Below, piece after piece: positions 1 through 64,000 of a DNA stretch of 64,000 nucleotides. The first letter of the stretch is position 1; each line of letters starts with the position of its first letter. Below the pieces are notes generated by a model that searched no databases, was not told the DNA's origin, and worked only from the letters and a program-made list of their open reading frames with translations. The stretch lies in the NCBI RefSeq assembly GCF_006476605.1, contig NZ_ML636800.1:310001-374000 (forward strand), written 5' to 3'. The DNA comes from Brucella gallinifaecis (GTDB lineage Bacteria; Pseudomonadota; Alphaproteobacteria; Rhizobiales; Rhizobiaceae). Position numbers and translations under genes: made by a program.

Positions 1-479
1 AAAGTTTTGATGCCATGGTTGATCATGTCACACAATTGCTTTCCGGTTTTTCGGAACGCAATAGTTTGGGCAAGCTGACCATTGGCTCTCGTTTTCACCT
101 GCTGGGCACATCTGGCACTGTAACAACTCTTGCTGGTATCCATCTTGGTCTTGAACGCTATGACCGTCGAAGGGTAGATGGTATGTGGATGCAGTCCCAT
201 GATGTTACACAGATGACCAACCGTCTGTTGTCCTGGGACTTTGAAGCACGGGTTGCCAATCCTTGTATTGGCGCCGACCGCGCCGATCTGGTACTTGCAG
301 GTTGCGCTATTCTTGATGCCATACGCAATGTGTGGCCGAGTGAAAAACTTCTTGTAGCCGATCGTGGATTACGCGAAGGCATATTGACCGAACTCATGTC
401 GCGTGACGGTGCATGGCGCCACAACCGCGCACCAGCCGTCAAAAATGGCGGCAAAACCGACGTAAGAAGCAGGCACTAA
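1..479 (+). CDS. Ppx/GppA-family phosphatase, C-terminal part (5' end outside window)
   Basis: This is the 3' part of an exopolyphosphatase / guanosine pentaphosphate phosphohydrolase gene; the reading frame is open from the left edge, so the start lies outside. The visible residues include the [11 protein letters not shown] stretch, the second phosphate-binding loop of the actin-like ATPase fold used by Ppx and GppA, and the family's C-terminal block ending in a [11 protein letters not shown] helix. Family members hydrolyse inorganic polyphosphate or convert pppGpp to ppGpp. The stop is one base before the rlmE start, so the two genes are very probably co-transcribed. Which of the two substrates it prefers cannot be told from this fragment. 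Confidence 0.88.
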
Positions 480-480
480 A

Positions 481-1203
481 ATGAGCAAAGCAGGCGGCAA
501 CAAAAGCGGTACGAAAACCGGCGGGCGTGGTGGTGCGGGCACCAGCAATCTTCGTGTACGGGTGAAGAAAAAAGCCGGAACGATCAAGGAATCGTCGCGT
601 CGTTGGCTGGAACGCCATCTGAACGATCCTTATGTGCACAAATCAAGGCAAGACGGCTATCGTTCTCGCGCTGCCTATAAGCTGATTGAAATCAATGATC
701 GTTACAACCTTCTCAAAAAGGGGCAACGCATCATAGATCTTGGGGCGGCTCCAGGCGGCTGGTCGCAGATTGCGGCCAAGATTGTTGGCTCAACGGACGA
801 AGCACCACAGGTCGTCGGTATTGATTATCTGCATGTGGATCCGCTTCCGGGTGTCATTCTACTCGAAATGGACTTTCTCGATGATGCTGCCCCTGAAAAG
901 CTGATGGAAGCACTGGGGGAAAAACCCGATCTGGTTATTTCGGATATGGCGGCGCCAACGACTGGTCATCGCCGTACCGATCACCTTCGCACTGTGCATT
1001 TGTGTGAAGTTGCCGCCGATTTTGCAATATCTGTTCTCAAGCCGGGTGGTCACTTTCTGACAAAAACATTTCAGGGCGGCACTGAAAACGATCTTCTGGC
1101 GATGCTCAAACAAAAATTCAAATCTGTGCATCATATCAAGCCACCCGCATCGCGTGCTGAATCTGTCGAACTTTACCTGCTCGCTCGCGACTTCAAAGGC
1201 TGA
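481..1203 (+). CDS. rlmE: 23S rRNA (uridine 2552-2'-O)-methyltransferase RlmE/FtsJ
   Basis: SAM-dependent 2'-O-methyltransferase of the RrmJ/FtsJ family, which modifies U2552 of 23S rRNA late in 50S assembly. The 240-residue protein has a basic, glycine-rich N-terminal extension of about 35 residues, then RSRAAYKL, the SAM-binding [11 protein letters not shown] motif near residue 86, SDMAAPTTG near 154 and [10 protein letters not shown] near 188. The K-D-K-E catalytic tetrad is visible as about K67, D155, K195 and E230. The start follows the upstream phosphatase stop by one base, an arrangement that suggests translational coupling. The ATG is supported by this tight junction; the extension is longer than in the E. 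coli enzyme but common in alphaproteobacteria. Confidence 0.95.
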
Positions 1204-1224
1204 CAATCGTAGCAGTGAACTCTT

Positions 1225-2661
1225 TCATTTGTCGTTAGACATGCTGGCTTCTTCCAAGGCTGCAACCTCGTTGTGTTTGCGCTTGAACTTGTGTGCGCTC
1301 GAAAGTTCATGCCCCGCATCCGGTGCCAGTCTTGCAAACCAGAAAAAGGCCGTTGCGGATACAAGCGCCACAATAAAGAACCCCACGTGAAAATCGATCA
1401 ACTGAAGTGGTGCAGCGCGAAAAGCTGTACTCAGTTCAAGAACTCCACCAGCCAGTGAAACGCCAAGCGCAATTGAAACCTGTTGCGCCACTGCGGTTAT
1501 AGGTGTCGCCTGACTTGTTCTGGTATCTGGAATTTCGGCAAAAGCCAGTGCATTCACACCAGTGAAGAACAGAGAGCGAAAAAAGCCTCCGATCAACAAA
1601 AAACCGATAATGACACCATAGGGTGTATCGGGGAAAAACAGACCGTTGGCCGCAATGAAGCCCGCTGAAATCAATGATCCATACATCAGCGTACGGCGAA
1701 AACCGAACAGATTATACACCTGCTTCGCACCGAACTTCATGCTTATAGCGCCAATCGCGGAAACGAAAGTCATCATGCCCGACTGGAAGGGCGTCATGCC
1801 AAAACCAAGCTGAAACATTAAAGGCAAAAGAAACGGAATTGCTCCAATACCCAGCCGGAACACACTGCCACCAACAACAGCAGAGCGGAAAACCTGATTG
1901 TTGAAAAGTTTCAGATTAAGCAAAGGGTCAACCGTGCGGCGCGCGTGAACAATATAAAATATTGCGCAGACAAGTCCGAGCGCCAGAACCGCAGCGCCAA
2001 TCATTGGTGGCAATGCAGGCAGACTAACCACCGACAAGCCAAACACGACACCTGACATGGCAACACCAGACAGGATAAATCCCGGCCAATCCAGCGGCTT
2101 GATAATACGTTCACCCGTATCTGGAAGAAAGCGCGTTGCAAACCAGATACCCAAAAGACCGATTGGCATATTGATCAGAAATATCCAGTGCCACGTGAAA
2201 AAAGTCGTAATGAAGCCACCAACCGGAGGCCCAACCAGCGGCCCGACCATTGCCGGTATGGTAAGCCACGCCATTGCTGAAACCAGTTCATTTCGTGGTG
2301 TCGCGCGGATCAATACCAACCGCCCGACCGGAGTCATCATTGCGCCGCCCATTCCCTGCAAAAAACGCGAAACGACAAATGCTGCAAGAGAATTCGAAGC
2401 AGCACAGGCAACGGAACCAACGACAAAAACCGCAATTGCTGCGCGAAAAACATTCTTTGCCCCGAATCGATCTGCCATCCAACCGCTAACTGGAATGAAA
2501 ACCGCGAGCGAGACGAGATATGCGGTCAATGCGAGTTTCAAGGCGATCGGGCTGGTGCCAATATCAGCAGCAATAGCTGGGAGCGAAGTCGAAATAACAT
2601 TCGAATCCATCTGTTCCATGAAAAGAGCAATGGCCAATACGAGAGGAACGATGCGATTCAC
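1225..2661 (-). CDS. MFS drug exporter, DHA2 (EmrB/MdtD-like) family
   Basis: A 478-residue proton-coupled major facilitator of the inner membrane. The N-terminus (ALFMEQMDSNVISTSLPAIA) carries the DHA2-type motif of helix 1, and helix 2 to 3 contains the G-x-x-ADRFG loop (motif A). A hydrophobic pattern fills residues 1-440, ending in a short hydrophilic tail. The closest recognised group is MdtD-like multidrug exporters; the substrate cannot be inferred. It is convergent with rlmE, the ends being 21 bp apart. A pair of palindromes lies upstream (2844-2886), between this gene and the small protein gene at 2951, suggesting regulation by a dimeric repressor that is not encoded nearby. Confidence 0.85.
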   Translation of the reverse strand: MNRIVPLVLAIALFMEQMDSNVISTSLPAIAADIGTSPIALKLALTAYLVSLAVFIPVSGWMADRFGAKNVFRAAIAVFVVGSVACAASNSLAAFVVSRFLQGMGGAMMTPVGRLVLIRATPRNELVSAMAWLTIPAMVGPLVGPPVGGFITTFFTWHWIFLINMPIGLLGIWFATRFLPDTGERIIKPLDWPGFILSGVAMSGVVFGLSVVSLPALPPMIGAAVLALGLVCAIFYIVHARRTVDPLLNLKLFNNQVFRSAVVGGSVFRLGIGAIPFLLPLMFQLGFGMTPFQSGMMTFVSAIGAISMKFGAKQVYNLFGFRRTLMYGSLISAGFIAANGLFFPDTPYGVIIGFLLIGGFFRSLFFTGVNALAFAEIPDTRTSQATPITAVAQQVSIALGVSLAGGVLELSTAFRAAPLQLIDFHVGFFIVALVSATAFFWFARLAPDAGHELSSAHKFKRKHNEVAALEEASMSNDK

Positions 2662-2843
2662 AATAAAAATCCGAATAAAAGCAGCGACTTATACTCTATT
2701 TTCAGCTCGTTTACAGCCTGCATTCGGTGGAATACGCCTTGCCGATTAGTCAGGCTTTATGCATCACAAAGCGGTGGATTGCACAAATTGCAAGTTATTT
2801 TATCGAGCACCTATCATCTCACGCATTGTTTCAACCATTCACA

Positions 2844-2886
2844 ATTACGTAATACAGGGTTGCGAAAGCTGTAACAGGCTGTTACA
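2844..2886. promoter_or_regulatory. Two operator-like palindromes upstream of the MFS exporter
   Basis: Two dyads sit in the 290-bp gap between the exporter (start 2661, leftward) and the small gene at 2951. ATTACGTAAT is at 2844-2853 and TGTAACA-ggc-TGTTACA at 2870-2886, a perfect 7-bp repeat around 3 bp. Such symmetry is typical of TetR or MarR family operators. No cognate regulator is adjacent, so the link to either gene is inference. Confidence 0.45.
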
Positions 2887-2950
2887 TTCCGTTATAGTTC
2901 TCGTGCTTTAGAATCCGATGTGGAGGCATCGTGGTTCAAGGAGGTAGAAA

Positions 2951-3052
2951 ATGAATGATATTACTAGATCGGCGCTCATATATGGAATGATGATCATTTC
3001 ATTGAACACTGCGCTGGCTATCGGCCTTCTTGGGCTGGACTTCCTGCGCTAA
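2951..3052 (+). CDS. Small single-span membrane protein, 33 residues (unrecognised)
   Basis: A short reading frame opens with ATG six bases after a strong Shine-Dalgarno sequence (AAGGAGG, 2939-2945). It encodes 33 residues: a short polar head MNDITRS, then an unbroken hydrophobic run from about residue 8 to 29 (ALIYGMMIISLNTALAIGLL), ending DFLR. This is the size and shape of a single-span small membrane protein. It is followed 44 bp later by a near-perfect intrinsic terminator (3097-3131), so it forms a complete one-gene unit. I do not recognise the family. Its position next to an exporter could mean it associates with it, but it is on the opposite strand. Confidence 0.6.
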   Translation: MNDITRSALIYGMMIISLNTALAIGLLGLDFLR

Positions 3053-3096
3053 ACGCTAAATCCACCGTAATAAATATGCCCTCCAGGCAAATATGC

Positions 3097-3131
3097 AAAA
3101 GAGTGCTCTTCATTTTTAAGAGCACTCTTTT
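3097..3131 (+). terminator. Intrinsic terminator after the 33-residue membrane protein
   Basis: A perfect 14-bp inverted repeat (AAAAGAGTGCTCTT at 3097-3110 and its complement at 3118-3131) with a 7-nt loop, ending in a T run. It could act on both strands. Confidence 0.85.
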
Positions 3132-3300
3132 AGTATAAACAGGCAAATTATCTTTTTAATTGCCTCGTTGTTTAGTCCCAAAGTATGCTGGATTTGAAGA
3201 TCCTATCATTAACATGGCATCCACGTTTAGAAACTTCAAATCCGTAAACCACACTCGATATCCTTATCCCAAAACCGGTTCCTCGTTTAAAAATTATATT

Positions 3301-4416
3301 CTAAACAATTCGCGCCTGTGTTTTGGGTTCGAAGAACACCGCCTTGTCGAGATTGAATGCAAGACAAGATCGCTGCCCCGCCGCAATAGGTGCGTCCGCA
3401 CGCAAACGCGCAACCACCTGTTTGCCGCCAATGCGTGTCACAGCAAATGTATCTGAACCAGCAGGCTCGACAACATCAATCAGACAATCAGCCTCAGCAA
3501 TAAATCGGGCATTACGGTCAGCGCCATCAAGATCAGTCAGTGCTTCCGGGCGAATACCAAAAATGACATTCTGGCCTAGATGATCACCAAGGCTTTCTGG
3601 CGCTTTTTTAAGAGGGATTTTCAAGGGATCCCCTTCGCCCTGCTCCAACATTATTGCAAAATCTGAACCATCCTTTTCAACACTTGCATTCAGCAAATTC
3701 ATAGCTGGAGATCCCATAAAATCTGCCACAAACATATTGGCGGGATTGTTGTAGATTTCCGCAGGAGTTCCAAACTGCTGAAGGACACCATCCTTTAAAA
3801 CAGCAATTTTTGTTGCAAGCGTCATCGCCTCGATCTGATCATGAGTCACATAAACGATTGTCGTCTTCATGCGATGATGCAGCCGCTTGATCTCGGTACG
3901 CATATCCACACGTAGTTTGGCATCGAGGTTAGACAGCGGTTCATCAAACAAGAACACTTGCGGATTGCGCACAAGTGCACGCCCCATAGCCACACGCTGG
4001 CGCTGACCACCTGAAAGCTGGCTTGGTTTGCGATCAAGAAGATGACCGATCTGCAAAATATCAGCCACTTCCTGAATTGCCTTGTCACGCTCTGGCTTTG
4101 GCACTTTACGAATTTCCATCCCGAAAGCGATATTCCCCGCAACTGTCATGTTTGGATAAAGCGCATAGGACTGGAACACCATCGCGATATCACGCTGTGA
4201 TGGATGCAGGCCGGAAATAGAGTGCCCATTGATCGAAATATCGCCAGATGTAATCGGCTCAAGACCAGCAATTGTGTTAAGCAAAGTCGATTTACCGCAT
4301 CCCGACGGGCCAACCAGAACCAGAAAGCCGCCCTCTTCGATTTCGATATTGATATCCTTCAAGACCGCAACATTGCCGTAGGATTTATAGAGATCAGTAA
4401 TTTTCAGAAATGACAT
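3301..4416 (-). CDS. Sugar ABC importer ATP-binding protein (UgpC/MalK type)
   Basis: A 371-residue ATPase of the carbohydrate uptake transporter-1 family, cytoplasmic face. Visible motifs are Walker A GPSGCGKST near residue 37, the Q-loop VFQSYALYPNMTV, signature LSGGQRQRVAMGRALVR near 136, Walker B VFLFDEPLSNLDAK and the switch histidine in VTHDQIEAM. The C-terminal 130 residues form the OB-fold/TOBE regulatory domain usual in MalK-type proteins. It is the last gene of a leftward operon: binding protein (6381-7649), two permeases, then this ATPase, which starts 7 bp after the second permease. Such ATPases can serve several importers. Confidence 0.93.
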   Translation of the reverse strand: MSFLKITDLYKSYGNVAVLKDINIEIEEGGFLVLVGPSGCGKSTLLNTIAGLEPITSGDISINGHSISGLHPSQRDIAMVFQSYALYPNMTVAGNIAFGMEIRKVPKPERDKAIQEVADILQIGHLLDRKPSQLSGGQRQRVAMGRALVRNPQVFLFDEPLSNLDAKLRVDMRTEIKRLHHRMKTTIVYVTHDQIEAMTLATKIAVLKDGVLQQFGTPAEIYNNPANMFVADFMGSPAMNLLNASVEKDGSDFAIMLEQGEGDPLKIPLKKAPESLGDHLGQNVIFGIRPEALTDLDGADRNARFIAEADCLIDVVEPAGSDTFAVTRIGGKQVVARLRADAPIAAGQRSCLAFNLDKAVFFEPKTQARIV

Positions 4417-4423
4417 TTAAGAT

Positions 4424-5305
4424 TTATCCCTTAACGGCACCGGACATCAGACCACGCACGAAATAACGCCCGGAAACGATGTAAACGATCAGCGTTGGCA
4501 GGGCAGCTAGAATGGCGGCTGCGAAATGAACGTTATATTCCTTGACGCCTGTGGATGAGGAAACGAGATTATTCAACGCAACTGTCATCGGAGTTGAATG
4601 TACACCAGAAAAAGAAGCACCGAAAAGAAAGTCGTTCCAGATATTGGTAAACTGCCAGATGACTGAAACAACGATAATCGGACCGGATGACGGCAGAAGA
4701 ATGCGCCAGAAAATCTGGAAAAAACTCGCACCATCAATTTGTGCTGCACGAACCAGCTCGGTAGGAAACGCCTCATAATAATTGCGGAAATAAAGCGTCG
4801 TAAAACCGATGCCATAAACCACATGGACGAGGATCAGCCCCCAGATCGTGCCGGCAATGCCCAGCATACCCAGCACACGCGCCATCGGGATCAGCACAAT
4901 CTGAAACGGGATAAAACACGATAACAGCAACAGCCCGAAGAAAATATTTGAACCGCGAAAGCGCCATTTTGTCAGAACATAACCGTTCAATGCGCCAACA
5001 ATCGTTGAAATGACAACCGCTGGCACGACCATAAGGATCGAGTTGATAAAAAATGGCTTAAGACCCGTTGGCTGTACACCAATCTGAGCCGTCGACCATG
5101 CTGACAGCCATGGCTCAATTGTCCATTGCTGTGGCAAACCTAGCATTCCACCCTGACGGATTTCTTCGAGTGGCTTGAACGAATTGACCAGCATTACATA
5201 AAGCGGCAACAGGTAATAAATCGCAAAAAGCAACAGCGCAGAATAGATCAAAGCGCGTGTGAGCTTGCCACTGCTGATCGCATTTTCCTGGAGTTGGACA
5301 CTCAT
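4424..5305 (-). CDS. Sugar ABC importer permease, second subunit (MalG/GtsC type)
   Basis: A 293-residue inner membrane permease with six predicted spans. The EAA loop that docks the ATPase is visible as ELVRAAQIDGASFFQIFWRILLP around residues 185-205, and the N-terminal YLLPLYVMLVNSFK is characteristic of MalG-like subunits. The start ATG overlaps the stop of the first permease by 4 bp (ATGA), so the two are translationally coupled. Together with the partner at 5302 it forms the channel of the sugar importer. Confidence 0.92.
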   Translation of the reverse strand: MSVQLQENAISSGKLTRALIYSALLLFAIYYLLPLYVMLVNSFKPLEEIRQGGMLGLPQQWTIEPWLSAWSTAQIGVQPTGLKPFFINSILMVVPAVVISTIVGALNGYVLTKWRFRGSNIFFGLLLLSCFIPFQIVLIPMARVLGMLGIAGTIWGLILVHVVYGIGFTTLYFRNYYEAFPTELVRAAQIDGASFFQIFWRILLPSSGPIIVVSVIWQFTNIWNDFLFGASFSGVHSTPMTVALNNLVSSSTGVKEYNVHFAAAILAALPTLIVYIVSGRYFVRGLMSGAVKG

Positions 5306-6183
5306 GAGCGCGATCCTCCACGAATTTCGGAATAGAGATATGGAATGATGATCGAGAAGATCATCACCAGCATGATAATTGCCGATGAAGCGCCAATGCC
5401 CATCTGGTTTCGTGTAAATGTATAGGAATACATGAAGGTCGCGGGCAATTCTGTTGCCTGTCCCGGCCCTCCCCCGGTCAGGGCAATCACAAGGTCATAG
5501 GCTTTGATCGCAAGATGGGCGAGGACCACAAAAGCCGACAGAAATACCGGACGCATCAAGGGGATGATAATGCGTCGATAAATTGTGCCTGTTGAAGCGC
5601 CGTCAATCTGCGCTGCCTTGATAATTTCATTATCGACACCACGCAAACCCGCCAGGAACATCGCCATGACGAAACCCGACGACTGCCAGACCGCTGCAAT
5701 CACAAGGCAATAGATCGCCATCGTGTTGCTCTTGATCCAATTGAAAGTAAAGCCTTCCCACCCCCAGACCCGAATTGTATGTTCAAGACCGATGCCCGGA
5801 TCAAGAAACCATTTCCAGGCCGTGCCCGTCACGATGAATGATAGCGCCATCGGATAGAGATAGATCGGCCGCAGAAAGCCTTCGCCACGGATTTTCTGAT
5901 CGAGCAGAATAGCCAGAAACAGGCCGATCACAGAACAGATGACAATATAAAGAGAAGCAAAAATCGCAAGATTGGTAACGGCACGCCACCAATGCGGCAA
6001 TGCCCACAATTTTTCATAATTCGTAAGACCAACAAAGCCATAAGACGGCAGCATTCGGCTATTGGTGACAGAAAGAATGCCTGTGTAAATGATGAACCCA
6101 TATACAAAAACGAGGACAATAAGAAAGCTCGGTGCCATTACCAGCTTAGGCACCAGTTCCTGTAGCCGTCTGTTACGCTGCAT
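5302..6183 (-). CDS. Sugar ABC importer permease, first subunit (MalF/GtsB type)
   Basis: Inner membrane permease with six spans; the EAA loop appears as EIIKAAQIDGASTGTIYRRIIIPLM. The reading frame is open upstream to 6213, but the ATG at 6183 (protein MQRNRRLQEL, 293 residues) is preceded by GGGTGG at a usual spacing and matches the normal length, so I use it; an ATG at 6198 is an alternative. It overlaps the next permease by 4 bp. It is separated from the upstream binding-protein gene by a strong hairpin (6349-6371), the usual device for making more binding protein than permease. Confidence 0.9.
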   Translation of the reverse strand: MQRNRRLQELVPKLVMAPSFLIVLVFVYGFIIYTGILSVTNSRMLPSYGFVGLTNYEKLWALPHWWRAVTNLAIFASLYIVICSVIGLFLAILLDQKIRGEGFLRPIYLYPMALSFIVTGTAWKWFLDPGIGLEHTIRVWGWEGFTFNWIKSNTMAIYCLVIAAVWQSSGFVMAMFLAGLRGVDNEIIKAAQIDGASTGTIYRRIIIPLMRPVFLSAFVVLAHLAIKAYDLVIALTGGGPGQATELPATFMYSYTFTRNQMGIGASSAIIMLVMIFSIIIPYLYSEIRGGSRS

Positions 6184-6348
6184 ATTCGCGCCACCCATTT
6201 CTACGCTGCACACCCGGCACCGTTCAATCGCGGCGCTCTTGATGCGGGCTATTGTTCCAACGGCATTATTGTCTGCCGCTCACTGCAATAAATTTATTCA
6301 GGCAAAAAATTAGCCTGTAGTTCAATGAATTGTCATGCTTGAAAGGAA

Positions 6349-6371
6349 AGCGCCCGGAAATGCCGGGCGCT
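6349..6371 (-). terminator. Hairpin between binding-protein and permease genes
   Basis: AGCGCCCGG and its exact complement CCGGGCGCT flank a 5-nt loop. It lies just downstream of the binding-protein stop on the minus strand and is followed by a weak pyrimidine tract. It is probably a partial terminator or mRNA-stabilising stem giving excess binding protein over membrane subunits. Confidence 0.7.
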
Positions 6372-6380
6372 CACTTTTGC

Positions 6381-7649
6381 TTATTTCGCGCCTTCAACAG
6401 CAGAAACCAGTTCCTTAACAGCATCCTCTGAGGAAAGCTGGCCGTTAAACTGACGGGTCACGACGTCATAAATCGCGTTCTTGACAGAGGCCGGATTTGC
6501 ATAGCCATGCCCCATCGAGCCGAGCATTGTGCCCTTTTCTGCCGCTTCCTTGACGTCAGCAATAGCTTTCTTGCCACAAGCATCAAAATCAGTATCAGGC
6601 ACATCGGTGCGTGCAGGCGCCGAGCCTTTGACCACATTAAAGGCCGACTGGAATGCCGGGCTTTCAATAGCCGAAGCCATTTCAAGCTGCGCAGGAACCT
6701 TGTCATCAGCAACCTTGAACATGGCGAACATATCGGAATTAAAGGTCACAGATCCTTGCGTTTCCGGGTAGCGCACGCAGACAAAGTCTTCGCCTGGTTT
6801 CTTGCCAGCCTTGACGAACTCACCTTTCGCCCAATCCCCCATGAACTGAACGCCAGCCTTGTCTTCAATCACCATGGCCGAAGCCAGATTCCAGTCACGA
6901 CCGGAAAAATTGTCATCCACATAAGAACGCAACTTGGTCATACGATCAAACGCCTGCTTCATCGTATCACTGCCCAAAGCTTCCGGGTCGAGGTCAATAA
7001 AAGCCTTTTTGTAAAAGTCTGGACCAAAAGAAAGTACGACAGCGTCGAAAATCGTTGCATCCTGCCAGGGCTGGCCACCGTGCGCGATAGGGATGATGCC
7101 CTGTTCCTTGAACTTGTCCAGAAGGGCTACGAGTTCATCCCAGTTGGCAGGCTCTTTACCACCAGCCTTGTCGAGAGCTGCCTTGTTGATCCACATCCAG
7201 TTCGTGGAATGAATGTTCACAGGCGCAGCAATCCAATGGCCGTCATATTTGGCAAATTCCTGCAAAGGTGCTGGAATAACCTTGTCCCAGCCTTCCTTGT
7301 TGGCAACCTCATCCAGATTACCAAGTGCGCCCTGTTCCGACCAGTCGCGAATATCAAAACCCAGCATCTGCACAGCCGTTGGCGCATTACCTGCTGTCAC
7401 GCGTGCACGCAATACGGTCATCGCTTCGGTTCCACCGCCGCCCGCAACCGGCATATCCGTCCAGCTGATACCCTTGGCCTCAAGATCCTTCTTCAGAACA
7501 TCAAGAGCCGCAGCTTCGCCGCCAGCTGTCCACCAATGCAGGACTTCAACATTCTGCTTGTCCTGTGCACTGACGCTCACAGGTGCCATTGCTGCAAGCA
7601 TTGCACAGCCAGCCGTACTCATTACTGCCATTCTGAAAAGTTTATGCAT
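6381..7649 (-). CDS. Sugar ABC importer substrate-binding protein, glucose/mannose (GtsA) type
   Basis: A 422-residue periplasmic binding protein of the carbohydrate uptake-1 class. A Sec signal peptide covers about residues 1-28 ([23 protein letters not shown]). The mature start [21 protein letters not shown] and the conserved [21 protein letters not shown] and [17 protein letters not shown] blocks match the GtsA/glucose-binding group that handles glucose, mannose and sometimes galactose. A GGGAGG ribosome-binding site precedes the ATG. It is the first gene of the operon, with a LacI-type operator about 140 bp upstream (7788-7799). The substrate is inferred from the family and not proven. 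Confidence 0.85.
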
Positions 7650-7787
7650 GTGTCTACCTCCCGTAGAACTCTACAAAACAAAATTTCATCGGACATTCTG
7701 CGTGCCTCAGACCCGCATATCCAAAAGAGCTTCCAATCTGCTTTGAGACCTCCATCCCATTTATTAATCGCAGCTCCTCCTGCGATT

Positions 7788-7799
7788 GACAACGTTGTC
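7788..7799. promoter_or_regulatory. LacI-family operator-like palindrome upstream of the sugar importer
   Basis: GACAACGTTGTC is a perfect 12-bp palindrome with the central CG of LacI/GalR-family operators. Rhizobial alpha-glucoside and trehalose regulators use a nearly identical site. It lies about 140 bp upstream of the binding-protein start. No LacI-family gene is in the window. Confidence 0.55.
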
Positions 7800-8128
7800 T
7801 TTTTAGAGCGAACTAACCCCTCAAAACAAGATGTATGCTTAACATAGGCTTAGATACGGGACATGAGTCAATATAATTTACACAAAATAGCGCCAAATAA
7901 TGCGTCAACTATCGGCTTAAAAGGAAAAATCCCTCTAAATAATGAAGTAAAAATAGTGTGTTAGCCTATTAAAAACATTTCTGGCAGTAAGCTTTAATCC
8001 TATACTCAATATGCGCTAAAAAATACGCCAAACTGTCTTTTTCCAAGCATAAATTTCCCGTGAACGGGCTGGACAAGGCCGTTTAAAATGCATATTTTCC
8101 GGCTGTTCGCACAATGGTGTGCGGACTT

Positions 8129-8290
8129 GTTCTCGGGGCGGGGTGAAACTCCCCACCGGCGGTATGAAGAGCAATCTTCGAGCCCGCGAGCGCTTGAAAT
8201 TCAAGCCTTCTGCAAGGCATGTTTCAAGGTCAGCAGATCCGGTGAGATGCCGGAGCCGACGGTTAAAGTCCGGATGAAAGAGAGCGAATG
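8129..8290 (+). ncRNA. FMN riboswitch (RFN element) controlling ribH2
   Basis: The conserved RFN core is present in order: GGGGCGGGGTGAAACTCCCC then ACCGGCGGTA (8134-8164), AGCCCGCGAGCG (8181-8192), GTCAGCAGATCCGGTG (8229-8244), GCCGGAGCCGACGGTTAAAGT (ends about 8270) and CCGGATGAAAGAGA. It binds flavin mononucleotide and represses downstream expression. A variable arm sits between the second and third blocks. It lies just upstream of ribH2, and a terminator-like stem with a T run follows at 8297-8330, consistent with transcriptional attenuation. Confidence 0.95.
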
Positions 8291-8296
8291 AGCGTT

Positions 8297-8330
8297 AAAC
8301 CTCGTGTTTTGCGAAGGTTTTCGTTTTTTT
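8297..8330 (+). terminator. Expression-platform terminator of the FMN riboswitch
   Basis: AAACCTCG and CGAAGGTTT (one bulged A) form a stem around a 7-nt loop, followed by TCG and seven T residues. It lies between the riboswitch and the ribH2 start at 8363. Confidence 0.6.
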
Positions 8331-8347
8331 GTGCGCCCTGATTCTAG

Positions 8348-8839
<492 letters not shown>

Positions 8840-8875
8840 TCATGTTCATAGCCGGCCTTGCATCAACAGGGCCGG

Positions 8876-9685
8876 TTATTCGCTGATAATACGCTCAGGA
8901 TGCGAATAGACATCAAAATCCTCCCCCCGAACAAGTGCCACAAGCGTCAGATTGGCTTCATCGGCCGTACGGATCGCTAACGCTGTCGGTGCCGAAATTG
9001 CAGCCAATAATGGCACGCCAAGAATAATGGCCTTCTGCACCATCTCGACGGAAACGCGGCTGGTAATCGCCACCAGACCCTGCCCTGCCGGCCTGCCCGC
9101 ATGCGCCATTGCTCCGATGAGCTTATCCAGAGCATTGTGACGCCCAACATCCTCACGAACGGCTAAAAGCCCCTCGCCCGGAAGATAGAAGCCTGCACCA
9201 TGCACGGCTCTCGTTTCTGCATTTAATGTCTGAGAGACGCTCAAAGCGTTCATAGCAGCAATAATCGATAGAGACTTAAAACGTAAATGGCTGCCAGACA
9301 GCATTGGTACTGGCCGCAAAGCCTGATCAATGGAATCAATACCACACAAGCCACAGCCAACAGGACCGGCCATAAATCTGCGTCGCGTGACAAGCGTCTC
9401 GCCCGGCTGCTCAGTCAATCGCATTTGAACATCAATGCCTTTCTCAAAGACCTCAATGTTCAAATCTTCGATTTCAGAAATATTGGATATGATACTTTCA
9501 GTAAGACTGAATCCGACTGCAAAATCCTCCAGATCGGCAGGTGTTGCCATCATGACGGCGTGGGTTGTGCCATTATAGCTCATGGCAACAGGCACTTCTT
9601 CCGGCACCTCGCGAGAACTTCCATAAAAGCCTGTCTCGCGTCGCACGAGACGCGGCAGATTCTGGCTGATCTTTGGTATCCTCAT
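8876..9685 (-). CDS. fdhD: FdhD, sulfur carrier/sulfurtransferase for formate dehydrogenase
   Basis: FdhD passes sulfur from a cysteine desulfurase to the molybdenum cofactor of formate dehydrogenases and also chaperones it in. The conserved cysteine pair is visible in GPVGCGLCGIDS at about residue 110. Other family blocks are EDFAVGFSLTESII, REDVGRHNALDKLIG, ITSRVSVEMVQKA and GVPLLAAISAPTALAI. The frame is open to an ATG at 9730, but the ATG at 9685 (protein MRIPKISQNL, 269 residues) has AGAGG at the proper distance and is preferred. No formate dehydrogenase genes are in the window. Confidence 0.92.
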   Translation of the reverse strand: MRIPKISQNLPRLVRRETGFYGSSREVPEEVPVAMSYNGTTHAVMMATPADLEDFAVGFSLTESIISNISEIEDLNIEVFEKGIDVQMRLTEQPGETLVTRRRFMAGPVGCGLCGIDSIDQALRPVPMLSGSHLRFKSLSIIAAMNALSVSQTLNAETRAVHGAGFYLPGEGLLAVREDVGRHNALDKLIGAMAHAGRPAGQGLVAITSRVSVEMVQKAIILGVPLLAAISAPTALAIRTADEANLTLVALVRGEDFDVYSHPERIISE

Positions 9686-9885
9686 ATCATTTGGCCTCTG
9701 GTCATAAAGACTTTCAACCTGTCTTACCATTTATTGTCAGCTACTCAATGACTTTGAAGCGGCAGATAAAGCTGTCATTGCGCCCTTGCAGCAAGGTTCG
9801 CGAACAAGCTATACAAGCAAGTCTCAAAACGTCGCAAATGACGATGAAGCTGTGTTCCGACTGATACTCTTTTAGGTGCAAAATA

Positions 9886-10230
9886 ATGGATATTCGCCAG
9901 ATCGACGATAACTACTCAGTCACCGGACAAATCTCGCCGGATGATGTGCGTGATATTGCGGCTGAAGGCTTTCAGACAATTATCTGCAATCGTCCAGATG
10001 GCGAAGAAGGGCCAAACCAGCCGGTTTTTGCAGAAGTTGCAAAAGTGGCCGAAAAAGTGGGCATCAAAGCCTATTACATCCCGGTTGTCGGTGGACAGCT
10101 CACCCAGGAGAATGTCGACGAAATGGCTTCTGCACTTGCCGAAGCCGAAGGTCCAATTCTGGGTTATTGTCGCTCTGGCACACGCTCTACGAATATTTAC
10201 GGTATCGTCCAGAGCCAAAAGCGCGGATAA
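9886..10230 (+). CDS. TIGR01244-type phosphatase/sulfurtransferase domain protein
   Basis: A 114-residue stand-alone domain of the TIGR01244 (DUF442) family, related to dual-specificity phosphatases and found fused to metallo-beta-lactamase folds in Blh-type sulfur-oxidising proteins. The signature active-site loop is present as YCRSGTRST near residue 93, with Cys and Arg of the C-x-x-G-x-R motif intact. The N-terminus MDIRQIDDNYSVTGQISPDDV is typical. It may act as a small phosphatase or persulfide transferase; the substrate is not known. It is monocistronic as far as can be seen. Confidence 0.85.
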   Translation: MDIRQIDDNYSVTGQISPDDVRDIAAEGFQTIICNRPDGEEGPNQPVFAEVAKVAEKVGIKAYYIPVVGGQLTQENVDEMASALAEAEGPILGYCRSGTRSTNIYGIVQSQKRG

Positions 10231-10299
10231 AGAATGAGCGCAAACTATATGGACGGTGTTGCCTCAAAGGCATTCTAACAGTCTTTGCAAACATGGTGA

Positions 10300-10671
10300 T
10301 CATCGTCCAGTCGTGCGCGGGCCAAAAAAGCGGGGGTTTGTAAACCGGGTGCGGCGAACATTATGTAGCGAATATTGGCGATAATAGCTCATCGCCGTAC
10401 GAACCGCCGTTGCGATAACACCGCCGGCAACCATCACCCAACCAATGATCTGCGGCCAGTTAAAGCTTTCGATACCGGCGCTTAAAGCCACAATAACAAC
10501 ACCGGCCCAAAGAACTGCAGCTGTACGACGCCAGAAAACCGGATTTGTTTCATCAAATACTGCCTTCCATAGCGAAAGCACAAGACAGGCGAAGAAAACG
10601 GCTGCCGCCAAACCAATGTTCAGCAACTCGACCGGAAGCCACTGTTGCGTATTCAGCATAGTTTCCACCAT
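10300..10671 (-). CDS. Small membrane protein of unknown function
   Basis: A 123-residue protein with three predicted spans (about residues 16-34, 46-64 and 75-92) and a basic, arginine-rich C-terminal tail (RRTRFTNPRFFGPRTTGR). The frame extends upstream to 10800, but the ATG at 10671 is preceded by GGAAGGA at a good spacing, and the upstream extension is polar with no sign of conservation, so I use the internal start. I do not recognise the family. It stands alone between a rightward and a leftward transcription unit. Confidence 0.65.
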   Translation of the reverse strand: MVETMLNTQQWLPVELLNIGLAAAVFFACLVLSLWKAVFDETNPVFWRRTAAVLWAGVVIVALSAGIESFNWPQIIGWVMVAGGVIATAVRTAMSYYRQYSLHNVRRTRFTNPRFFGPRTTGR

Positions 10672-11023
10672 CTTATTCCTTCCGCGCATCTGGCATTGAC
10701 TTGACTTGTCTTTGCATCTCAGGCCTGTTTTTTGCATCTCAGGATTGCGCGGTCTTGTTTCAATTATGACCATTGAGCTTTCGTTTTGTGGTAGAAACAT
10801 GGAAATAATGCCGGGATACAGTCACATATTATTGCGTTCACGCGAAATATCGTGTTGAAATCATTCATCAATCCACGCCAAGCATAATGCTTTAGCATAG
10901 CAAAGCCTTTGATAGATCAGCATTTTTTGAATTTATGAATAGTCGACAACAATGACAGAGAACACGTTAAAGTCGCAAACTATAACGGCATTGTAACAAT
11001 TTGATATTGCAGAATTTCTATAA
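10672..11023. other. Intergenic region, no gene seen
   Basis: About 350 bp between the small membrane protein and the 3' end of the iron permease gene. It is AT-rich from 10801 onward. I see no convincing reading frame with a ribosome-binding site, no RNA gene and no clear hairpin. Confidence 0.6.
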
Positions 11024-12709
11024 TTAACTGTGACGACTGCCCAAACGCCGCCCTATACGTGAAAGCAGAATGACCGGCAGAATTCCAACAACCACAATTG
11101 CCAGTGCTGCCACCGACGCCTCTTCATAGGTTCCGCGTGCAGCCTCACCATAAAGATGTGTGGCAAAGGTTTCTATATTAAGTGGACGCAATAAAAGCGT
11201 TGCCGGTAGTTCTTTGACACAATCGACAAAAACCAGCAGACCTGCGGCAATAATCGCTGTTTTTGAAAGCGGCAAATGGACCTCATGGAAAGTAGCCGTG
11301 ACGCCACGACCAAGTGTACGGGAAGCGTGGTCAAGCGATTGGGGAATGCGCTCAAGACCGGCATCAATACCGCCAGCAGAGATTGCCATAAAGCGTGCAA
11401 CATAAGCGTAAACAATAGCCCCGCCTGTGCTGATCAGCAATAATCCGGTAGAGAGACCGAAAAACGTGCTGAAAACCTGATCGAAAAAACGGTCTACCGC
11501 ACCGGATACAATCATGATGCCGATGGCAATCACTGTTCCGGGCGCTGCATAGCCCATAGTAGAAAAACGGTAAAACCACCGCGAAGCCGTGCCAGGAAAC
11601 AACCGCATTGCATAGGCCACCATCATACCAAACAGCAAAACCAGCACGGTTGCCACCGTTGCCAGCATGACAGTGTTGAAAGCTTCAGCAGCCAGACGGG
11701 GCGAGATACCCGCAAAACCTATACGTTTGGCCGCTTCGATAACAAGATATGTGGCAGGCAGGATGAAACCGATAATGATGGGAACCATACAGACAATAAA
11801 CAACCACAGGCCTTTGATACCCCTGACTTTCAGTGGCTCGAAACCGCGTGAATGGCGAATATTGGAAGAAAAACGCTGTTTACGCCTCGCCCAGCGTTCG
11901 ATTGAAACGATCGCCACAACCAGCAGCAAAAGCGCCAGAGCGAGCTGGGCTGCGCCGGGCAAATCAAAGCGCGTTACCCAGGTCGTATAAATTGAAACTG
12001 TTAGGGTCCGTACGCCCAGAAATTCAGCGGCGCCGACATCGTTGAGCGCTTCCATCAAGGCAAGGCTGACACCAACGGCCACGGCTGGGCGTGCCAGCGG
12101 CAGTGCAACGCGCCAGAATATTCCTCTGCGGCTAACGCCCAAAGTGCGTGCCGCCTCGATCAGGCTTGCGGACTGCGTCAGAAACATGGCCCGCGTTGAA
12201 ATATAAACATAGGGATAAAGCACGAAACCAAGCAGAATTATGCAGCCCGTCATCGATCGAATATCGGGTAACCGAAACTGCCGCGGTGTTTCAAACCCCA
12301 GCACAAAGCGGATCGCAGTTTGTATCGGCCCAATCGGATGCAGAATATCAAGATAAGCATAGGCGATGATATAGGTTGGCACCGCCAGAGGCAGCAACAG
12401 CGCCCATTCCAATATAGCTCGTCCGCGAAAGTCATATGCTGTGACCAACCATGCGCTAAAGGTGCCAACCAATGCAGTGATAAGTCCAACGCCTGCCAAT
12501 AATATGATTGTATCGATAAAGGCCGTAGCGAAAATCGTCGAGAAAATATGGCTCCACAGTCCTGATGAGCCACGAAATGCTTCGATAACAAGCGCCAGCA
12601 CTGGCAAACATACCAAGAGCGCAATCAAACCGGAAAGCCACAGCCAGCCGCGCCCCGAACGGGTGCGATTAAGCATGGATAACGATGTTGCGTGCACAGG
12701 TTCCGCCAC
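11024..12709 (-). CDS. Ferric iron ABC importer permease (FbpB/SfuB type, fused two-domain)
   Basis: A 561-residue inner membrane permease made of two homologous halves of about six spans each, the architecture of Fe(III) permeases such as FbpB and SfuB. An EAA-type loop appears in each half: IEAARTLGVSRRGIFWRVALPLARPA near residue 190 and LDHASRTLGRGVTATFHEVHLPLSKTA near 465. It is the last gene of the operon ATPase, binding protein, permease, starting 74 bp after the binding-protein stop. With that protein's tyrosine pair the substrate is most likely ferric iron. Confidence 0.9.
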   Translation of the reverse strand: MAEPVHATSLSMLNRTRSGRGWLWLSGLIALLVCLPVLALVIEAFRGSSGLWSHIFSTIFATAFIDTIILLAGVGLITALVGTFSAWLVTAYDFRGRAILEWALLLPLAVPTYIIAYAYLDILHPIGPIQTAIRFVLGFETPRQFRLPDIRSMTGCIILLGFVLYPYVYISTRAMFLTQSASLIEAARTLGVSRRGIFWRVALPLARPAVAVGVSLALMEALNDVGAAEFLGVRTLTVSIYTTWVTRFDLPGAAQLALALLLLVVAIVSIERWARRKQRFSSNIRHSRGFEPLKVRGIKGLWLFIVCMVPIIIGFILPATYLVIEAAKRIGFAGISPRLAAEAFNTVMLATVATVLVLLFGMMVAYAMRLFPGTASRWFYRFSTMGYAAPGTVIAIGIMIVSGAVDRFFDQVFSTFFGLSTGLLLISTGGAIVYAYVARFMAISAGGIDAGLERIPQSLDHASRTLGRGVTATFHEVHLPLSKTAIIAAGLLVFVDCVKELPATLLLRPLNIETFATHLYGEAARGTYEEASVAALAIVVVGILPVILLSRIGRRLGSRHS

Positions 12710-12783
12710 CTTGGTCGACCCTTATATTACAACGCCGGCGCAATGATTTTGCACCGGCGTCGTTTTATAGATATAAGCCGATT

Positions 12784-13824
12784 TTAATTATCAAAACCGA
12801 CTTTGTCGACCAGTTCACTGGCCTGTTTGCGATGCTTGACGATTTCCGAAAGCGGCACGGTATCAATCTTCAGCTCACCGAAAGATTCAACAATTGGATC
12901 AACCGGGGCACCGGGCTTGACCGGATATTCGAAATTCGCTTTTGCATAAAGCTGCTGGGCTTCGTCTGAAACAAGATATTCAAGAAGCTTGACGGCTTCA
13001 TCCTTGTTCGGAGCGTTTTTGGCAACGGCTGCACCGCTGATATTTACCTGCGTGCCACCATTGGCAAAGGTTGGAAGAATAACCTTAATTCCCTCACCCC
13101 ATGTCTTCTGTTCGTCGCCGCTCTTGCCCGAGCGCATCAGACCAACATAATAAGAGTTGGCAACGGCAATATCGCAGATACCACCAACGATATCCTTGGC
13201 ACCATCACGATCACCACCGGCTGCCTTGCGTGCCAGATTGGCTTTCAGGCCAGTGAGCCACTCTTCCGTCTTTTCAGCACCATGATGCGCAATGTAATCA
13301 GCGATCAGAGCCGTATTATATGGATGCTGACCGGCACGGATACAGATCTTGCCCTTCCACTTCGGATCGGCCAGTTCTTCATAAGTGATCTCGTCAAGTT
13401 CTAGATCCTTGTCTGCATAGACAACACGTGCACGCATCGACAAACCGAACCAGTTGTCATTTGCATCGCGGAGCTGAGCAGGAATGGCAGACTTGAGAGC
13501 AGCAGAATCGACAGGTTGAGTAAGACCCTTATCAACAAAATCAACCAGATTGCCTGCATCAACAGTCATCAGAATGTCGGCGGGAGATTTTTCACCTTCG
13601 GAAGCAACACGTTCAGCGAGGCCATCCTTAAGGAAAACAGTATTAACGGTCGTTCCCGTCTTTTCCTTATAGGCATCAAGCAAAGGCTGAATCAGGCCTG
13701 GCTCGCGCGTCGTGTAAATATTGACCTCATTTGCATTTGCAGCACCTGAGAGAAACGTCGCAGCCATGAGTACAAGTCCAGCACGTGCGATCTTGGGCAT
13801 ATTACCTCCGAAAATATGGTTCAT
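12784..13824 (-). CDS. Ferric iron-binding periplasmic protein (FbpA/FutA type)
   Basis: A 346-residue periplasmic binding protein; a signal peptide spans about residues 10-31 (ARAGLVLMAATFLSGAANA). The mature start EVNIYTTREPGLIQPLLDAYKEKTG and the tyrosine pair in DIAVANSYYVGLM, which coordinates Fe(III) in FbpA, FutA and IdiA, assign it to ferric iron uptake. The first ATG at 13824 lacks a clear Shine-Dalgarno; the ATG at 13800 (MPKIARAG) is preceded by CGGAGGTAAT and is a good alternative. It lies between the ATPase gene upstream and the permease gene downstream. Confidence 0.9.
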   Translation of the reverse strand: MNHIFGGNMPKIARAGLVLMAATFLSGAANANEVNIYTTREPGLIQPLLDAYKEKTGTTVNTVFLKDGLAERVASEGEKSPADILMTVDAGNLVDFVDKGLTQPVDSAALKSAIPAQLRDANDNWFGLSMRARVVYADKDLELDEITYEELADPKWKGKICIRAGQHPYNTALIADYIAHHGAEKTEEWLTGLKANLARKAAGGDRDGAKDIVGGICDIAVANSYYVGLMRSGKSGDEQKTWGEGIKVILPTFANGGTQVNISGAAVAKNAPNKDEAVKLLEYLVSDEAQQLYAKANFEYPVKPGAPVDPIVESFGELKIDTVPLSEIVKHRKQASELVDKVGFDN

Positions 13825-13827
13825 TGG

Positions 13828-13857
13828 GAACTATATGTTATGCAATCGAACTATATG
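13828..13857. repeat. Direct repeat pair upstream of the iron-binding protein gene
   Basis: GAACTATATG occurs at 13828-13837 and 13848-13857, exactly 20 bp apart, on the same face of the helix. It lies in the 81-bp gap before the iron-binding protein gene. It could be a regulator site; no assignment is made. Confidence 0.5.
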
Positions 13858-13905
13858 AACTCGATTTTGCCGGGTCAATTAAACCGGGAAATAAATATGA
13901 GCTTA

Positions 13906-15033
13906 TTACTCATTATTTTGAAAAAGCAGTACCTTTTCCCAGTTTATCCGAACGAAAACCGAAGTTGCACCTTCCATTACGTGATGGTCAGTGCGTACAC
14001 GCAAAGACTGTCCGCTCCCATCAAGACGGATCAGCAACTCTTCGGTCTCACCAAAATAGGTCCGTGTTTCAATCTGTCCGCTTAAAGCGCCCTCAGTGTC
14101 ATCGATGAGGACTTCAATGTCACGCGGTCGGACATAAACAAGGACTTCGCGGTGAGAGGCAAAGTCATTTGCCACATCAAAGCAACCCAGCGGACTTTCA
14201 ATTGTTCTGCCACAAACCTTGCCGGTAAATGCGTTGAAATCACAGAAAAAATCAGCCGCATAACGGCTGTTCGGTCGGTTATGCAGGTCACGGGGCGAGC
14301 CTTGCTGGACAATTTCGCCCGATCGCATCAAGACAACGCGATCTCCTGTAGATAATGCTTCTTCGGCTTCATGTGTCACGATAATGACCGGCGTACCAAG
14401 AGCGCGCAGAAGCGACAGGGTTTCACTGCGTACACGCGCACGTAAACCGCGATCGAGATTAGAAAATGGCTCATCCATCAACAAAAGATCAGGTTTTGGA
14501 GCCAAAGCCCTGATGAGCGCCACGCGCTGCTGCTCGCCACCCGAAAGCATATGGGGATAACGGTCTGCCATCGAAGCAAGGCCTACAAGGTTCAGTAGTT
14601 CATTGACGCGGCTGATTGCCTGCTCTTTATAAATTTTACGCAAGCCAAACAGCACATTTTCACGCACGCTCAAATGTGGAAATAATGCGTAATCCTGAAA
14701 AACTACACCAATATTGCGTTTTTCCGGCTCAACGAAAATCGATGGTCCAACCAGTCTTCGCTCACCCATGCTAAGCAGGCCCTCATCTGGTGCATCAATG
14801 CCTGCAATGATCCGCAACAAGGAAGTCTTTCCGCACCCTGAATGCCCAACCAGACTGATAATTTCACCTGGCTGTACATCAAGCGATATATTATTGAGCG
14901 CACGCACTGTTCCAAACTGCCGGCTTATGCCTGAAAGCATCAGCGCCGGAGCCGTCTCATTATCGAACATGATGTTCTGCTGGGTCTTTGCATCCATAGA
15001 TGAGGCCGAAAGTCCTGTTATCATGAAATGCAT
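13906..15033 (-). CDS. Ferric iron ABC importer ATP-binding protein (FbpC type)
   Basis: A 375-residue ABC ATPase. Walker A is VGHSGCGKTSLLR, the Q-loop VVFQDYALFPHLSV, signature MLSGGEQQRVALIRAL, Walker B LLLMDEPFSNLD and the switch IVTHEAEEA. The C-terminal 120 residues form a TOBE/Fe-type regulatory domain including YVRPRDIEVL. Several in-frame ATGs exist near the start (15033, 15024, 14997, 14970); none has a strong Shine-Dalgarno, so the start is uncertain within about 20 residues. It is the first gene of the leftward iron importer operon and diverges from the oxidoreductase at 15203. A Fur-like palindrome lies 78 bp upstream. Confidence 0.88.
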   Translation of the reverse strand: MHFMITGLSASSMDAKTQQNIMFDNETAPALMLSGISRQFGTVRALNNISLDVQPGEIISLVGHSGCGKTSLLRIIAGIDAPDEGLLSMGERRLVGPSIFVEPEKRNIGVVFQDYALFPHLSVRENVLFGLRKIYKEQAISRVNELLNLVGLASMADRYPHMLSGGEQQRVALIRALAPKPDLLLMDEPFSNLDRGLRARVRSETLSLLRALGTPVIIVTHEAEEALSTGDRVVLMRSGEIVQQGSPRDLHNRPNSRYAADFFCDFNAFTGKVCGRTIESPLGCFDVANDFASHREVLVYVRPRDIEVLIDDTEGALSGQIETRTYFGETEELLIRLDGSGQSLRVRTDHHVMEGATSVFVRINWEKVLLFQNNE

Positions 15034-15110
15034 ATAAATGACTTGGACTGCTTTGCCAATAAAACACGACTAAACATGTCAGGCATTGAGTAAAAAGTTC
15101 CTGTTCCTAT

Positions 15111-15120
15111 GATAATTATC
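15111..15120. promoter_or_regulatory. Fur-box-like palindrome upstream of the iron importer operon
   Basis: GATAATTATC is a perfect 10-bp palindrome matching the core of Fur recognition sequences. It is 78 bp upstream of the importer ATPase start and 83 bp upstream of the divergent oxidoreductase. In Rhizobiales iron control is often by RirA or Irr, so the true regulator is uncertain. Confidence 0.4.
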
Positions 15121-15202
15121 GCCACTATCCAGTTGAAAAATCTGAAAAATAGCGCAATGTTTTCAAATAGTAATTTGATATTTCCATTGCAGGAGTCTGA
15201 GC

Positions 15203-16531
15203 ATGGGGCCAATCACCGATAAGGTGGAAACCAGCAATCATTTGCCACGGGAAACGAAAGTCGCCATTATCGGCGGCGGTGTGATTGGCGTATCGACAGC
15301 TCTTTTTCTGGCCGAAAGCGGCATTCCTGTTGCCCTGTTTGAAAAAGGTGAAATTGCGGGCGAGCAATCAAGCCGAAACTGGGGCTGGTGCCGCCGCACG
15401 GGGCGTGACAGTCGCGAACTGCCGCTGATTGTTGAAAGCATGCGCCTGTGGGAAGGAATGAATGAGCGTGTAGAACGCGAGACCGGCTTTCGCGTTACCG
15501 GAATCGCTTATACAGCTGAAAAAGAAGAAGAAATTAACCGCTATGCAGAGTGGATTAAAATTGCCAGCGAGCATGGCATTGAAACACAAATCTTAAATGC
15601 TCAACAAGCAGCAGAACTTGTGCCCGGAATAACACGACCACTCAAAGGCGGAATGATAACACCCCTTGATGGCCGTGCGGAGCCACAAAAAGCAGTACCT
15701 GCTTTCGCAGCCAAAGCACAGGAACTGGGCGCAGATATTATGCAAAATTGCGCGGTGCGGGAGATTGAGACTACCAATGGCCGCGTCTCGGCAGTTCTGA
15801 CAGAAAAAGGTCGCGTGGCATGCGAAGCAATTGTCGTTGCTGGCGGCGCCTGGTCGCGTCTGATCATATCATCATTTGATGCTCATCTGCCGCAATTGAA
15901 AGTACGTTCATCTGTTTTTCGCACAGCACCTGTCGAAGGCAATGTAGAACCCGCAGTCGCATTTTCAGACTTTGCGTTGCGCAAGCGACTGGACGGCGGC
16001 TATACAGTTGCGAGCCTTGGCGGCTCCATCGCCGACATTGTACCCGACAGTTTCCGTTTCTTTCGCGATTTCATTCCCTCGCTTGCAACCGAATGGAAAT
16101 CTCTGCGCTTTCGTTTTGGCGAACGCTTTTTCGAAGAAGCTTTCCAGTGGAAACTGCGTCCTGCGGATCAGGTTTCAGTGTTTGAAAAAATCCGCACCCT
16201 TGATCCGGCCCCACACCGGGCAGCAAATGCGGCGATACTTGCTAAACTAAAAGCGGCCATTCCATCCTTTAAATCTGCAACCATCGCTCAGGAATGGGCT
16301 GGCCTGATTGATACCATGCCGGATGTAATTCCGGTTATTTCACCCTTGCCAGGCATTGATGGACTGATCATAGCCACAGGTTTTTCGGGCCATGGCTTTG
16401 GGATCGGCCCCGGCGCAGGGCGTTTGATCGCGGATATGGTCAGCGGTAAAACGCCGATCGTTGATCCAGCGCCGTTCCATATCTCACGCTTCTCTGATGG
16501 TTCAAAAATCCGCATCGAGAACTGGGGCTGA
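15203..16531 (+). CDS. FAD-dependent amine/D-amino acid oxidoreductase (DadA-like, DAO family)
   Basis: A 442-residue flavoprotein with an N-terminal dinucleotide-binding fold: KVAIIGGGVIGVSTALFLAESG around residues 19-40, then a conserved FAD motif at SSRNWGWCRRTGRD. The C-terminal FAD-contact segment IATGFSGHGFGIGPGAGRLIAD near residue 392 is typical of the DAO family (D-amino acid dehydrogenase, sarcosine oxidase and relatives). It probably oxidises a secondary amine or D-amino acid; the exact substrate is not visible. AGGAG precedes the ATG. It is divergent from the iron importer, sharing the 169-bp intergenic region with its Fur-like site. Confidence 0.85.
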   Translation: MGPITDKVETSNHLPRETKVAIIGGGVIGVSTALFLAESGIPVALFEKGEIAGEQSSRNWGWCRRTGRDSRELPLIVESMRLWEGMNERVERETGFRVTGIAYTAEKEEEINRYAEWIKIASEHGIETQILNAQQAAELVPGITRPLKGGMITPLDGRAEPQKAVPAFAAKAQELGADIMQNCAVREIETTNGRVSAVLTEKGRVACEAIVVAGGAWSRLIISSFDAHLPQLKVRSSVFRTAPVEGNVEPAVAFSDFALRKRLDGGYTVASLGGSIADIVPDSFRFFRDFIPSLATEWKSLRFRFGERFFEEAFQWKLRPADQVSVFEKIRTLDPAPHRAANAAILAKLKAAIPSFKSATIAQEWAGLIDTMPDVIPVISPLPGIDGLIIATGFSGHGFGIGPGAGRLIADMVSGKTPIVDPAPFHISRFSDGSKIRIENWG

Positions 16532-16611
16532 AAACAGAGAAAGCTTATCAGGATGCAATTGGTGAATAAATAGATATAGGATTCCCATTACTTAAGCATA
16601 AAAGGAATACT

Positions 16612-17379
16612 CTAATCGATCGGTAATTCTCTGCGTGACCAGTCTTTTTTAGGGATCAGATCACCAATTGCATATTGGAACGATGAAACGGTCAAATCCT
16701 GCGGGTTAATTTTACAATCAAAATCCAGATTGTACCAATTTGCATGACTTCGGAAGGCTCCTCCAAACATTTTCAAACTGGATTCCGTCAAATTGCCTCC
16801 CTTTCGTGCCATCATATCAGGAGTAATATCTGGTCGTTTATGCCGTATTTGCTCCAAAGCCTCTATCCCACAAATCTGGATAACCCGATCTGTTGGCGAA
16901 AGCTTTCCCAAAGCCTGTTTAACATTTGGATTTGAAAGGGCGTCTTTTGAATAAATTTTCTCGGCCTTCACCATCTTTGTTTCTGCCTTCACCGGATGAA
17001 CCAGACTGGTGGGAGAGTTCTTTGCACTCAGCACTGGCTCGCGGGTCACTGCTTCATCCTGATGAGATCCGATTGCACTTTCCGCTGGCTCAGATATGTC
17101 GGAATCTTCTTGTTCCGAGGGTTTTACAGGATTAATTTTAGCGTTTTCTTTTTCAGCATCTGCTGCAGTTTCAAACGCTTTTTGCTTTGCTTCAACTTGG
17201 GCAGCGCCATCCGTTTTCTGCTCAGGCCTGGCCTGAAACGGAGGAACCAGTTCGACTTTTATATCCTCTGGCTGGATAGAATGCATTGATACAGGGAACG
17301 TAATCAGCAGCAAGGCAAGAACTGCAGCATGCAAACCAACTGAGACCAGGCAGCCCAATATGGCATCTTTCTCAACCAC
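16612..17379 (-). CDS. DUF930 domain protein with TonB-like N-terminal architecture
   Basis: A 255-residue protein. Residues about 8-30 form one membrane span (LGCLVSVGLHAAVLALLLITF), followed by a charged, low-complexity linker rich in Glu, Lys and Ala (about 40-140), then a C-terminal DUF930 domain (about 155-255) with the family cysteines in IQICGIEALEQI and LDFDCKINPQDL and the GGAFRSHANWYNL block. The anchored-linker-globular layout resembles TonB or TolA, but the C-terminal fold is a different, uncharacterised Rhizobiales family. It is probably periplasmic. No function is known. Confidence 0.85.
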   Translation of the reverse strand: MVEKDAILGCLVSVGLHAAVLALLLITFPVSMHSIQPEDIKVELVPPFQARPEQKTDGAAQVEAKQKAFETAADAEKENAKINPVKPSEQEDSDISEPAESAIGSHQDEAVTREPVLSAKNSPTSLVHPVKAETKMVKAEKIYSKDALSNPNVKQALGKLSPTDRVIQICGIEALEQIRHKRPDITPDMMARKGGNLTESSLKMFGGAFRSHANWYNLDFDCKINPQDLTVSSFQYAIGDLIPKKDWSRRELPID

Positions 17380-17697
17380 CGATAATCATCTCTTCATTGC
17401 GTTACAATCTGGCCGTTATAATCAGCGATTACCTCAAATAAAAACCATTGCTCAAGCCAGAACATATTTTTCCTTTCAAGCTCCAGAAAAGAAAATTTCT
17501 CCTTGCCAAGCACCATCGCTTAGATAGATCATGGTTAATTATATGCTGTCGTATTTCGTGAGGTGAAGTTCAATACGGCAGCTACATGCAGATACATAAT
17601 GACTTGCAATGACTTATTTAACCGCATTTGCGGAATGATGCATTAACATTTCCGTAAGTGCCTGAAGCTGAACCATATTAGAAGAGAGGAAACAGAA
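17380..17697. other. Intergenic region upstream of two divergent genes
   Basis: A 318-bp gap between the DUF930 gene (leftward) and the orphan at 17698 (rightward). It must carry both promoters. I see no small gene with a good ribosome-binding site and no strong palindrome; the only clear signal is the GAGAGGAAAC ribosome-binding site just before 17698. Confidence 0.5.
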
Positions 17698-18042
17698 ATG
17701 TCCAGTTTGCTGCCTCCACTTCATGACGGCCATGCACCAATTTATTTGCATCATGCATTTCAGGACGCAATCGATGCCTATGAAGACTGGAAATTTGAAA
17801 CGGCTGAACCAGTCGTCGCAATCAATGGTAAAGTGACACGCATTAGCGTTGTTTTCCGGCGATTATGGAGCTGTACTGATATCGTTCCACGCCACACGCT
17901 TGAGGCATTGAAAGACATTGTCCCATCAAATCTCGTCCATAAAGACCGGTGGAAAGACAAGGCTACATTTGCCGAAGCTGCCCATCTGATGCGGACAGCG
18001 CTTGAATGGCGTAAGGCACGTCGTCTGCCACTCGTCTGCTAA
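17698..18042 (+). CDS. Hypothetical protein, 114 residues
   Basis: A soluble-looking protein without signal peptide or membrane span. It has mixed composition, with a central segment AINGKVTRISVVFRRLWSCTDIVPRHTLEAL and a helical, basic C-terminus. A GAGAGGAAAC ribosome-binding site 8 bp before the ATG and an intrinsic terminator just after the stop (18058-18087) support it as a real single-gene unit. I do not recognise the family. Confidence 0.7.
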   Translation: MSSLLPPLHDGHAPIYLHHAFQDAIDAYEDWKFETAEPVVAINGKVTRISVVFRRLWSCTDIVPRHTLEALKDIVPSNLVHKDRWKDKATFAEAAHLMRTALEWRKARRLPLVC

Positions 18043-18057
18043 ACTTGCCAATCATGC

Positions 18058-18087
18058 AAAACGGGCAGGTTTCATCTTGCCCGTTTT
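18058..18087. terminator. Bidirectional intrinsic terminator
   Basis: AAAACGGGCA and its exact complement TGCCCGTTTT around a 10-nt loop lie between the convergent ends of the orphan at 17698 and the TerB-like gene at 18106. T runs occur in both directions. Confidence 0.85.
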
Positions 18088-18105
18088 CAATCAACCATCT
18101 GAATT

Positions 18106-18516
18106 TCAGAGCTTACGAAAACGCACACGCGCACTGCGCTCAATGGCAGCAACTGTCAGCTCATCCAATGCCCAGCGATCACGCAGCATCTGCAAAAATT
18201 CAAGCTCTTCCTGTTCGACATGAAGGTCAGCAGCCGCCACTTCAACAGCCAGTGCATAGGCCGTATCATAGAGCTTCTCTGGCATGGCCTTATGTGCAAG
18301 ATCAAGAATTCGCTCCAGACCGTCCTCATCCGCAAGCAATGCATAACAATCACTTGCAAGCTTTGGCAAGCGAGCGGCATCAAATCCCTGAAAAACCGGC
18401 AAACGTGAAACCACATTGCTGATTGATGCAAGTTCCGCATCAGTCATGGTTGTATCGGCTGCCGAAGTTGTCACCATGATGTAAACGAGAGCGTCATGCG
18501 GTGAAATCTTGCTCAT
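18106..18516 (-). CDS. TerB-like (tellurite resistance B family) protein
   Basis: A 136-residue all-helical protein of the TerB/DjlA N-terminal family. It has two similar helical repeats with the acidic motifs [14 protein letters not shown] and [15 protein letters not shown], the places where this family coordinates metal. The ATG at 18516 is chosen because AGGAG stands seven bases upstream; the frame is open to 18561. Family members occur in stress and tellurite resistance systems, but no other ter genes are here, so the role is unassigned. Confidence 0.82.
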
Positions 18517-18728
18517 CAAATGCTCCTGCATCCGGTAACTGGAATCATAAATCAAGGTCAATCACTCAGAAACCTATGAAGCTTGTTGCAGTTGTGCAAG
18601 GAAATTCGGCAGCAATTAGCTTGGCAAAGATTGACGTTCGCGTCATGGCACGCCATAGAGCAGTGGCACTTTGTGCGTTTAAATTATCATCAATTAAAAA
18701 GCTCTTCACAGGACATCAGGATAACATC

Positions 18729-20384
18729 ATGACTTCGCACCGCCTTCCCGAAATTACGCTGACCCCGGAACTGACCGCGGCGGCTGCGGAAGCGAAATCG
18801 TGGCCTTTTGAAGAGGCAAGAAAAATACTCAAGCGCTATGCCAAAACCGGCATGCCTGACACCGTAATCTTCGAGACCGGCTATGGACCCTCTGGATTAC
18901 CACATATCGGCACCTTTGGCGAAGTTGCACGCACCTCGATGGTTCGCCATGCTTTCCGTATTCTGACGGAAGACAAAGTCAAAACACGGCTCATCTGCTT
19001 CTCCGATGATCTCGATGGTATGCGCAAAATCCCGGATAATGTGCCAGATAAAGAAGCCCTTGAGCCTTATTTGCAATTGCCGCTTTCTGCAGTGCCAAAC
19101 CCGTTTGGCGGTGATTACAAGAGCTTTGCCCAGCATAATAATGCCATGCTTTGCCGTTTCCTCGATACTTTTGGTTTCGATTATGAATTTGCAAGTGCAA
19201 CTGAGTATTACAAATCCGGCAAGTTCGATGCTGTCCTGTTAAAGGCAGTCGAGCGCTACGATGACATCATGAAAGTGATGCTTCCAACACTTGGTGAGGA
19301 GCGTCAGGCGACTTATAGTCCGTTCCTGCCAATTTCGCCAAAGTCGGGCCGCGTTCTTTACGTACCGATGAAAAGCGTGGACGCCAAGGCTGGAACCATC
19401 ACCTTTGACGATGAGGACGGTGTTGAAACGACGCTGCCTGTCACTGGTGGCAATGTAAAACTTCAGTGGAAACCTGATTTTGGTATGCGCTGGGCAGCGC
19501 TGGGCGTTGATTTTGAAATGTTCGGCAAGGACCACCAAACCAATGCCGGTATTTATGACCGCATCTGCGAAATTCTTGGTGGTCGGGCACCGGAGCATTT
19601 CGTCTATGAGCTGTTCCTTGATCAACTCGGTCAAAAAATTTCGAAATCAAAGGGCAATGGTATCGCGATTGACGAATGGCTGGCCTATGCGCCGACCGAA
19701 AGCCTTGCACTATACAACTTCCAGAAGCCAAAGACTGCGAAGAAGCTTTATTTCGACGTGATCCCGAAGGCCGTAGACGAGTATTTCACCTATCTCTCTG
19801 CCTATAACCGTCAGGAGTGGAAAGACCGCCTGAACAACCCGGTCTGGCACATCCATTACGGCAACCCGCCAAAGGTTGAACTGCCGGTTACATTCGCACT
19901 GATGCTCAATCTGGTGAGCGCATCCAATGCTGAAAACCCAAGCGTTCTCTGGGGCTTCATCTCGCGCCATGTGCCGGGAGTAACGCCAGAAAACAACCCG
20001 GAACTCGACGCGCTCGTTGGTTATGCCATCCGTTACTTTAACGATTTCGTGAAGCCCACCAAGCAATTCCGTACACCTGACGATGTCGAACGCGCAGCGC
20101 TTGAAGGCCTTGATGCGAAGCTTGCAACTCTGCCAGCCGATACAGACGGTACAGCAATTCAGAATGCCATTCTGGACGTTGCCCGTGCAATCGAGCGCTA
20201 TCAGGATCATAACAAAAAAAGCCCGGAAGGTGGCCCCGGCGTATCAGTATCTTTCTTCCAGATGCTCTATGAAGTGCTGATCGGTCAGGAACGCGGCCCA
20301 CGCTTTGGATCTTTCGTTGCTCTTTATGGGATCAATGAAACCCGTGCACTTATCCAAAAAGCACTTGCTGGTACGCTATCGTAA
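18729..20384 (+). CDS. lysS: Lysyl-tRNA synthetase, class I
   Basis: Charges tRNA-Lys. This is the archaeal/alphaproteobacterial class I enzyme, unrelated to the class II LysRS of most bacteria. The HIGH motif is HIGT at about residues 59-62 and KMSKS is KISKSKGNG near residue 300. The 551-residue length is normal for the family. The frame is open from 18501, but the ATG at 18729 begins the conserved [15 protein letters not shown] region and has CAGG eight bases upstream, so it is preferred. A terminator follows at 20405. The gene is monocistronic. Confidence 0.95.
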
Positions 20385-20404
20385 ATATCTGATAGTTATC
20401 AAAA

Positions 20405-20437
20405 GCCCCACCCGGTTGTTCGGGTGAGGCGTTTTTT
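20405..20437 (+). terminator. Intrinsic terminator of lysS
   Basis: GCCCCACCCG and CGGGTGAGGC (one mismatch) flank a 6-nt loop and are followed by GTTTTTT. The T run overlaps the stop codon of the convergent gene at 20436. Confidence 0.85.
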
Positions 20438-21359
20438 ATTGGTTTTGCGGCGCTGGAGGAAACTCACCGTCAAGCTGCTGTGGCCTGACAGCTTGCCCCG
20501 GTATTTCAGGCATTATTGTATCGGGCATTACTGTACTATTATTCAAACCAGGTAACACTGCATCCGGCTTATCACCATAAATACCTGATTTCGCAATCTG
20601 CGCCTTTTCGGCAGCTTCCTCATAAGGGCTTCCGGCAACAGCCTTTGCCCAGCCATTGGACACAAGCCACAAAGCGGGATCTTCAGTGCCAACACTGCAT
20701 TGCGTTGTAATTGCCGCCCTACTGTCATTTTTGGGCAAACGGCACATGATTGCACGCGCACGCAGCCATTGACGGAAAGCGGTGCGGGCATGCATGCCAC
20801 AAGGCCAGCTTTCACCATCCTCAGCCTGACAGGTTTCCTCTACCGGAATGACCTCAATGCCTTGCAAATCAACGAAACGCCCCTGACTTTCAAGTTTGCC
20901 GGCAGCAATTGCAACCGGGCGCTGTAGAAGCTGCAACGGCTGGTCTTCATCAACCACCACAGCAGGCGCCGGTGGTTCTGGCGGTTTCGGTGTTGTTGCC
21001 AGTCCAAGGTCACTCAGAGGTGGCCGGGCAGGTTCACGCTCAAACTCACCTTGTGCACTTTGATTGAAACTGTTCTGTTCAGTTGTCTTCAATGCATCTT
21101 CCGGTACAGACTCCGAAGGCACTATATCAGCATCAGCTCTGGTTTCCGGCTCATTATAATCAAATTGTTCGACAATAATCTTGTTGCCCGATCCCGCCTC
21201 CGGTTTCACTTGATTATCGCGGCTCTCAACAATCCTGACCGGGCGATCAAGCGCCCCATAAAACGGTGCGACAAAAACCATGACCAGAATAACAGCGGTC
21301 AAACCAGCCAGGCTTCCAAAAACAATATGGGCATGATTTTTCCGGGGCAATCTGATCAT
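20436..21359 (-). CDS. Membrane-anchored thermonuclease (SNase-like) family protein
   Basis: A 307-residue protein with one N-terminal span (about residues 9-35), a proline/glutamate-rich linker (about 45-140), an SNase-like domain (about 150-265) and a proline-rich tail. The SNase core is recognised from RFVDLQGIEVIPVEETC, ARTAFRQWLRARAIMC and LWLVSNGWAKAV. Several catalytic residues of staphylococcal nuclease are not evident, so it may be non-catalytic. The ATG at 21359 overlaps the TGA of the upstream S24 repressor gene by one base (TGATG), so translation is coupled; the frame is open to 21392. Confidence 0.75.
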   Translation of the reverse strand: MIRLPRKNHAHIVFGSLAGLTAVILVMVFVAPFYGALDRPVRIVESRDNQVKPEAGSGNKIIVEQFDYNEPETRADADIVPSESVPEDALKTTEQNSFNQSAQGEFEREPARPPLSDLGLATTPKPPEPPAPAVVVDEDQPLQLLQRPVAIAAGKLESQGRFVDLQGIEVIPVEETCQAEDGESWPCGMHARTAFRQWLRARAIMCRLPKNDSRAAITTQCSVGTEDPALWLVSNGWAKAVAGSPYEEAAEKAQIAKSGIYGDKPDAVLPGLNNSTVMPDTIMPEIPGQAVRPQQLDGEFPPAPQNQ

Positions 21360-22012
21360 CACTGGCTTGCCCACAGAATACGGGCAACCCATTCGACATC
21401 CTTCATTTCATAGGACAGATTTGGAAACTCAGGATTAAACGAATGAAGCTCAATTGTGCGCGGGGTCTGTCGATGAAGAATTTTAGCCATCACTTCGCCG
21501 CCTTTGGTGCGGACAACCACACGATCGCCACGACGAACCGGTGCATTAGGCGCCACAACAAGTGTATCGCCATCACGATAAAGCGGCAACATAGAGTCGC
21601 CTGAAACTTCCAGCGCATAGACATTATCGGTAGGTGCTGCTGGAAACTGCACGACATCCCAGCCATGACCTGCGGGAAAACCGGAATCGTCGAAATAGCC
21701 ACCCCCGCCTGCTTCCGCCATGCCAAGCAGCGGTATTGCACTCGGCTCCTGCAAATAGTCGCCATAAGAGGGGAAAGAAGTCTCTCCACGAACAAGTCGG
21801 GTAAATTCGTCAAAACTCGCGCCGGTCGCTTCCATGACTTTGGCAAGGGATTCAGTAGATGGCCAGCGCGCACGCCCATCGGGGGCATAACGTTTGGATT
21901 TGTTGAAAGTCGTTGGATCAAGCCCTGCACGGCGTGCAAGGCCGGATACGCTCAAAGAGTTGCGTTCTGCCAGAGCATCAATAGCAGCCCATACACTATC
22001 ATGAGAAAACAT
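21359..22012 (-). CDS. HTH-type repressor with S24 (LexA-like) peptidase domain
   Basis: A 217-residue protein. The N-terminal helix-turn-helix (about residues 18-60) includes SVSGLARRAGLDPTTFNKSKR. The C-terminal S24 domain (about 120-215) keeps the nucleophile serine in GDSMLPLYRDGD and the lysine in GGEVMAKIL, the catalytic pair of LexA and phage repressors that self-cleave on DNA damage. It resembles phage-derived regulators, but no phage genes surround it. Its coupling to the SNase-like gene by a TGATG overlap implies a shared transcript. Confidence 0.85.
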   Translation of the reverse strand: MFSHDSVWAAIDALAERNSLSVSGLARRAGLDPTTFNKSKRYAPDGRARWPSTESLAKVMEATGASFDEFTRLVRGETSFPSYGDYLQEPSAIPLLGMAEAGGGGYFDDSGFPAGHGWDVVQFPAAPTDNVYALEVSGDSMLPLYRDGDTLVVAPNAPVRRGDRVVVRTKGGEVMAKILHRQTPRTIELHSFNPEFPNLSYEMKDVEWVARILWASQ

Positions 22013-22136
22013 AGTTCAACCTGCGAAAGAGGATTATAAGCCTAGCCACCAGCCTTTTATGATAGTAATTCTAGCGAATAACCTGATTTTACGCAAGATG
22101 CACAATATTACAGGGAAAATTTTCTTATTCACCAAT

Positions 22137-22170
22137 AAAAACACGCGGCTCTTCAGTGCCGCGTGTTTTT
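22137..22170 (-). terminator. Intrinsic terminator of the fad operon
   Basis: AAAAACACGCGGC and its exact complement (13 bp) around an 8-nt loop, just after the fadJ-like stop on the minus strand, with T runs in both directions. Confidence 0.88.
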
Positions 22171-22186
22171 TCACTCAACCCACAAA

Positions 22187-24403
22187 TCAGGCCGCTTTTC
22201 TGGTCTCATTTTTGTATGGATTGAAACGCTGATAGAAGCTTTCGCCATTCTCCGCCATATCGACAAGCAGCTTCGGCGCCTTGAACTGCTGGCCATATTT
22301 GCGCTGCAACTCTTTCGCAAGTTTGACGAATTTCTTCGCGCCCATTCCATCAATATAAGAAAGCGTGCCGCCGGTATAAGGTGCAAAACCAAAGGCCAGA
22401 ATGGAGCCAACATCGGCCTCACGCGGATCAGTGACAATGCCTTCTTCCATCACACGCGCAGCTTCCAGAGCAATTGTCACAAGGAAACGCTCTTTCAGTT
22501 CCTTCACGTCGATCTTGTCAGGGTTCTGCTGCGGATAAAGGTCTTTCAAACCGGCCCAGAGATGTTTCTTGGCAGGCTTGGCCGGATAGTCATAAAAGCC
22601 CTTGCCGTTCTTGCGGCCCTTGCGATCAAACTCATCAACAAGCTTATCCACCAGTTCCACATGGCGCGGATCGACAGCCTTTTCACCAAGATCGGCAAGG
22701 GTTGCCTTGAGGATTTTTTGCGAAAGGTCAATTGCCGTTTCATCGTTGAGAGCAAGCGGCCCAACCGGCATACCGGCCATACGGGCGGCATTTTCAATCA
22801 TTGCAGCCGGAACACCTTCAACCAGCATGTTGTAGGCTTCCGACATATAACGCAGCACGCAACGATTGACATAGAAACCGCGCGTATCATTGACAACAAT
22901 CGGCGTCTTCTTGATCGCACGAACATAATCAAGAGCCACGGCCAAAGCCTTGTCGGATGTCTTCTTGCCCAGGATCACTTCCACCAACATCATCTTGTCG
23001 ACCGGCGAGAAGAAGTGAATACCGATGAAGTTCTTCGGACGCTTGGAGACTTTAGCAAGGCCGGTAATTGGCAAGGTCGAGGTGTTGGACGCAAAAACGG
23101 CAGAAGTTTTCAAAACCTCCTCAGCCTTTTCGGTCGCGATGCGTTTAACTTCACGATCTTCGAACACAGCCTCGATCACCAGATCAGCTCCTTCGAGCAA
23201 GGCATAATCCGGCGTGGCCGTGATAAGCGACAAGAGCTTTTCCCTGTCGGCTTCTGTGGCGCGGCCTTTCTGCATTTCCTTGGTGATCAGATCAGCCGTA
23301 TGCGCCTTGCCCTTGTCCGCAGATTCCTGATCGCGATCGATCAGCACCACCGGAATGCCAGCCTTGGCCGTCACATAGGCAATACCTGCGCCCATGAAGC
23401 CAGCACCGATAACGCCAATTTTCTTGAATCTGGTCGGCTTTTCATCGGCTGGACGACGTGCACCCTTGTTCAACTCCTGTAACGACACGAAGAGCGAACG
23501 GATCATCATGCCCGCTTCGGTCGTCTGGAGAATTTCGGTAAAGTAACGCTGCTCAATCTTGAGACCAGTATCGAAAGGCACCAGCAGGCCTTCATAGACC
23601 GACTTCAGAATAGCGAGGGCTGCCGGATAATTTCCCGATGTTTCGCGGCGTAAAATGGCGGTTGCCGCAGGCCAGAGATTGGCACCGGCAGCCGAATAGA
23701 TTGCACCGCCGGGCAACTTGAAGCCTTTTTCATCCCATGGCTGAACTGGCTTGAGACCACCCTTGATCAACTTTTTTGCTGTTTCGACGAGCTTCCTGGC
23801 AGGTGCTACTTCGGTAACAAGGCCCATCGCCTTGGCACGCTGTGCCGTCAGGCTGGAGCCTGTGGTCATCATCTGCAAAGCATCCTGCTGGTTGGCAAGG
23901 CGCGGAACGCGCTGCGTGCCGCCAGCGCCCGGAAACAGGCCGACTTTCACTTCCGGCAAGCCCATCTTCACGCCCGGCGCGTCGGACGCCACTCGGGCAT
24001 GGCAAGCGAGCGACATTTCAAATGCCCCACCCATGCAGGTGCCATTAATGGCCGAAACCCAAGGCTTGCCCGAGGTTTCAAGCTTGCGGAACAAGCCGCC
24101 CATTCGACCGACATTATCAAACAGTGACTGAACAGCAGCTTGGCTGTCCTTTGCCTTTTGCTTCTGAAATTCCTTGAACATGCTTTCGAGCATGGTCAGG
24201 TCTGCACCGCCGGAGAAGGTTTCTTTGCCGGACGTGATGACCACGCCCTTGACCTTTTCGTCGGCGGTCGTCGCGTCGATGATGGCATTCAATTCCTGCA
24301 TCACATCAACGGTGAAAACATTCATCGACTTTTCAGGCATATCCCAGGTGACGAGAGCAATGCCATCAGCGTCAGTTTCAACTTTAAAATTTACATAAGA
24401 CAT
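22187..24403 (-). CDS. Trifunctional fatty acid oxidation protein (enoyl-CoA hydratase / 3-hydroxyacyl-CoA dehydrogenase)
   Basis: A 738-residue FadB/FadJ-type multifunctional enzyme of beta-oxidation. Residues 1-190 form the crotonase domain with the oxyanion-hole segment SGGADL near 66 and a GMFGAGGTQR-like loop ([17 protein letters not shown]). From about 330 the NAD-binding fold starts at [23 protein letters not shown], followed by [15 protein letters not shown] and the C-terminal dehydrogenase domains. It hydrates trans-2-enoyl-CoA and oxidises the 3-hydroxyacyl-CoA. It is the last gene of the leftward operon acyl-CoA dehydrogenase, thiolase, this gene, with a 15-bp gap to the thiolase and a terminator at 22137. 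The precise paralogue name (fadB or fadJ) is not assigned. Confidence 0.93.
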
Positions 24404-24418
24404 TTATAAAACCTCCCC

Positions 24419-25627
24419 TCACACGCGCTCGATAATGGTGGCCGTACCCATGCCAGCACCGATACACAAAGTGACCAGCGCCACGTTAAGGTCGCGGCGT
24501 TCCAATTCATCCAGCACAGTGCCAAGGATCATCGCACCTGTTGCACCCAGCGGGTGTCCAAGGGCAATCGCACCGCCATTGACGTTGATCTTATCCTGCG
24601 GAATATCAAAAGCTTGGCAGTAACGCAGAACCACAGCGGCGAAGGCTTCGTTCAACTCGAACAAATCAATATCCGAGATTTTCATCTTGGCCTTTTTGAG
24701 CAGCTTTTGCGTCACATCAACGGGGCCAGTCAGCATAAGCGCAGGTTCAGAGCCAATATTCGCAAAAGCACGGATACGTGCACGAGGTTTCATGTCGAAT
24801 GCTTTGCCAGCCTTCTTCGAGCCAATGAGGACACCGGCGGCGCCATCAACAATGCCCGACGAATTACCGGCATGGTGCACGTGATTGATGGTTTCCACTT
24901 CCGGGTGCGCCTGAATGCCAACAGCATTGAAGCCCCCCATTTCACCGGGCATCACGAAGGAAGGATTGAGCTGAGCAAGCGCCTGCATATCTGTGCCCGG
25001 ACGCATGTGCTCGTCATGATCGAGAATGGTAAGGCCATTCTGATCCTTGATCGGAATAACCGATTTTTTGAAATAGCCCTTTTCCCACGATTTCGCAGCC
25101 CGCTTCTGACTTTCCACCGCATAGGCATCAACATCATCGCGGGAAAAACCGTATTTCGTAGCGATCAGATCGGCGGAAACACCCTGCGGCATGAAAAAGC
25201 CCGGAAAGCCAACCGATGGATCCATATACCAGGCACCGCCTGACATACCCATACCAACCCGCGACATGCTCTCAACACCACCGGCAATGACGAGATCATC
25301 GGCACCGAAGGCAATTTTCGCCGCAGCCAGATTGACGGCATCAAGGCCGGATGCGCAAAAGCGCGAAATCTGGATACCTGGTGCCTTGAAGTCATAGCCC
25401 GCTTCAAAAGCAGAAGAGCGTGGAATGACAGCGCCTGCCTCACCAACAGGGTCCACACAACCGAAAATAATGTCGTCGACCTTCGCCGTATCGATGCCGT
25501 TACGATCGCGCAAGGATTCCAGAACCTTCGCGCCCAGACGAACGGCAGGCACTTCATGCAGGCTACCGTCTTTCTTGCCACGTCCGCGCGGTGTGCGAAC
25601 GTGATCGTAAATATAAGCCTCAGCCAT
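24419..25627 (-). CDS. fadA: Acetyl-CoA C-acyltransferase (3-ketoacyl-CoA thiolase, FadA type)
   Basis: A 402-residue thiolase that cleaves 3-ketoacyl-CoA to acetyl-CoA and a shortened acyl-CoA. The nucleophile cysteine is C91 in [12 protein letters not shown]; the catalytic histidine is in [16 protein letters not shown] and the second cysteine in LCIGAGMG near the C-terminus. It is the middle gene of the operon and starts 48 bp after the acyl-CoA dehydrogenase stop, with GAAGGAG upstream of its ATG. Together with the flanking genes it gives a full beta-oxidation cycle. Confidence 0.93.
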
Positions 25628-25675
25628 TTTTTCTCCTTCCCGCCAATGCCATACGACATTGGCGCCATCTCTAAA

Positions 25676-27469
25676 CTAGAATGCGTCTGCGTTGAGCGCC
25701 ATCATGCTATCTGCACCCGACTGGATGCGTGCAAGATGCGCTACAGTTTCCGGCATGATCCGCTCGAAATAGTAGCGTGCGGTGATAAGCTTTGCTTCAA
25801 GATAGTCCTTGCTGCCTTCGCCAGCCGCCAGCTTTTCTTCCGCAACTTTTGCCATTCTTGCCCACATAAACCCAAGCGCCACCAGGCCAAAGAGATGCAT
25901 GTAATCATTCGATGCAGCCCCCGCATTGTCTGGCTTTGCCATTGCGTTCTGCATCAGCCACATGGTTGCGGCCTGAAGATCATTGACGCCCTTCTTCAGA
26001 TGCTTGGTGAAGAATGAGAGCTTTTCATTTTCGCGATTTGTTTCGCAGAACTCGCCCACTTCCTTGAAAAAAGCAGTGATCGCGCGTCCACCGTTAAGTG
26101 CCAGTTTACGACCAACCAGATCAAGCGCCTGAATGCCGTTGGCCCCCTCATAGATCATGGCAATTCGCGCATCGCGCACATATTGGCTCATACCATGTTC
26201 TTCGATATAGCCATGACCACCAAATACCTGCTGCGCCATGACTGCATGTTCAAAACCCTTGTCGGTCAAAACGCCTTTCAGCACTGGCGTCAACAAACCT
26301 ACGAGGTCGTCAGCCGCCTGACGTTCCGCTTCATCGCTGGAACGATGAGCAATGTCAGAGTTAAGTGCCGTCCAGAGAATAAGAGCACGTCCGGCTTCGT
26401 TGAAAGCGCGGATATTCATGAGGTTGCGGCGTATATCGGGATGCACAATGATCGGATCGGCCTTTTTATCCGGTGCAATCGCGCCCGAAAGCGCACGACC
26501 CTGAATACGCTCACGCGCATAGATCGCAGCGTTCTGATAAGCGGTCTCGGCAATCGACAACCCCTGAAGCGCCACCCCCAGACGGGCTTCATTCATCATG
26601 GTGAACATGGCACGCAGACCTTTATGCGCCTCACCGATCAGGTAGCCTGTTGCTTCGTCATAATTCATGACACAGGTGGAATTGCCGTGGATGCCCATTT
26701 TCTCTTCCAGAGAACCACAGGACACAGCATTGCGCTTTCCCGGATTACCGTTTTCATCGAGAATAAATTTAGGCACGATAAACAGCGATATGCCCTTAAC
26801 ACCCTCGGGTGCGCCATCGATGCGAGCCAACACCAGATGAATGATATTTTCCGACATATCATGCTCGCCAGCCGAGATGAAAATCTTCTGGCCTGAAATC
26901 TTGTAGGAGCCATCGCCCTGCGGCGCTGCACTGGTACGCAACAGCCCCAGATCCGTACCGCAATGCGGCTCGGTCAGGTTCATGGTGCCAGTCCAGACAC
27001 CTTCCACCATCTTTGGCAGATAGGTGTCTTTCTGCTCATCACTGCCATGCGCAAGGATCGCGGCAATCGCACCCTGCGTCAGGCCCGGATACATGGTAAG
27101 CGCCATATTGGCTGATGACATATATTCGCCAACAGCCGTATGCAGCAGATAGGGAAGCCCTTGCCCACCATATTGCTCAGGAACGGCAAGCCCAAGCCAG
27201 CCGCCTTCGCGATATTGATCATAAGCTTCTTTAAAACCCTTTGGCGTCGTTACCGAACCATCGGATGCACGAACGCATCCTTGCCTGTCGCCAGATTGAT
27301 TGACCGGAAACAATGTGCCTTCGGCAAGCTTCGCACCTTCAGACAGGATCGCTTCAACAACATCCGGGGATGCATCAGCAAAACCTGGCAAATTATTGTA
27401 ACGCTGATAATTCAGAACGTCATTGAGAATGAAATTTGTATCCTCAACGGGTGCGCGATAGCTCGGCAT
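25676..27469 (-). CDS. Acyl-CoA dehydrogenase, long form (FadE/DmdC-like)
   Basis: A 597-residue FAD-dependent acyl-CoA dehydrogenase with the usual three domains plus a roughly 130-residue C-terminal extension that defines the long subfamily. Visible blocks are [19 protein letters not shown] (flavin contact), [16 protein letters not shown], and [34 protein letters not shown], which carries the catalytic-region signature. Relatives oxidise long-chain acyl-CoAs, while DmdC members act on 3-methylmercaptopropionyl-CoA, so the chain length is open. It is the first gene of the fad operon. Confidence 0.9.
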
Positions 27470-27827
27470 CGAAATCCTCCAATCAATTACCTGCTTTGTT
27501 CAGCATGACGCAGAACATCTCTCCAACATGTATCTCAGATATGTCTGTCATATGAATTTCTCACACGCACACTTCATACCTTGCGCAATAATAATGGGGC
27601 GCGAAACGCAAAAACCAACCATCATTACCGCTCCTGAAACCTTCACCGCCCAGTCCTTATCGATGAAATTCCAATCTTCATGGAAAGCTAACGTATTTTG
27701 ACGTTTCCGTAAACGTCAAAATTTATTTTTTATGAACCTATCCTTTTGCTCTATATGTTGCCAAAAAGCCTTAATTCCTTCAAATAAGTTATTTATCAAA
27801 TATTCAGCGTCGGAAACGGAATAGTAA
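27470..27827. promoter_or_regulatory. Divergent promoter region of fad operon and prc, with an 11-bp palindrome
   Basis: 358 bp separate the acyl-CoA dehydrogenase start and the prc start. The outstanding element is TTTTGACGTTT-ccgt-AAACGTCAAAA at 27696-27721, a perfect 11-bp inverted repeat around 4 bp. It resembles the MerR-family LiuR sites that control acyl-CoA and branched-chain degradation genes in proteobacteria. It lies about 105 bp upstream of prc and 227 bp upstream of the fad operon. It could also be a factor-independent stem. Confidence 0.5.
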
Positions 27828-29924
27828 GTGCTACGTATTAAATTTACTTTTCTTTGCCTTTTGTTGGCAATCATCTCCCCAGCAAATGCCCTGGAAGCCA
27901 ATCCTCCGGCTTTAAAGCCTTCGCCGCAACAGGCTGCAGCTGCTCAACTCACTTCTGAGTTTCTTGAGCAATTTCATTATAAACCAGTAGCTCTTGACGA
28001 TGCTTTATCCGCGAAGGTTCTCGACCGCTTTATCGATATCCTCGACCCGGACAGACTTATTTTCCTGCAAAACGACATCGATAACTTCAAAACACACAGT
28101 GCTGACATTGATGATGCTATCCAGAAGCAGGATCTCACTATTCCGTTTGAAATTTACAATATTTATGGCCAGCGTATTGATGATCGCATTTCTTACGCGC
28201 GGCAACTGCTTAAGGGAAATTTCGACTTCGACAAGCAGGAAGATTACATTATCCTTCGCAATAAAGAACCTTGGCCGCAATCTGAAACAGAACGCAATGA
28301 TTTATGGCGCAAACGCGTCAAGAATGATTGGCTGAGGTTGAAACTTGCAGGCAAAGATGATGCTTCAATTCGCGATACACTGATAAAGCGATACGACACT
28401 GCTCTTTCACGCGCCAATAAATCCAAGGCTGATGATGTTTTCCAGCTCTTTATGGCAGCCTATACGACCTCTGTAGATCCTCACACAGATTATTTGGGCC
28501 CCACTGCAGCCGAAGAATTTAACATATCTATGAAGCTTTCACTGGTTGGTATCGGCGCGGTGCTCCAGGAACGCGACGATTATACCACGATCCGCCAGCT
28601 GACTGCCGGTGGGCCGGCGCAACTTTCAGGCAAACTTGCAGTTGGTGATCGCATTGTCGGTGTTGGACAGAATAAAGACGGCCCCATAAAAGAAGTCGTT
28701 GGAATGCGCCTCGATGAAGTTGTCAAATTGATACGCGGTGACAAGGGCTCCATTGTGCGTTTGGAAATCCTGCCGGCAGACGCAAGCCCCGACGCCAAGC
28801 ATCAGATCATCAGTCTGGTTCGTGATAAAATCAGTCTGGACAAACAAGCTGCGCAGAAGAAAATCATCTCCGTCAAGGATGGAGATAAAAACCATAAAAT
28901 TGGCATCATTACCCTGCCTGCATTTTATGAGGATATCCAGGCGCGGCGCAAGGGCGTGAAAAACTATCGAAGCGCCAGCCGCGATGTAGCCAAAATTCTT
29001 GACGAACTTAATCGGGAGAAGGTTGACGGCGTGCTGGTCGATCTTCGCAATAATGGTGGTGGATCATTAAGCGAAGCGATTGATCTGACTGGCTTATTTA
29101 TTGGAAAAGGTCCGGTCGTTCAACAGCGCAATGCAAATGGTGAAATCAGGGTCGAGAGCGATGATTTTTCCAAACCTGTCTGGAGCGGCCCGCTTGGCGT
29201 TTTGATTAATCGTGGATCGGCGTCTGCATCGGAAATTTTTGCCGCCGCCATACAGGACTATGATCGCGGTGTCATCATTGGTGAACCAAGCTTCGGCAAG
29301 GGCACAGTGCAGACGGTCGTCAATCTTGATGAGGTCGCGCAAAGCGATCATCAAAAGCTTGGTGAGCTGAAGCTGACCATTGCGCAATTTTTCAGGGTAA
29401 ATGGTGGCACGACCCAATTGCGGGGCGTGACGCCTGATATCAGCCTGCCCGGCCTCTATAATCTTTCTACAGTGGGCGAAGCGAGTTTTGATAACGCCCT
29501 ACCCTGGAGTGAAATTCCGGCTACGAATTATCGGTCCTTTAACAAGGCAAAAACCCTGCTCCCTAAACTGCAGCAATTGCATGACAAGCGCGTCGAGAAC
29601 GATGTTGAGTTCAACCGGTTTTTGGATAATATCTCTACTTTGAAATCACAGCGTGATAAAAAAACGCTCTCTCTTAACGAAAAAGAACGTCGCGCTGAAA
29701 TAGAAAAAGAAGCCAACCGCCGCAAGATGCAAGGGCAAGTTGATAACGACAATGAAAGTCCTCGCGATGATGGTCTACAGTCGAATGAACGCAGCCTCAG
29801 TGCAGATATTGCTCTCGAAAAAGCACGCAAAAATGAAAAAGACATCTTGCAAAATGAGGCAGCGGCCATTGTGTCCGACCTTGCAGATTTAAATACAAAA
29901 TCAGCGCAAGCATCATCAAAATAA
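27828..29924 (+). CDS. prc: Tail-specific periplasmic protease Prc (Tsp, S41 family)
   Basis: A 698-residue periplasmic protease that degrades proteins with exposed nonpolar C-termini and trims peptidoglycan enzymes in relatives. A signal peptide covers about residues 1-22 (FTFLCLLLAIISPANA). An N-terminal helical domain is followed by a PDZ domain (about 235-320) and an S41 catalytic domain (about 345-560). The serine-lysine dyad is visible as S466 in GSASASE and K491 in FGKGTVQ. The C-terminus is a long charged helical domain. The start is a GTG; no ATG gives the complete signal peptide, so the GTG is accepted. Confidence 0.93.
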   Translation: MLRIKFTFLCLLLAIISPANALEANPPALKPSPQQAAAAQLTSEFLEQFHYKPVALDDALSAKVLDRFIDILDPDRLIFLQNDIDNFKTHSADIDDAIQKQDLTIPFEIYNIYGQRIDDRISYARQLLKGNFDFDKQEDYIILRNKEPWPQSETERNDLWRKRVKNDWLRLKLAGKDDASIRDTLIKRYDTALSRANKSKADDVFQLFMAAYTTSVDPHTDYLGPTAAEEFNISMKLSLVGIGAVLQERDDYTTIRQLTAGGPAQLSGKLAVGDRIVGVGQNKDGPIKEVVGMRLDEVVKLIRGDKGSIVRLEILPADASPDAKHQIISLVRDKISLDKQAAQKKIISVKDGDKNHKIGIITLPAFYEDIQARRKGVKNYRSASRDVAKILDELNREKVDGVLVDLRNNGGGSLSEAIDLTGLFIGKGPVVQQRNANGEIRVESDDFSKPVWSGPLGVLINRGSASASEIFAAAIQDYDRGVIIGEPSFGKGTVQTVVNLDEVAQSDHQKLGELKLTIAQFFRVNGGTTQLRGVTPDISLPGLYNLSTVGEASFDNALPWSEIPATNYRSFNKAKTLLPKLQQLHDKRVENDVEFNRFLDNISTLKSQRDKKTLSLNEKERRAEIEKEANRRKMQGQVDNDNESPRDDGLQSNERSLSADIALEKARKNEKDILQNEAAAIVSDLADLNTKSAQASSK

Positions 29925-29945
29925 TGGCTTGAATATATCTCCCCG

Positions 29946-30030
29946 AAATAGGGACCGGTTTTCAGGCTTCGTATTAAAATAAATATTTAGCACGTTTCTA
30001 TCTGATCCAATCAGATAGAAACGTGCTCTA
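29946..30030. repeat. Intergenic palindromic repeat, two parts
   Basis: A gaccggtttt core similar to other Brucellaceae intergenic repeats is followed by a perfect 18-bp inverted repeat around 3 nt (AGCACGTTTCTATCTGAT at 29989-30006, complement at 30010-30027), ending CTCTAA. It lies just after prc. The second part shares its sequence pattern with the element at 36480-36516. It may also terminate prc. Confidence 0.6.
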
Positions 30031-30234
30031 ATTACTGCTTCTGGTTCCGTTGTAGCTACCATTTTTGCACAATAGCGTTACCATTCACAGCCAAGCAACA
30101 AATCGCAATGCTTTATAAGGAATTGTAAGGTAAACAGGGTATCTATTTTGCCCAACCATGCAGATTGCGCAAAGCATGATGTTTGTTGGAAGCCGTCACT
30201 TTTTCGGTGCCTTGCCCGGTTACTGGTCGATCAG

Positions 30235-31614
30235 ATGAAGCATGAGACAATCCACGTAAACGGTACATTTGTTGCACCTGATGGTTTGCCTAAGCCACGA
30301 ATATACTGGGCCTGGGCAACATTAATGGTGGGGCTTACACTCGCCGTCATAGATGGCACGATAGCAAATATTGCCCTTCCCACCATCGCAGCGGATTTTT
30401 CCGCAGGCCCTGCTGCATCCATCTGGGTCGTCAATGGCTATCAGCTTGCCGTCGTCATCACACTCTTGCCCTTCGCAGCCCTGGGCGAAATTTATGGCTA
30501 TCGGCGCGTCTATCTTTTTGGAGTGGCACTTTTCACTCTTGCTTCATTCGCCTGCATTTTTGCCCGCTCAATCGAAACATTGACTATTGCCCGCGTCATA
30601 CAGGGTTTTGGTGCGTCTGGTCTTATGAGCGTCAACACTGCACTTTTACGTTTCACAGTCCCGCAAGCCAGGTTTGGCACAGCGTTAGGATTAAACTCCC
30701 TTTTTGTGGCGGTTTCGTCTTCCATCGGGCCTACTCTTGCAGGTTTAATTCTACATTCACTAAGCTGGCCATGGCTTTTCGTGATCAATATACCGCTTGG
30801 AACTTTGGCTGTTGTCATGGGACTTAAGAGCCTGCCAGACAACGAGTGTTCATCACGCCAATTCGACTATCTAAGTGCAATTCTCAGCGCACTTACTTTG
30901 GGATTGCTTGTCACAGCAATCGATAGTGCTGGCAGCAATATTGACAAAATATGGCTGATTATACAGGTTGCAGGCTGCATCTTGGCCGCTACATGGCTTG
31001 TTCGTCGTTCGTTGCGCACCAGCAACCCATTGCTGCCTCTGGATTTGCTGCGCATTCCGGCTTTCAGCCTTTCGCTTTGCACATCAATCATGTCATTTCT
31101 GGCACAAATGATGACTTTCATCTCATTGCCTTTCCTGTTCCAGAGCGTTTATAATTTCAAACCTGTCGCAGTCGGGCTTCTAATGATGCCATGGCCCATT
31201 GCAGTGGCATTCATTGCACCGCTATCTGGAAAATTGTCAGATAAGTATTCGCCCGCAACACTTGGTTTTATTGGACTGGTCATATTCGCTACAGGCCTGA
31301 TGCTGATTGGCTTTCTGCCGCAAAACCCAAGCGTGCAGGATATTTGCTGGCGCATGGCCGTCTGCGGTATCGGCTTTGGTCTTTTTCAGGCTCCCAATAA
31401 TCGCATGATAATAACCTCAGCTCCGCGCGCTCGTAGCGGCGCGGCAAGTGGCATGCTCGGCACAGCTCGCTTATTGGGTCAGTCACTGGGCGCAGCCTTC
31501 GTTGCTTTCCTACTGGCGCAATGGGGAGTGGCAAATATACCCCATATCATAGTGTCTGCCTCTGCCTTTGCCATACTGGCATCTTTTATCAGTATCACGC
31601 GACGCAATCGTTAG
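30235..31614 (+). CDS. MFS exporter, DHA2 (14-span) family
   Basis: A 459-residue major facilitator with the DHA2 signature in helix 1 (TLAVIDGTIANIALPTIA) and the conserved RVIQGFGASGLMSVNTALLRF motif C region. Hydrophobic spans continue to the C-terminus. The frame extends to a TTG at 30148, but the ATG at 30235 begins the segment before the first helix and gives a normal length; no strong Shine-Dalgarno is seen for either. It is a likely proton-driven drug or solute exporter of unknown substrate. It stands alone between prc and tRNA-Gly. Confidence 0.83.
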   Translation: MKHETIHVNGTFVAPDGLPKPRIYWAWATLMVGLTLAVIDGTIANIALPTIAADFSAGPAASIWVVNGYQLAVVITLLPFAALGEIYGYRRVYLFGVALFTLASFACIFARSIETLTIARVIQGFGASGLMSVNTALLRFTVPQARFGTALGLNSLFVAVSSSIGPTLAGLILHSLSWPWLFVINIPLGTLAVVMGLKSLPDNECSSRQFDYLSAILSALTLGLLVTAIDSAGSNIDKIWLIIQVAGCILAATWLVRRSLRTSNPLLPLDLLRIPAFSLSLCTSIMSFLAQMMTFISLPFLFQSVYNFKPVAVGLLMMPWPIAVAFIAPLSGKLSDKYSPATLGFIGLVIFATGLMLIGFLPQNPSVQDICWRMAVCGIGFGLFQAPNNRMIITSAPRARSGAASGMLGTARLLGQSLGAAFVAFLLAQWGVANIPHIIVSASAFAILASFISITRRNR

Positions 31615-31769
31615 AATCAGGATATGGATAAGCCTGTGAATCTTTTTAAAAATCTTTGTCGAAAGGTGAAATTCCCTGTTGCAATCCCCAAATCATTAGT
31701 CCATATAGCGCGTGCCTGATGGAAATGACTTCACACAATGAATGATTTTCTTTTGAAAAACTGATACGA

Positions 31770-31844
31770 GCGGGTGTAGCTCAGGGGTAGAGCACAACCT
31801 TGCCAAGGTTGGGGTCGAGGGTTCGAATCCCTTCGCCCGCTCCA
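31770..31844 (+). tRNA. tRNA-Gly (anticodon GCC)
   Basis: A 75-nt cloverleaf with encoded CCA. The acceptor stem is GCGGGTG paired with CGCCCGC, the D arm GCTC-AGGGGTA-GAGC, the anticodon arm CAACC-TTGCCAA-GGTTG with anticodon GCC, and the T arm GAGGG-TTCGAAT-CCCTT. Confidence 0.98.
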
Positions 31845-31866
31845 GTTTTCAAATCAGATGCACATC

Positions 31867-31893
31867 AAAATCCCGGCTTTGTCCGGGATTTTT
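31867..31893 (+). terminator. Intrinsic terminator of tRNA-Gly
   Basis: AAAATCCCGG and CCGGGATTTT flank a 6-nt loop and are followed by further T residues, 22 bp after the tRNA end. Confidence 0.88.
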
Positions 31894-32143
31894 GCTTTTT
31901 AAATATTTCATCCCCATTTCAAAAATGTCGGAAGATTAAAGTCTCCACCCATAAAGTCTGCACCATTTTTAAGGCCTCGGCATCGCCGCACCACTTTCAT
32001 GCAAAGATCCGTGAAGGGGCTGACAATAACCCACCCAAATATAGCCTGCACATTCTTTGTCACTGAAACTTCATGAACCTGTCGTGCGACTGTCAAGTTG
32101 AACGAGCATAGGCATCCTCGCCTCAGTAAGGGAGCGCGAAGTA

Positions 32144-33283
32144 ATGCCTCAATCAATTGAACTCACCAACATAGGAAAATCCTTTGGCGGCAATGACGTC
32201 CTCAAAGGTATTGATCTTTCCATTCGTCCCGGCGAGTTCATTTCTCTCGTCGGTATGTCCGGGTGCGGTAAATCCACTTTATTGCGTATCATCGCAGGGC
32301 TTGAATCCTCCGATACCGGCACAGTCGCTATTGGTAAACAGGATGTCACCGACATTGACCCAAGCGATCGTAATCTTGCGATGGTTTTCCAGTCATATGC
32401 CCTTTATCCACACATGAATGTTCGCCAGAATATTGCAACACCACTCAGGATGCGAAAACTGAGCCTTTCAGCCCGTTTGCCTTTGCTGGGTCGCTTGTTT
32501 TCATCAGCCAAAACGCTTGCAGAGATCGATACAGCTGTCATTGGCGCAGCCGAAACTTTACAGATTGATCATCTGCTCGAGCGCAAGCCTGCCCAGCTTT
32601 CAGGTGGACAGCGCCAACGGGTTGCGCTCGCACGTGCATTGGTACGTTCACCGGCAGCTTTTCTGATGGATGAACCGCTTTCCAATCTGGATGCGAAGCT
32701 TCGCGCTCATATGCGCGATGAGCTGGCGCGGCTGCATCGCCGGCTTGGTGCGACCTTTATCTATGTCACCCATGACCAGATTGAAGCCATGACCATGTCT
32801 GACCGGATCGCCTTGATGTCGGAAGGGCGGATTGAACAACTCGGAACACCTGATGAACTTTACAGCCGCCCGGAAACGCTGACGGTCGCACGTTTCATCG
32901 GCACACCCTCAATCAACCTCCTGCCTGTTGAAATAGACGCCAAGGGCAATGTCACATTTATTGGCAAACCGCTGGGTATCACAGTCGCACCGGGCCAAAG
33001 CGGACCATCAACACTGGGTCTGAGAGCCGAAGACTTGCATGTGGCCTCCCAGGGATTAACAGCACGCATCTTGCGAAGTGAAACGCACGGCGCTGACCGT
33101 TTTGTGACATGTCGATTGTTTAACGATAATAATATTGAAATCATACTTCGCCAACGTGCGGGTGAAGACCTTGGTGCTGATGCCGATGGGCTGTTGCATA
33201 TCGGGTTTGCACCTGAACGCATTCATCTTTTTGACAAAAATGGTTTGCGTATCGAACGCACGCATGAGCGGGTGGCGGCATGA
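32144..33283 (+). CDS. Carbohydrate ABC importer ATP-binding protein (UgpC/MalK type)
   Basis: A 379-residue ATPase, first gene of a rightward four-gene importer operon. Walker A is VGMSGCGKSTLLR, the Q-loop VFQSYALYPHMNV, signature LSGGQRQRVALARALVR, Walker B AFLMDEPLSNLDAK, and the switch histidine is in VTHDQIEAMTM. Between the Q-loop and the signature there is an extra stretch of about 14 residues (around LSARLPLLGRLFSS) compared with ordinary UgpC. The C-terminal third is a TOBE regulatory domain. AAGGGAG precedes the ATG. Its stop overlaps the next gene's start by 4 bp. Confidence 0.92.
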   Translation: MPQSIELTNIGKSFGGNDVLKGIDLSIRPGEFISLVGMSGCGKSTLLRIIAGLESSDTGTVAIGKQDVTDIDPSDRNLAMVFQSYALYPHMNVRQNIATPLRMRKLSLSARLPLLGRLFSSAKTLAEIDTAVIGAAETLQIDHLLERKPAQLSGGQRQRVALARALVRSPAAFLMDEPLSNLDAKLRAHMRDELARLHRRLGATFIYVTHDQIEAMTMSDRIALMSEGRIEQLGTPDELYSRPETLTVARFIGTPSINLLPVEIDAKGNVTFIGKPLGITVAPGQSGPSTLGLRAEDLHVASQGLTARILRSETHGADRFVTCRLFNDNNIEIILRQRAGEDLGADADGLLHIGFAPERIHLFDKNGLRIERTHERVAA

Positions 33284-34206
33284 CGACTGCTGATATTACA
33301 AGCGGAGATGCAACGCTCATCCGGCCACGCCAATCAAGTGCAGCAAGGCGACTTGTCATCCGCGGGCTGATATTTGCAGCACCGTCAGTGCTGCTGCTTC
33401 TTGCAACCTACATCATTCCGATGATTGTTCTTGCCGGTTTTTCAGTCACCGATTACCAGCTTGGCTCACTCTCGACCCGCTTTATAGGGCTGGAGAATTT
33501 CATCAATGCTTTCAGTGACCCTGTGTTTATGCGCGCACTGAAAAACACTGTGATCTATGCGCTTATCGTTATTCCGTTCGGGGTATTTCTGGCGCTTGGT
33601 ATTGCCTTGCTGGTCTATAGCCGCAAACGCAGCCGGTCTTTCTGGGAAGTTGCCTATTTTCTTCCCGTTACCGCCACACTGGTTGCCATGGCAACTGTAT
33701 GGCAGTTCCTGCTGCATCCCTCCATCGGACCAGTCAATGCCGTTATCAAATGGTTCGGTTTTGAACCTGTTGCATTTTTGTCCAATCCTGCCCTTCTGAT
33801 ACCGACAATGGCTATGATTGGCATATGGCAGGTGCTGGGTTTCAATATGGTGCTGTTTCTCGCAGGTTTAACGGCCATATCCAAGGATCTGCATGAAGCC
33901 GCCCGCCTTGATGGCGCAAAAAATCCGATTGATCGTTTCTTTACCGTGACATGGCCAATGCTTGGGCCAACCACCATGTTCGTGGTCGTCACGACCTCAA
34001 TTTCAGCTTTCAAGGTCTTTGAAACCGTAGCCGTACTGACCAAAGGACGGTTTGGCTCTGAAACATTGCTTTTCGATCTGTATCTGGAAGGCTTTGAATA
34101 TTCAAACACCGGCTATGCGGCAGCCCTCACACTGATTTTCCTTGCGATTGTTCTGGTGCTTTCTATTGGCCAGACACTCCATCTCGACAAGAAAGTGCAC
34201 TACTGA
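33280..34206 (+). CDS. Carbohydrate ABC importer permease (UgpA type)
   Basis: A 308-residue inner membrane permease with six predicted spans. The EAA loop reads DLHEAARLDGAKNPIDRFFTVTWPMLGP. A hydrophilic basic head of about 25 residues precedes the first span. It overlaps the ATPase gene by 4 bp and the next permease gene by 1 bp (TGATG), showing tight coupling. The family is the glycerol-3-phosphate/polyol/sugar carbohydrate uptake-1 group. Confidence 0.92.
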   Translation: MTTADITSGDATLIRPRQSSAARRLVIRGLIFAAPSVLLLLATYIIPMIVLAGFSVTDYQLGSLSTRFIGLENFINAFSDPVFMRALKNTVIYALIVIPFGVFLALGIALLVYSRKRSRSFWEVAYFLPVTATLVAMATVWQFLLHPSIGPVNAVIKWFGFEPVAFLSNPALLIPTMAMIGIWQVLGFNMVLFLAGLTAISKDLHEAARLDGAKNPIDRFFTVTWPMLGPTTMFVVVTTSISAFKVFETVAVLTKGRFGSETLLFDLYLEGFEYSNTGYAAALTLIFLAIVLVLSIGQTLHLDKKVHY

Positions 34207-35027
34207 TGGTTGCGCTTCGCAGATATATCCCACATCTGGTACTGGCTCTTGGCGCATGTGTGATGCTGCTGCCGTTCTACTGGATGGTGTTGACGTCAAT
34301 CCGCTCCCCTGCTGAAGTTTTCAACGTATCGCTCTGGCCCATTCCAGAGAAGTTCGATGCCGTGGAAAATTACACCCGTGCAGCGGCTCAGGTGCCTATG
34401 CTTCGCTTCATGCTCAACGGGGCAATTGTCTGCTTCGGCATCCTGTTTGTGCAGGTTCTGACGGCTGTACCCGCGGCCTATGCACTCGCGAAACTGCGTT
34501 TTCCAGGCCGGAAAATCATGCTCGCTCTGGTTATTGCTGCTCTTTGTGTGCCCATTCAGGCATTGGCTTTGCCGCTCTTTGTCGGTCTCGCCAAGGCGCA
34601 AATGCTCAACACCTATTTTGCAATGATGGCCCCGTTCTTTCTATCCGTTTTCGCAATCTTCCTGTTTCACCAGTCGTTCCGCAGCTATCCCGATGAAATC
34701 ATCGAAGCAGCCCGCATGGACGGTTTTTCTGAAATGGAAATCTGCTGGGGTATCGTTTTACGCGGCTCATTGCCCTCGCTTGCAGCTTTTTCTGTCTTTT
34801 CACTGGTTGCCCACTGGAATGATCTTTACTGGCCAATGGTGGTCGTTTCCGACACCAATCTCGCACCGCCGCCACTTGGTATGTTGTTCTTTGCCGATAT
34901 TGAATCGGGCGCCAATTATGGTGCGCTTATGGCAGGCGCCACCATTATCACCGCACCAATGGTTGTCTGCTTCCTCCTTGCACGCAGGCACTTCATTGCT
35001 GGCATCACCATGACCGGGGTGAAGTGA
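34206..35027 (+). CDS. Carbohydrate ABC importer permease (UgpE type)
   Basis: A 273-residue permease with six spans, partner of the preceding subunit. The N-terminus YIPHLVLALGACVMLLPFYWMVLTSIRSPAEVF is typical of UgpE/MalG subunits, and the EAA loop reads EIIEAARMDGFSEMEICWGIVLRGSLPS. The start overlaps the previous stop. The binding-protein gene begins 51 bp further on. Confidence 0.92.
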   Translation: MVALRRYIPHLVLALGACVMLLPFYWMVLTSIRSPAEVFNVSLWPIPEKFDAVENYTRAAAQVPMLRFMLNGAIVCFGILFVQVLTAVPAAYALAKLRFPGRKIMLALVIAALCVPIQALALPLFVGLAKAQMLNTYFAMMAPFFLSVFAIFLFHQSFRSYPDEIIEAARMDGFSEMEICWGIVLRGSLPSLAAFSVFSLVAHWNDLYWPMVVVSDTNLAPPPLGMLFFADIESGANYGALMAGATIITAPMVVCFLLARRHFIAGITMTGVK

Positions 35028-35078
35028 TCCCGGTCTAGCTCTCTCCACCACCCTCCTCCCAACAGTCCTCTGGAGACT

Positions 35079-36380
35079 ATGATGACTATCAGCCGACGCA
35101 TTGTTTTAAACGGGATATTTCTGGGCCTCGCAGCCGTCTCACTCGTTACGCCTGGTGTAGCCAGTGCTGCTGATGTAACGCTTAACGTGCTTTACAATCT
35201 GCCCGGATTCACGAAATTCCATCAGCCGCTCGCCGATGAATTCATGAAAAACAATCCTGATATAAAGATCAACTTCCTTGCGCCTGCGGTGGGCTATAAT
35301 GAAGGCCAGCAACAGGTTTTGCGGGCAGCCGTCACCGGCAATCTGCCGGATGTTTATTTCTCCGGTTACAACCTGACCGGTGAACTGGTGAATACGCTTG
35401 CTCCGCGTAACCAGATTACTGATCTTGCCCCATTCATCGAAGCAGAAGGCGGCCAGGCTTTCCTCGACAAGAACTACAGCCCGAAAATGGCGGCTCTTGG
35501 TCAGGTTGACGGCAAGCAATATGGTCTTCCGGTCAATGCATCTTCGCCAATTATTTATATCAATGCCGATCTGGTGAAGAAGGCTGGTGGCGATCCTGAA
35601 AACATGCCGAAAACCTTTGCCGGTCTTATAGATTTGGCAAAGAAAATCCATGCGCTTGATCCAAAAATTGCCGGCATGGGCTATGACATCAACGGTTGGC
35701 CGGATGACTGGTTGTGGCAGTCTCTGGTTTTCCAGCAGGGTGGAAAACTGGTTGATGAAGAGACCAAAAAAGTCGCTTTTGACAATGAAATCGGTCTTAA
35801 CGCGCTCAAACTGACGCGCCAATTTGTTACTGAAGGCGGTCAGAACCTGCTCGACTGGGATCAGTCGCGTCAGCAGTTTGGTGCCGGATTGACCGGTTTC
35901 ATCTTCTCCACACCAGCCCATGTTCAAACCATTGAGGGACTGGTCGGTGATCGCTTTAAACTCGTGACCTCCACTTTCCCGCTTGATAATGCAGAAAATG
36001 GTGGCGTTCCAACGGGCGGCAATTCGGCTGTTATCCTGACACAGGACAAGGAAAAACAGGACGCCGCATGGAAATATCTAAAATGGATTACTGGCCCTGA
36101 AGCGCAGAACGTAATTGTTCGCATCACCGGTTATCTGCCAACCAACAAACTGGCAACAGGTGAAGACTATCTTGCGCCTTATTATGCTGAACATCCAAAT
36201 GTCAAAACAGCTTCATTACAGGCAGACCGCTCTCTGCCATGGGCTGGTTATCCGGGTGGCGATTCCGTTCGCATCTGGCGTACCCAGCGGGACATTATTG
36301 GCACTGTAATGCGTGGCGAAGTTTCACCTGAAGATGGCCTCAAGCAGCTTGTCGAGCAGACAAACGCATTGATGAAATAA
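35079..36380 (+). CDS. Carbohydrate ABC importer substrate-binding protein (UgpB-like)
   Basis: A 433-residue periplasmic binding protein of the carbohydrate uptake-1 class with a signal peptide to about residue 31 (FLGLAAVSLVTPGVASAA). Mature blocks such as FHQPLADEFMKNNPDIKINFLAPAVGYNEG, YGLPVNASSPIIYINADLVKKAGGDP and GGVPTGGNSAVIL place it near UgpB and polyol/sugar binding proteins. Being last rather than first in the operon is less common. A stem follows at 36387. The operon is convergent with the GlpD-like dehydrogenase gene, so a polyol or its phosphate is a sensible but unproven ligand. Confidence 0.88.
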   Translation: MMTISRRIVLNGIFLGLAAVSLVTPGVASAADVTLNVLYNLPGFTKFHQPLADEFMKNNPDIKINFLAPAVGYNEGQQQVLRAAVTGNLPDVYFSGYNLTGELVNTLAPRNQITDLAPFIEAEGGQAFLDKNYSPKMAALGQVDGKQYGLPVNASSPIIYINADLVKKAGGDPENMPKTFAGLIDLAKKIHALDPKIAGMGYDINGWPDDWLWQSLVFQQGGKLVDEETKKVAFDNEIGLNALKLTRQFVTEGGQNLLDWDQSRQQFGAGLTGFIFSTPAHVQTIEGLVGDRFKLVTSTFPLDNAENGGVPTGGNSAVILTQDKEKQDAAWKYLKWITGPEAQNVIVRITGYLPTNKLATGEDYLAPYYAEHPNVKTASLQADRSLPWAGYPGGDSVRIWRTQRDIIGTVMRGEVSPEDGLKQLVEQTNALMK

Positions 36381-36386
36381 GGCTCT

Positions 36387-36425
36387 GGAGACCGCCAGCT
36401 TAGCAAAACCAGGCTGGCGGTTTCC
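36387..36425 (+). terminator. Terminator-like stem after the UgpB-like gene
   Basis: GGAGACCGCCAGC and GCTGGCGGTTTCC pair over 13 bp with one mismatch around a 13-nt loop. The T run after it is weak, so it may be a partial terminator. Confidence 0.6.
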
Positions 36426-36479
36426 ATAAATACTTCAATAATCTATTCTGACATTTATCACTCAACTGATACGCATCGA

Positions 36480-36516
36480 TTAGAGCATGATCCGATCAGA
36501 GTGAAACGCGCTCTAA
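36480..36516. repeat. Intergenic inverted repeat, TTAGAGC...GCTCTAA
   Basis: TTAGAGC at 36480-36486 and its complement GCTCTAA at 36510-36516 flank a core that matches, in reverse complement, the pattern cgtttcactctgatcgg seen widely between genes in Rhizobiales. It overlaps the last codon of the GlpD-like gene (stop at 36513). It is related to the element at 29989-30030. Confidence 0.55.
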
Positions 36517-38240
36517 CGCCGCTTTGCAGGATTATCAGTAATTTTCATTCCGTGTCGTTTGGCCAGCTCAGCGATTACAGCATCAAGCTCCTGCATCTTA
36601 CGAGCTGCATCCCAGCCAAGTTCAAGGCCGACAATATCAGCAATTGCCGACAGATTGGCATATGAAAGCGCACCATCAATTGCCAGTGTCGTGCGCCGCA
36701 GAACGACATCAGACAGATGAACCACAAGTTCATTGCTTGCAATCCACGCAATTTCTGCGCGGCTGATGCTGTCCGTATCGGGCAGAAGTGTAACGCCAAG
36801 TTTGGCCTCGATCTGAATGATCGGCAAGGCGGTGGTGCCATAACGCTGCAACAGGATCTCGACACGCTCGGATGCCAGCCCGGTTTCCCTTGCATTTTTA
36901 ACCACCCATGCAGCACGGGAACTGGCATCAAGAGGATAATCCCTGCCCCCGCCAATGCTGAGATTCCGGGTTGTTTTAATACGCTCGCGGCCAAAGCGCT
37001 TGAGCACCACATCTGCCACTTCTTCCGCAAAGCCGCGAAACGTCGTCCATTTGCCACCCACAAGCGAGATGATCGGGAACGGACGCCCTGTTTCCGGCTC
37101 AATAAGCGGTGCGGAGTGATCGCGGCTGATAAGGCCCGGCTCCGAAGCATTGGAGGCAGGCAGTGGGCGAATGCCGCTATAGGTATAGACAATCTGGCTA
37201 TGATCAAATTTCAGCTTCGGCAACAGCGAACGCAGGCTTTCGATGAAATAATCGATTTCCTTATCTTCAGCAAAAACCTCATCAGGATTATTCGCCGGGA
37301 TATCCGTCGAACCAACCAGTGCCAGACCATGATAATCATAGACAAGGCAGATGCGGCCATCATCTGCCTCAAAATAGATCATGCGCCCTTTAAGGCTCTT
37401 AACCAGCTCAGGATGATCAATCAGGATATGCGAGCCTTTGGTGCCGCCAATCAATCTGGTTTCTTTACCCAGCGCCGCGTTGACATGATCGATCCATGGA
37501 CCAGCGGCATTGATGACGATCTTCGGCTTGATCGTGAAAGCCGTTCCATCCTGATCTTCAAAGCTTACTGCACCGTCGCGGGCTGCAACAATGGAAGTAA
37601 AATTGGCCGCTGCGTTCTTCGGATTGGCTTTCAATCCATCGCTGACAAGCTCATAAACCAGACGTTCCGGTTTACTAACCCATGCATCATAATAAATGCC
37701 GCCACCAACAATAGACGGTGTCATATATGGCATTTCCTTCAAGGCTTTTTTCCTGAAGAGAAAATTATGCTTTGGCATAACGCGCTCACGCGCACCAAAA
37801 TAATCATAAAGCCCAAGACCGATCTTGATCAGCACCGCACCACGACTGCGTGGTGCGGTCGTTGAGCCAAACAAGGTCCTCAGTGCTGCGGGAATCCCCT
37901 TAGTCCACGAAAAAACCGGAATGAAAGTCGGCAATGGCTGGACATTATGCGGTGCATTTTTCAGCAAAATATTGCGCTCGACGGTTGATTGCGCAACGAG
38001 GCCAAACTCACCCGTTTCCAGATATTTCAGACCACCATGAATGAGGCGTGAAGGGGCCGCACTCGTGCCCGAGCCAAAATCACCCTTATCGACAATAAAA
38101 CAGCTCACGCCCTGTTCACTCAAATCACGATAAAGACCCGCACCATTGATGCCCGCACCGAGAATGAGCACATCAACACCATCAGCTTCGAGCTGTCTGA
38201 TGCGGTTCTTCATTTGCGCACTGTTTACGAAATCATTCAT
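36513..38240 (-). CDS. GlpD-like FAD-dependent polyol-phosphate dehydrogenase
   Basis: A 575-residue flavoprotein of the glycerol-3-phosphate dehydrogenase family, longer than EryB in this window (502) because of a full C-terminal DAO_C domain. The FAD fold starts at DVLILGAGINGAGLYRDLSEQG near residue 23, followed by SRLIHGGLKYLETGEFGLV, KGSHILIDHPELV and the conserved SGIRPLPAS and GGKWTTFRGFAEE. It should oxidise a polyol phosphate at a secondary alcohol and pass electrons to quinone at the membrane. It is the last gene of the leftward operon, 20 bp after the FGGY kinase, so kinase product and dehydrogenase substrate are presumably the same compound. Glycerol 3-phosphate or a tetritol/pentitol phosphate are candidates. 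Confidence 0.88.
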   Translation of the reverse strand: MNDFVNSAQMKNRIRQLEADGVDVLILGAGINGAGLYRDLSEQGVSCFIVDKGDFGSGTSAAPSRLIHGGLKYLETGEFGLVAQSTVERNILLKNAPHNVQPLPTFIPVFSWTKGIPAALRTLFGSTTAPRSRGAVLIKIGLGLYDYFGARERVMPKHNFLFRKKALKEMPYMTPSIVGGGIYYDAWVSKPERLVYELVSDGLKANPKNAAANFTSIVAARDGAVSFEDQDGTAFTIKPKIVINAAGPWIDHVNAALGKETRLIGGTKGSHILIDHPELVKSLKGRMIYFEADDGRICLVYDYHGLALVGSTDIPANNPDEVFAEDKEIDYFIESLRSLLPKLKFDHSQIVYTYSGIRPLPASNASEPGLISRDHSAPLIEPETGRPFPIISLVGGKWTTFRGFAEEVADVVLKRFGRERIKTTRNLSIGGGRDYPLDASSRAAWVVKNARETGLASERVEILLQRYGTTALPIIQIEAKLGVTLLPDTDSISRAEIAWIASNELVVHLSDVVLRRTTLAIDGALSYANLSAIADIVGLELGWDAARKMQELDAVIAELAKRHGMKITDNPAKRR

Positions 38241-38260
38241 TTCATTGTCTTCGCTATGTT

Positions 38261-39775
38261 TTAATCAGTTAAGGCGTCAATTTTGGGCCAGATCGGCCCC
38301 ATCGCAGACGCTATTTCCTTGAACAGCGAGTAACGCTTTTCATATTGCCCAGCTCGCGCTGCATCCGGCACATAGGTCCGGCCAATCGCATCCAGATCGC
38401 GCGGATCGCTGTAAACATCGGCAAAAACACCAGCCCCCTTGCCTGCACAAAGTGCGGCGCCCCATGCCGCCGCTTCATCGGTGTCAGTGACTGTGACCGG
38501 CATACCAAGCACATTGGCAAACATTTGCGCGAAAGATGGGCTGCGCGAAACGCCTCCCGTCAGACGAGCACTCGAAATTTCAAAACCGTCTTTGAGATGA
38601 TCAACATGGATACGGTGATTAAAGGCAATGCCTTCCCAGACCGCACGCAACATGTCACCCCGTTCCTGCCAACCACGAAGCCCGAAAAATGCCCCGCTTG
38701 CCATCGCACCATAGGGCGAGCCAAACAGATAGGGATGAAACAGAGCCGTTGATGGTCTGGCCAATGCTGCATCGATTTCCCCGCGCAGCATATCATGAAT
38801 AGAACGGCCCGTTTCCTCAGCTTCACGACGTTCTGCCGGGCACAACTTATCAAGAAACCAATCATAATTGGCAGTCGAGGCAGGCGAAATGGACATATTG
38901 TTCCACTCACCCGGCGCAATAGCATTGCGGCAGAACCAGCTCTTATCAACATTAGGTTTTGACGACAGCGTTTCATTGATCGAGTAAGTGCCGGCAACAA
39001 CCGCAACCGTTCCGATTTTAAGACCACCAACACCCAGCGCTGAAGCCGTCACATCATGCAGACCGCCAACAACCGGCGTTCCGGCAACAAGTCCGGTGCG
39101 GCTCGCACATTCCTGTGAAACGCCGCCAATGATTTCGTCCGAGCGTGACATCCGTGGCAATGCATCCCAAAGTGCCTCCAGCCCAAACAGCTCAAGCGCA
39201 TCTTTGGAATAGTCCTGCGTATTATAATCAGTGAATGAGGTCGAAGCCTCGGTACGGTCAGTACCGACCTCCCCCGTCAGACACAGCCGAAGCCAGTCCT
39301 TGCAGGCAATCACATGACCAATTTTGTTATAACGTTCAGGCTCGTTTTCTTTTACCCAGGCCAGAATTGCAGAAGGGGCAGAAGCATGCGGCAGTTGCCC
39401 GGTAATGGTAATCGACTGATCTGCAACTGCACTGCCCAGCCACCGCTCAGCAACATCAACAGCGCGGCTGTCGAGTGAGAGAATGCCCTTGCCAAGCGGC
39501 CGTGCATCGTGATCGAGCATATAAATGCCATCACCATGCGCAGTTGTGGCAATGGCGAGAATATCCGATGCCGGGCGTCCGCTTTTGGCGATTGCTTCAA
39601 CAATTGCATCAGCCGTAGCGCTCCAGAATTCATCCATATCGCGCTCGACATGGCGCGGTTTGGGAAAATATTGGGGTACGCGACGGCGGGCAACGGCAAG
39701 CGTCGAGCCATCAACGTCAAATATCACGGCCTTGGTGACGGTCAGTCCGCTATCAATTCCCAACAAAGACGGCAT
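38261..39775 (-). CDS. FGGY-family carbohydrate (polyol) kinase
   Basis: A 504-residue kinase with the actin-like ATPase fold; the N-terminal phosphate loop is LLGIDSGLTVTKAVIFDVDGS. The first FGGY domain has the catalytic-region segment around THGDGIYMLD and the C-terminal signature appears as GGVSRSPSFAQMFANVLGMPV near residue 407. Among FGGY kinases it is nearer to the xylulose/erythritol group than to glycerol kinase. It lies between a DeoR regulator (51 bp upstream) and the GlpD-like dehydrogenase (20 bp downstream), repeating the EryA-EryB logic of the divergent operon with a different pair of enzymes. Substrate unknown. Confidence 0.88.
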   Translation of the reverse strand: MPSLLGIDSGLTVTKAVIFDVDGSTLAVARRRVPQYFPKPRHVERDMDEFWSATADAIVEAIAKSGRPASDILAIATTAHGDGIYMLDHDARPLGKGILSLDSRAVDVAERWLGSAVADQSITITGQLPHASAPSAILAWVKENEPERYNKIGHVIACKDWLRLCLTGEVGTDRTEASTSFTDYNTQDYSKDALELFGLEALWDALPRMSRSDEIIGGVSQECASRTGLVAGTPVVGGLHDVTASALGVGGLKIGTVAVVAGTYSINETLSSKPNVDKSWFCRNAIAPGEWNNMSISPASTANYDWFLDKLCPAERREAEETGRSIHDMLRGEIDAALARPSTALFHPYLFGSPYGAMASGAFFGLRGWQERGDMLRAVWEGIAFNHRIHVDHLKDGFEISSARLTGGVSRSPSFAQMFANVLGMPVTVTDTDEAAAWGAALCAGKGAGVFADVYSDPRDLDAIGRTYVPDAARAGQYEKRYSLFKEIASAMGPIWPKIDALTD

Positions 39776-39826
39776 GGATTGTATTTCCTGATATATATGC
39801 GCTGAATTCGTGAGCCTTCACGCTTG

Positions 39827-40681
39827 TTATTTTATTCCAGTAGCGCGGGCGACAACCACATTGATGTTTTGCGACTGCATGCGTTCAATATGCTCATAGG
39901 GTGTTTTGTCATCGACGATAACCACATCAAAATCTTTCAAGGCACCGAAATTATGCAGTGCTCTGCGCTCAAATTTGGTGTGATCAATCAAGAGGACACG
40001 CTTTGCAGCACTCTCCAGCATGGCACGCTTGGTTTCGACCATTTCCGGTGACTGGTGAAACAGCAGATCATCAGTAATGGCCGCGATTGAAATGAAAGCC
40101 ACATCAGCACGCAGCCGACGAATTTCATGTATAGTCATGCCGCCGACAAAGGCATTGCACCAGTTATAAAGCTGACCGCCAAGACCAAGCAGGGTGATAT
40201 CTTGCATATCACGCACTTCGTTCATCAAAATCAGGGAATTGGTAATGACAGTCAGCGGTCCTTTGCCGGAAAGGAAAGGAGCCATCTGAAGAACTGTTGT
40301 GGAATCATCGAAGAAAATTGCCTGCCCTGGCTCAACAAACTGCATTGCAGCTTCGGCAATCAGTTTTTTCTCTTCAGATTGGCGCGCAACACGATAGAGG
40401 TCACTTGCTTCAATAAGACTTGTGGGCGCTGCGGAAACAATCCCGCGCGTTTTACGAAACAATCCCCGACTGACCAGCTCATCCACATCACGATGCGCAG
40501 TCATCAGGCTGATCGCAAAGCGCTCTGTCAGATCTTCAATGCGTACCGATCCTTCTGACATAATCATTTCAGCAATTTGCTGACGACGAACCAACTGGCG
40601 TGCATGCCTGCTGTCGTTCGGCACCTGCTCCGTCAGAAGACCATCAATGTTTGCTTTATTTCTTGTAACCATGCCTGTCAC
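39827..40681 (-). CDS. DeoR/GlpR-family transcriptional regulator
   Basis: A 284-residue regulator with an N-terminal winged helix (about residues 28-85; RRQQIAEMIMSEGSVRIEDL then DLTERFAISLMTAHRDVDEL) and a C-terminal sugar-phosphate-sensing domain of the DeoRC family. The conserved DDSTTVLQM, VITNSLILMNEV and GGQLYNWCNAFVG blocks are present. About 25 extra residues precede the HTH. It is encoded in the same operon as the transporter upstream and the kinase/dehydrogenase downstream, so it probably responds to a phosphorylated intermediate made by them. Confidence 0.88.
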   Translation of the reverse strand: MTGMVTRNKANIDGLLTEQVPNDSRHARQLVRRQQIAEMIMSEGSVRIEDLTERFAISLMTAHRDVDELVSRGLFRKTRGIVSAAPTSLIEASDLYRVARQSEEKKLIAEAAMQFVEPGQAIFFDDSTTVLQMAPFLSGKGPLTVITNSLILMNEVRDMQDITLLGLGGQLYNWCNAFVGGMTIHEIRRLRADVAFISIAAITDDLLFHQSPEMVETKRAMLESAAKRVLLIDHTKFERRALHNFGALKDFDVVIVDDKTPYEHIERMQSQNINVVVARATGIK

Positions 40682-40786
40682 TCGTCCCCAGCCCGTTCAT
40701 TTTATTGACCGGTCCCGATTCATAGCATCGGTACGAAAAAATTGAACAGGGCACGGAATTTAATCCGCGCCCCGTTCATACAGATC

Positions 40787-41734
40787 TTACTGCTCAAGAA
40801 CGAACGGCGCTGTATATTTGTCAACATTATCCTTGGTGATCAGGAAGCAATCAAAAAGCTGCTTTTCCTGATCAACACCGGTCTTGCCTGTCTTGATGAA
40901 GTTATCGGCCTGCCTGACAGCAGCTTCCGAGAAGATCGCAACCGGCTGCAAAACAGTGTACTGAAGTTCACCGGCCTTGATTGCTTCAACTGCATCAGGC
41001 GAACCGTCGAAACCGCCAACCTTGACCTGATCCAGCTTGCCAGCCTTCTTCAGAGCCGCGATCGCGCCGAGAGCCATTTCGTCGTTACCGGAGATAACGC
41101 CGATAATGTCAGGATTTGCCTGAAGCAGTGCCTGCATCTTGTCGTGGCCCTGTGTACGGTTCCAGTTTGCAACGTCCTGACCAACTTTTACAAGGTCCGG
41201 ATACTGCGAAAGAACAGTTTCATAGCCATTGGAGCGGGTGGCAGCATTGTTGTCCGACGGCGAACCGAACAGCTCAACATATTTGCCTTCTTCGCCAACG
41301 CTCTCAACCCACTGTGTTGCACCCAGTGCTGCACCCTGTGCATTGTTGGAAACGAGCTGTGCTTTCGCAAGGCCTTCCTGGTTGATTTCAGCATTTACGA
41401 GGAACACTGGAATACCGGCTGCAACAGCACGCTTGACCGCACCAACCGAACCATCAGCATTTGCCGGGTCAAGAATAATCGCAACCGACTTGTTGGTGAT
41501 CGCGGTATCGATCAGGTTGCTTTCAGTATTGGTGTCACCCTTGTGGCCGCCAACAACAGCCGAATAGCCGAGGCCTTCAGCGGTCTTCTTGGCAATTTCA
41601 CCTTCGGTGTACCAATATGGGTTTGAAGGATCGTTGACCACGATTGAGATCAAGCCTTCAGCCCATGCTGTGCTTGCGATAAGCGGCAATGCTGCTGCTG
41701 CAGCAAAAAGAACGCGCATACCCTTCTTAAACAT
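40787..41734 (-). CDS. Ribose-type ABC importer periplasmic binding protein (erythritol-importer position)
   Basis: A 315-residue periplasmic binding protein of the RbsB/type 1 family. The signal peptide spans about residues 1-25 (LFAAAAALPLIASTAWA). Mature blocks include ISIVVNDPSNPYWYTEGEIAKKTAEGLGY, ILDPANADGSVGAVKRAVAAGIPV, GNDEMALGAIAAL and VGGFDGSPDAVEAIKAGEL. A strong GGGAG site precedes the ATG. It is separated from the permease gene by a hairpin (41852-41880). By position, adjoining eryA, this is the erythritol importer of Brucella (eryEFG set), but I do not assign letter names. Confidence 0.88.
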   Translation of the reverse strand: MFKKGMRVLFAAAAALPLIASTAWAEGLISIVVNDPSNPYWYTEGEIAKKTAEGLGYSAVVGGHKGDTNTESNLIDTAITNKSVAIILDPANADGSVGAVKRAVAAGIPVFLVNAEINQEGLAKAQLVSNNAQGAALGATQWVESVGEEGKYVELFGSPSDNNAATRSNGYETVLSQYPDLVKVGQDVANWNRTQGHDKMQALLQANPDIIGVISGNDEMALGAIAALKKAGKLDQVKVGGFDGSPDAVEAIKAGELQYTVLQPVAIFSEAAVRQADNFIKTGKTGVDQEKQLFDCFLITKDNVDKYTAPFVLEQ

Positions 41735-41851
41735 ATCTCACTCCCGTAAAATTATCTTTGCGTTTACCGGTTACCCGGCGTTTCCATTCCAGGGGGCGAG
41801 ACTTTTAAAGCTGATCGCCATCTTGGAACGTTTTCTCTATTCCCGAAAATC

Positions 41852-41880
41852 CGGCTCCGCCCGGAACGGGAGCGGAGCCG
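41852..41880 (-). terminator. Hairpin between permease and binding-protein genes
   Basis: CGGCTCCGC and GCGGAGCCG, 9 bp, exactly complementary around an 11-nt loop, with extra GC pairs possible inside. It lies downstream of the permease stop and upstream of the binding-protein gene on the minus strand and probably tunes their relative expression. Confidence 0.7.
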
Positions 41881-41886
41881 TAGAGA

Positions 41887-42924
41887 TTAACGTTTGGAAT
41901 ATTGAATGCTGTTGAGCAGAACGGCGAGCACGATAACAGCACCCGTAAATACAGTCTGCCAATAGGATGATACACCGATGATCACGAGGCCATCGGAAAG
42001 GAAACCGATAACGAAAGCGCCAAGAAGCGTACCCAGAATTGTGCCGCGACCACCCGTCAGCGCCGCACCACCGATAACGACTGCGGCAATTGCTGTCAGT
42101 TCATAGGTTGTGCCTGCGGTTGGACCGGCTGAAGTCAGCTGCGATGCGAGAACCAGGCCAGCAATGGCAGCGCAAATACCTGAAATCACATAGACTGAGA
42201 TCTGTACACGCTTGACCGGAACGCCTGAAAGTTCTGCAGCACGTTCATTACCACCCGAGGCATAGAGCCAGCGGCCAAATGCGGTGCGGTTAAGCACGAC
42301 TGCAACGATAATGGCGAGAACTGCCAGTATAAGAACGCCAATCGGCACCCCAAACAAAGTGTTGAAGCCCAGCCAGTCAAAACCTGTATTGCCCAGTTCA
42401 GGACGACCACCAAGGTTGTTATAGGTCAGGCCGTTGGTCATCAAAAGCGCCACACCACGCGCACAATAAAGAACGCCGAGCGTTGCCACGAAAGCCGGAA
42501 CGCGCAGATAAGCAATCAGAACGCCATTGATAGCACCGACAAATGCGCCAAGCGCACAGGTGATAAGCACGACTGCCCAGACCGGGAAATAAAGAATGAC
42601 ACCGAGTTCTGGAATATTGACGCCTTGCATCAAAAATCCAGCAACAACCCCTGCAAGCCCCAGCGTAGAGCCGACCGAAAGATCGATACCACCATTCAGA
42701 ATAACCAGCAGCATGCCAATTGCCAGCAAGCCGAAAATGGCAACATGCGACGACATGATCAGGAAGTTATTGACGGTAAAATAATAGGGCGAAAGAAATG
42801 AGAAAGCTGCGATAATAGCGATCAGGGCAAAAAATGCGCGACCTTCGAGCAATAAATGCACGATGCTGATTTTCCGCTTTGCTCCGTTCGGAGCCGCTTT
42901 GTCTTTTGTAGTCGTGACTGACAT
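41887..42924 (-). CDS. Ribose-type ABC importer permease (RbsC family)
   Basis: A 345-residue inner membrane permease with about eight to ten spans and the RbsC signatures GGIDLSVGSTLGLAG near residue 80 and ELTAIAAVVIGGAALTGGRGTILGT near 275. It is the partner of the two-domain ATPase upstream (24-bp gap) and the binding protein downstream. In the erythritol-locus context it is most likely the erythritol or related polyol channel. Confidence 0.9.
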   Translation of the reverse strand: MSVTTTKDKAAPNGAKRKISIVHLLLEGRAFFALIAIIAAFSFLSPYYFTVNNFLIMSSHVAIFGLLAIGMLLVILNGGIDLSVGSTLGLAGVVAGFLMQGVNIPELGVILYFPVWAVVLITCALGAFVGAINGVLIAYLRVPAFVATLGVLYCARGVALLMTNGLTYNNLGGRPELGNTGFDWLGFNTLFGVPIGVLILAVLAIIVAVVLNRTAFGRWLYASGGNERAAELSGVPVKRVQISVYVISGICAAIAGLVLASQLTSAGPTAGTTYELTAIAAVVIGGAALTGGRGTILGTLLGAFVIGFLSDGLVIIGVSSYWQTVFTGAVIVLAVLLNSIQYSKR

Positions 42925-42947
42925 TCTATCAGTGCTCCATAACTATA

Positions 42948-44489
42948 TTAATGGCCGACCATGGATTCGCCCGAGGCAGCCATGATCTTTTCCTTGGAGA
43001 CATCAGAGCCGAATTCGGCTGAGATACGTCCACGGTGCATAACAATGATACGATGAGCGATGCTGAGGCACTCGCCTACTTCTGATGTGGTATAAACGAC
43101 AGCCAGACCTTCTTTGGCCTTTTCGGCCAGAAGCTTGAACACTTCAGCTTTCGCGCCAATATCAATACCGCGGCTTGGCTCATCAAGCAGAATAACTTTT
43201 GGCTCTGTCGCCAGCATCTTGCCAATCACGACCTTCTGCTGATTGCCACCGGAAAGCGAGCCGATTGCTGCTTCACCACCATCGGTCTTGATATGAACAT
43301 TCCTGATCGATTGATCGACAATGTTCTTTTCACGTCTGGTCGAAGTAAAAAGACCTCTCGTCATTGCACCAATGCTTGCAAGCGAAAGATTGCGGCCAAC
43401 CGTCATTGTCTGCACAAGACCATCGCGCTGGCGGTCTTCCGGCACCAGAACAAGACCCTGATCAATACGCTGAGCAATTGTGAGATCTTCAACGTCCTTG
43501 CCTTCAAGGAGAATACGACCTGAACTGGCTTTAAGCCGGCCTGCAACTGTTTCCAGAAGCTCAGTCCGTCCTGCGCCCATCAGACCATAGATACAAACGA
43601 TTTCACCGGCACGCACATTAAGCGATAAATTATCAACAAGTGCGAAATCACCAGATTTATCCTGAACCGTCAGTCCTTCAACAGACAGTGCGACATCGCC
43701 CCATTCATAACCGGTTGGAGGAGAACCAAGATCAAAGTTCTCGCCAACCATGTTACGAACGATCCATTCCAGATCAATCTGCGCGCGTGGTGCATAAGCA
43801 GTCATGGTTCCATCGCGCAGCACAACGGCATGATCCGTGATTTGCAGTGCTTCTTCGAGGTGATGGGAAATATAGACGATCGCCACACCACGCGCAGTCA
43901 GATCACGAATAACCTTGAACAACACTTCCACTTCTGACGCGCTTAGCGCGGAAGTCGGCTCATCCATGATCAGAATGCGGGAATTAACTGAAAGCGCACG
44001 CGCGATTTCGACAACCTGCTGCTGGCCGAGACGAAGCTCTTCAACGGGGGTCAGTGGATCAATATCTTCTTCAAGTTCCGCCAGAAGCTCACGGGTCAGA
44101 CGTTCTTCTTCTGCGAAATTCACACCCGATGCACCACGGATTTCGCGACCCATGAAAATGTTGTCACGCACATTCATATTGGGTGCGAGGCTCAGTTCCT
44201 GATGGATAATCGAAATTCCGCGGTCGCGTGCCTCGGTTGAAGAATTAAACACAACCGGTTCGCCATCAAGAACAATCGTGCCGGAAGTTGGCTGAATAAC
44301 ACCCGACAGAACCTTCATCAGTGTCGACTTGCCAGCACCATTTTCGCCAAAAAGCGTTGTGACCTGACCGCGGCGAATTTCAAAATTCACACCCTTGAGC
44401 GCATGAATGCGCCCATAAGCCTTGGCTACATCATGTGCAGAAAGAACGACTTCGCCGTGCTTGCCTTCAACTTTGTTCTGAGCGGTCAT
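42948..44489 (-). CDS. Ribose-type ABC importer ATPase with two nucleotide-binding domains (RbsA family)
   Basis: A 513-residue protein with two ABC domains. The first has Walker A FGENGAGKSTLMK near residue 51 and LRLGQQQVVEIARAL with LIMDEPTSAL; the second has a degenerate Walker A (YGLMGAGRTELLE near 290) and LSGGNQQKVVIGKML with LLDEPSRGIDIG. This asymmetry is normal for RbsA. It overlaps the DUF2291 gene by 4 bp and drives the importer with the permease and binding protein downstream. Confidence 0.92.
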   Translation of the reverse strand: MTAQNKVEGKHGEVVLSAHDVAKAYGRIHALKGVNFEIRRGQVTTLFGENGAGKSTLMKVLSGVIQPTSGTIVLDGEPVVFNSSTEARDRGISIIHQELSLAPNMNVRDNIFMGREIRGASGVNFAEEERLTRELLAELEEDIDPLTPVEELRLGQQQVVEIARALSVNSRILIMDEPTSALSASEVEVLFKVIRDLTARGVAIVYISHHLEEALQITDHAVVLRDGTMTAYAPRAQIDLEWIVRNMVGENFDLGSPPTGYEWGDVALSVEGLTVQDKSGDFALVDNLSLNVRAGEIVCIYGLMGAGRTELLETVAGRLKASSGRILLEGKDVEDLTIAQRIDQGLVLVPEDRQRDGLVQTMTVGRNLSLASIGAMTRGLFTSTRREKNIVDQSIRNVHIKTDGGEAAIGSLSGGNQQKVVIGKMLATEPKVILLDEPSRGIDIGAKAEVFKLLAEKAKEGLAVVYTTSEVGECLSIAHRIIVMHRGRISAEFGSDVSKEKIMAASGESMVGH

Positions 44490-45145
44490 TTTACTTCCAG
44501 CACCACTGGCGTAACCAGCCAGTTTTTCGGGTTGACCAGCTTGAAAACGCCCGTAACTGAAACTGTCTTGCCGATAAGATTATCGACATCAACACCTTCG
44601 AGAACCTGCTTTTTCATTTCATTATTAAGAGCGGATCCGGCATTCTGGAACTCGATCTGGTTCTTGAACTGGCCAAATTCGATAGTGCCGGTTGCATCCC
44701 GCAAATCGGTGCCATTGACAGCAGGCCCCGTCTGGACACGGATTACCATTCCTTCAGGAAAACCATCGACTTTAACGACATTATAATTTGATTTACGCTC
44801 CTCAACGGTTCCGGTAAATTTGATCGGAATGACCGGGTTTACGTTGCCAACGCCATATTTCTTACCGGCTGCATCCTTGTCAGCAACAATAGCAGTTGCA
44901 ACTTCAACTGCGTCAACAGCACGCTCTTCAATACTTGTTTTGACCTTGGGAAATTCAGCGGCGCCATAGGCCTCAGGCGAGAAAACCTGCTGACGCACAT
45001 CGGCATCGGAACCGATTTTCACAACTTTCGTATCAAAACCAATTGCGCCGATCACCACAACCGCAGCAATCACACTCCAGAGGGTAGCGCGGCTTGTTTT
45101 GGCTGGCCTTGTTGCAACCTGATTAGCTTGTGTACTCATTATCAA
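44486..45145 (-). CDS. DUF2291 membrane-anchored protein of the sugar importer operon
   Basis: A 219-residue protein with one N-terminal span (about residues 21-38, TLWSVIAAVVVIGAIGF) and a beta-rich extracytoplasmic domain of the DUF2291 family. The family is known almost only from operons of ribose-type importers, where it precedes the ATPase gene, as here. Blocks such as NVNPVIPIKFTGTVEERKSNYNVVKVDGFP and QTGPAVNGTDLRDATGTIEF are typical. Its function is unknown; a periplasmic accessory of the importer is a reasonable guess. It overlaps the ATPase gene by 4 bp and follows a possible 31-residue leader frame. Confidence 0.85.
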   Translation of the reverse strand: MIMSTQANQVATRPAKTSRATLWSVIAAVVVIGAIGFDTKVVKIGSDADVRQQVFSPEAYGAAEFPKVKTSIEERAVDAVEVATAIVADKDAAGKKYGVGNVNPVIPIKFTGTVEERKSNYNVVKVDGFPEGMVIRVQTGPAVNGTDLRDATGTIEFGQFKNQIEFQNAGSALNNEMKKQVLEGVDVDNLIGKTVSVTGVFKLVNPKNWLVTPVVLEVK

Positions 45146-45202
45146 ACGCCTTCAGCAAATTTTGCCGGATTGTCGTTATAAACACGGGTGATGCAGCAAA
45201 CC

Positions 45203-45298
45203 TTATTCAGCTTCACCACTGCGCCAACGGCCCTCAGGAATTGCACCCACAAACCCGGGCACAGACACAGAGATAACAAGAGCAGAACTCTGAAACAT
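45203..45298 (-). CDS. Putative 31-residue leader peptide/small protein upstream of the importer operon
   Basis: An ATG at 45298 on the minus strand is preceded at the ideal distance by CGGAGG (gcGGAGGattt ATG), a stronger site than that of the next gene. It opens a 31-codon frame (MFQSSALVISVSVPGFVG then a charged C-terminus) ending in TAA 57 bp before the DUF2291 gene, in the same direction. The N-terminal half is hydrophobic, the C-terminal half polar. It is not recognised. It could be a regulatory leader or a small membrane-associated protein of the operon. Confidence 0.45.
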   Translation of the reverse strand: MFQSSALVISVSVPGFVGAIPEGRWRSGEAE

Positions 45299-45830
45299 AA
45301 ATCCTCCGCATGTTACCAGCACCGCTCCTCCGCGTAGCCTTGAAATAAGTATGCCGCCGTCATGCACTATGATGGCAGCATGTTATCATCTCCAATAATC
45401 ATGTTATAAACAGTCATATCTGTCAATCAGCTCTTTTCAGGATGCGGCCTATTTTGCACAAATACGAGACAAAAACTCACAACATCCCAGTCATATAAGC
45501 ATCAGAGCTGGTGGGCGCTTCACGATTTCAAGACCCGTTTCATTGATGCCGATTGTCATATCTATTGAATATTTTATTATTTAAAAACAAATATATAATA
45601 AAATATTCCCTGACTTATGTCACTGCATATTCCCTGTTTTCGACCATCCAGCCTTCTCATAAATTGCGCAAAATTCACAAGCTTCACTCTTTGGTGAAAA
45701 AAAATGCTTATGCACAAAAATTTTACAGACAGGCCGCAATCGTTATGTTATCTCGACAATAGAAAAGGGTCTGTTATCTTCAGAAATTGCAGGAAACGAA
45801 CGACTGAATTTGTCGTGGGAGGAGATCCAG
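45299..45830. promoter_or_regulatory. Divergent ery promoter region with repeated TGTTAT(C) motifs
   Basis: This AT-rich 530-bp region carries the promoters of both the leftward importer operon and rightward eryA. CATGTTAT occurs at 45379-45386 and 45400-45407, spaced 21 bp (two helical turns), near the leftward gene. TGTTATC recurs at 45746-45752 and 45772-45778 near the eryA leader. These are candidates for EryD (SorC-type) or DeoR-type binding. No other gene is convincing here; a reading frame at 45553-45762 lacks a ribosome-binding site. Confidence 0.5.
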
Positions 45831-45896
45831 ATGTTCATCACGGGTTACATGAATTGCCTGAGCTGCATTAAGAAAGCATCATTCTGTCATGCATGA
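45831..45896 (+). CDS. Putative 21-residue leader peptide overlapping the eryA start
   Basis: A strong ribosome-binding site (GGGAGGAG at 45818-45825) precedes ATG at 45831, opening a 21-codon frame beginning MFITGYMNCLSCIKK with three cysteines. Its TGA (45894-45896) lies just inside eryA, whose ATG is at 45889 in another frame, an overlap of 8 nt. eryA itself has only a weak site, so its translation may depend on ribosomes finishing the leader. The arrangement is seen directly; the regulatory role is inference. Possible alternatives are that the strong site serves nothing, or that eryA starts elsewhere. Confidence 0.5.
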   Translation: MFITGYMNCLSCIKKASFCHA

Positions 45897-47442
45897 TAAA
45901 GGTGATATTATCATCGGCATCGACGCGGGAACCTCCGTCGTCAAGGCTGTGGCTTTTGATCTGAGTGGCCGCCAGCTCGACTCGGCCGCCGTCCGCAACA
46001 AATATGAAACCGGCGAGCACGGTGCGGTAACTCAGTCACTTTCCCAGACATGGGATGACTGCGCCAGCGCTTTGCGCAATCTTGCCGAGAAAATTCCAGG
46101 TTTAAGCAAGCGCACTGCCGCAATTTCTGTCACAGGTCAGGGCGACGGCACATGGCTGGTTGGAAAAGACAATAAACCGGTCGGCGATGCCTGGATCTGG
46201 CTTGATGCTCGCGCAGCCAATACAGTTACAAAGCTTGCAGCAGGCCCAATGAACCGTGCACGCTTTGAAGCAACCGGCACCGGCCTTAATACCTGCCAGC
46301 AAGGCACGCAAATGGCGCATATGGACAGTTTCATGCCGGAACTGCTCGATAATGCGGAAGTCGCCCTTCATTGCAAGGACTGGCTTTACCTTAACCTCAC
46401 CGGCGTCCGCGCTACAGACCCATCAGAAGCAAGTTTTACATTCGGTAATTTCCGTAATCGTCAATATGACGATGTCGTTATTGAAGCGCTTGGCCTGCAA
46501 AAGCGCCGCAGCCTGCTGCCCGAAATTGTGGATGGCACTCTGACACAACATCCACTATCCCCCGATGCAGCAGCGCTCACAGGACTTAAGGCCGGAACAC
46601 CGGTGAGTCTTGGTTATGTCGATATGGTGATGACCGCACTTGGTGCAGGTGTTTATTGCGGCACGGCTGATGCAGGCTGCTCAACCATCGGATCGACCGG
46701 TGTGCATATGCGGGCAAAATCTGTTTCCGACATTCATCTGAATGCAGAAGGTACAGGCTATGTTATTGCGTTGCCGGTTCCCGGCATCGTCACGCAGGTT
46801 CAGACCAATATGGGCGCGACAATCAATATTGACTGGATTTTGCAAATTGCTGCCGACCTGATGTCCAGCCCGGATAAACAAGTCTCCCTGAGCGATCTTA
46901 TCCCGCGCCTTGATGAATGGTTTAACATGAGCCGCGCTGGTGCATTGCTTTACCATCCTTATATTTCGGAAGCAGGCGAACGCGGACCTTTTGTCAATGC
47001 CTTTGCCCGTGCCGGATTTATCGGTCTTTCAAGCCGCGACCGCTTTCCTGAACTGGTTCGTTCAGTGGTTGAAGGTCTCGGTATGGCAACGCGCGACTGT
47101 TATGCCGCCATGGGTGGAATGCCAGCTGAACTGCGACTGACAGGCGGTGCGGCACGCTCACGCGCACTACGCAGCACGCTTTCAGCAGCACTCAATGCAC
47201 CCGTGCGCGTTTCATCGCGTGAAGAAGCGGGGGCTGCCGGTGCCGCAATGATGGCAGCGGTTGCCATTGGCGCTTACTCAAACATGGAAGACTGTATCAC
47301 GCAATGGGTTGCACCTTTGCTGGGTGCTGGCGAAGCACCCGATGCGCAACAGGCTCAACGCTATGCTGAACTGTTCGTCGCTTATAAAGAGGCCCGACTG
47401 GCATTAACTCCGGTCTGGGACAAGCTTGCAGCCGGTCAATAA
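45889..47442 (+). CDS. eryA: Erythritol kinase EryA
   Basis: ATP-dependent kinase making L-erythritol 4-phosphate, first step of Brucella erythritol catabolism. The 517-residue FGGY-family sequence has the N-terminal phosphate loop IIIGIDAGTSVVKAVAFDLSG, the region SVTGQGDGTWLV, a CKDWLYLNLTG block and the C-terminal RLTGGAARSRALRSTLSAAL signature. Length and neighbours (eryB, eryC, eryD in order) fit Brucella eryA. The ATG at 45889 lies inside the leader frame described above and has a weak ribosome-binding site. It is the first enzyme gene of the eryABCD operon, which EryD represses. Confidence 0.93.
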   Translation: MHDKGDIIIGIDAGTSVVKAVAFDLSGRQLDSAAVRNKYETGEHGAVTQSLSQTWDDCASALRNLAEKIPGLSKRTAAISVTGQGDGTWLVGKDNKPVGDAWIWLDARAANTVTKLAAGPMNRARFEATGTGLNTCQQGTQMAHMDSFMPELLDNAEVALHCKDWLYLNLTGVRATDPSEASFTFGNFRNRQYDDVVIEALGLQKRRSLLPEIVDGTLTQHPLSPDAAALTGLKAGTPVSLGYVDMVMTALGAGVYCGTADAGCSTIGSTGVHMRAKSVSDIHLNAEGTGYVIALPVPGIVTQVQTNMGATINIDWILQIAADLMSSPDKQVSLSDLIPRLDEWFNMSRAGALLYHPYISEAGERGPFVNAFARAGFIGLSSRDRFPELVRSVVEGLGMATRDCYAAMGGMPAELRLTGGAARSRALRSTLSAALNAPVRVSSREEAGAAGAAMMAAVAIGAYSNMEDCITQWVAPLLGAGEAPDAQQAQRYAELFVAYKEARLALTPVWDKLAAGQ

Positions 47443-47505
47443 TTTAACAACCGACTGAAATGACATATTATTTTGCCGGAATGCCGGCATCCGAAGGAGC
47501 ATGAG

Positions 47506-49014
47506 ATGGCCGAACCGGAAACCTATGATCTGTTTGTGATTGGTGGCGGTATCAATGGTGCGGGTGTTGCCCGCGATGCAGCAGGGCGCGGCCTTAAAGT
47601 TGTGCTGGCAGAAAAAGACGATCTCGCGGAAGGCACATCCTCACGCTCCGGCAAGCTTGTGCATGGCGGTCTTCGCTATCTCGAATATTATGAGTTCCGT
47701 CTGGTGCGCGAAGCTTTGATAGAGCGCGAAGTTCTGTTGAATGCAGCGCCGCACATCATCTGGCCAATGCGCTTTGTTCTACCGCACAGCCCGCAGGATC
47801 GCCCGGCATGGCTCGTGCGTCTTGGCCTGTTTCTCTATGATCATCTCGGTGGCCGCAAGAAACTGCCCGGCACCCGTACGCTTGATTTAAAACGCGACCC
47901 GGAAGGCACCCCAATCCTTGATCAATATACCAAGGGTTTTGAATATTCCGATTGCTGGGTCGATGATGCACGTCTCGTTGTTCTCAATGCTCTGGGTGCC
48001 GCTGAAAAGGGTGCAACAGTTCTGACCCGCACGCCGGTTATTTCTGCACGGCGTGAAAATAGCGGCTGGATCGTTGAAACCAAAAACCGCGATACGGGAG
48101 AAGTGCGCAGCTTCCGTGTGCGCTGCATCGTCAATTGTGCTGGCCCATGGGTGACAAATGTTATCACCAATGTTGCCGGCTCCAATTCTTCGCGCAATGT
48201 GCGCCTCGTCAAGGGCAGCCACATTATCGTGCCTAAATTCTGGTCCGGTGCGAATGCCTATCTGGTTCAGAACCATGACAAGCGCGTGATCTTCATCAAC
48301 CCCTATGAAGGGGACAAGGCACTCATCGGAACCACTGATATTGCCTATGAAGGTCGTGCGGAAGATGTCAGTGCGGATGAGAAAGAAATCGATTATCTGC
48401 TCAGCGCAGTAAACCGCTATTTCAAGGAAAAGCTGCGCCGCGAAGATGTGCTGCACAGCTTCTCCGGCGTGCGCCCCTTGTTTGATGATGGCAAAGGCAA
48501 TCCATCTGCTGTCACCCGTGACTATGTTTTTGATCTTGATGAAACCAATGATGCGCCGCTGCTCAATGTCTTTGGTGGCAAGATCACCACATTCCGCGAG
48601 CTGGCCGAGCGTGGCATGCATCGCCTCAAACATATTTTCCCGAAAATGGGTGGTGACTGGACACATGATGCACCGCTTCCGGGCGGCGAAATACCGAACG
48701 CGGATTTTGAGACTTTCGTCAACAGCCTGCGTGACAGCTATCCCTGGATGCCACGCAAGCTCGTCCATCATTATGGACGTCTTTACGGTGCACGCACAAA
48801 AGACGTGGTCACAGGCGCATTAGATCTGAGCGCTCTCGGCCAGCATTTCGGTGGTAATCTCTATGAAGCAGAAGTTCGTTATCTCGTTGCAAAAGAATGG
48901 GCAAAGACGGCAAATGATATTCTCTATCGCCGTACCAAGCACTATCTGCACCTGAGCGAAGCCGAACGTGCTGCATTCGTTGCATGGTTTGATAACGCTA
49001 AACTTGCTGCCTGA
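47506..49014 (+). CDS. eryB: L-erythritol 4-phosphate dehydrogenase EryB
   Basis: FAD-dependent dehydrogenase of the GlpD family converting L-erythritol 4-phosphate to L-3-tetrulose 4-phosphate. The FAD fold is DLFVIGGGINGAGVARDAAGRG at about residues 9-30, with SRSGKLVHGGLRYLEYYEFRLV, VKGSHIIVPKFW, and GVRPLFDDGKGNPSAV as other family blocks. The ATG at 47506 (502 residues) has AAGGAG upstream; the frame extends to a TTG at 47473 that is not needed. It lies 63 bp after eryA and 7 bp before eryC. Confidence 0.93.
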   Translation: MAEPETYDLFVIGGGINGAGVARDAAGRGLKVVLAEKDDLAEGTSSRSGKLVHGGLRYLEYYEFRLVREALIEREVLLNAAPHIIWPMRFVLPHSPQDRPAWLVRLGLFLYDHLGGRKKLPGTRTLDLKRDPEGTPILDQYTKGFEYSDCWVDDARLVVLNALGAAEKGATVLTRTPVISARRENSGWIVETKNRDTGEVRSFRVRCIVNCAGPWVTNVITNVAGSNSSRNVRLVKGSHIIVPKFWSGANAYLVQNHDKRVIFINPYEGDKALIGTTDIAYEGRAEDVSADEKEIDYLLSAVNRYFKEKLRREDVLHSFSGVRPLFDDGKGNPSAVTRDYVFDLDETNDAPLLNVFGGKITTFRELAERGMHRLKHIFPKMGGDWTHDAPLPGGEIPNADFETFVNSLRDSYPWMPRKLVHHYGRLYGARTKDVVTGALDLSALGQHFGGNLYEAEVRYLVAKEWAKTANDILYRRTKHYLHLSEAERAAFVAWFDNAKLAA

Positions 49015-49021
49015 GGACAAG

Positions 49022-49954
49022 ATGGCTCTTACGCTTTCACTCAATACCAATCCACTTGTAAACCGTTTTGCCGAGCCGGGCGATCTGATCGAAACAGTTG
49101 CACGTGACCTGCGTTTGCGCGATTTGCAGCTTACACATGAATTCATAAACCCAAGCTGGCAGGCTTCAACCATTCGCCGCCTCACCCGTGATATGGGCAA
49201 GGCATTGGAGCGCACCGGTGTCCGCATCACATCCGGCATGACCGGGCCTTATGGCCGCCTCAACCACTTCGGTCATCCAGATGCGCAAGTGCGCCGTTAT
49301 TATATCGACTGGTTCAAGACTTTCGCCGACATTATCGGTGATCTTGGCGGCAAGTCAGTCGGTACGCAATTTGCGATTTTCACCTATAAGGATTTTGATA
49401 ATCCCGAACGCCGCGAAGAGCTGATCAAAATCGCGATCGATTGCTGGGCGGAAGTTGCCGAACATGCGGCTGGTGCCGGCCTTGAATATATATTCTGGGA
49501 GCCGATGAGCATTGGACGTGAATTTGGTGAAACAATTGCTGAAAGCATCAAGCTTCAGGATCGGCTGACTGCAACCGATATGGCAATTCCGATGTGGATG
49601 ATGGCCGATATAGATCATGGTGATGTCACATCATCAAACCCGGATGATTTTGATCCATATGCATGGGCACGCGCAGTACCCAAAGTTTCGCCGATCATTC
49701 ATATCAAGCAGAGCCTGATGGATAAGGGCGGCCATCGCCCTTTCACAGCAGAATTCAATACCAAGGGCCGCATTCAGCCAGAACCACTGCTTAAAGCCTT
49801 GAGCGAAGGCGGTGCTGTGAACAATGAAATCTGCCTTGAACTGTCGTTCAAGGAACGTGAGCCAAATGACCGTGAAGTTATTCCGCAAATTGCCGAAAGT
49901 GTAGCCTTCTGGGCACCGCACATTGACACGGGCGTAGGTGATTTGAAAATATAA
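49022..49954 (+). CDS. eryC: Tetrulose 4-phosphate racemase EryC
   Basis: A 310-residue TIM-barrel protein of the xylose isomerase-like superfamily. In Brucella the orthologue racemises L-3-tetrulose 4-phosphate to D-3-tetrulose 4-phosphate; older annotations wrongly call it a dehydrogenase. Metal-binding-type residues are seen in YIFWEPMSIGREFG, MWMMADIDHGDVTSSNPDDFDPY and IIHIKQSLMDKGGHRPFTAEFN. The ATG at 49022 follows the eryB stop by 7 bp with TGAGGA upstream and replaces an in-frame upstream start inside eryB. Confidence 0.92.
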   Translation: MALTLSLNTNPLVNRFAEPGDLIETVARDLRLRDLQLTHEFINPSWQASTIRRLTRDMGKALERTGVRITSGMTGPYGRLNHFGHPDAQVRRYYIDWFKTFADIIGDLGGKSVGTQFAIFTYKDFDNPERREELIKIAIDCWAEVAEHAAGAGLEYIFWEPMSIGREFGETIAESIKLQDRLTATDMAIPMWMMADIDHGDVTSSNPDDFDPYAWARAVPKVSPIIHIKQSLMDKGGHRPFTAEFNTKGRIQPEPLLKALSEGGAVNNEICLELSFKEREPNDREVIPQIAESVAFWAPHIDTGVGDLKI

Positions 49955-49996
49955 GCACAAGAAAACAATAAAGAATCGGGGGCGTTAAGCGAAAAA

Positions 49997-50938
49997 ATGG
50001 CAGATGCAGACGATTCTTTGGCACTTCGTGCGGCCTGGCTCCATTTTATCGGTGGTATGACCCAGTCAGCCGTTGCAAAACGGCTCGGGCTTCCTTCTGT
50101 GAAAGCACACCGGCTGATCGCCAAAGCTGTTGCCGATGGAGCGGTCAAAGTCACCATAGACAGCGATATTACCGAGTGTATCGATCTCGAAAACCGGCTT
50201 GCTGAACTATATAATATTGAATATTGCGAAGTCGTTCCTGATCTGGGTGAAAGTGAAGACGCCCTTCCCCTGCTCTCACTTGGAAATGCTGGTGCAGAAT
50301 TTTTGCGTCGCGAAATCGAGCATGGTGATCATGAAGTCATCGGCCTTGGTCATGGCCGCACTCTTTCAGCCGCCGTCAATCATATGCCCCGTGTAAGCGC
50401 CAAAGACATACAGTTTGTCTCACTGCTTGGTGGCTTGACGCGTAATTTTGCGGCCAACCCACATGACGTAATGCACCGGATTGCTGAAAAGACCGGCAGG
50501 CCTGCTTATGTGATGCCTGTGCCTTTCTTTGCCAATACATCCGAAGATCGCGAAGTCCTGCTGGCACAAAAAGGCGTGACTACGGTTTTTGAAATGGGAT
50601 GTCGTGCAGAACTTAAAATTGTTGGCATTGGAACAGTCGATTCCCATGCACAGCTTGTAACATCGGGCGTGATTGATCTCACGGAAGTCGAAGAACTCAG
50701 CACCCGTGGCGCTGTGGGAGAAATGCTCGGCCATTTCTTCGATAAAAATGGTATCCGGCTTGAAACGGGCCTGACTGCACGCACAATTGCCGCATCAGTT
50801 GAAAATGCCGATATGAGCCGCATTATTGGTCTGGCAGGCGGGCTTTCCAAGGCTGAAGCCATTCGTGCCGTACTTAAAAGTGGGCGTCTTTATGGGCTTA
50901 TCACCGATGAGCGAACCGCAATGGCCCTTTTAGACTAA
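49997..50938 (+). CDS. eryD: Erythritol operon regulator EryD (SorC family)
   Basis: A 313-residue repressor of the SorC/DeoR-like sugar-binding family. The N-terminal helix-turn-helix is at about residues 10-45 (LRAAWLHFIGGMTQSAVAKRLGLPSVKAHRLIAKA). The C-terminal effector domain has GLGHGRTLSAAVNHMP, FVSLLGGLTRN and IIGLAGGLSKAEAIRAVLKSG, where a phosphorylated sugar or polyol is bound in relatives. In Brucella, EryD represses the ery operon and is relieved by erythritol. It is last in eryABCD, 42 bp after eryC, so the operon autoregulates. Confidence 0.92.
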   Translation: MADADDSLALRAAWLHFIGGMTQSAVAKRLGLPSVKAHRLIAKAVADGAVKVTIDSDITECIDLENRLAELYNIEYCEVVPDLGESEDALPLLSLGNAGAEFLRREIEHGDHEVIGLGHGRTLSAAVNHMPRVSAKDIQFVSLLGGLTRNFAANPHDVMHRIAEKTGRPAYVMPVPFFANTSEDREVLLAQKGVTTVFEMGCRAELKIVGIGTVDSHAQLVTSGVIDLTEVEELSTRGAVGEMLGHFFDKNGIRLETGLTARTIAASVENADMSRIIGLAGGLSKAEAIRAVLKSGRLYGLITDERTAMALLD

Positions 50939-50959
50939 ATCGAAACAACTCAACAAAAT

Positions 50960-51004
50960 ATCACAAAATCACATTTTATATGGATTGTTATGTGATTTTG
51001 TGAT
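50960..51004. promoter_or_regulatory. 14-bp inverted repeat of tandem TGTGA half-sites upstream of eryR
   Basis: ATCACAAAATCACA at 50960-50973 is repeated in perfect inverse complement at 50991-51004 around a 17-nt AT-rich spacer. Each arm holds two TGTGA half-sites in tandem (TGTGATTTTGTGA). It lies between the eryD stop and the DeoR-family gene at 51049. Its AT richness and tandem half-sites suit an autoregulatory DeoR operator better than a terminator, though both are possible. Confidence 0.55.
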
Positions 51005-51048
51005 TTATATATGCGCCATAAGCAACTGGCTTTTGGATCGGAATTTTC

Positions 51049-51810
51049 GTGAAACGCGACGAAAGAAGACAAGCGATCATCAATCTGCTGATTGAAAATC
51101 ATGCCGTCGATCTTGATGATCTTTCGGAACGTTTTGCAGTTTCCAAAATGACCATTCATCGTGATCTGGATTCGCTTGAGGAATCCGGCGTCCTGCGCAA
51201 AGTCCGCGGCGGCGCAACGATGGATGCCGGCTCCCAGTTTGAAAGTGATTTCCGTTTTCGTGTACAGCAGGACAATGAAGCCAAAATTGAAATGGGCCGC
51301 GCTGCTCTTGATCTGATTGAACCAGGTATGACAGTCATGATCAATGATGGCTCCACCGCTGCGGTTCTGGGGAGCATGCTGATCGAAAAACGCCCCCTGA
51401 CAGTGATCACGAATAATGCGGTCATTATCGAAAATCTCAAAGGCGAAGGCGGCATCAATCTGATCGCTCTTGGCGGCGTATTTTCTGCAAAATTCAACGC
51501 ATTCTTTGGCCTGCTGACGGAGGAAGCTCTTTCAAAGCTCAGCGCAGACATCGCTTTTATTTCCGCGCCTGCAATCAATGGACGCCTCGTCTATCATATG
51601 GATGAAAACGTTGTGCGTACCAAGCGTGCCATGACCGCATCGGCAACCCGTACATGCCTTTTGGTCAACCATCAGCGTTTTCGCCGCACAGCCCTGCATG
51701 TCATGGCTGACCTTGGCGATTTTGATGCAATCATTACGGATAAATCGCCGGGCGATACTTTGCTGGCCGAGCTTGAGCCGGCAGGCATTAAACTGACAAT
51801 CGCAGAATAA
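51049..51810 (+). CDS. eryR: DeoR-family regulator of the eryR-eryH-eryI unit
   Basis: A 253-residue DeoR regulator with winged helix (about residues 1-57; ERRQAIINLLIENHAVDLDDLSERFAVSKMTIHRDLDSLEE) and DeoRC sensor domain with NDGSTAAVLGSM, VITNNAVIIENL and GGVFSAKFNAFFG. It starts with GTG, preceded by GGA at a usual distance. It is followed after 26 bp by eryH and 11 bp later by eryI, the same order as eryR-tpiB-rpiB in rhizobia. It likely controls that unit and perhaps itself through the repeat at 50960-51004. Confidence 0.85.
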   Translation: MKRDERRQAIINLLIENHAVDLDDLSERFAVSKMTIHRDLDSLEESGVLRKVRGGATMDAGSQFESDFRFRVQQDNEAKIEMGRAALDLIEPGMTVMINDGSTAAVLGSMLIEKRPLTVITNNAVIIENLKGEGGINLIALGGVFSAKFNAFFGLLTEEALSKLSADIAFISAPAINGRLVYHMDENVVRTKRAMTASATRTCLLVNHQRFRRTALHVMADLGDFDAIITDKSPGDTLLAELEPAGIKLTIAE

Positions 51811-51836
51811 AACATCAGAAGAAAGAGCATTCAAGC

Positions 51837-52619
51837 ATGACACAATTCGGAGCCAGGTTCTGGGTCGGAACAAGCTGGAAAATGAACAAAACACTGGCGG
51901 AAGCCCGCGCTTTTGCGAGCGCATTGAAGGACGCCGATCATAACCGTTCAGAAGACATTCAGCGCTTTGTAATCCCACCATTTACCTCAGTTCGTGAAGT
52001 GAAGGACATCCTGTCGGATACATCCGTCAAAGTGGGTGCGCAAAACATGCACTGGGCTGATCAGGGGGCATGGACCGGCGAAATTTCTCCGCTGATGCTT
52101 AAAGATTGCAATCTCGACATTGTTGAACTCGGACACTCCGAACGCCGCGCTCATTTTGGCGAAACCAACGAAACCGTTGGCCTCAAGGTTGAAGCAGCCG
52201 TTCGTCATGGTTTGATTCCGCTCATCTGCATTGGTGAAACGCTGGAAGACCGCGAAAGCGGACGCGCCGCGCAAGTATTGGCAGAAGAAGTGCGTGGCGC
52301 ACTCTCAAAGCTTTCGGATGAACAGAAAAAGGCCGAAATCCTGTTCGCCTATGAACCAGTATGGGCAATTGGTGAAAATGGCATTCCGGCCTCGGCTGAT
52401 TATGCCGACGCACGTCAGGCCGAAATCATCGCTGTTGCGACAAGCATTCTTGGCCGCCGCATAGCTTGTCTCTATGGCGGTTCAGTCAATCCCGGCAATT
52501 GCGAAGAACTCATCGCCTGCCCGAATATTGATGGTCTGTTCATTGGTCGTTCGGCATGGAACGTAGAGGGTTATCTCGACATTTTGAACAAATGCGCCAA
52601 GAAAATCAAAGCTAATTAA
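51837..52619 (+). CDS. eryH: D-3-tetrulose 4-phosphate isomerase EryH (TpiA2)
   Basis: A 260-residue triosephosphate isomerase-like TIM barrel. In Brucella the orthologue (TpiA2, renamed EryH) converts D-3-tetrulose 4-phosphate to D-erythrulose 4-phosphate. The TPI catalytic residues are all present: lysine in GTSWKMNKT near 15, histidine in [13 protein letters not shown] near 101 and glutamate in [13 protein letters not shown] near 174, followed by [11 protein letters not shown] and the phosphate-binding [10 protein letters not shown] housekeeping TPI is expected elsewhere in the genome. It lies between eryR and eryI. Confidence 0.92.
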
Positions 52620-52630
52620 GGAGTAATATC

Positions 52631-53086
52631 ATGAAAGTAGCAGTAGCAGGCGACAGTGCCGGTGAAGGTCTTGCCAAGATTCTTGCAGATCATCTGAAGG
52701 ATCGTTTTGAAGTGTCCGAAATTTCCCGCACGGACGCAGGTGCTGATGCATTTTACGCAAATCTCTCGGACCGCGTTGCATCTGCCGTTCTCGATGGCAC
52801 CTATGACCGTGCAATTCTGGTTTGCGGCACCGGCATCGGTGTTTGCATTGCAGCCAATAAGGTTCCGGGTATCCGCGCCGCACTCACCCACGACACCTAT
52901 TCGGCTGAACGTGCAGCGCTTTCCAACAATGCGCAAATCATCACCATGGGCGCACGCGTTATCGGCTCGGAAGTTGCAAAGACCATTGCTGATGCATTCC
53001 TTGCACAGACCTTTGACGAAAAGGGGCGCTCGGCTGGCAATGTTGACGCAATTAACGAAGTCGACGCCAAGTATAATAAATGCTGA
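52631..53086 (+). CDS. eryI: D-erythrulose/D-erythrose 4-phosphate isomerase EryI (RpiB family)
   Basis: A 151-residue RpiB-type isomerase. In Brucella the orthologue interconverts D-erythrulose 4-phosphate and D-erythrose 4-phosphate, ending the erythritol route in the pentose phosphate pathway. The catalytic cysteine is in [17 protein letters not shown] near residue 65, with the [26 protein letters not shown] block behind it. It is unusual for RpiB in acting mainly on four-carbon substrates. A strong terminator follows at 53110. Confidence 0.92.
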
Positions 53087-53109
53087 TAATTTTATAAGCT
53101 ATGATACTG

Positions 53110-53139
53110 AAAAGCGGCGGGTTTTCCCGCCGCTTTTTT
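53110..53139. terminator. Bidirectional intrinsic terminator between eryI and fba
   Basis: AAAAGCGGCGGG and its exact complement CCCGCCGCTTTT around a 4-nt T loop, followed by TTTA; 12-bp stem. It serves eryI on the plus strand and fba (stop 53160) on the minus strand. Confidence 0.92.
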
Positions 53140-53159
53140 ATATTTGTTAAGAGGAACTC

Positions 53160-54224
53160 TTAACTGAACTTCGGGTCCAGCGAACCATCGCGGTAACGCT
53201 TTGCCATGTCTGACAACGGGATCGGACGGATAGACTGAGCATGGCCAGCAGTACCAAACTGCTCGAAACGCTCTTTGCAAAGCTTGGTCATCGCAGCCAT
53301 TGCAGGTTTCAAATATTTGCGCGGATCAAACTCGCTTGGATCTTCCTGCAACACGCGGCGGATCTGGCCGGTCAGCGCCATACGGTTATCGGTATCAATG
53401 TTGATCTTGCGCACGCCATGCTTGATACCGCGCTGAATTTCCTCAACAGGCACACCCCATGTAGGCTTCATCTTGCCGCCATACTTGTTGATGATTTCCT
53501 GAAGCTCTTCCGGCACCGATGAAGAACCATGCATGACAAGATGCGTATTTGGCAGCTTGCGATGGATTTCTTCGATCACGTTCATGGCAAGCACCGAACC
53601 ATCAGGCTTACGGCTGAATTTATAGGCGCCATGGGATGTGCCCATGGCAATTGCCAAAGCATCTACCTTGGTTTCACGAACGAATTTTACGGCCTCATCA
53701 GGATCAGTCAGAAGCTGATCATGTGAGAGCTGACCTTCTGCGCCATGGCCGTCTTCTGCTTCGCCCATACCGGTTTCAAGCGAGCCGAGAACACCCAGTT
53801 CACCTTCAACGGAAATACCCCCAAGATGGGACATTTCGCTGACCTGTCGCGTAACGGAGACGTTATAATCCCAGTCAGCAGGCGTTTTACCATCAGCCTT
53901 GAGCGAACCGTCCATCATCACGGAGGTAAAGCCAGCCTGAATTGCAGTCATGCAGGTGGCAGCTTCATTGCCATGATCAAGATGCACGCAGACCGGAATA
54001 TGCGGGTAGATTTCTGTCACGGCATCCATCATGTGGCGCAACATAATATCATTGGCATAGGAACGTGCACCACGCGATGCCTGCAGGATTACCGGCGCAT
54101 CGGCAGCATCTGCCGCTTCCATAATGGCGAGCGCCTGTTCCATATTATTGATGTTGAAAGCCGGAACACCATAGCTGTGTTCAGCAGCGTGATCGAGCAA
54201 TTGACGCAGCGTGATACGTGCCAT
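53160..54224 (-). CDS. fba: Fructose-bisphosphate aldolase, class II
   Basis: A 354-residue zinc-dependent aldolase of the class II Calvin-cycle (CbbA) subtype that condenses glyceraldehyde 3-phosphate and dihydroxyacetone phosphate. Zinc ligands lie in [31 protein letters not shown] and [14 protein letters not shown]. The ATG at 54224 has AGGAGGAAA upstream; the frame extends to 54251. It is in the same direction as fbp upstream, with a palindromic repeat between them. It provides gluconeogenic flux from triose phosphates. Confidence 0.94.
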
Positions 54225-54243
54225 CTGAGTTTCCTCCTGATTA

Positions 54244-54322
54244 GTGCGCATCCCGAAAAATGCGAAGCGGTTTTCGGAACAAGATGCGTGTAAAAATGAT
54301 CAGCAAGAGCATTAAATGCTCT
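54244..54322. repeat. Intergenic palindromes between fbp and fba
   Basis: A nested palindrome (CGCATC-cCCGAAAA at 54247-54259 against TTTTCGG-...-GATGCG to 54288) matches the CCGAAAA/GGTTTTCGG repeats common between genes in Brucellaceae. It is followed by AGAGCATT-A-AATGCTCT at 54306-54322, which overlaps the fbp stop codon. Its orientation allows a stem in the fbp-fba transcript. Confidence 0.6.
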
Positions 54323-55352
54323 GGCTTTGCGAACGCGCGTAATATTCGCCGAGCACATCGACTTCTTCAGCAACGCCAAACACCAGCGCACTGCGCTCGT
54401 GATAGGTTTGTGGAATGACATCGAGGATCGGTGTGGAACCGTTAGTCGCCTTGCCACCCGCCTGCTGGCTAAGAAATGCAATCGGATTGGCTTCATAAAC
54501 AAGGCGCAACCGACCTTTTTCATAGCCCGGACGTTTATCGTCCACGTAGAAGAAAATCCCGCCACGTTGCATGATACGGTGCATGTCGCCAACAGCGGCA
54601 CCCAGCCAGCGCATGTTAAAATTGCGCCCGCGCGGACCGTCTTTGCCCTTGTAGCAATCGTCAATATAAGCCTTCATACCAGCCGAAAGGTGATGATAAA
54701 CGGAAGCGTTATAAGCAAGATCGGACGTGCGCTCAGGGAGCGTTACATTCTGGCGCGTGATCTGGAAAATGCCACTGGCTGGATCAAGTGTTGCGAACAA
54801 TACCCCCTCCCCAACCGAAAAGGCGAGGTCGATAGAATTGCCAAACGACACGTAACCTGCGGCCAGTTGACGGTTTCCGGGTTGCAGAAAAGGCTCTGCC
54901 GTATCCGCCGGAAAAATCGAAAAAATTGTGCCAAGCGGTGCACCAAGACCAACATTGCCCGAACCATCCAGTGGATCAATTGCAACTGCAACCAGACCAT
55001 CAGCCTTACCCGGAACCGGGAGGTCAGCTTCTTCAGATAATACCGAGGCAGCACCCGCAGCAATTAACAATTCGACAAAGAGATTATGTGCACCGACATC
55101 GATGCTCTTTTGTTGATCCTGATCGCTGTTGACACCAACAAGCTTACCCGGATCACCGGGGAGCGAGCCGCGTGCAATACGCCCGGCAAGACGCCCTGAC
55201 CCTGCAAGGATAGCTTTAATAGCGTTGCTCGTTGCTAGACGCAGATTGTCTGCACCTGCCCAGCGGTCAAGATATTCACTGACAGGCTGCGCCGCCACAT
55301 GCTCATTATCACCAGCCAAAACCAGTGGTGCAAAATTGCCTGCTAACGTCAT
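54312..55352 (-). CDS. fbp: Fructose-1,6-bisphosphatase, class I
   Basis: A 346-residue phosphatase that makes fructose 6-phosphate in gluconeogenesis. It is class I, not GlpX: metal-binding residues are in SVLSEEADLP near 107 and VAIDPLDGSGNVGLG near 126-135, and the substrate-binding segment reads DDKRPGYEKGRLRLVYEANPIAFL. The glycine where many members have serine (DGSGN for DGSSN) is a tolerated variation. It lies upstream of fba in the same direction and near the ery locus, although erythritol catabolism by EryC-EryH-EryI does not need it. Confidence 0.93.
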   Translation of the reverse strand: MTLAGNFAPLVLAGDNEHVAAQPVSEYLDRWAGADNLRLATSNAIKAILAGSGRLAGRIARGSLPGDPGKLVGVNSDQDQQKSIDVGAHNLFVELLIAAGAASVLSEEADLPVPGKADGLVAVAIDPLDGSGNVGLGAPLGTIFSIFPADTAEPFLQPGNRQLAAGYVSFGNSIDLAFSVGEGVLFATLDPASGIFQITRQNVTLPERTSDLAYNASVYHHLSAGMKAYIDDCYKGKDGPRGRNFNMRWLGAAVGDMHRIMQRGGIFFYVDDKRPGYEKGRLRLVYEANPIAFLSQQAGGKATNGSTPILDVIPQTYHERSALVFGVAEEVDVLGEYYARSQSQSI

Positions 55353-55700
55353 TTACCCAACTCCCGAAGAAGTGGCGCATCAGGCGTGCATTCTGCACAT
55401 TGCAGTATGGTCAAAACAGGGGGAAAGAAACTCATTTACCGGCAATCTCCATGCAGATGTCTTTAAGACACACCCTCATCAGGCGCTGAGACATGGGGTG
55501 CGTAACACCGTTTTGAGATCATCACAATAATCGCCATAACATTATAACGATTTAAATGTGATATTATGTTTTAAAAAGATGTTAATTACCGATATGCCAC
55601 GTCATTTTTGGTGCAACCGCTCCATAGAAAGCAAAAAGCTTTGCGGTCGCCATCAAAGCTGATAATTCCCTTTCAGGGATTATCTTCATCGGTATTGGCA
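55353..55700. other. Intergenic region between fbp and wbkF homologue
   Basis: About 350 bp between divergent genes; promoters for both are expected. The region 55530-55600 is very AT-rich. The frame of the wbkF homologue is open leftwards to a TTG at 55608, but the extension looks non-coding. I see no RNA gene or strong palindrome. Confidence 0.5.
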
Positions 55701-56708
55701 ATGTTTTTTCTGCTGGTTACATTTATCGCAAGCGCCATTCTAAGTGGTGTCGGCCTTTATATTTTGTCTGCGGTCCTACCTGGCTCGTTTATGGCAGCGG
55801 GTTTTAACGCGCGTTCAAACCATATAGTGGCAGCCCGGCAGATAGGAGGGTTGGCTTTCATTCCCGCAGCACTCATTACCCTTGTCATGTTCGGAACAGA
55901 TCTGGGCATTCCGATAGAGCTCGTCATCTGCCTTACCTTGGCTTCTTTACTATTATGGATCATAGGCGCTCTTGATGACCGTTACGAGTTGCCGATCTAT
56001 CTGCGTTTCGGATCACAACTTATTGCGAGCCTAATCGTCATCTATGGCCTTGGTCCTGAATTCCGCTTGCTGCCGGACATTCTTCCACATTGGCTCGAAG
56101 CCACGATAATCCTCGTCGTACTCCTCGCTGCTATTAACATAACCAATTTCATGGACGGTCTTGATCTTATGACCGTTGCAGGACTGGGAATCCCGTTAAT
56201 TGGCATAGTACTGCTTTCAGCACTTTCGCTTGCCGGTATGGAAAGCGGCGCAATCGCTGCTGTCCTTGCTGGAGGGTTGCTGGGATTTGCGTTCTTCAAT
56301 CGTCCGCCTGCCAGCATATTTCTAGGTGATTCCGGCAGCCTGCCCCTTGGTTTGATGGCAGGCACAGCCTTGCTTATCCTTGCCCGGGAAACCCATATTG
56401 CAGTAGCGCTCGTTTTGCCGCTCTATTATCTTCTGGATACAGGCACCACAATTATTCTGCGCCTGGCAGAAAAAGAAAATATTCTAAAAGCCCATTCGAA
56501 ACATGCATATCAAATGGCGAAACGGTCCGGCTGGAGCGTTTCTAAGATTGTTGCTCACGCCGCTCTGCTAAATATCATTCTCATAGCCTGCGCCTGCGCC
56601 ATGCTGCTATTTGACCATCTCTTGTCGCAAATTGTTTTTCTGGTTATTTCAGCTGTTGCTGTCCTGCTGCTGTTGCTCGATTTTCGTGGACGCTTCAGAA
56701 AGCTATGA
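55701..56708 (+). CDS. wbkF: Undecaprenyl-phosphate sugar-1-phosphate transferase (WbkF/WecA-like)
   Basis: A 335-residue polytopic membrane enzyme of the MraY/WecA superfamily that transfers an amino-sugar phosphate to undecaprenyl phosphate. About ten spans are predicted. The family's aspartates are in IIGALDDRYELP and NITNFMDGLDLMTVAG, with FLGDSGSLPLG further on. It resembles WbkF, which with WbkD primes Brucella O-polysaccharide with N-acetylquinovosamine. The ATG at 55701 is the first in the hydrophobic segment; no strong ribosome-binding site is visible. Its 3' end overlaps that of wbkD by 14 bp, the genes being convergent. Confidence 0.8.
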   Translation: MFFLLVTFIASAILSGVGLYILSAVLPGSFMAAGFNARSNHIVAARQIGGLAFIPAALITLVMFGTDLGIPIELVICLTLASLLLWIIGALDDRYELPIYLRFGSQLIASLIVIYGLGPEFRLLPDILPHWLEATIILVVLLAAINITNFMDGLDLMTVAGLGIPLIGIVLLSALSLAGMESGAIAAVLAGGLLGFAFFNRPPASIFLGDSGSLPLGLMAGTALLILARETHIAVALVLPLYYLLDTGTTIILRLAEKENILKAHSKHAYQMAKRSGWSVSKIVAHAALLNIILIACACAMLLFDHLLSQIVFLVISAVAVLLLLLDFRGRFRKL

Positions 56709-58563
56709 CGCTAAAAAGTATTTTTCGAATTGTATCGACATCTTCAGTCTCAAGAGCTGCGCGTAAAGCATCCAGACTTTCAGGAACATTGACGGCAACC
56801 TTACGCCCCTTTGGTGCACGCATGATCTTCGGATGACATGTCGTCTGAGCCTGCGAAGGATCATAGAAGAGTTCTTCATACATCTTCTCGCCTTCTCTGA
56901 TACCCGTAATTTCAATGGCAATATCGCCATTTGGGTTAGCCTCATTGCGAACGGTAAGACCAGCAAGCAGGATCATATTTTCAGCCAGATCGCGCACTTT
57001 GACCGGATCACCCATTTCAAGAAGAACCGTATCACCGGATTTTGCAATTGCACCCGACTGCACAATCAGTTCAGCAGCTTCCTTGATTGACATGAAATAT
57101 CGGGTCATGTCTTCATGTGTCAGGGTAATCGGCCCACCATTGGCAATTTGCTCACGGAAGAGCGGTACGACAGAACCATTAGAACCCAGAACATTACCAA
57201 ATCGCACTGAGTAGAATGTTTTGTTGGATTCTGATTTTTCCGCCAGCGTGCCATAATAATAGACAACCAACTCAGCCCAGCGCTTGGTGGCGCCCATCAC
57301 ATTGGTTGGTCGCACGGCTTTATCTGACGAGATCAATACCATCCGCTCAACATCAGTTTCTAACGCAGCCGCCGCAACGCTTAACGTCCCGAAAACATTG
57401 TTGTAAATTCCAACAAGTGGATTCTTCTCCACAAGAGGTACATGTTTATATGCAGCGCAATGATAAACCGTATCAACACTGTGAGCGCGGATAGTTTTTT
57501 CAACATATTGCTGACTGGCAACGGTTCCAAGCACCGGAATAATATCGCATTGAGCGATCTGTCTTAGCTGCCTTTCAACCTGATAAAGCGCAAATTCGCT
57601 TGATTCAAAAAGCACGATGCATTCTGGGTTCCATTGTACAATCGTACGGCAAAGCTGGCTGCCAATCGAACCGCCAGCCCCTGTAACCATGATACGTCGA
57701 CCTTCAACAACCTCACGCAACAAATTGACATCAGGTGGCACTGGCGAACGACCCAGCAAATCATCAATTTCAACATTACGAAGTGCGCTGACGAGATATT
57801 TTCCCGCCGTTAAATCCGCAATAGGAGGAAGGATACGTGTACTTATCTGAAGAGAGCCGAGCAACCGCGCCAGCTCCTGCCGTTGTTTCTGATCCATCTC
57901 CGGTTCTGATATAACAACCTGGTCAACGCCAAAATTCTGAATCAAATCCGGAATCGCAGCGATATCATAAACTCGTAAGCCTATGATATCCATGCCACTA
58001 AGCTTTCCAGCGGGATCTACAAAACCCACGACCTGTGTGTCACTGTGGCTTCTAAGCGCTGTTGCAAGCTGACGACCAGGTTCGCCAATTCCAATGATAA
58101 GAGCTGTACTTGAATAAACCTTACTCGATTCCGCTCGCCGCAGCAGCCATTTGGCACCAAACCGGCTTGCAGAAATCAGCACTGTGCTCAACAGCCAATA
58201 GAGAAAAGGAACCGATCGCGGCAAGCCTGAGCCGCCATAAGACTCCATCAAAAAGACCAGCCCCACCCAGAAAAGTGCCGCAATAGCCGTTGCCTGAAAA
58301 ATTGGCCAAATGGCACGTTCAGCCAGATAACGGATAATCGCACGATAAAGGCCAAAACGAATGAAAACCGGGATCGCTAACACAGGAGCAATAGCAATCA
58401 AGAAAATCTGTGTCTGGCTAGGTACAAAAACAAAACCAAAACGTATCACAAAAGCGAGATAGGCACTCAGCAATAGCAATATGCAATCGCTAATCAGAAG
58501 AATAATCTGCTTACCCAAACGTGGTAATAAAGCCAGTCTCTGCCATGGATATCTAAAACTCAT
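56695..58563 (-). CDS. wbkD: Membrane-bound NDP-sugar 4,6-dehydratase (WbkD/WbpM-like)
   Basis: A 622-residue protein of the WbpM/FlaA1 long form: four N-terminal spans (about residues 15-145), a CoA-binding-like Rossmann domain (about 150-260, ALIIGIGEPGRQLATAL), then the extended short-chain dehydratase domain (about 285-600). The NAD motif is RRIMVTGAGGSIGSQLCR and the catalytic motif SSDKAVRPTNVMGATKR shows serine, methionine and lysine in the positions where classical enzymes have Ser/Thr-Tyr-Lys, the WbpM variation. It makes UDP-4-keto-6-deoxy-GlcNAc towards UDP-QuiNAc or UDP-FucNAc. WbkF is the obvious partner. Confidence 0.87.
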   Translation of the reverse strand: MSFRYPWQRLALLPRLGKQIILLISDCILLLLSAYLAFVIRFGFVFVPSQTQIFLIAIAPVLAIPVFIRFGLYRAIIRYLAERAIWPIFQATAIAALFWVGLVFLMESYGGSGLPRSVPFLYWLLSTVLISASRFGAKWLLRRAESSKVYSSTALIIGIGEPGRQLATALRSHSDTQVVGFVDPAGKLSGMDIIGLRVYDIAAIPDLIQNFGVDQVVISEPEMDQKQRQELARLLGSLQISTRILPPIADLTAGKYLVSALRNVEIDDLLGRSPVPPDVNLLREVVEGRRIMVTGAGGSIGSQLCRTIVQWNPECIVLFESSEFALYQVERQLRQIAQCDIIPVLGTVASQQYVEKTIRAHSVDTVYHCAAYKHVPLVEKNPLVGIYNNVFGTLSVAAAALETDVERMVLISSDKAVRPTNVMGATKRWAELVVYYYGTLAEKSESNKTFYSVRFGNVLGSNGSVVPLFREQIANGGPITLTHEDMTRYFMSIKEAAELIVQSGAIAKSGDTVLLEMGDPVKVRDLAENMILLAGLTVRNEANPNGDIAIEITGIREGEKMYEELFYDPSQAQTTCHPKIMRAPKGRKVAVNVPESLDALRAALETEDVDTIRKILFSVIAF

Positions 58564-59041
58564 ACGAACATATCCTGCCCTCGATGCGATAATGCGACAA
58601 TCGCCGTTGAGGTTTCGGCTAAACCTAACTCTTTTTAAATAGTGAAATCAGATATCTAGATTCAATATCCAATCACCTAACCAGCTCAATAACCGCACCG
58701 TTACCATGAGTCCACCTACAGTGCCATATTAATTGAGTTCACACATGGTCACAAAGATTACAATTAGTTTCCCTTAATCGTTTTGTTTTAAATATATTAA
58801 CACGCACTTTCAGTTAAAAAATTAATATCTATTAATAATCGCGCCAATTTACTAAATATTATTTCATATCACTATATCTATATATAATATATACTGCATT
58901 CTGCGAATCGGAATCCCTTTTTCGGAATACAGTTTATAATTAAACAAATACATAGAGAACTGATAATATTTCAACTTTATGCATTAATTCTCTACAATAG
59001 AACAGAAGAGCTTGGTCTCTGCATGAAAATTACTGGAACTG
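58564..59041. other. AT-rich intergenic region, no gene seen
   Basis: 478 bp upstream of wbkD and downstream of the DUF922 gene, strongly AT-rich between 58760 and 59000, with runs such as tatatctatatataat. I find no frame with a ribosome-binding site. It probably holds the wbkD promoter. Its composition differs from the neighbouring genes and fits transferred DNA. Confidence 0.6.
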
Positions 59042-59677
59042 CTATTCTCCATTCACAAGTGAGAGCACAAGCTGTTCAACATTCCCACCGCGCCCCATTT
59101 CAATCTGGTCGAAATCACGGCCCTGACGACGCTGAACGGCAACAAGAGCATTGATACGATTGATCAATTCGCGGCGCATTTTCTGACATTTCGGATCATT
59201 GAGAATAGAAAGACCAACCGTAGTACGGACAATCTCTCGCGTCATTTCCTTGGCTGTATCACCATGCACCAGCTCATGTTTATAAATACCGTCATAAAAC
59301 CGTTCCCATTTTTCTTTAACCGGCGGGCTTAGCTTCTGGGATGGTTTTGGCAATGTATAGGTGATTTTCAACTTGGGCTTTGCTGAAACAATCGTGCAGG
59401 CATTATTGGTATGATTGAACTTGCGATCCCATGTCAGCACATAGCTCGTATGTGCAATAACGCGCCCAATTCCAATCCGCGGCCCTTTTTGTCCAATAGA
59501 CTGATAAAGCTCTGCTCCAGTACGACCACTAATCGTATATGGCTTTATGATTTCAACGGCTTTCCAGTTATCTTCAGCTTGCCCCTGTTCTGAAGCCAAA
59601 ATACAGCAAACAATTCCTAACACAGCTATACGCACGATAACTCCAGCCATCCATACCAATAAAACCACGTTATACAT
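59042..59677 (-). CDS. DUF922 domain protein, predicted secreted zinc peptidase
   Basis: A 211-residue protein with an N-terminal signal or anchor segment (about residues 3-34) and a DUF922 domain. A zinc-binding HExxH motif is present as KHELVHGD (H134, E135, H138), so it is probably a periplasmic metallopeptidase. Conserved tryptophan and cysteine residues around TYSVLTWDRKFNHTNNACTIV-like segments fit the family. An ATG at 59650 would shorten the protein by nine residues with an equally good signal peptide. The substrate is unknown. It diverges from the ArsR-MFS pair. Confidence 0.82.
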   Translation of the reverse strand: MYNVVLLVWMAGVIVRIAVLGIVCCILASEQGQAEDNWKAVEIIKPYTISGRTGAELYQSIGQKGPRIGIGRVIAHTSYVLTWDRKFNHTNNACTIVSAKPKLKITYTLPKPSQKLSPPVKEKWERFYDGIYKHELVHGDTAKEMTREIVRTTVGLSILNDPKCQKMRRELINRINALVAVQRRQGRDFDQIEMGRGGNVEQLVLSLVNGE

Positions 59678-59814
59678 GTTACAATATCACAACACGGTAA
59701 AGAAGGCCGTAGAGAAGCTTTTTCATAGCCTTATTGCTCAGACATAAATCTCCCTGAATAATTATATTATGTGCATGATTGACTATATATTCAGATTTTC
59801 GTAGATACGCAAAT

Positions 59815-60141
59815 ATGAATAAAAAACACCCAATCGACCCGAGCATAAAAACCCATCTCGCGGCCGACAAGGCAAGTGAATTCCTCAAAACAATCGCCAA
59901 CAATCACCGGCTTATGATTCTTTGTCGTCTGCATGGTGGTGAAAAATCCGTGGGGCAGCTTGCTGAGTTAATTGGCCTGCGAGATTCCACCGTCTCACAG
60001 CATCTGGCTCTGCTACGGCGAGAGGGTATTATTGCCCGACGGCGTGATGGACAGACAATCTGGTATCGTGTGGAAAGCGATATAGCGCAGCAGGTTATGG
60101 CGGTAATCTGCAAACATTTTCAGATGCCAGTAGAAGACTAG
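59815..60141 (+). CDS. ArsR-family transcriptional regulator
   Basis: A 108-residue winged-helix repressor. The helix-turn-helix and wing are visible as NNHRLMILCRLHGGEKSVGQLAEL and DSTVSQHLALLRREGIIARRRDGQTIWYRV. It has one cysteine in the first helix and one near the C-terminus, so the classical metal-binding motif ELCVCD of ArsR is absent and it may sense something else. The ATG at 59815 gives the usual size; the frame extends to a TTG at 59779. It sits 48 bp before an MFS gene that it probably regulates. Confidence 0.85.
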   Translation: MNKKHPIDPSIKTHLAADKASEFLKTIANNHRLMILCRLHGGEKSVGQLAELIGLRDSTVSQHLALLRREGIIARRRDGQTIWYRVESDIAQQVMAVICKHFQMPVED

Positions 60142-60189
60142 CTGGAAATTGAAGGCAACTGCATAAGTGACTATAAAGAAGCATAAAAC

Positions 60190-61389
60190 ATGAGTGACCA
60201 GACCATTGCCCGTCGTAATATTTTAGTGCTGACCGCAGCACAGGCTCTCGGTGCTGCAAGTCCACCGATCATCATTTCGCTGGGTGGATTGGTCGGTCAA
60301 CAGCTTTCATCTGATCCGACACTGGTCACGCTGCCCGTGAGCCTGTTCAGTCTTGGTCTGGCACTTGGCACTCTGCCGGCTGCTTTCATCATGCGTTCTT
60401 ATGGGCGACGTAATGGCTATTTGCTGGGTGCATGTTTTGGCATAACCTCTGGTCTTGTTGCAGCTCTTGGCATCTTCTCGAGTTCCTTTCTCATTTTCTG
60501 CCTGGGCACATTCATTGCGGGTTTTTATGCATCTTACGTGCAGAGCTATCGCTTTGCGGCAACCGATGCCGCTACAGGTGCACTGAAAGCGCGTGCCATT
60601 TCATGGGTCATGGTGGGTGGATTGATAGCCGCCATTATCGGGCCGCAGCTTGTGATCTGGACGCGAGATGCCCTGCCAGAAACGCCCTATGCGGGGAGTT
60701 TTATCAGTCAGGCAGCGCTTGCACTGCTCGCCATTCCCGTATTGATGCTGTTTCGTTCACCAAGGGTTGCGAAAGTTGTCACTGCCGGAAACACTGGCCG
60801 TCCATTGAGGCAAATATTACAAAGCCCGCGCTATATCCTGGCAGTCGCCGCAGGTGTTGTATCCTATGGTCTTATGACATTCGTGATGACAGCAGCACCC
60901 ATTGCCATGGTCGGTCACGGCCATTCGGTTGATCATGCCGCACTTGGCATTCAATGGCATGTTCTGGCAATGTTTGCGCCAAGCTTTTTCACCGGCCTGC
61001 TGATTACCCGTTTTGGCAAGGAACGTGTTACCGCTCTCGGTCTGCTGATCATCGCACTATCGGCAATTGTTGCTTTGTCTGGACTTGCCCTAAGCCATTT
61101 CTGGGTTTCACTGGTCCTGCTCGGTATCGGTTGGAATTTTGGCTTTATTGGTGCAACGGCAATGGTTACCGATTGCCATACACCGGAAGAACGAGGCAAG
61201 GCGCAAGGTGCAAACGACTTCCTTGTCTTCGGAACAGTTGCTTGCGCGTCCTTCTTTGCTGGCTCACTGCTTCACTCATCAGGTTGGCAGACAATCAACT
61301 GGCTGATATTCCCGGCTGTCGCGTTTATTCTGGTGCCACTGGTTTGGCAGTCAGAACAAAAGCAGAAAACCAAAATTGCAGCGCAATAA
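60190..61389 (+). CDS. MFS transporter, 12-span (YnfM/AraJ-like)
   Basis: A 399-residue major facilitator with about 12 spans. The loop 2-3 motif is IMRSYGRRNGYLLG, a degenerate version of motif A, and the cytoplasmic repeat ITRFGKERVTALGLL is present in the second half. It is probably an exporter. It is second in a two-gene unit with the ArsR regulator, so expression is likely induced by the substrate or stress that the regulator senses. No terminator is obvious after it. Confidence 0.85.
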   Translation: MSDQTIARRNILVLTAAQALGAASPPIIISLGGLVGQQLSSDPTLVTLPVSLFSLGLALGTLPAAFIMRSYGRRNGYLLGACFGITSGLVAALGIFSSSFLIFCLGTFIAGFYASYVQSYRFAATDAATGALKARAISWVMVGGLIAAIIGPQLVIWTRDALPETPYAGSFISQAALALLAIPVLMLFRSPRVAKVVTAGNTGRPLRQILQSPRYILAVAAGVVSYGLMTFVMTAAPIAMVGHGHSVDHAALGIQWHVLAMFAPSFFTGLLITRFGKERVTALGLLIIALSAIVALSGLALSHFWVSLVLLGIGWNFGFIGATAMVTDCHTPEERGKAQGANDFLVFGTVACASFFAGSLLHSSGWQTINWLIFPAVAFILVPLVWQSEQKQKTKIAAQ

Positions 61390-61744
61390 AAGACGATCAC
61401 ATTGCTCGATAATACGGTTACAACAGCTATTAGGTCGCATGAACGAATGCCACGTGTAATAGAAGTGAGATTCCCGACAGGCTTAGAGGTCTGTATGCTC
61501 TCAAAAATAATAGATATTGATTGAGCCATTGCATTTAAAGTGTTTTAAGAACCACGGCCACGCCAGGCTGACAGAAGCCATAATAATAGGCTTTTTTCTG
61601 GAAGCGTTACATTATTCTTCGATTCACAACATCATCTGGACTCAATGCCTTCAAAGGATAGTCTGATATAAGTAACGATCGCTCGCGCCCATGGCACGGG
61701 TTCGCGCCATTATCGCGGCAATGGATGCGAAGGAGATCGCAAGG
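61390..61744. other. Intergenic region before the IS remnant, no gene seen
   Basis: About 355 bp between the MFS gene and the IS3-type remnant. No frame is supported by a ribosome-binding site, and I recognise no homology. It may include the undetected IS end and degraded flanking DNA. Confidence 0.4.
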
Positions 61745-62712
61745 CTAAGCGCTCGGCAGATTATTCGGTGACTGCACTACCCAGATCCTCAGGAAGACAA
61801 ACTTCAATGTCCCTCTCATCGCCTTCAACCTGACAGGCAGCGAGAAAGGGATGCGCCGTACTTTCTCAACAAGAGTTAGCTCGGTTTGTCTGAACAGTTC
61901 GGGACAAGTTCTTACGTGGGTTTCTGCCACAATTATGCTGCCTGCATCATGATTGACAGTCGCCACGACAGAACCTTGCCGCCGAACCAATCCACGACAG
62001 CGCAGAGATAGACAAAATCGCGTACCATTGGAATATAGGTAATATCCATAACCCAAACTTAGTTAGATCTGATAACCGTCAACTTGTGCAGGAGATAGGG
62101 ATAAATTTTCTGTCCAACTGCCGGTTTAGAGGTGTTGGGCCAACGATATATCACTTCAATCCCCATCTTCTTCATCATTGTGGCGACGTGCAAAAGACCG
62201 ACACCAAATCCTTCTCCTTTTAAAAGTTCCTTCCAGCATTCGACTTCCCGCGAACGAATATTCGAAATGCAATTCATCGATCCCGTGCATCAGTACCAGA
62301 TCACCATCAGATGTTGGATGCCCAGAATAGTAAATGCTGCCTCGGCTAAATCCAAGAAGCCTGATTTGCCGTGTGATCGACACCTTGTGTGTGCGGTTGA
62401 TCATTTTTCCCGCTCAGCAATCCCACCTTGATGAGCGCACCGGCTAAAAAATCACTTTCTACTATTAGTTCGCCGATCTTGACATGAAACGTTTTGATGC
62501 CGACTGTTGAAGCTGGAGATTCTGCCTTGGTCTCATCGTCAAAAACACCGGTCGCCCCCATCAAGAAGCTGATCTTTCCATTGCTTGATTTGGTTGGCGT
62601 GCACATCAAACTGCTCGGATAGTTCCACAAGCGTCTGCTCGCATCTGATCGCAGCGAGTGTCACTTTTGCCTTAAAGGCTGGGCTATGGTTCCGGCGAGG
62701 TCGTCTCGTCAT
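61745..62712 (-). pseudogene. IS3-family transposase remnant (orfA + orfB, frameshifted and truncated)
   Basis: Read on the minus strand from 62712, orfA starts MTRRPRRNHSPAFKAK and continues to VELSEQFDVHANQIKQWK, the HTH of IS3-family OrfA. At 62555-62559 a run of five C (five G on the coding strand) shifts the frame; the next frame continues GATGVFDDETKAESP. OrfB pieces follow in different frames: RLLGFSRGSIYYSGHP, LLHVATMMKKMGIEVIYRWPNTSKP, YPYLLHKLTVIRSN and then the DDE start of the catalytic core VMDITYIPMVRDFVYLCAVVDWF. The rest of the DDE domain is lost at about 61920. It is not functional. Terminal inverted repeats were not found. Confidence 0.82.
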
Positions 62713-62832
62713 GGTATCTCCTGTTCACGGCATTTAAGCCGAGCTCAGGCAAAAATTCCACTTATCCCTGTTATACAAATTTATCGAACCACTTCTTCCA
62801 CCCTAGCCTAAACAAGTAATATCGGACAATCA

Positions 62833-63366
62833 CACATCTTTTAAGACTTCAATCGCATAGACCATCGCTCGCTGCCGTGATACTTTGTACTTTCCAATTG
62901 TCGTGGAGACATCCCTGTCAAACCAGCTTCATGGTGCTTCTCGTATATTGACCAAACTTGCGACAGACTCAGGTTAGGAGGCTTTCCAGCGCCCAACATA
63001 ACCTGAGATAGAGATAAACACTTATCGACTTCCGAAACAGCAATATCAATGCGTCGATCAAACTCCGACAGTTAGCCAGGCGCTATGTCGCTTAGTGGCT
63101 TATATGAAAAGCCCATCGACTGTGTGATCTTGATTACCGCCTCATAGCGCTCCCATTCCGGCTTGTTGTCATTGCCAAATACCATAGCCGCCCAATGGGC
63201 TCATGTACTTGAGCCAATATCTATCGCATCTTTATGATTCTTGGTTTTCAGGCTGACTTTGACGAACGGGCGCTATCCATATACGCGATCTCAACCGGCA
63301 CCCGCCGTAATAGCGGTAGATGCCGCTTGTCTGCCTGTGAACGTATTTGGATTTGTCGTCGGACAT
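62833..63366 (-). pseudogene. Phage-type integrase (tyrosine recombinase) N-terminal remnant
   Basis: Read on the minus strand from 63366, the sequence starts MSDDKSKYVHRQTSGIYRYY and continues, in shifted frames, RVPVEIAYMDS, RPFVKVSLKTKNHKDAI, WERYEAVIKITQSMGFSYKP, LSEFDRRIDIAVSEV, HEAGLTGMSPRQLES and YAIEVLKDV. This is the N-terminal, arm-binding part of a DUF6538-type integrase common in Rhizobiales. At least two frameshifts and a stop (after the segment ending DIAPG) break it, and the catalytic RHRY domain is missing, cut off where the IS remnant lies. It is next to the 3' end of tRNA-Asn, the classical site of integration. Confidence 0.72.
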
Positions 63367-63495
63367 GTCACCCAGATTGTAAACCGATTTATAACCCAAA
63401 TGGAGCACGCTAGAAAGATACCTGACAGAACATTCGCATAACTTATTGTTGTTGCTTGAGCAATATTTTTAGGAATTGTAACCCGAAAAAGTAAC

Positions 63496-63570
63496 TGGCT
63501 CCCCGGGCCGGATTCGAACCAGCGACCAACCGGTTAACAGCCGGTTGCTCTACCACTGAGCTACCGGGGA
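63496..63570 (-). tRNA. tRNA-Asn (anticodon GTT)
   Basis: A 75-nt cloverleaf on the minus strand with encoded CCA. The acceptor stem is TCCCCGG paired with CCGGGGA, the D arm GCTC-AGTGGTA-GAGC, the anticodon arm ACCGG-CTGTTAA-CCGGT with anticodon GTT, and the T arm GCTGG-TTCGAAT-CCGGC. Its 3' end faces the integrase remnant. Confidence 0.98.
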
Positions 63571-64000
63571 AGAGGTGCTCTTTATGTCAGCGAGGTGCGT
63601 ATAGCAGGATGATTTCTGATTTGCCAAGCCCTATTTTTGTTTTTTGCTAAATTTTTGCATTCTATCAATAAAAGCCCAGATTCTACCGTATTTTTACACT
63701 TAAAAAGTGCCTCAGCACGCTTTAAGGAACCACGGATTGAAGAAAATCCCTCCATGCTTCTTCAAAATCAGCTATTTCGATTCTTATTAATTAGGTCCAA
63801 ATCAAATATGAAACACTTATGGACGCGTATAATTCAATTCTATCAATGTGCACCTCATTAAGGTTCAAAGCAGCATCGACGGCTGGCAAAACCTGACCGT
63901 CGATATCTTTTATTTTTCTCAATCCATCATATTTTTCGACGCCGCCTAATTTCGCCGGGGGTTAACTGTCGATATTTTTTTAATGCCGTTGTTAAGTGGC
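63571..64000. other. Region after tRNA-Asn, no gene seen
   Basis: About 430 AT-rich bases. A frame at 63637-63861 has no ribosome-binding site and no recognisable homology. Two similar T-rich stretches occur near the end (CGTCGATAT followed by T runs, at about 63900 and 63967). Nothing else is supported. Confidence 0.4.

What the first reader, a model, noticed from the sequence alone, without database searches (positions are those of the whole stretch)
36513..45145. Second kinase/polyol-phosphate dehydrogenase pair embedded in the erythritol-importer operon
The leftward operon divergent from eryA reads DUF2291, RbsA-type ATPase, RbsC-type permease, binding protein, DeoR regulator, FGGY kinase, GlpD-like dehydrogenase. 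The last pair repeats the EryA/EryB chemistry with distinct enzymes (504 and 575 residues against 517 and 502). It has its own regulator. Inference: it phosphorylates and oxidises a second polyol whose ketose phosphate could enter EryC, EryH or EryI, for instance a threitol isomer or a pentitol. Related tetritol routes are known in other bacteria, but I know of no description of this one.
Basis: partly seen in the sequence, partly recalled or inferred. Interest (0 to 1): 0.72.

Follow-up and report, generated by a model that had tools for sequence, protein, structure and literature searches.

The report
Second tetritol branch in erythritol locus
Next to its erythritol-eating genes this bacterium carries a second kinase and dehydrogenase that most likely let it also eat another four-carbon sugar alcohol, L-threitol, through the same importer and the same last enzymes.

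Summary
In detail: DUF2291–eryE–eryF–eryG–deoR–FGGY kinase (K2)–GlpD-like dehydrogenase (DH2), divergent from eryA. A strong hairpin separates eryG from deoR, so one operon is not shown. K2 and DH2 are not copies of EryA/EryB (28%, 32% identity) and miss the GlpK, XylB and GlpD cut-offs; canonical GlpK, GlpD and XylB lie elsewhere in the genome. DH2 is in 22 of 24 genomes of the genus; the K2 clade in 17 of 397 sampled genomes of the order; the pair also lies in the Rhizobium 3841 erythritol locus. Sixteen of those 17 have EryC, all 17 EryH. In 6 of 17 the pair forms a tight directon with eryH/eryI without eryC, but in 3 others eryC lies upstream on the same strand. One 99%-complete genome has K2, DH2 and EryH but no EryC. 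A sister family carries an aldolase; this clade does not. With recalled GlpD stereochemistry this points to L-threitol: K2 phosphorylates it, DH2 makes L-erythrulose 1-phosphate (D-3-tetrulose 4-phosphate), EryH and EryI finish to D-erythrose 4-phosphate. No activity was tested. A search of held papers for threitol kinase found none. New variant of a known kind.

The parts
36513..38240 (-). DH2: 575-aa GlpD/GlpO-like FAD dehydrogenase (DAO + DAO_C); proposed L-threitol-phosphate dehydrogenase giving L-erythrulose 1-phosphate
38261..39775 (-). K2: 504-aa FGGY kinase; proposed L-threitol kinase
39827..40681 (-). DeoR-family regulator beside the pair (37% identical to EryR)
40743..40778 (-). hairpin with T tail between eryG and deoR: terminator or mRNA-stability stem
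40787..41734 (-). EryG-type (RbsB-like) binding protein
41887..42924 (-). EryF-type (RbsC-like) permease
42948..44489 (-). EryE-type (RbsA-like) double ATPase
44486..45145 (-). DUF2291 predicted periplasmic lipoprotein, first gene of the importer group
45889..47442 (+). EryA, erythritol kinase (divergent operon)
47506..49014 (+). EryB, erythritol-phosphate dehydrogenase
49022..49954 (+). EryC, tetrulose-phosphate racemase (not needed by the proposed L-threitol route)
   Evidence: function recalled from Barbier 2014
51049..51810 (+). EryR, DeoR regulator
51837..52619 (+). EryH (TIM family), proposed entry point of the K2/DH2 product
52631..53086 (+). EryI (RpiB family), D-erythrulose-4-phosphate isomerase

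Best explanation
K2 and DH2 form a second tetritol branch that shares the EryEFG importer and the last two isomerases of the erythritol pathway. K2 phosphorylates L-threitol; DH2, keeping the stereochemistry of GlpD-type enzymes, oxidises the carbon next to the phosphate and gives L-erythrulose 1-phosphate (= D-3-tetrulose 4-phosphate). EryH turns this into D-erythrulose 4-phosphate and EryI makes D-erythrose 4-phosphate. EryC is bypassed, because L-threitol already carries the configuration that EryC must create for erythritol. Shown by computation: gene content, conservation, co-occurrence, clade separation, active-site differences. Inferred: substrate, product, shared transport, regulation.
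For: Association: of 397 genomes of the order, 17 hold the K2 clade, 26 hold EryC at E<=1e-100, 16 hold both (Fisher p 7e-21; related genomes are not independent, and only 3 to 5 candidates per genome were scored). All 17 hold an EryH of 52% identity or more. EryC-free case: G270 (99% complete) has K2, DH2 and a divergent 65% EryH, and no EryC at E<=1e-20. Directons with gaps up to 350 bp: K2-DH2 run with eryH and/or eryI in G287, G209, G103, G138, G107 and G066, and with eryC in none of 27 mapped loci (exceptions with larger gaps are under evidence against). Contrast: 15 sister loci (picked for their aldolase) pair a similar kinase and dehydrogenase with a DeoC/LacD aldolase and form one clade; that aldolase is in 0 of the 27 K2/DH2 loci, which fits a C4 product that needs only isomerases. 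Hub: G270's second EryH lies with OiaX (780 bits, cut-off 700), and G232's eryH-eryI lie near OiaX (787 bits) and an OiaK-like kinase below its cut-off; OiaX is recalled to make L-erythrulose 1-phosphate, the same compound. Enzymes: DH2 keeps H68, R358 and K397 but has K72 and W398 in 33 of 33 relatives aligned, where EryB has R and I in 29 of 29; K2 has HGDG in 33 of 33, EryA QGDG in 28 of 28, E. coli xylulokinase QMHG. Importer: an EryEFG-type importer lies in the same locus, within about 20 kb, in 14 of 17 clade genomes, the window included; of 10 EryC genomes without the clade, 7 show an Ugp-like importer and 3 are cut by contig ends. Against pentitols: an R. leguminosarum cosmid with the erythritol locus did not restore adonitol or L-arabitol growth in S. 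meliloti (PMC3599248).
Against: No biochemical or growth test of either enzyme was found. Three clade genomes have eryC upstream of the pair on the same strand: G171 (eryA-B-C, 0.8 kb gap, eryD-K2-DH2), G108 (eryB-C-H-I, 1.9 kb, K2-DH2) and G232 (whole locus one way). The eryH/eryI linkage comes from about four independent arrangements. G270 is one genome, and its best RpiB-like protein fails the DerI model (145 bits, cut-off 240), though its own OiaX route would need the same step. L-threitol is not known to me to be common in nature. The stereochemical step rests on recalled GlpD behaviour, and K72/W398 show that the active site has changed. 10 of 26 EryC genomes lack the clade.
Confidence: 0.45

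Rival explanations
1. A second erythritol route: K2 phosphorylates erythritol at the other end (D-erythritol 4-phosphate) and DH2 oxidises it to L-erythrulose 1-phosphate, bypassing EryC, as in the old Propionibacterium scheme.
For: Same product and same EryC independence as the main reading. A role of L-erythrulose 1-phosphate in Propionibacterium is in print (title of a 1968 paper in the reference list of PMC4437456). The neighbouring importer is an erythritol importer.
Against: Redundant beside EryABC in 16 of 17 clade genomes; needs the dehydrogenase to act on the opposite configuration from GlpD and EryB (recalled stereochemistry).
Confidence: 0.16
2. D-threitol branch: K2/DH2 give D-erythrulose 1-phosphate, which EryC then converts.
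For: 16 of 17 clade genomes have EryC; in G171, G108 and G232 eryC lies upstream of the pair on the same strand.
Against: G270 lacks EryC; requires inverted stereochemistry at the oxidised carbon; six tight directons join the pair to eryH/eryI without eryC.
Confidence: 0.11
3. Pentitol or longer-polyol pathway (ribitol, xylitol, arabitol) ending in a ketose 1-phosphate and an aldolase.
For: The sister family has this layout; a class II Fba adjoins the pair in some rhizobia (L028, L131, L230, L236) and lies about 13 kb away in the window.
Against: No DeoC/LacD aldolase in 27 mapped K2/DH2 loci, and Fba in only 2 of those 27 stretches; the R. leguminosarum locus did not support adonitol or L-arabitol growth (PMC3599248; whether that cosmid held the pair is not stated); EryH in 17 of 17.
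Confidence: 0.15
4. Spare glycerol pathway (GlpK/GlpD).
For: DH2's Rhizobium counterpart is annotated glycerol-3-phosphate dehydrogenase/oxidase.
Against: Separate canonical GlpK (775 bits, cut-off 498) and GlpD (781, cut-off 360) exist in the genome; K2 and DH2 fail those models and branch apart.
Confidence: 0.05

Closest known systems
EryABC-EryHI erythritol pathway (Brucella, Rhizobium leguminosarum)
   Same: FGGY kinase then GlpD-like dehydrogenase acting on a polyol and its phosphate; same locus, importer and last isomerases
   Different: K2 28% and DH2 32% identical to EryA and EryB; K72/W398 in place of R/I; no EryC step proposed
Rhizobium johnstonii (leguminosarum) 3841 pRL12 erythritol locus
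   Same: Same gene order, including deoR-K2-DH2; K2 71% identical
   Different: There an Fba follows DH2 on the other strand; K2 and DH2 carry only generic names
Mycolicibacterium smegmatis L-threitol, D-threitol and erythritol routes (Huang 2015)
   Same: Same polyols, same end product D-erythrose 4-phosphate (one-passage summary in PMC12780249; isomerase names recalled)
   Different: There the polyol is oxidised first and the tetrulose phosphorylated; here phosphorylation would come first
D-apionate route through OiaX
   Same: Genes lie near EryH-type isomerases or near the ery locus in several relatives
   Different: Upstream enzymes unrelated
Aldolase-linked sister family (kinase + GlpD-like + DeoC/LacD aldolase)
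   Same: Closest paralogous pair, about 40% identity
   Different: Has an aldolase, another importer and a SorC-type regulator

Membership tests
FGGY carbohydrate kinase superfamily | FGGY_N and FGGY_C over the Pfam cut-offs, catalytic Asp | tested here: met
   199.8 and 92.6 bits; D241 in 33 of 33 relatives aligned; that this Asp is catalytic is recalled
GlpK glycerol kinase | NCBIfam cut-offs 590 and 498 bits | tested here: not met
   128 and 112 bits
XylB xylulokinase | TIGR01312 cut-off 380 bits; His in the QMHG motif | tested here: not met
   231 bits; Asp in that column
EryA erythritol kinase | falls inside the EryA clade | tested here: not met
   separate clades; 28% identity
GlpD / EryB dehydrogenase | NCBIfam GlpD cut-offs 360 and 352 bits; clade membership | tested here: not met
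   262 and 234 bits, separate clade; EryB itself scores 887
GlpD/GlpO fold superfamily | DAO and DAO_C domains, conserved HGG, GxRP, GGK motifs | tested here: met
R. leguminosarum-type erythritol locus | EryEFG with DUF2291 divergent from EryABCD, then EryR-H-I | tested here: met
   types defined in PMC3599248
L-threitol kinase / L-threitol-phosphate dehydrogenase | activity on L-threitol and its phosphate | not testable with these tools
   needs enzyme assays
L-erythrulose 1-phosphate entry | EryH present, EryC dispensable | tested here: inconclusive
   EryH in 17 of 17; one genome (G270) without EryC

The most novel reading that the evidence does not exclude
The model alphaproteobacterial erythritol locus is really a two-substrate tetritol locus: one importer, two phosphorylate-then-oxidise arms of mirrored stereochemistry (erythritol through EryA-EryB-EryC; L-threitol through K2-DH2), meeting at L-erythrulose 1-phosphate, where the apionate route also enters; host-adapted brucellae lost the L-threitol arm but kept its regulator.
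Probability: 0.35. Interest if true: 0.62.

Novelty: new variant of a known kind. Interest (0 to 1): 0.5.

Why it matters
Erythritol use is tied to nodulation competitiveness and to animal infection (PMC3599248), and its locus has been studied for decades, yet two conserved genes of it have no assigned role that I could find. A phosphorylation-first L-threitol route would add a substrate to the locus, explain why eryH and eryI travel with this pair rather than with eryC in several genomes, and give two enzymes of defined stereochemistry for tetritol chemistry.

Tried and rejected
Glycerol pathway: rejected on clade, cut-offs and separate GlpK/GlpD. Recent duplication of eryAB: rejected. Xylulokinase: rejected on cut-off and motif. 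G073 was first counted in the K2/DH2 clade (17 of 18 with EryC); the tree puts its DH2 outside, so it was dropped and the test repeated (16 of 17). My first gene maps chose the longest frames and took antisense frames for genes; redone with similarity first. The sister group was picked by its aldolase, so its having one is no finding; its forming one clade is. Left out of that group were 10 other dehydrogenase rows (5 with K72, 5 with R72); one of their loci, L174, also has the aldolase nearby. Of the five stretches folded, the one from L136 was misplaced inside a gene and says nothing, and L132 gave only z -1.8. Rfam found nothing in 32000-56000. The terminator scan as a whole found no more sites than shuffles (11 against 11.1); only the one hairpin stands out. 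Paper search was too loose: none of its 25 listed papers holds threitol. No structure prediction was run: the fold is plain from sequence. Whether classical brucellae hold K2/DH2 could not be tested on sequence; only passages of papers were seen.
Full report
What is there. Divergent from them run eryA, eryB, eryC, eryD, eryR, eryH and eryI. The window lies in an unnamed 3.74 Mb genome whose nearest listed K2 relatives are Brucella (Ochrobactrum group) species, B. pituitosa first at 94% (very near records may be left out of that list). The genus is on control lists for its classical members, so I only describe its genes.

The pair is not glycerol or xylulose machinery. K2 scores 231 bits with XylB (cut-off 380) and 128 with GlpK (cut-off 590); DH2 scores 262 with GlpD (cut-off 360). 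The genome has four FGGY kinases besides EryA and K2, among them a canonical GlpK and a canonical XylB, and a canonical GlpD lies elsewhere. K2 is 28% identical to EryA, DH2 32% to EryB over 402 residues. In trees of 90 dehydrogenases and 86 kinases, K2 and DH2 sit in clades apart from EryA/EryB (quick method, SH-aLRT support, several long branches). So this is not a duplicated eryAB but a second lineage.

It is conserved. DH2 at 76% identity or more is in 22 of 24 genomes of the genus, the own one included; the two without it, G014 and G016, also show no EryA at E<=1e-60. In an even sample of 397 genomes of the order, 18 had K2 at 45% identity or more (three candidates scored per genome); 17 of these form a clade with the window, which is counted in. 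One more member came from another order of the class, G1072 at 61%. The same layout is in Rhizobium johnstonii 3841 pRL12, where, from the numbers pRL120196 = aldolase (PMC5118466, passage) and pRL120200 = EryG (PMC5758756, passage), DH2, K2 and deoR should be pRL120197 to pRL120199 (inferred from order). In PLSDB plasmids 250 records matched K2, 107 of them at 60-80% identity.

It belongs to the erythritol pathway. EryC occurs in 26 of the 397 genomes at E<=1e-100, and 16 of the 17 clade genomes are among them (Fisher p 7e-21; relatives are not independent, so read this as strong association, not as a probability). EryA homologues are in all 17, G270's at 53% in an Ugp-like polyol locus. All 17 have EryH at 52% or more, and 16 have EryI at 61% or more; G270's best is 45% and fails the DerI model, 145 against 240 bits. 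An EryEFG-type importer lies in the same locus, within about 20 kb of the pair, in 14 of 17; it is not seen in the stretches of G103, G138 and G270. Of the ten EryC genomes without the clade, seven show an Ugp-like importer and three loci are cut by contig ends. I take the Ugp-like type to be the MptABCDE type of PMC3599248 (inference).

Where does the product enter? Three observations point to EryH. First, G270 has K2-deoR-DH2 with another importer and a divergent EryH, but no EryC at E<=1e-20 in a 99%-complete genome. Second, of the 27 loci mapped (window not among them), seven put K2-DH2 in one directon with eryH or eryI at gaps up to 350 bp (six in the clade, plus G073), and none with eryC. 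Against this, three clade genomes have eryC upstream on the same strand: G171 (0.8 kb between eryC and eryD, then K2-DH2, with no eryH or eryI in that run), G108 (eryC-H-I, 1.9 kb, K2-DH2) and G232 (everything one way). The eryH/eryI cases come from about four independent arrangements, so this is a lean, not a proof. Third, a sister group of the same enzyme pair, 15 loci picked because they carry a DeoC/LacD aldolase, forms its own clade; that aldolase is in 0 of the 27 K2/DH2 loci. A ketose 1-phosphate longer than C4 would be expected to need an aldolase; a C4 one needs only isomerases.

Stereochemistry then picks the substrate (recalled chemistry, my deduction). GlpD and EryB oxidise the carbon next to the phosphate when it has the L-glycerol 3-phosphate configuration. 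EryB thus makes L-3-tetrulose 4-phosphate from erythritol, and EryC must turn it into D-3-tetrulose 4-phosphate, the EryH substrate, which is L-erythrulose 1-phosphate by another name. A GlpD-type enzyme that makes D-3-tetrulose 4-phosphate directly must start from L-threitol phosphate. D-threitol would give the EryC substrate, and only with inverted specificity. Erythritol phosphorylated at its other end would also give the EryH substrate, again with inverted specificity; this is the main rival.

A side line fits. G270's second EryH (52%) sits with OiaX (780 bits, cut-off 700) and an OiaK-like kinase (401, cut-off 700). G232's eryH-eryI lie near OiaX (787), an OiaK-like kinase (464) and a relative of the apionate lactonase. 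A D-apionate lactonase that passes its model (1047, cut-off 750) follows the pair in B. pituitosa. OiaX is recalled to release L-erythrulose 1-phosphate. So EryH-type isomerases look like a hub fed by several upstream modules.

Active sites. DH2 keeps the histidine, arginine and lysine of the HGG, GxRP and GGK motifs, but has lysine at 72 and tryptophan at 398 in 33 of 33 relatives aligned, where EryB has arginine and isoleucine in 29 of 29; the sister family has R72 and W398 in 15 of 15. E. coli GlpD has R and L there. That these positions touch the substrate is recalled from GlpO structures. K2 has HGDG where EryA has QGDG and E. coli xylulokinase QMHG.

Regulation. The deoR product is 37% identical to EryR. 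In the 17 relatives examined that have eryG followed by deoR, a stem follows the eryG stop closely (judged by eye from the folds); only some have a T run, so it may be a stability stem, a terminator or both. In B. abortus the erythritol-induced cluster ends with a deoR gene, BAB2_0378 (2.3-fold in RNA-seq; PMC3522698, passages). In B. ovis the passages of a flavoproteome paper show only GlpD and EryB with the DAO_C domain (PMC9045290). This suggests that host-adapted brucellae lost DH2 but kept its regulator; I did not test it on sequence.

Literature. [quoted passage not shown] leguminosarum; its text names no second kinase (the word occurs once, for EryA) and neither glpD, glycerol nor DeoR (figures are not held). 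PMC10190533 (passages) moved the five catabolic ery genes of an Ochrobactrum into E. coli; this pair is not among the ten genes it lists. PMC11103875 (passages) reports rhizosphere defects for eryB, eryR, tpiA2 and rpiB2 of 3841. A search for 'threitol kinase' and threitol-phosphate names found one unrelated metabolomics paper (listing). Searches on threitol catabolism (25 of 142 listed), on the Rhizobium erythritol locus (20 of 50 listed), on erythrulose phosphates (15 of 15) and on polyol kinases and dehydrogenases (3 of 3) listed no description of this route. One search was too loose to count. Yost 2006, Barbier 2014, Huang 2015 and Carter 2018 are not held.

Verdict. The pair is a conserved, unassigned second arm of the alphaproteobacterial erythritol locus, most likely for L-threitol. 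The chemistry is inferred throughout.

Noticed in passing
window 40743-40778 (-): Strong hairpin with a T6 tail just after the eryG stop; stems of varying sequence stand at the same place in the 17 relatives examined with eryG-deoR.
   Followed up: partly
L148-L150, L176-L181, L183, L185, L187, L188, L190, L225: Sister family: K2-like kinase and DH2-like dehydrogenase with a DeoC/LacD aldolase, mostly also an aldo/keto reductase, a GMC oxidoreductase, an RbsABC/Lsr-like importer and a SorC-type regulator; substrate unknown, probably a longer polyol.
   Followed up: partly
L021 13900-21089; L184 5318-17096; L207 9325-19638; L236 16112-23508: Apionate-type genes (apionate lactonase or its relatives, OiaX, OiaK-like kinase, or DhaK/DhaL) beside the ery locus or with an EryH-type isomerase of their own.
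   Followed up: partly
G014, G016 (same genus): Two genomes of the genus show neither DH2 nor EryA, so the whole locus seems absent there.
   Followed up: no
window 32144-36380 (+): A MalK/UgpABCE-like ABC importer runs convergent to DH2. In L138 an Ugp-like importer (26-43% identity) stands directly upstream of K2, so some K2/DH2 pairs may use that type.
   Followed up: no
L234 3440-11422 (Rubrobacter indicoceani plasmid): A K2-like kinase (46%) and a GlpD-like gene with a SorC-type regulator, an iron alcohol dehydrogenase, a second FGGY kinase and, further on, an aquaporin: a possible actinobacterial cousin.
   Followed up: no
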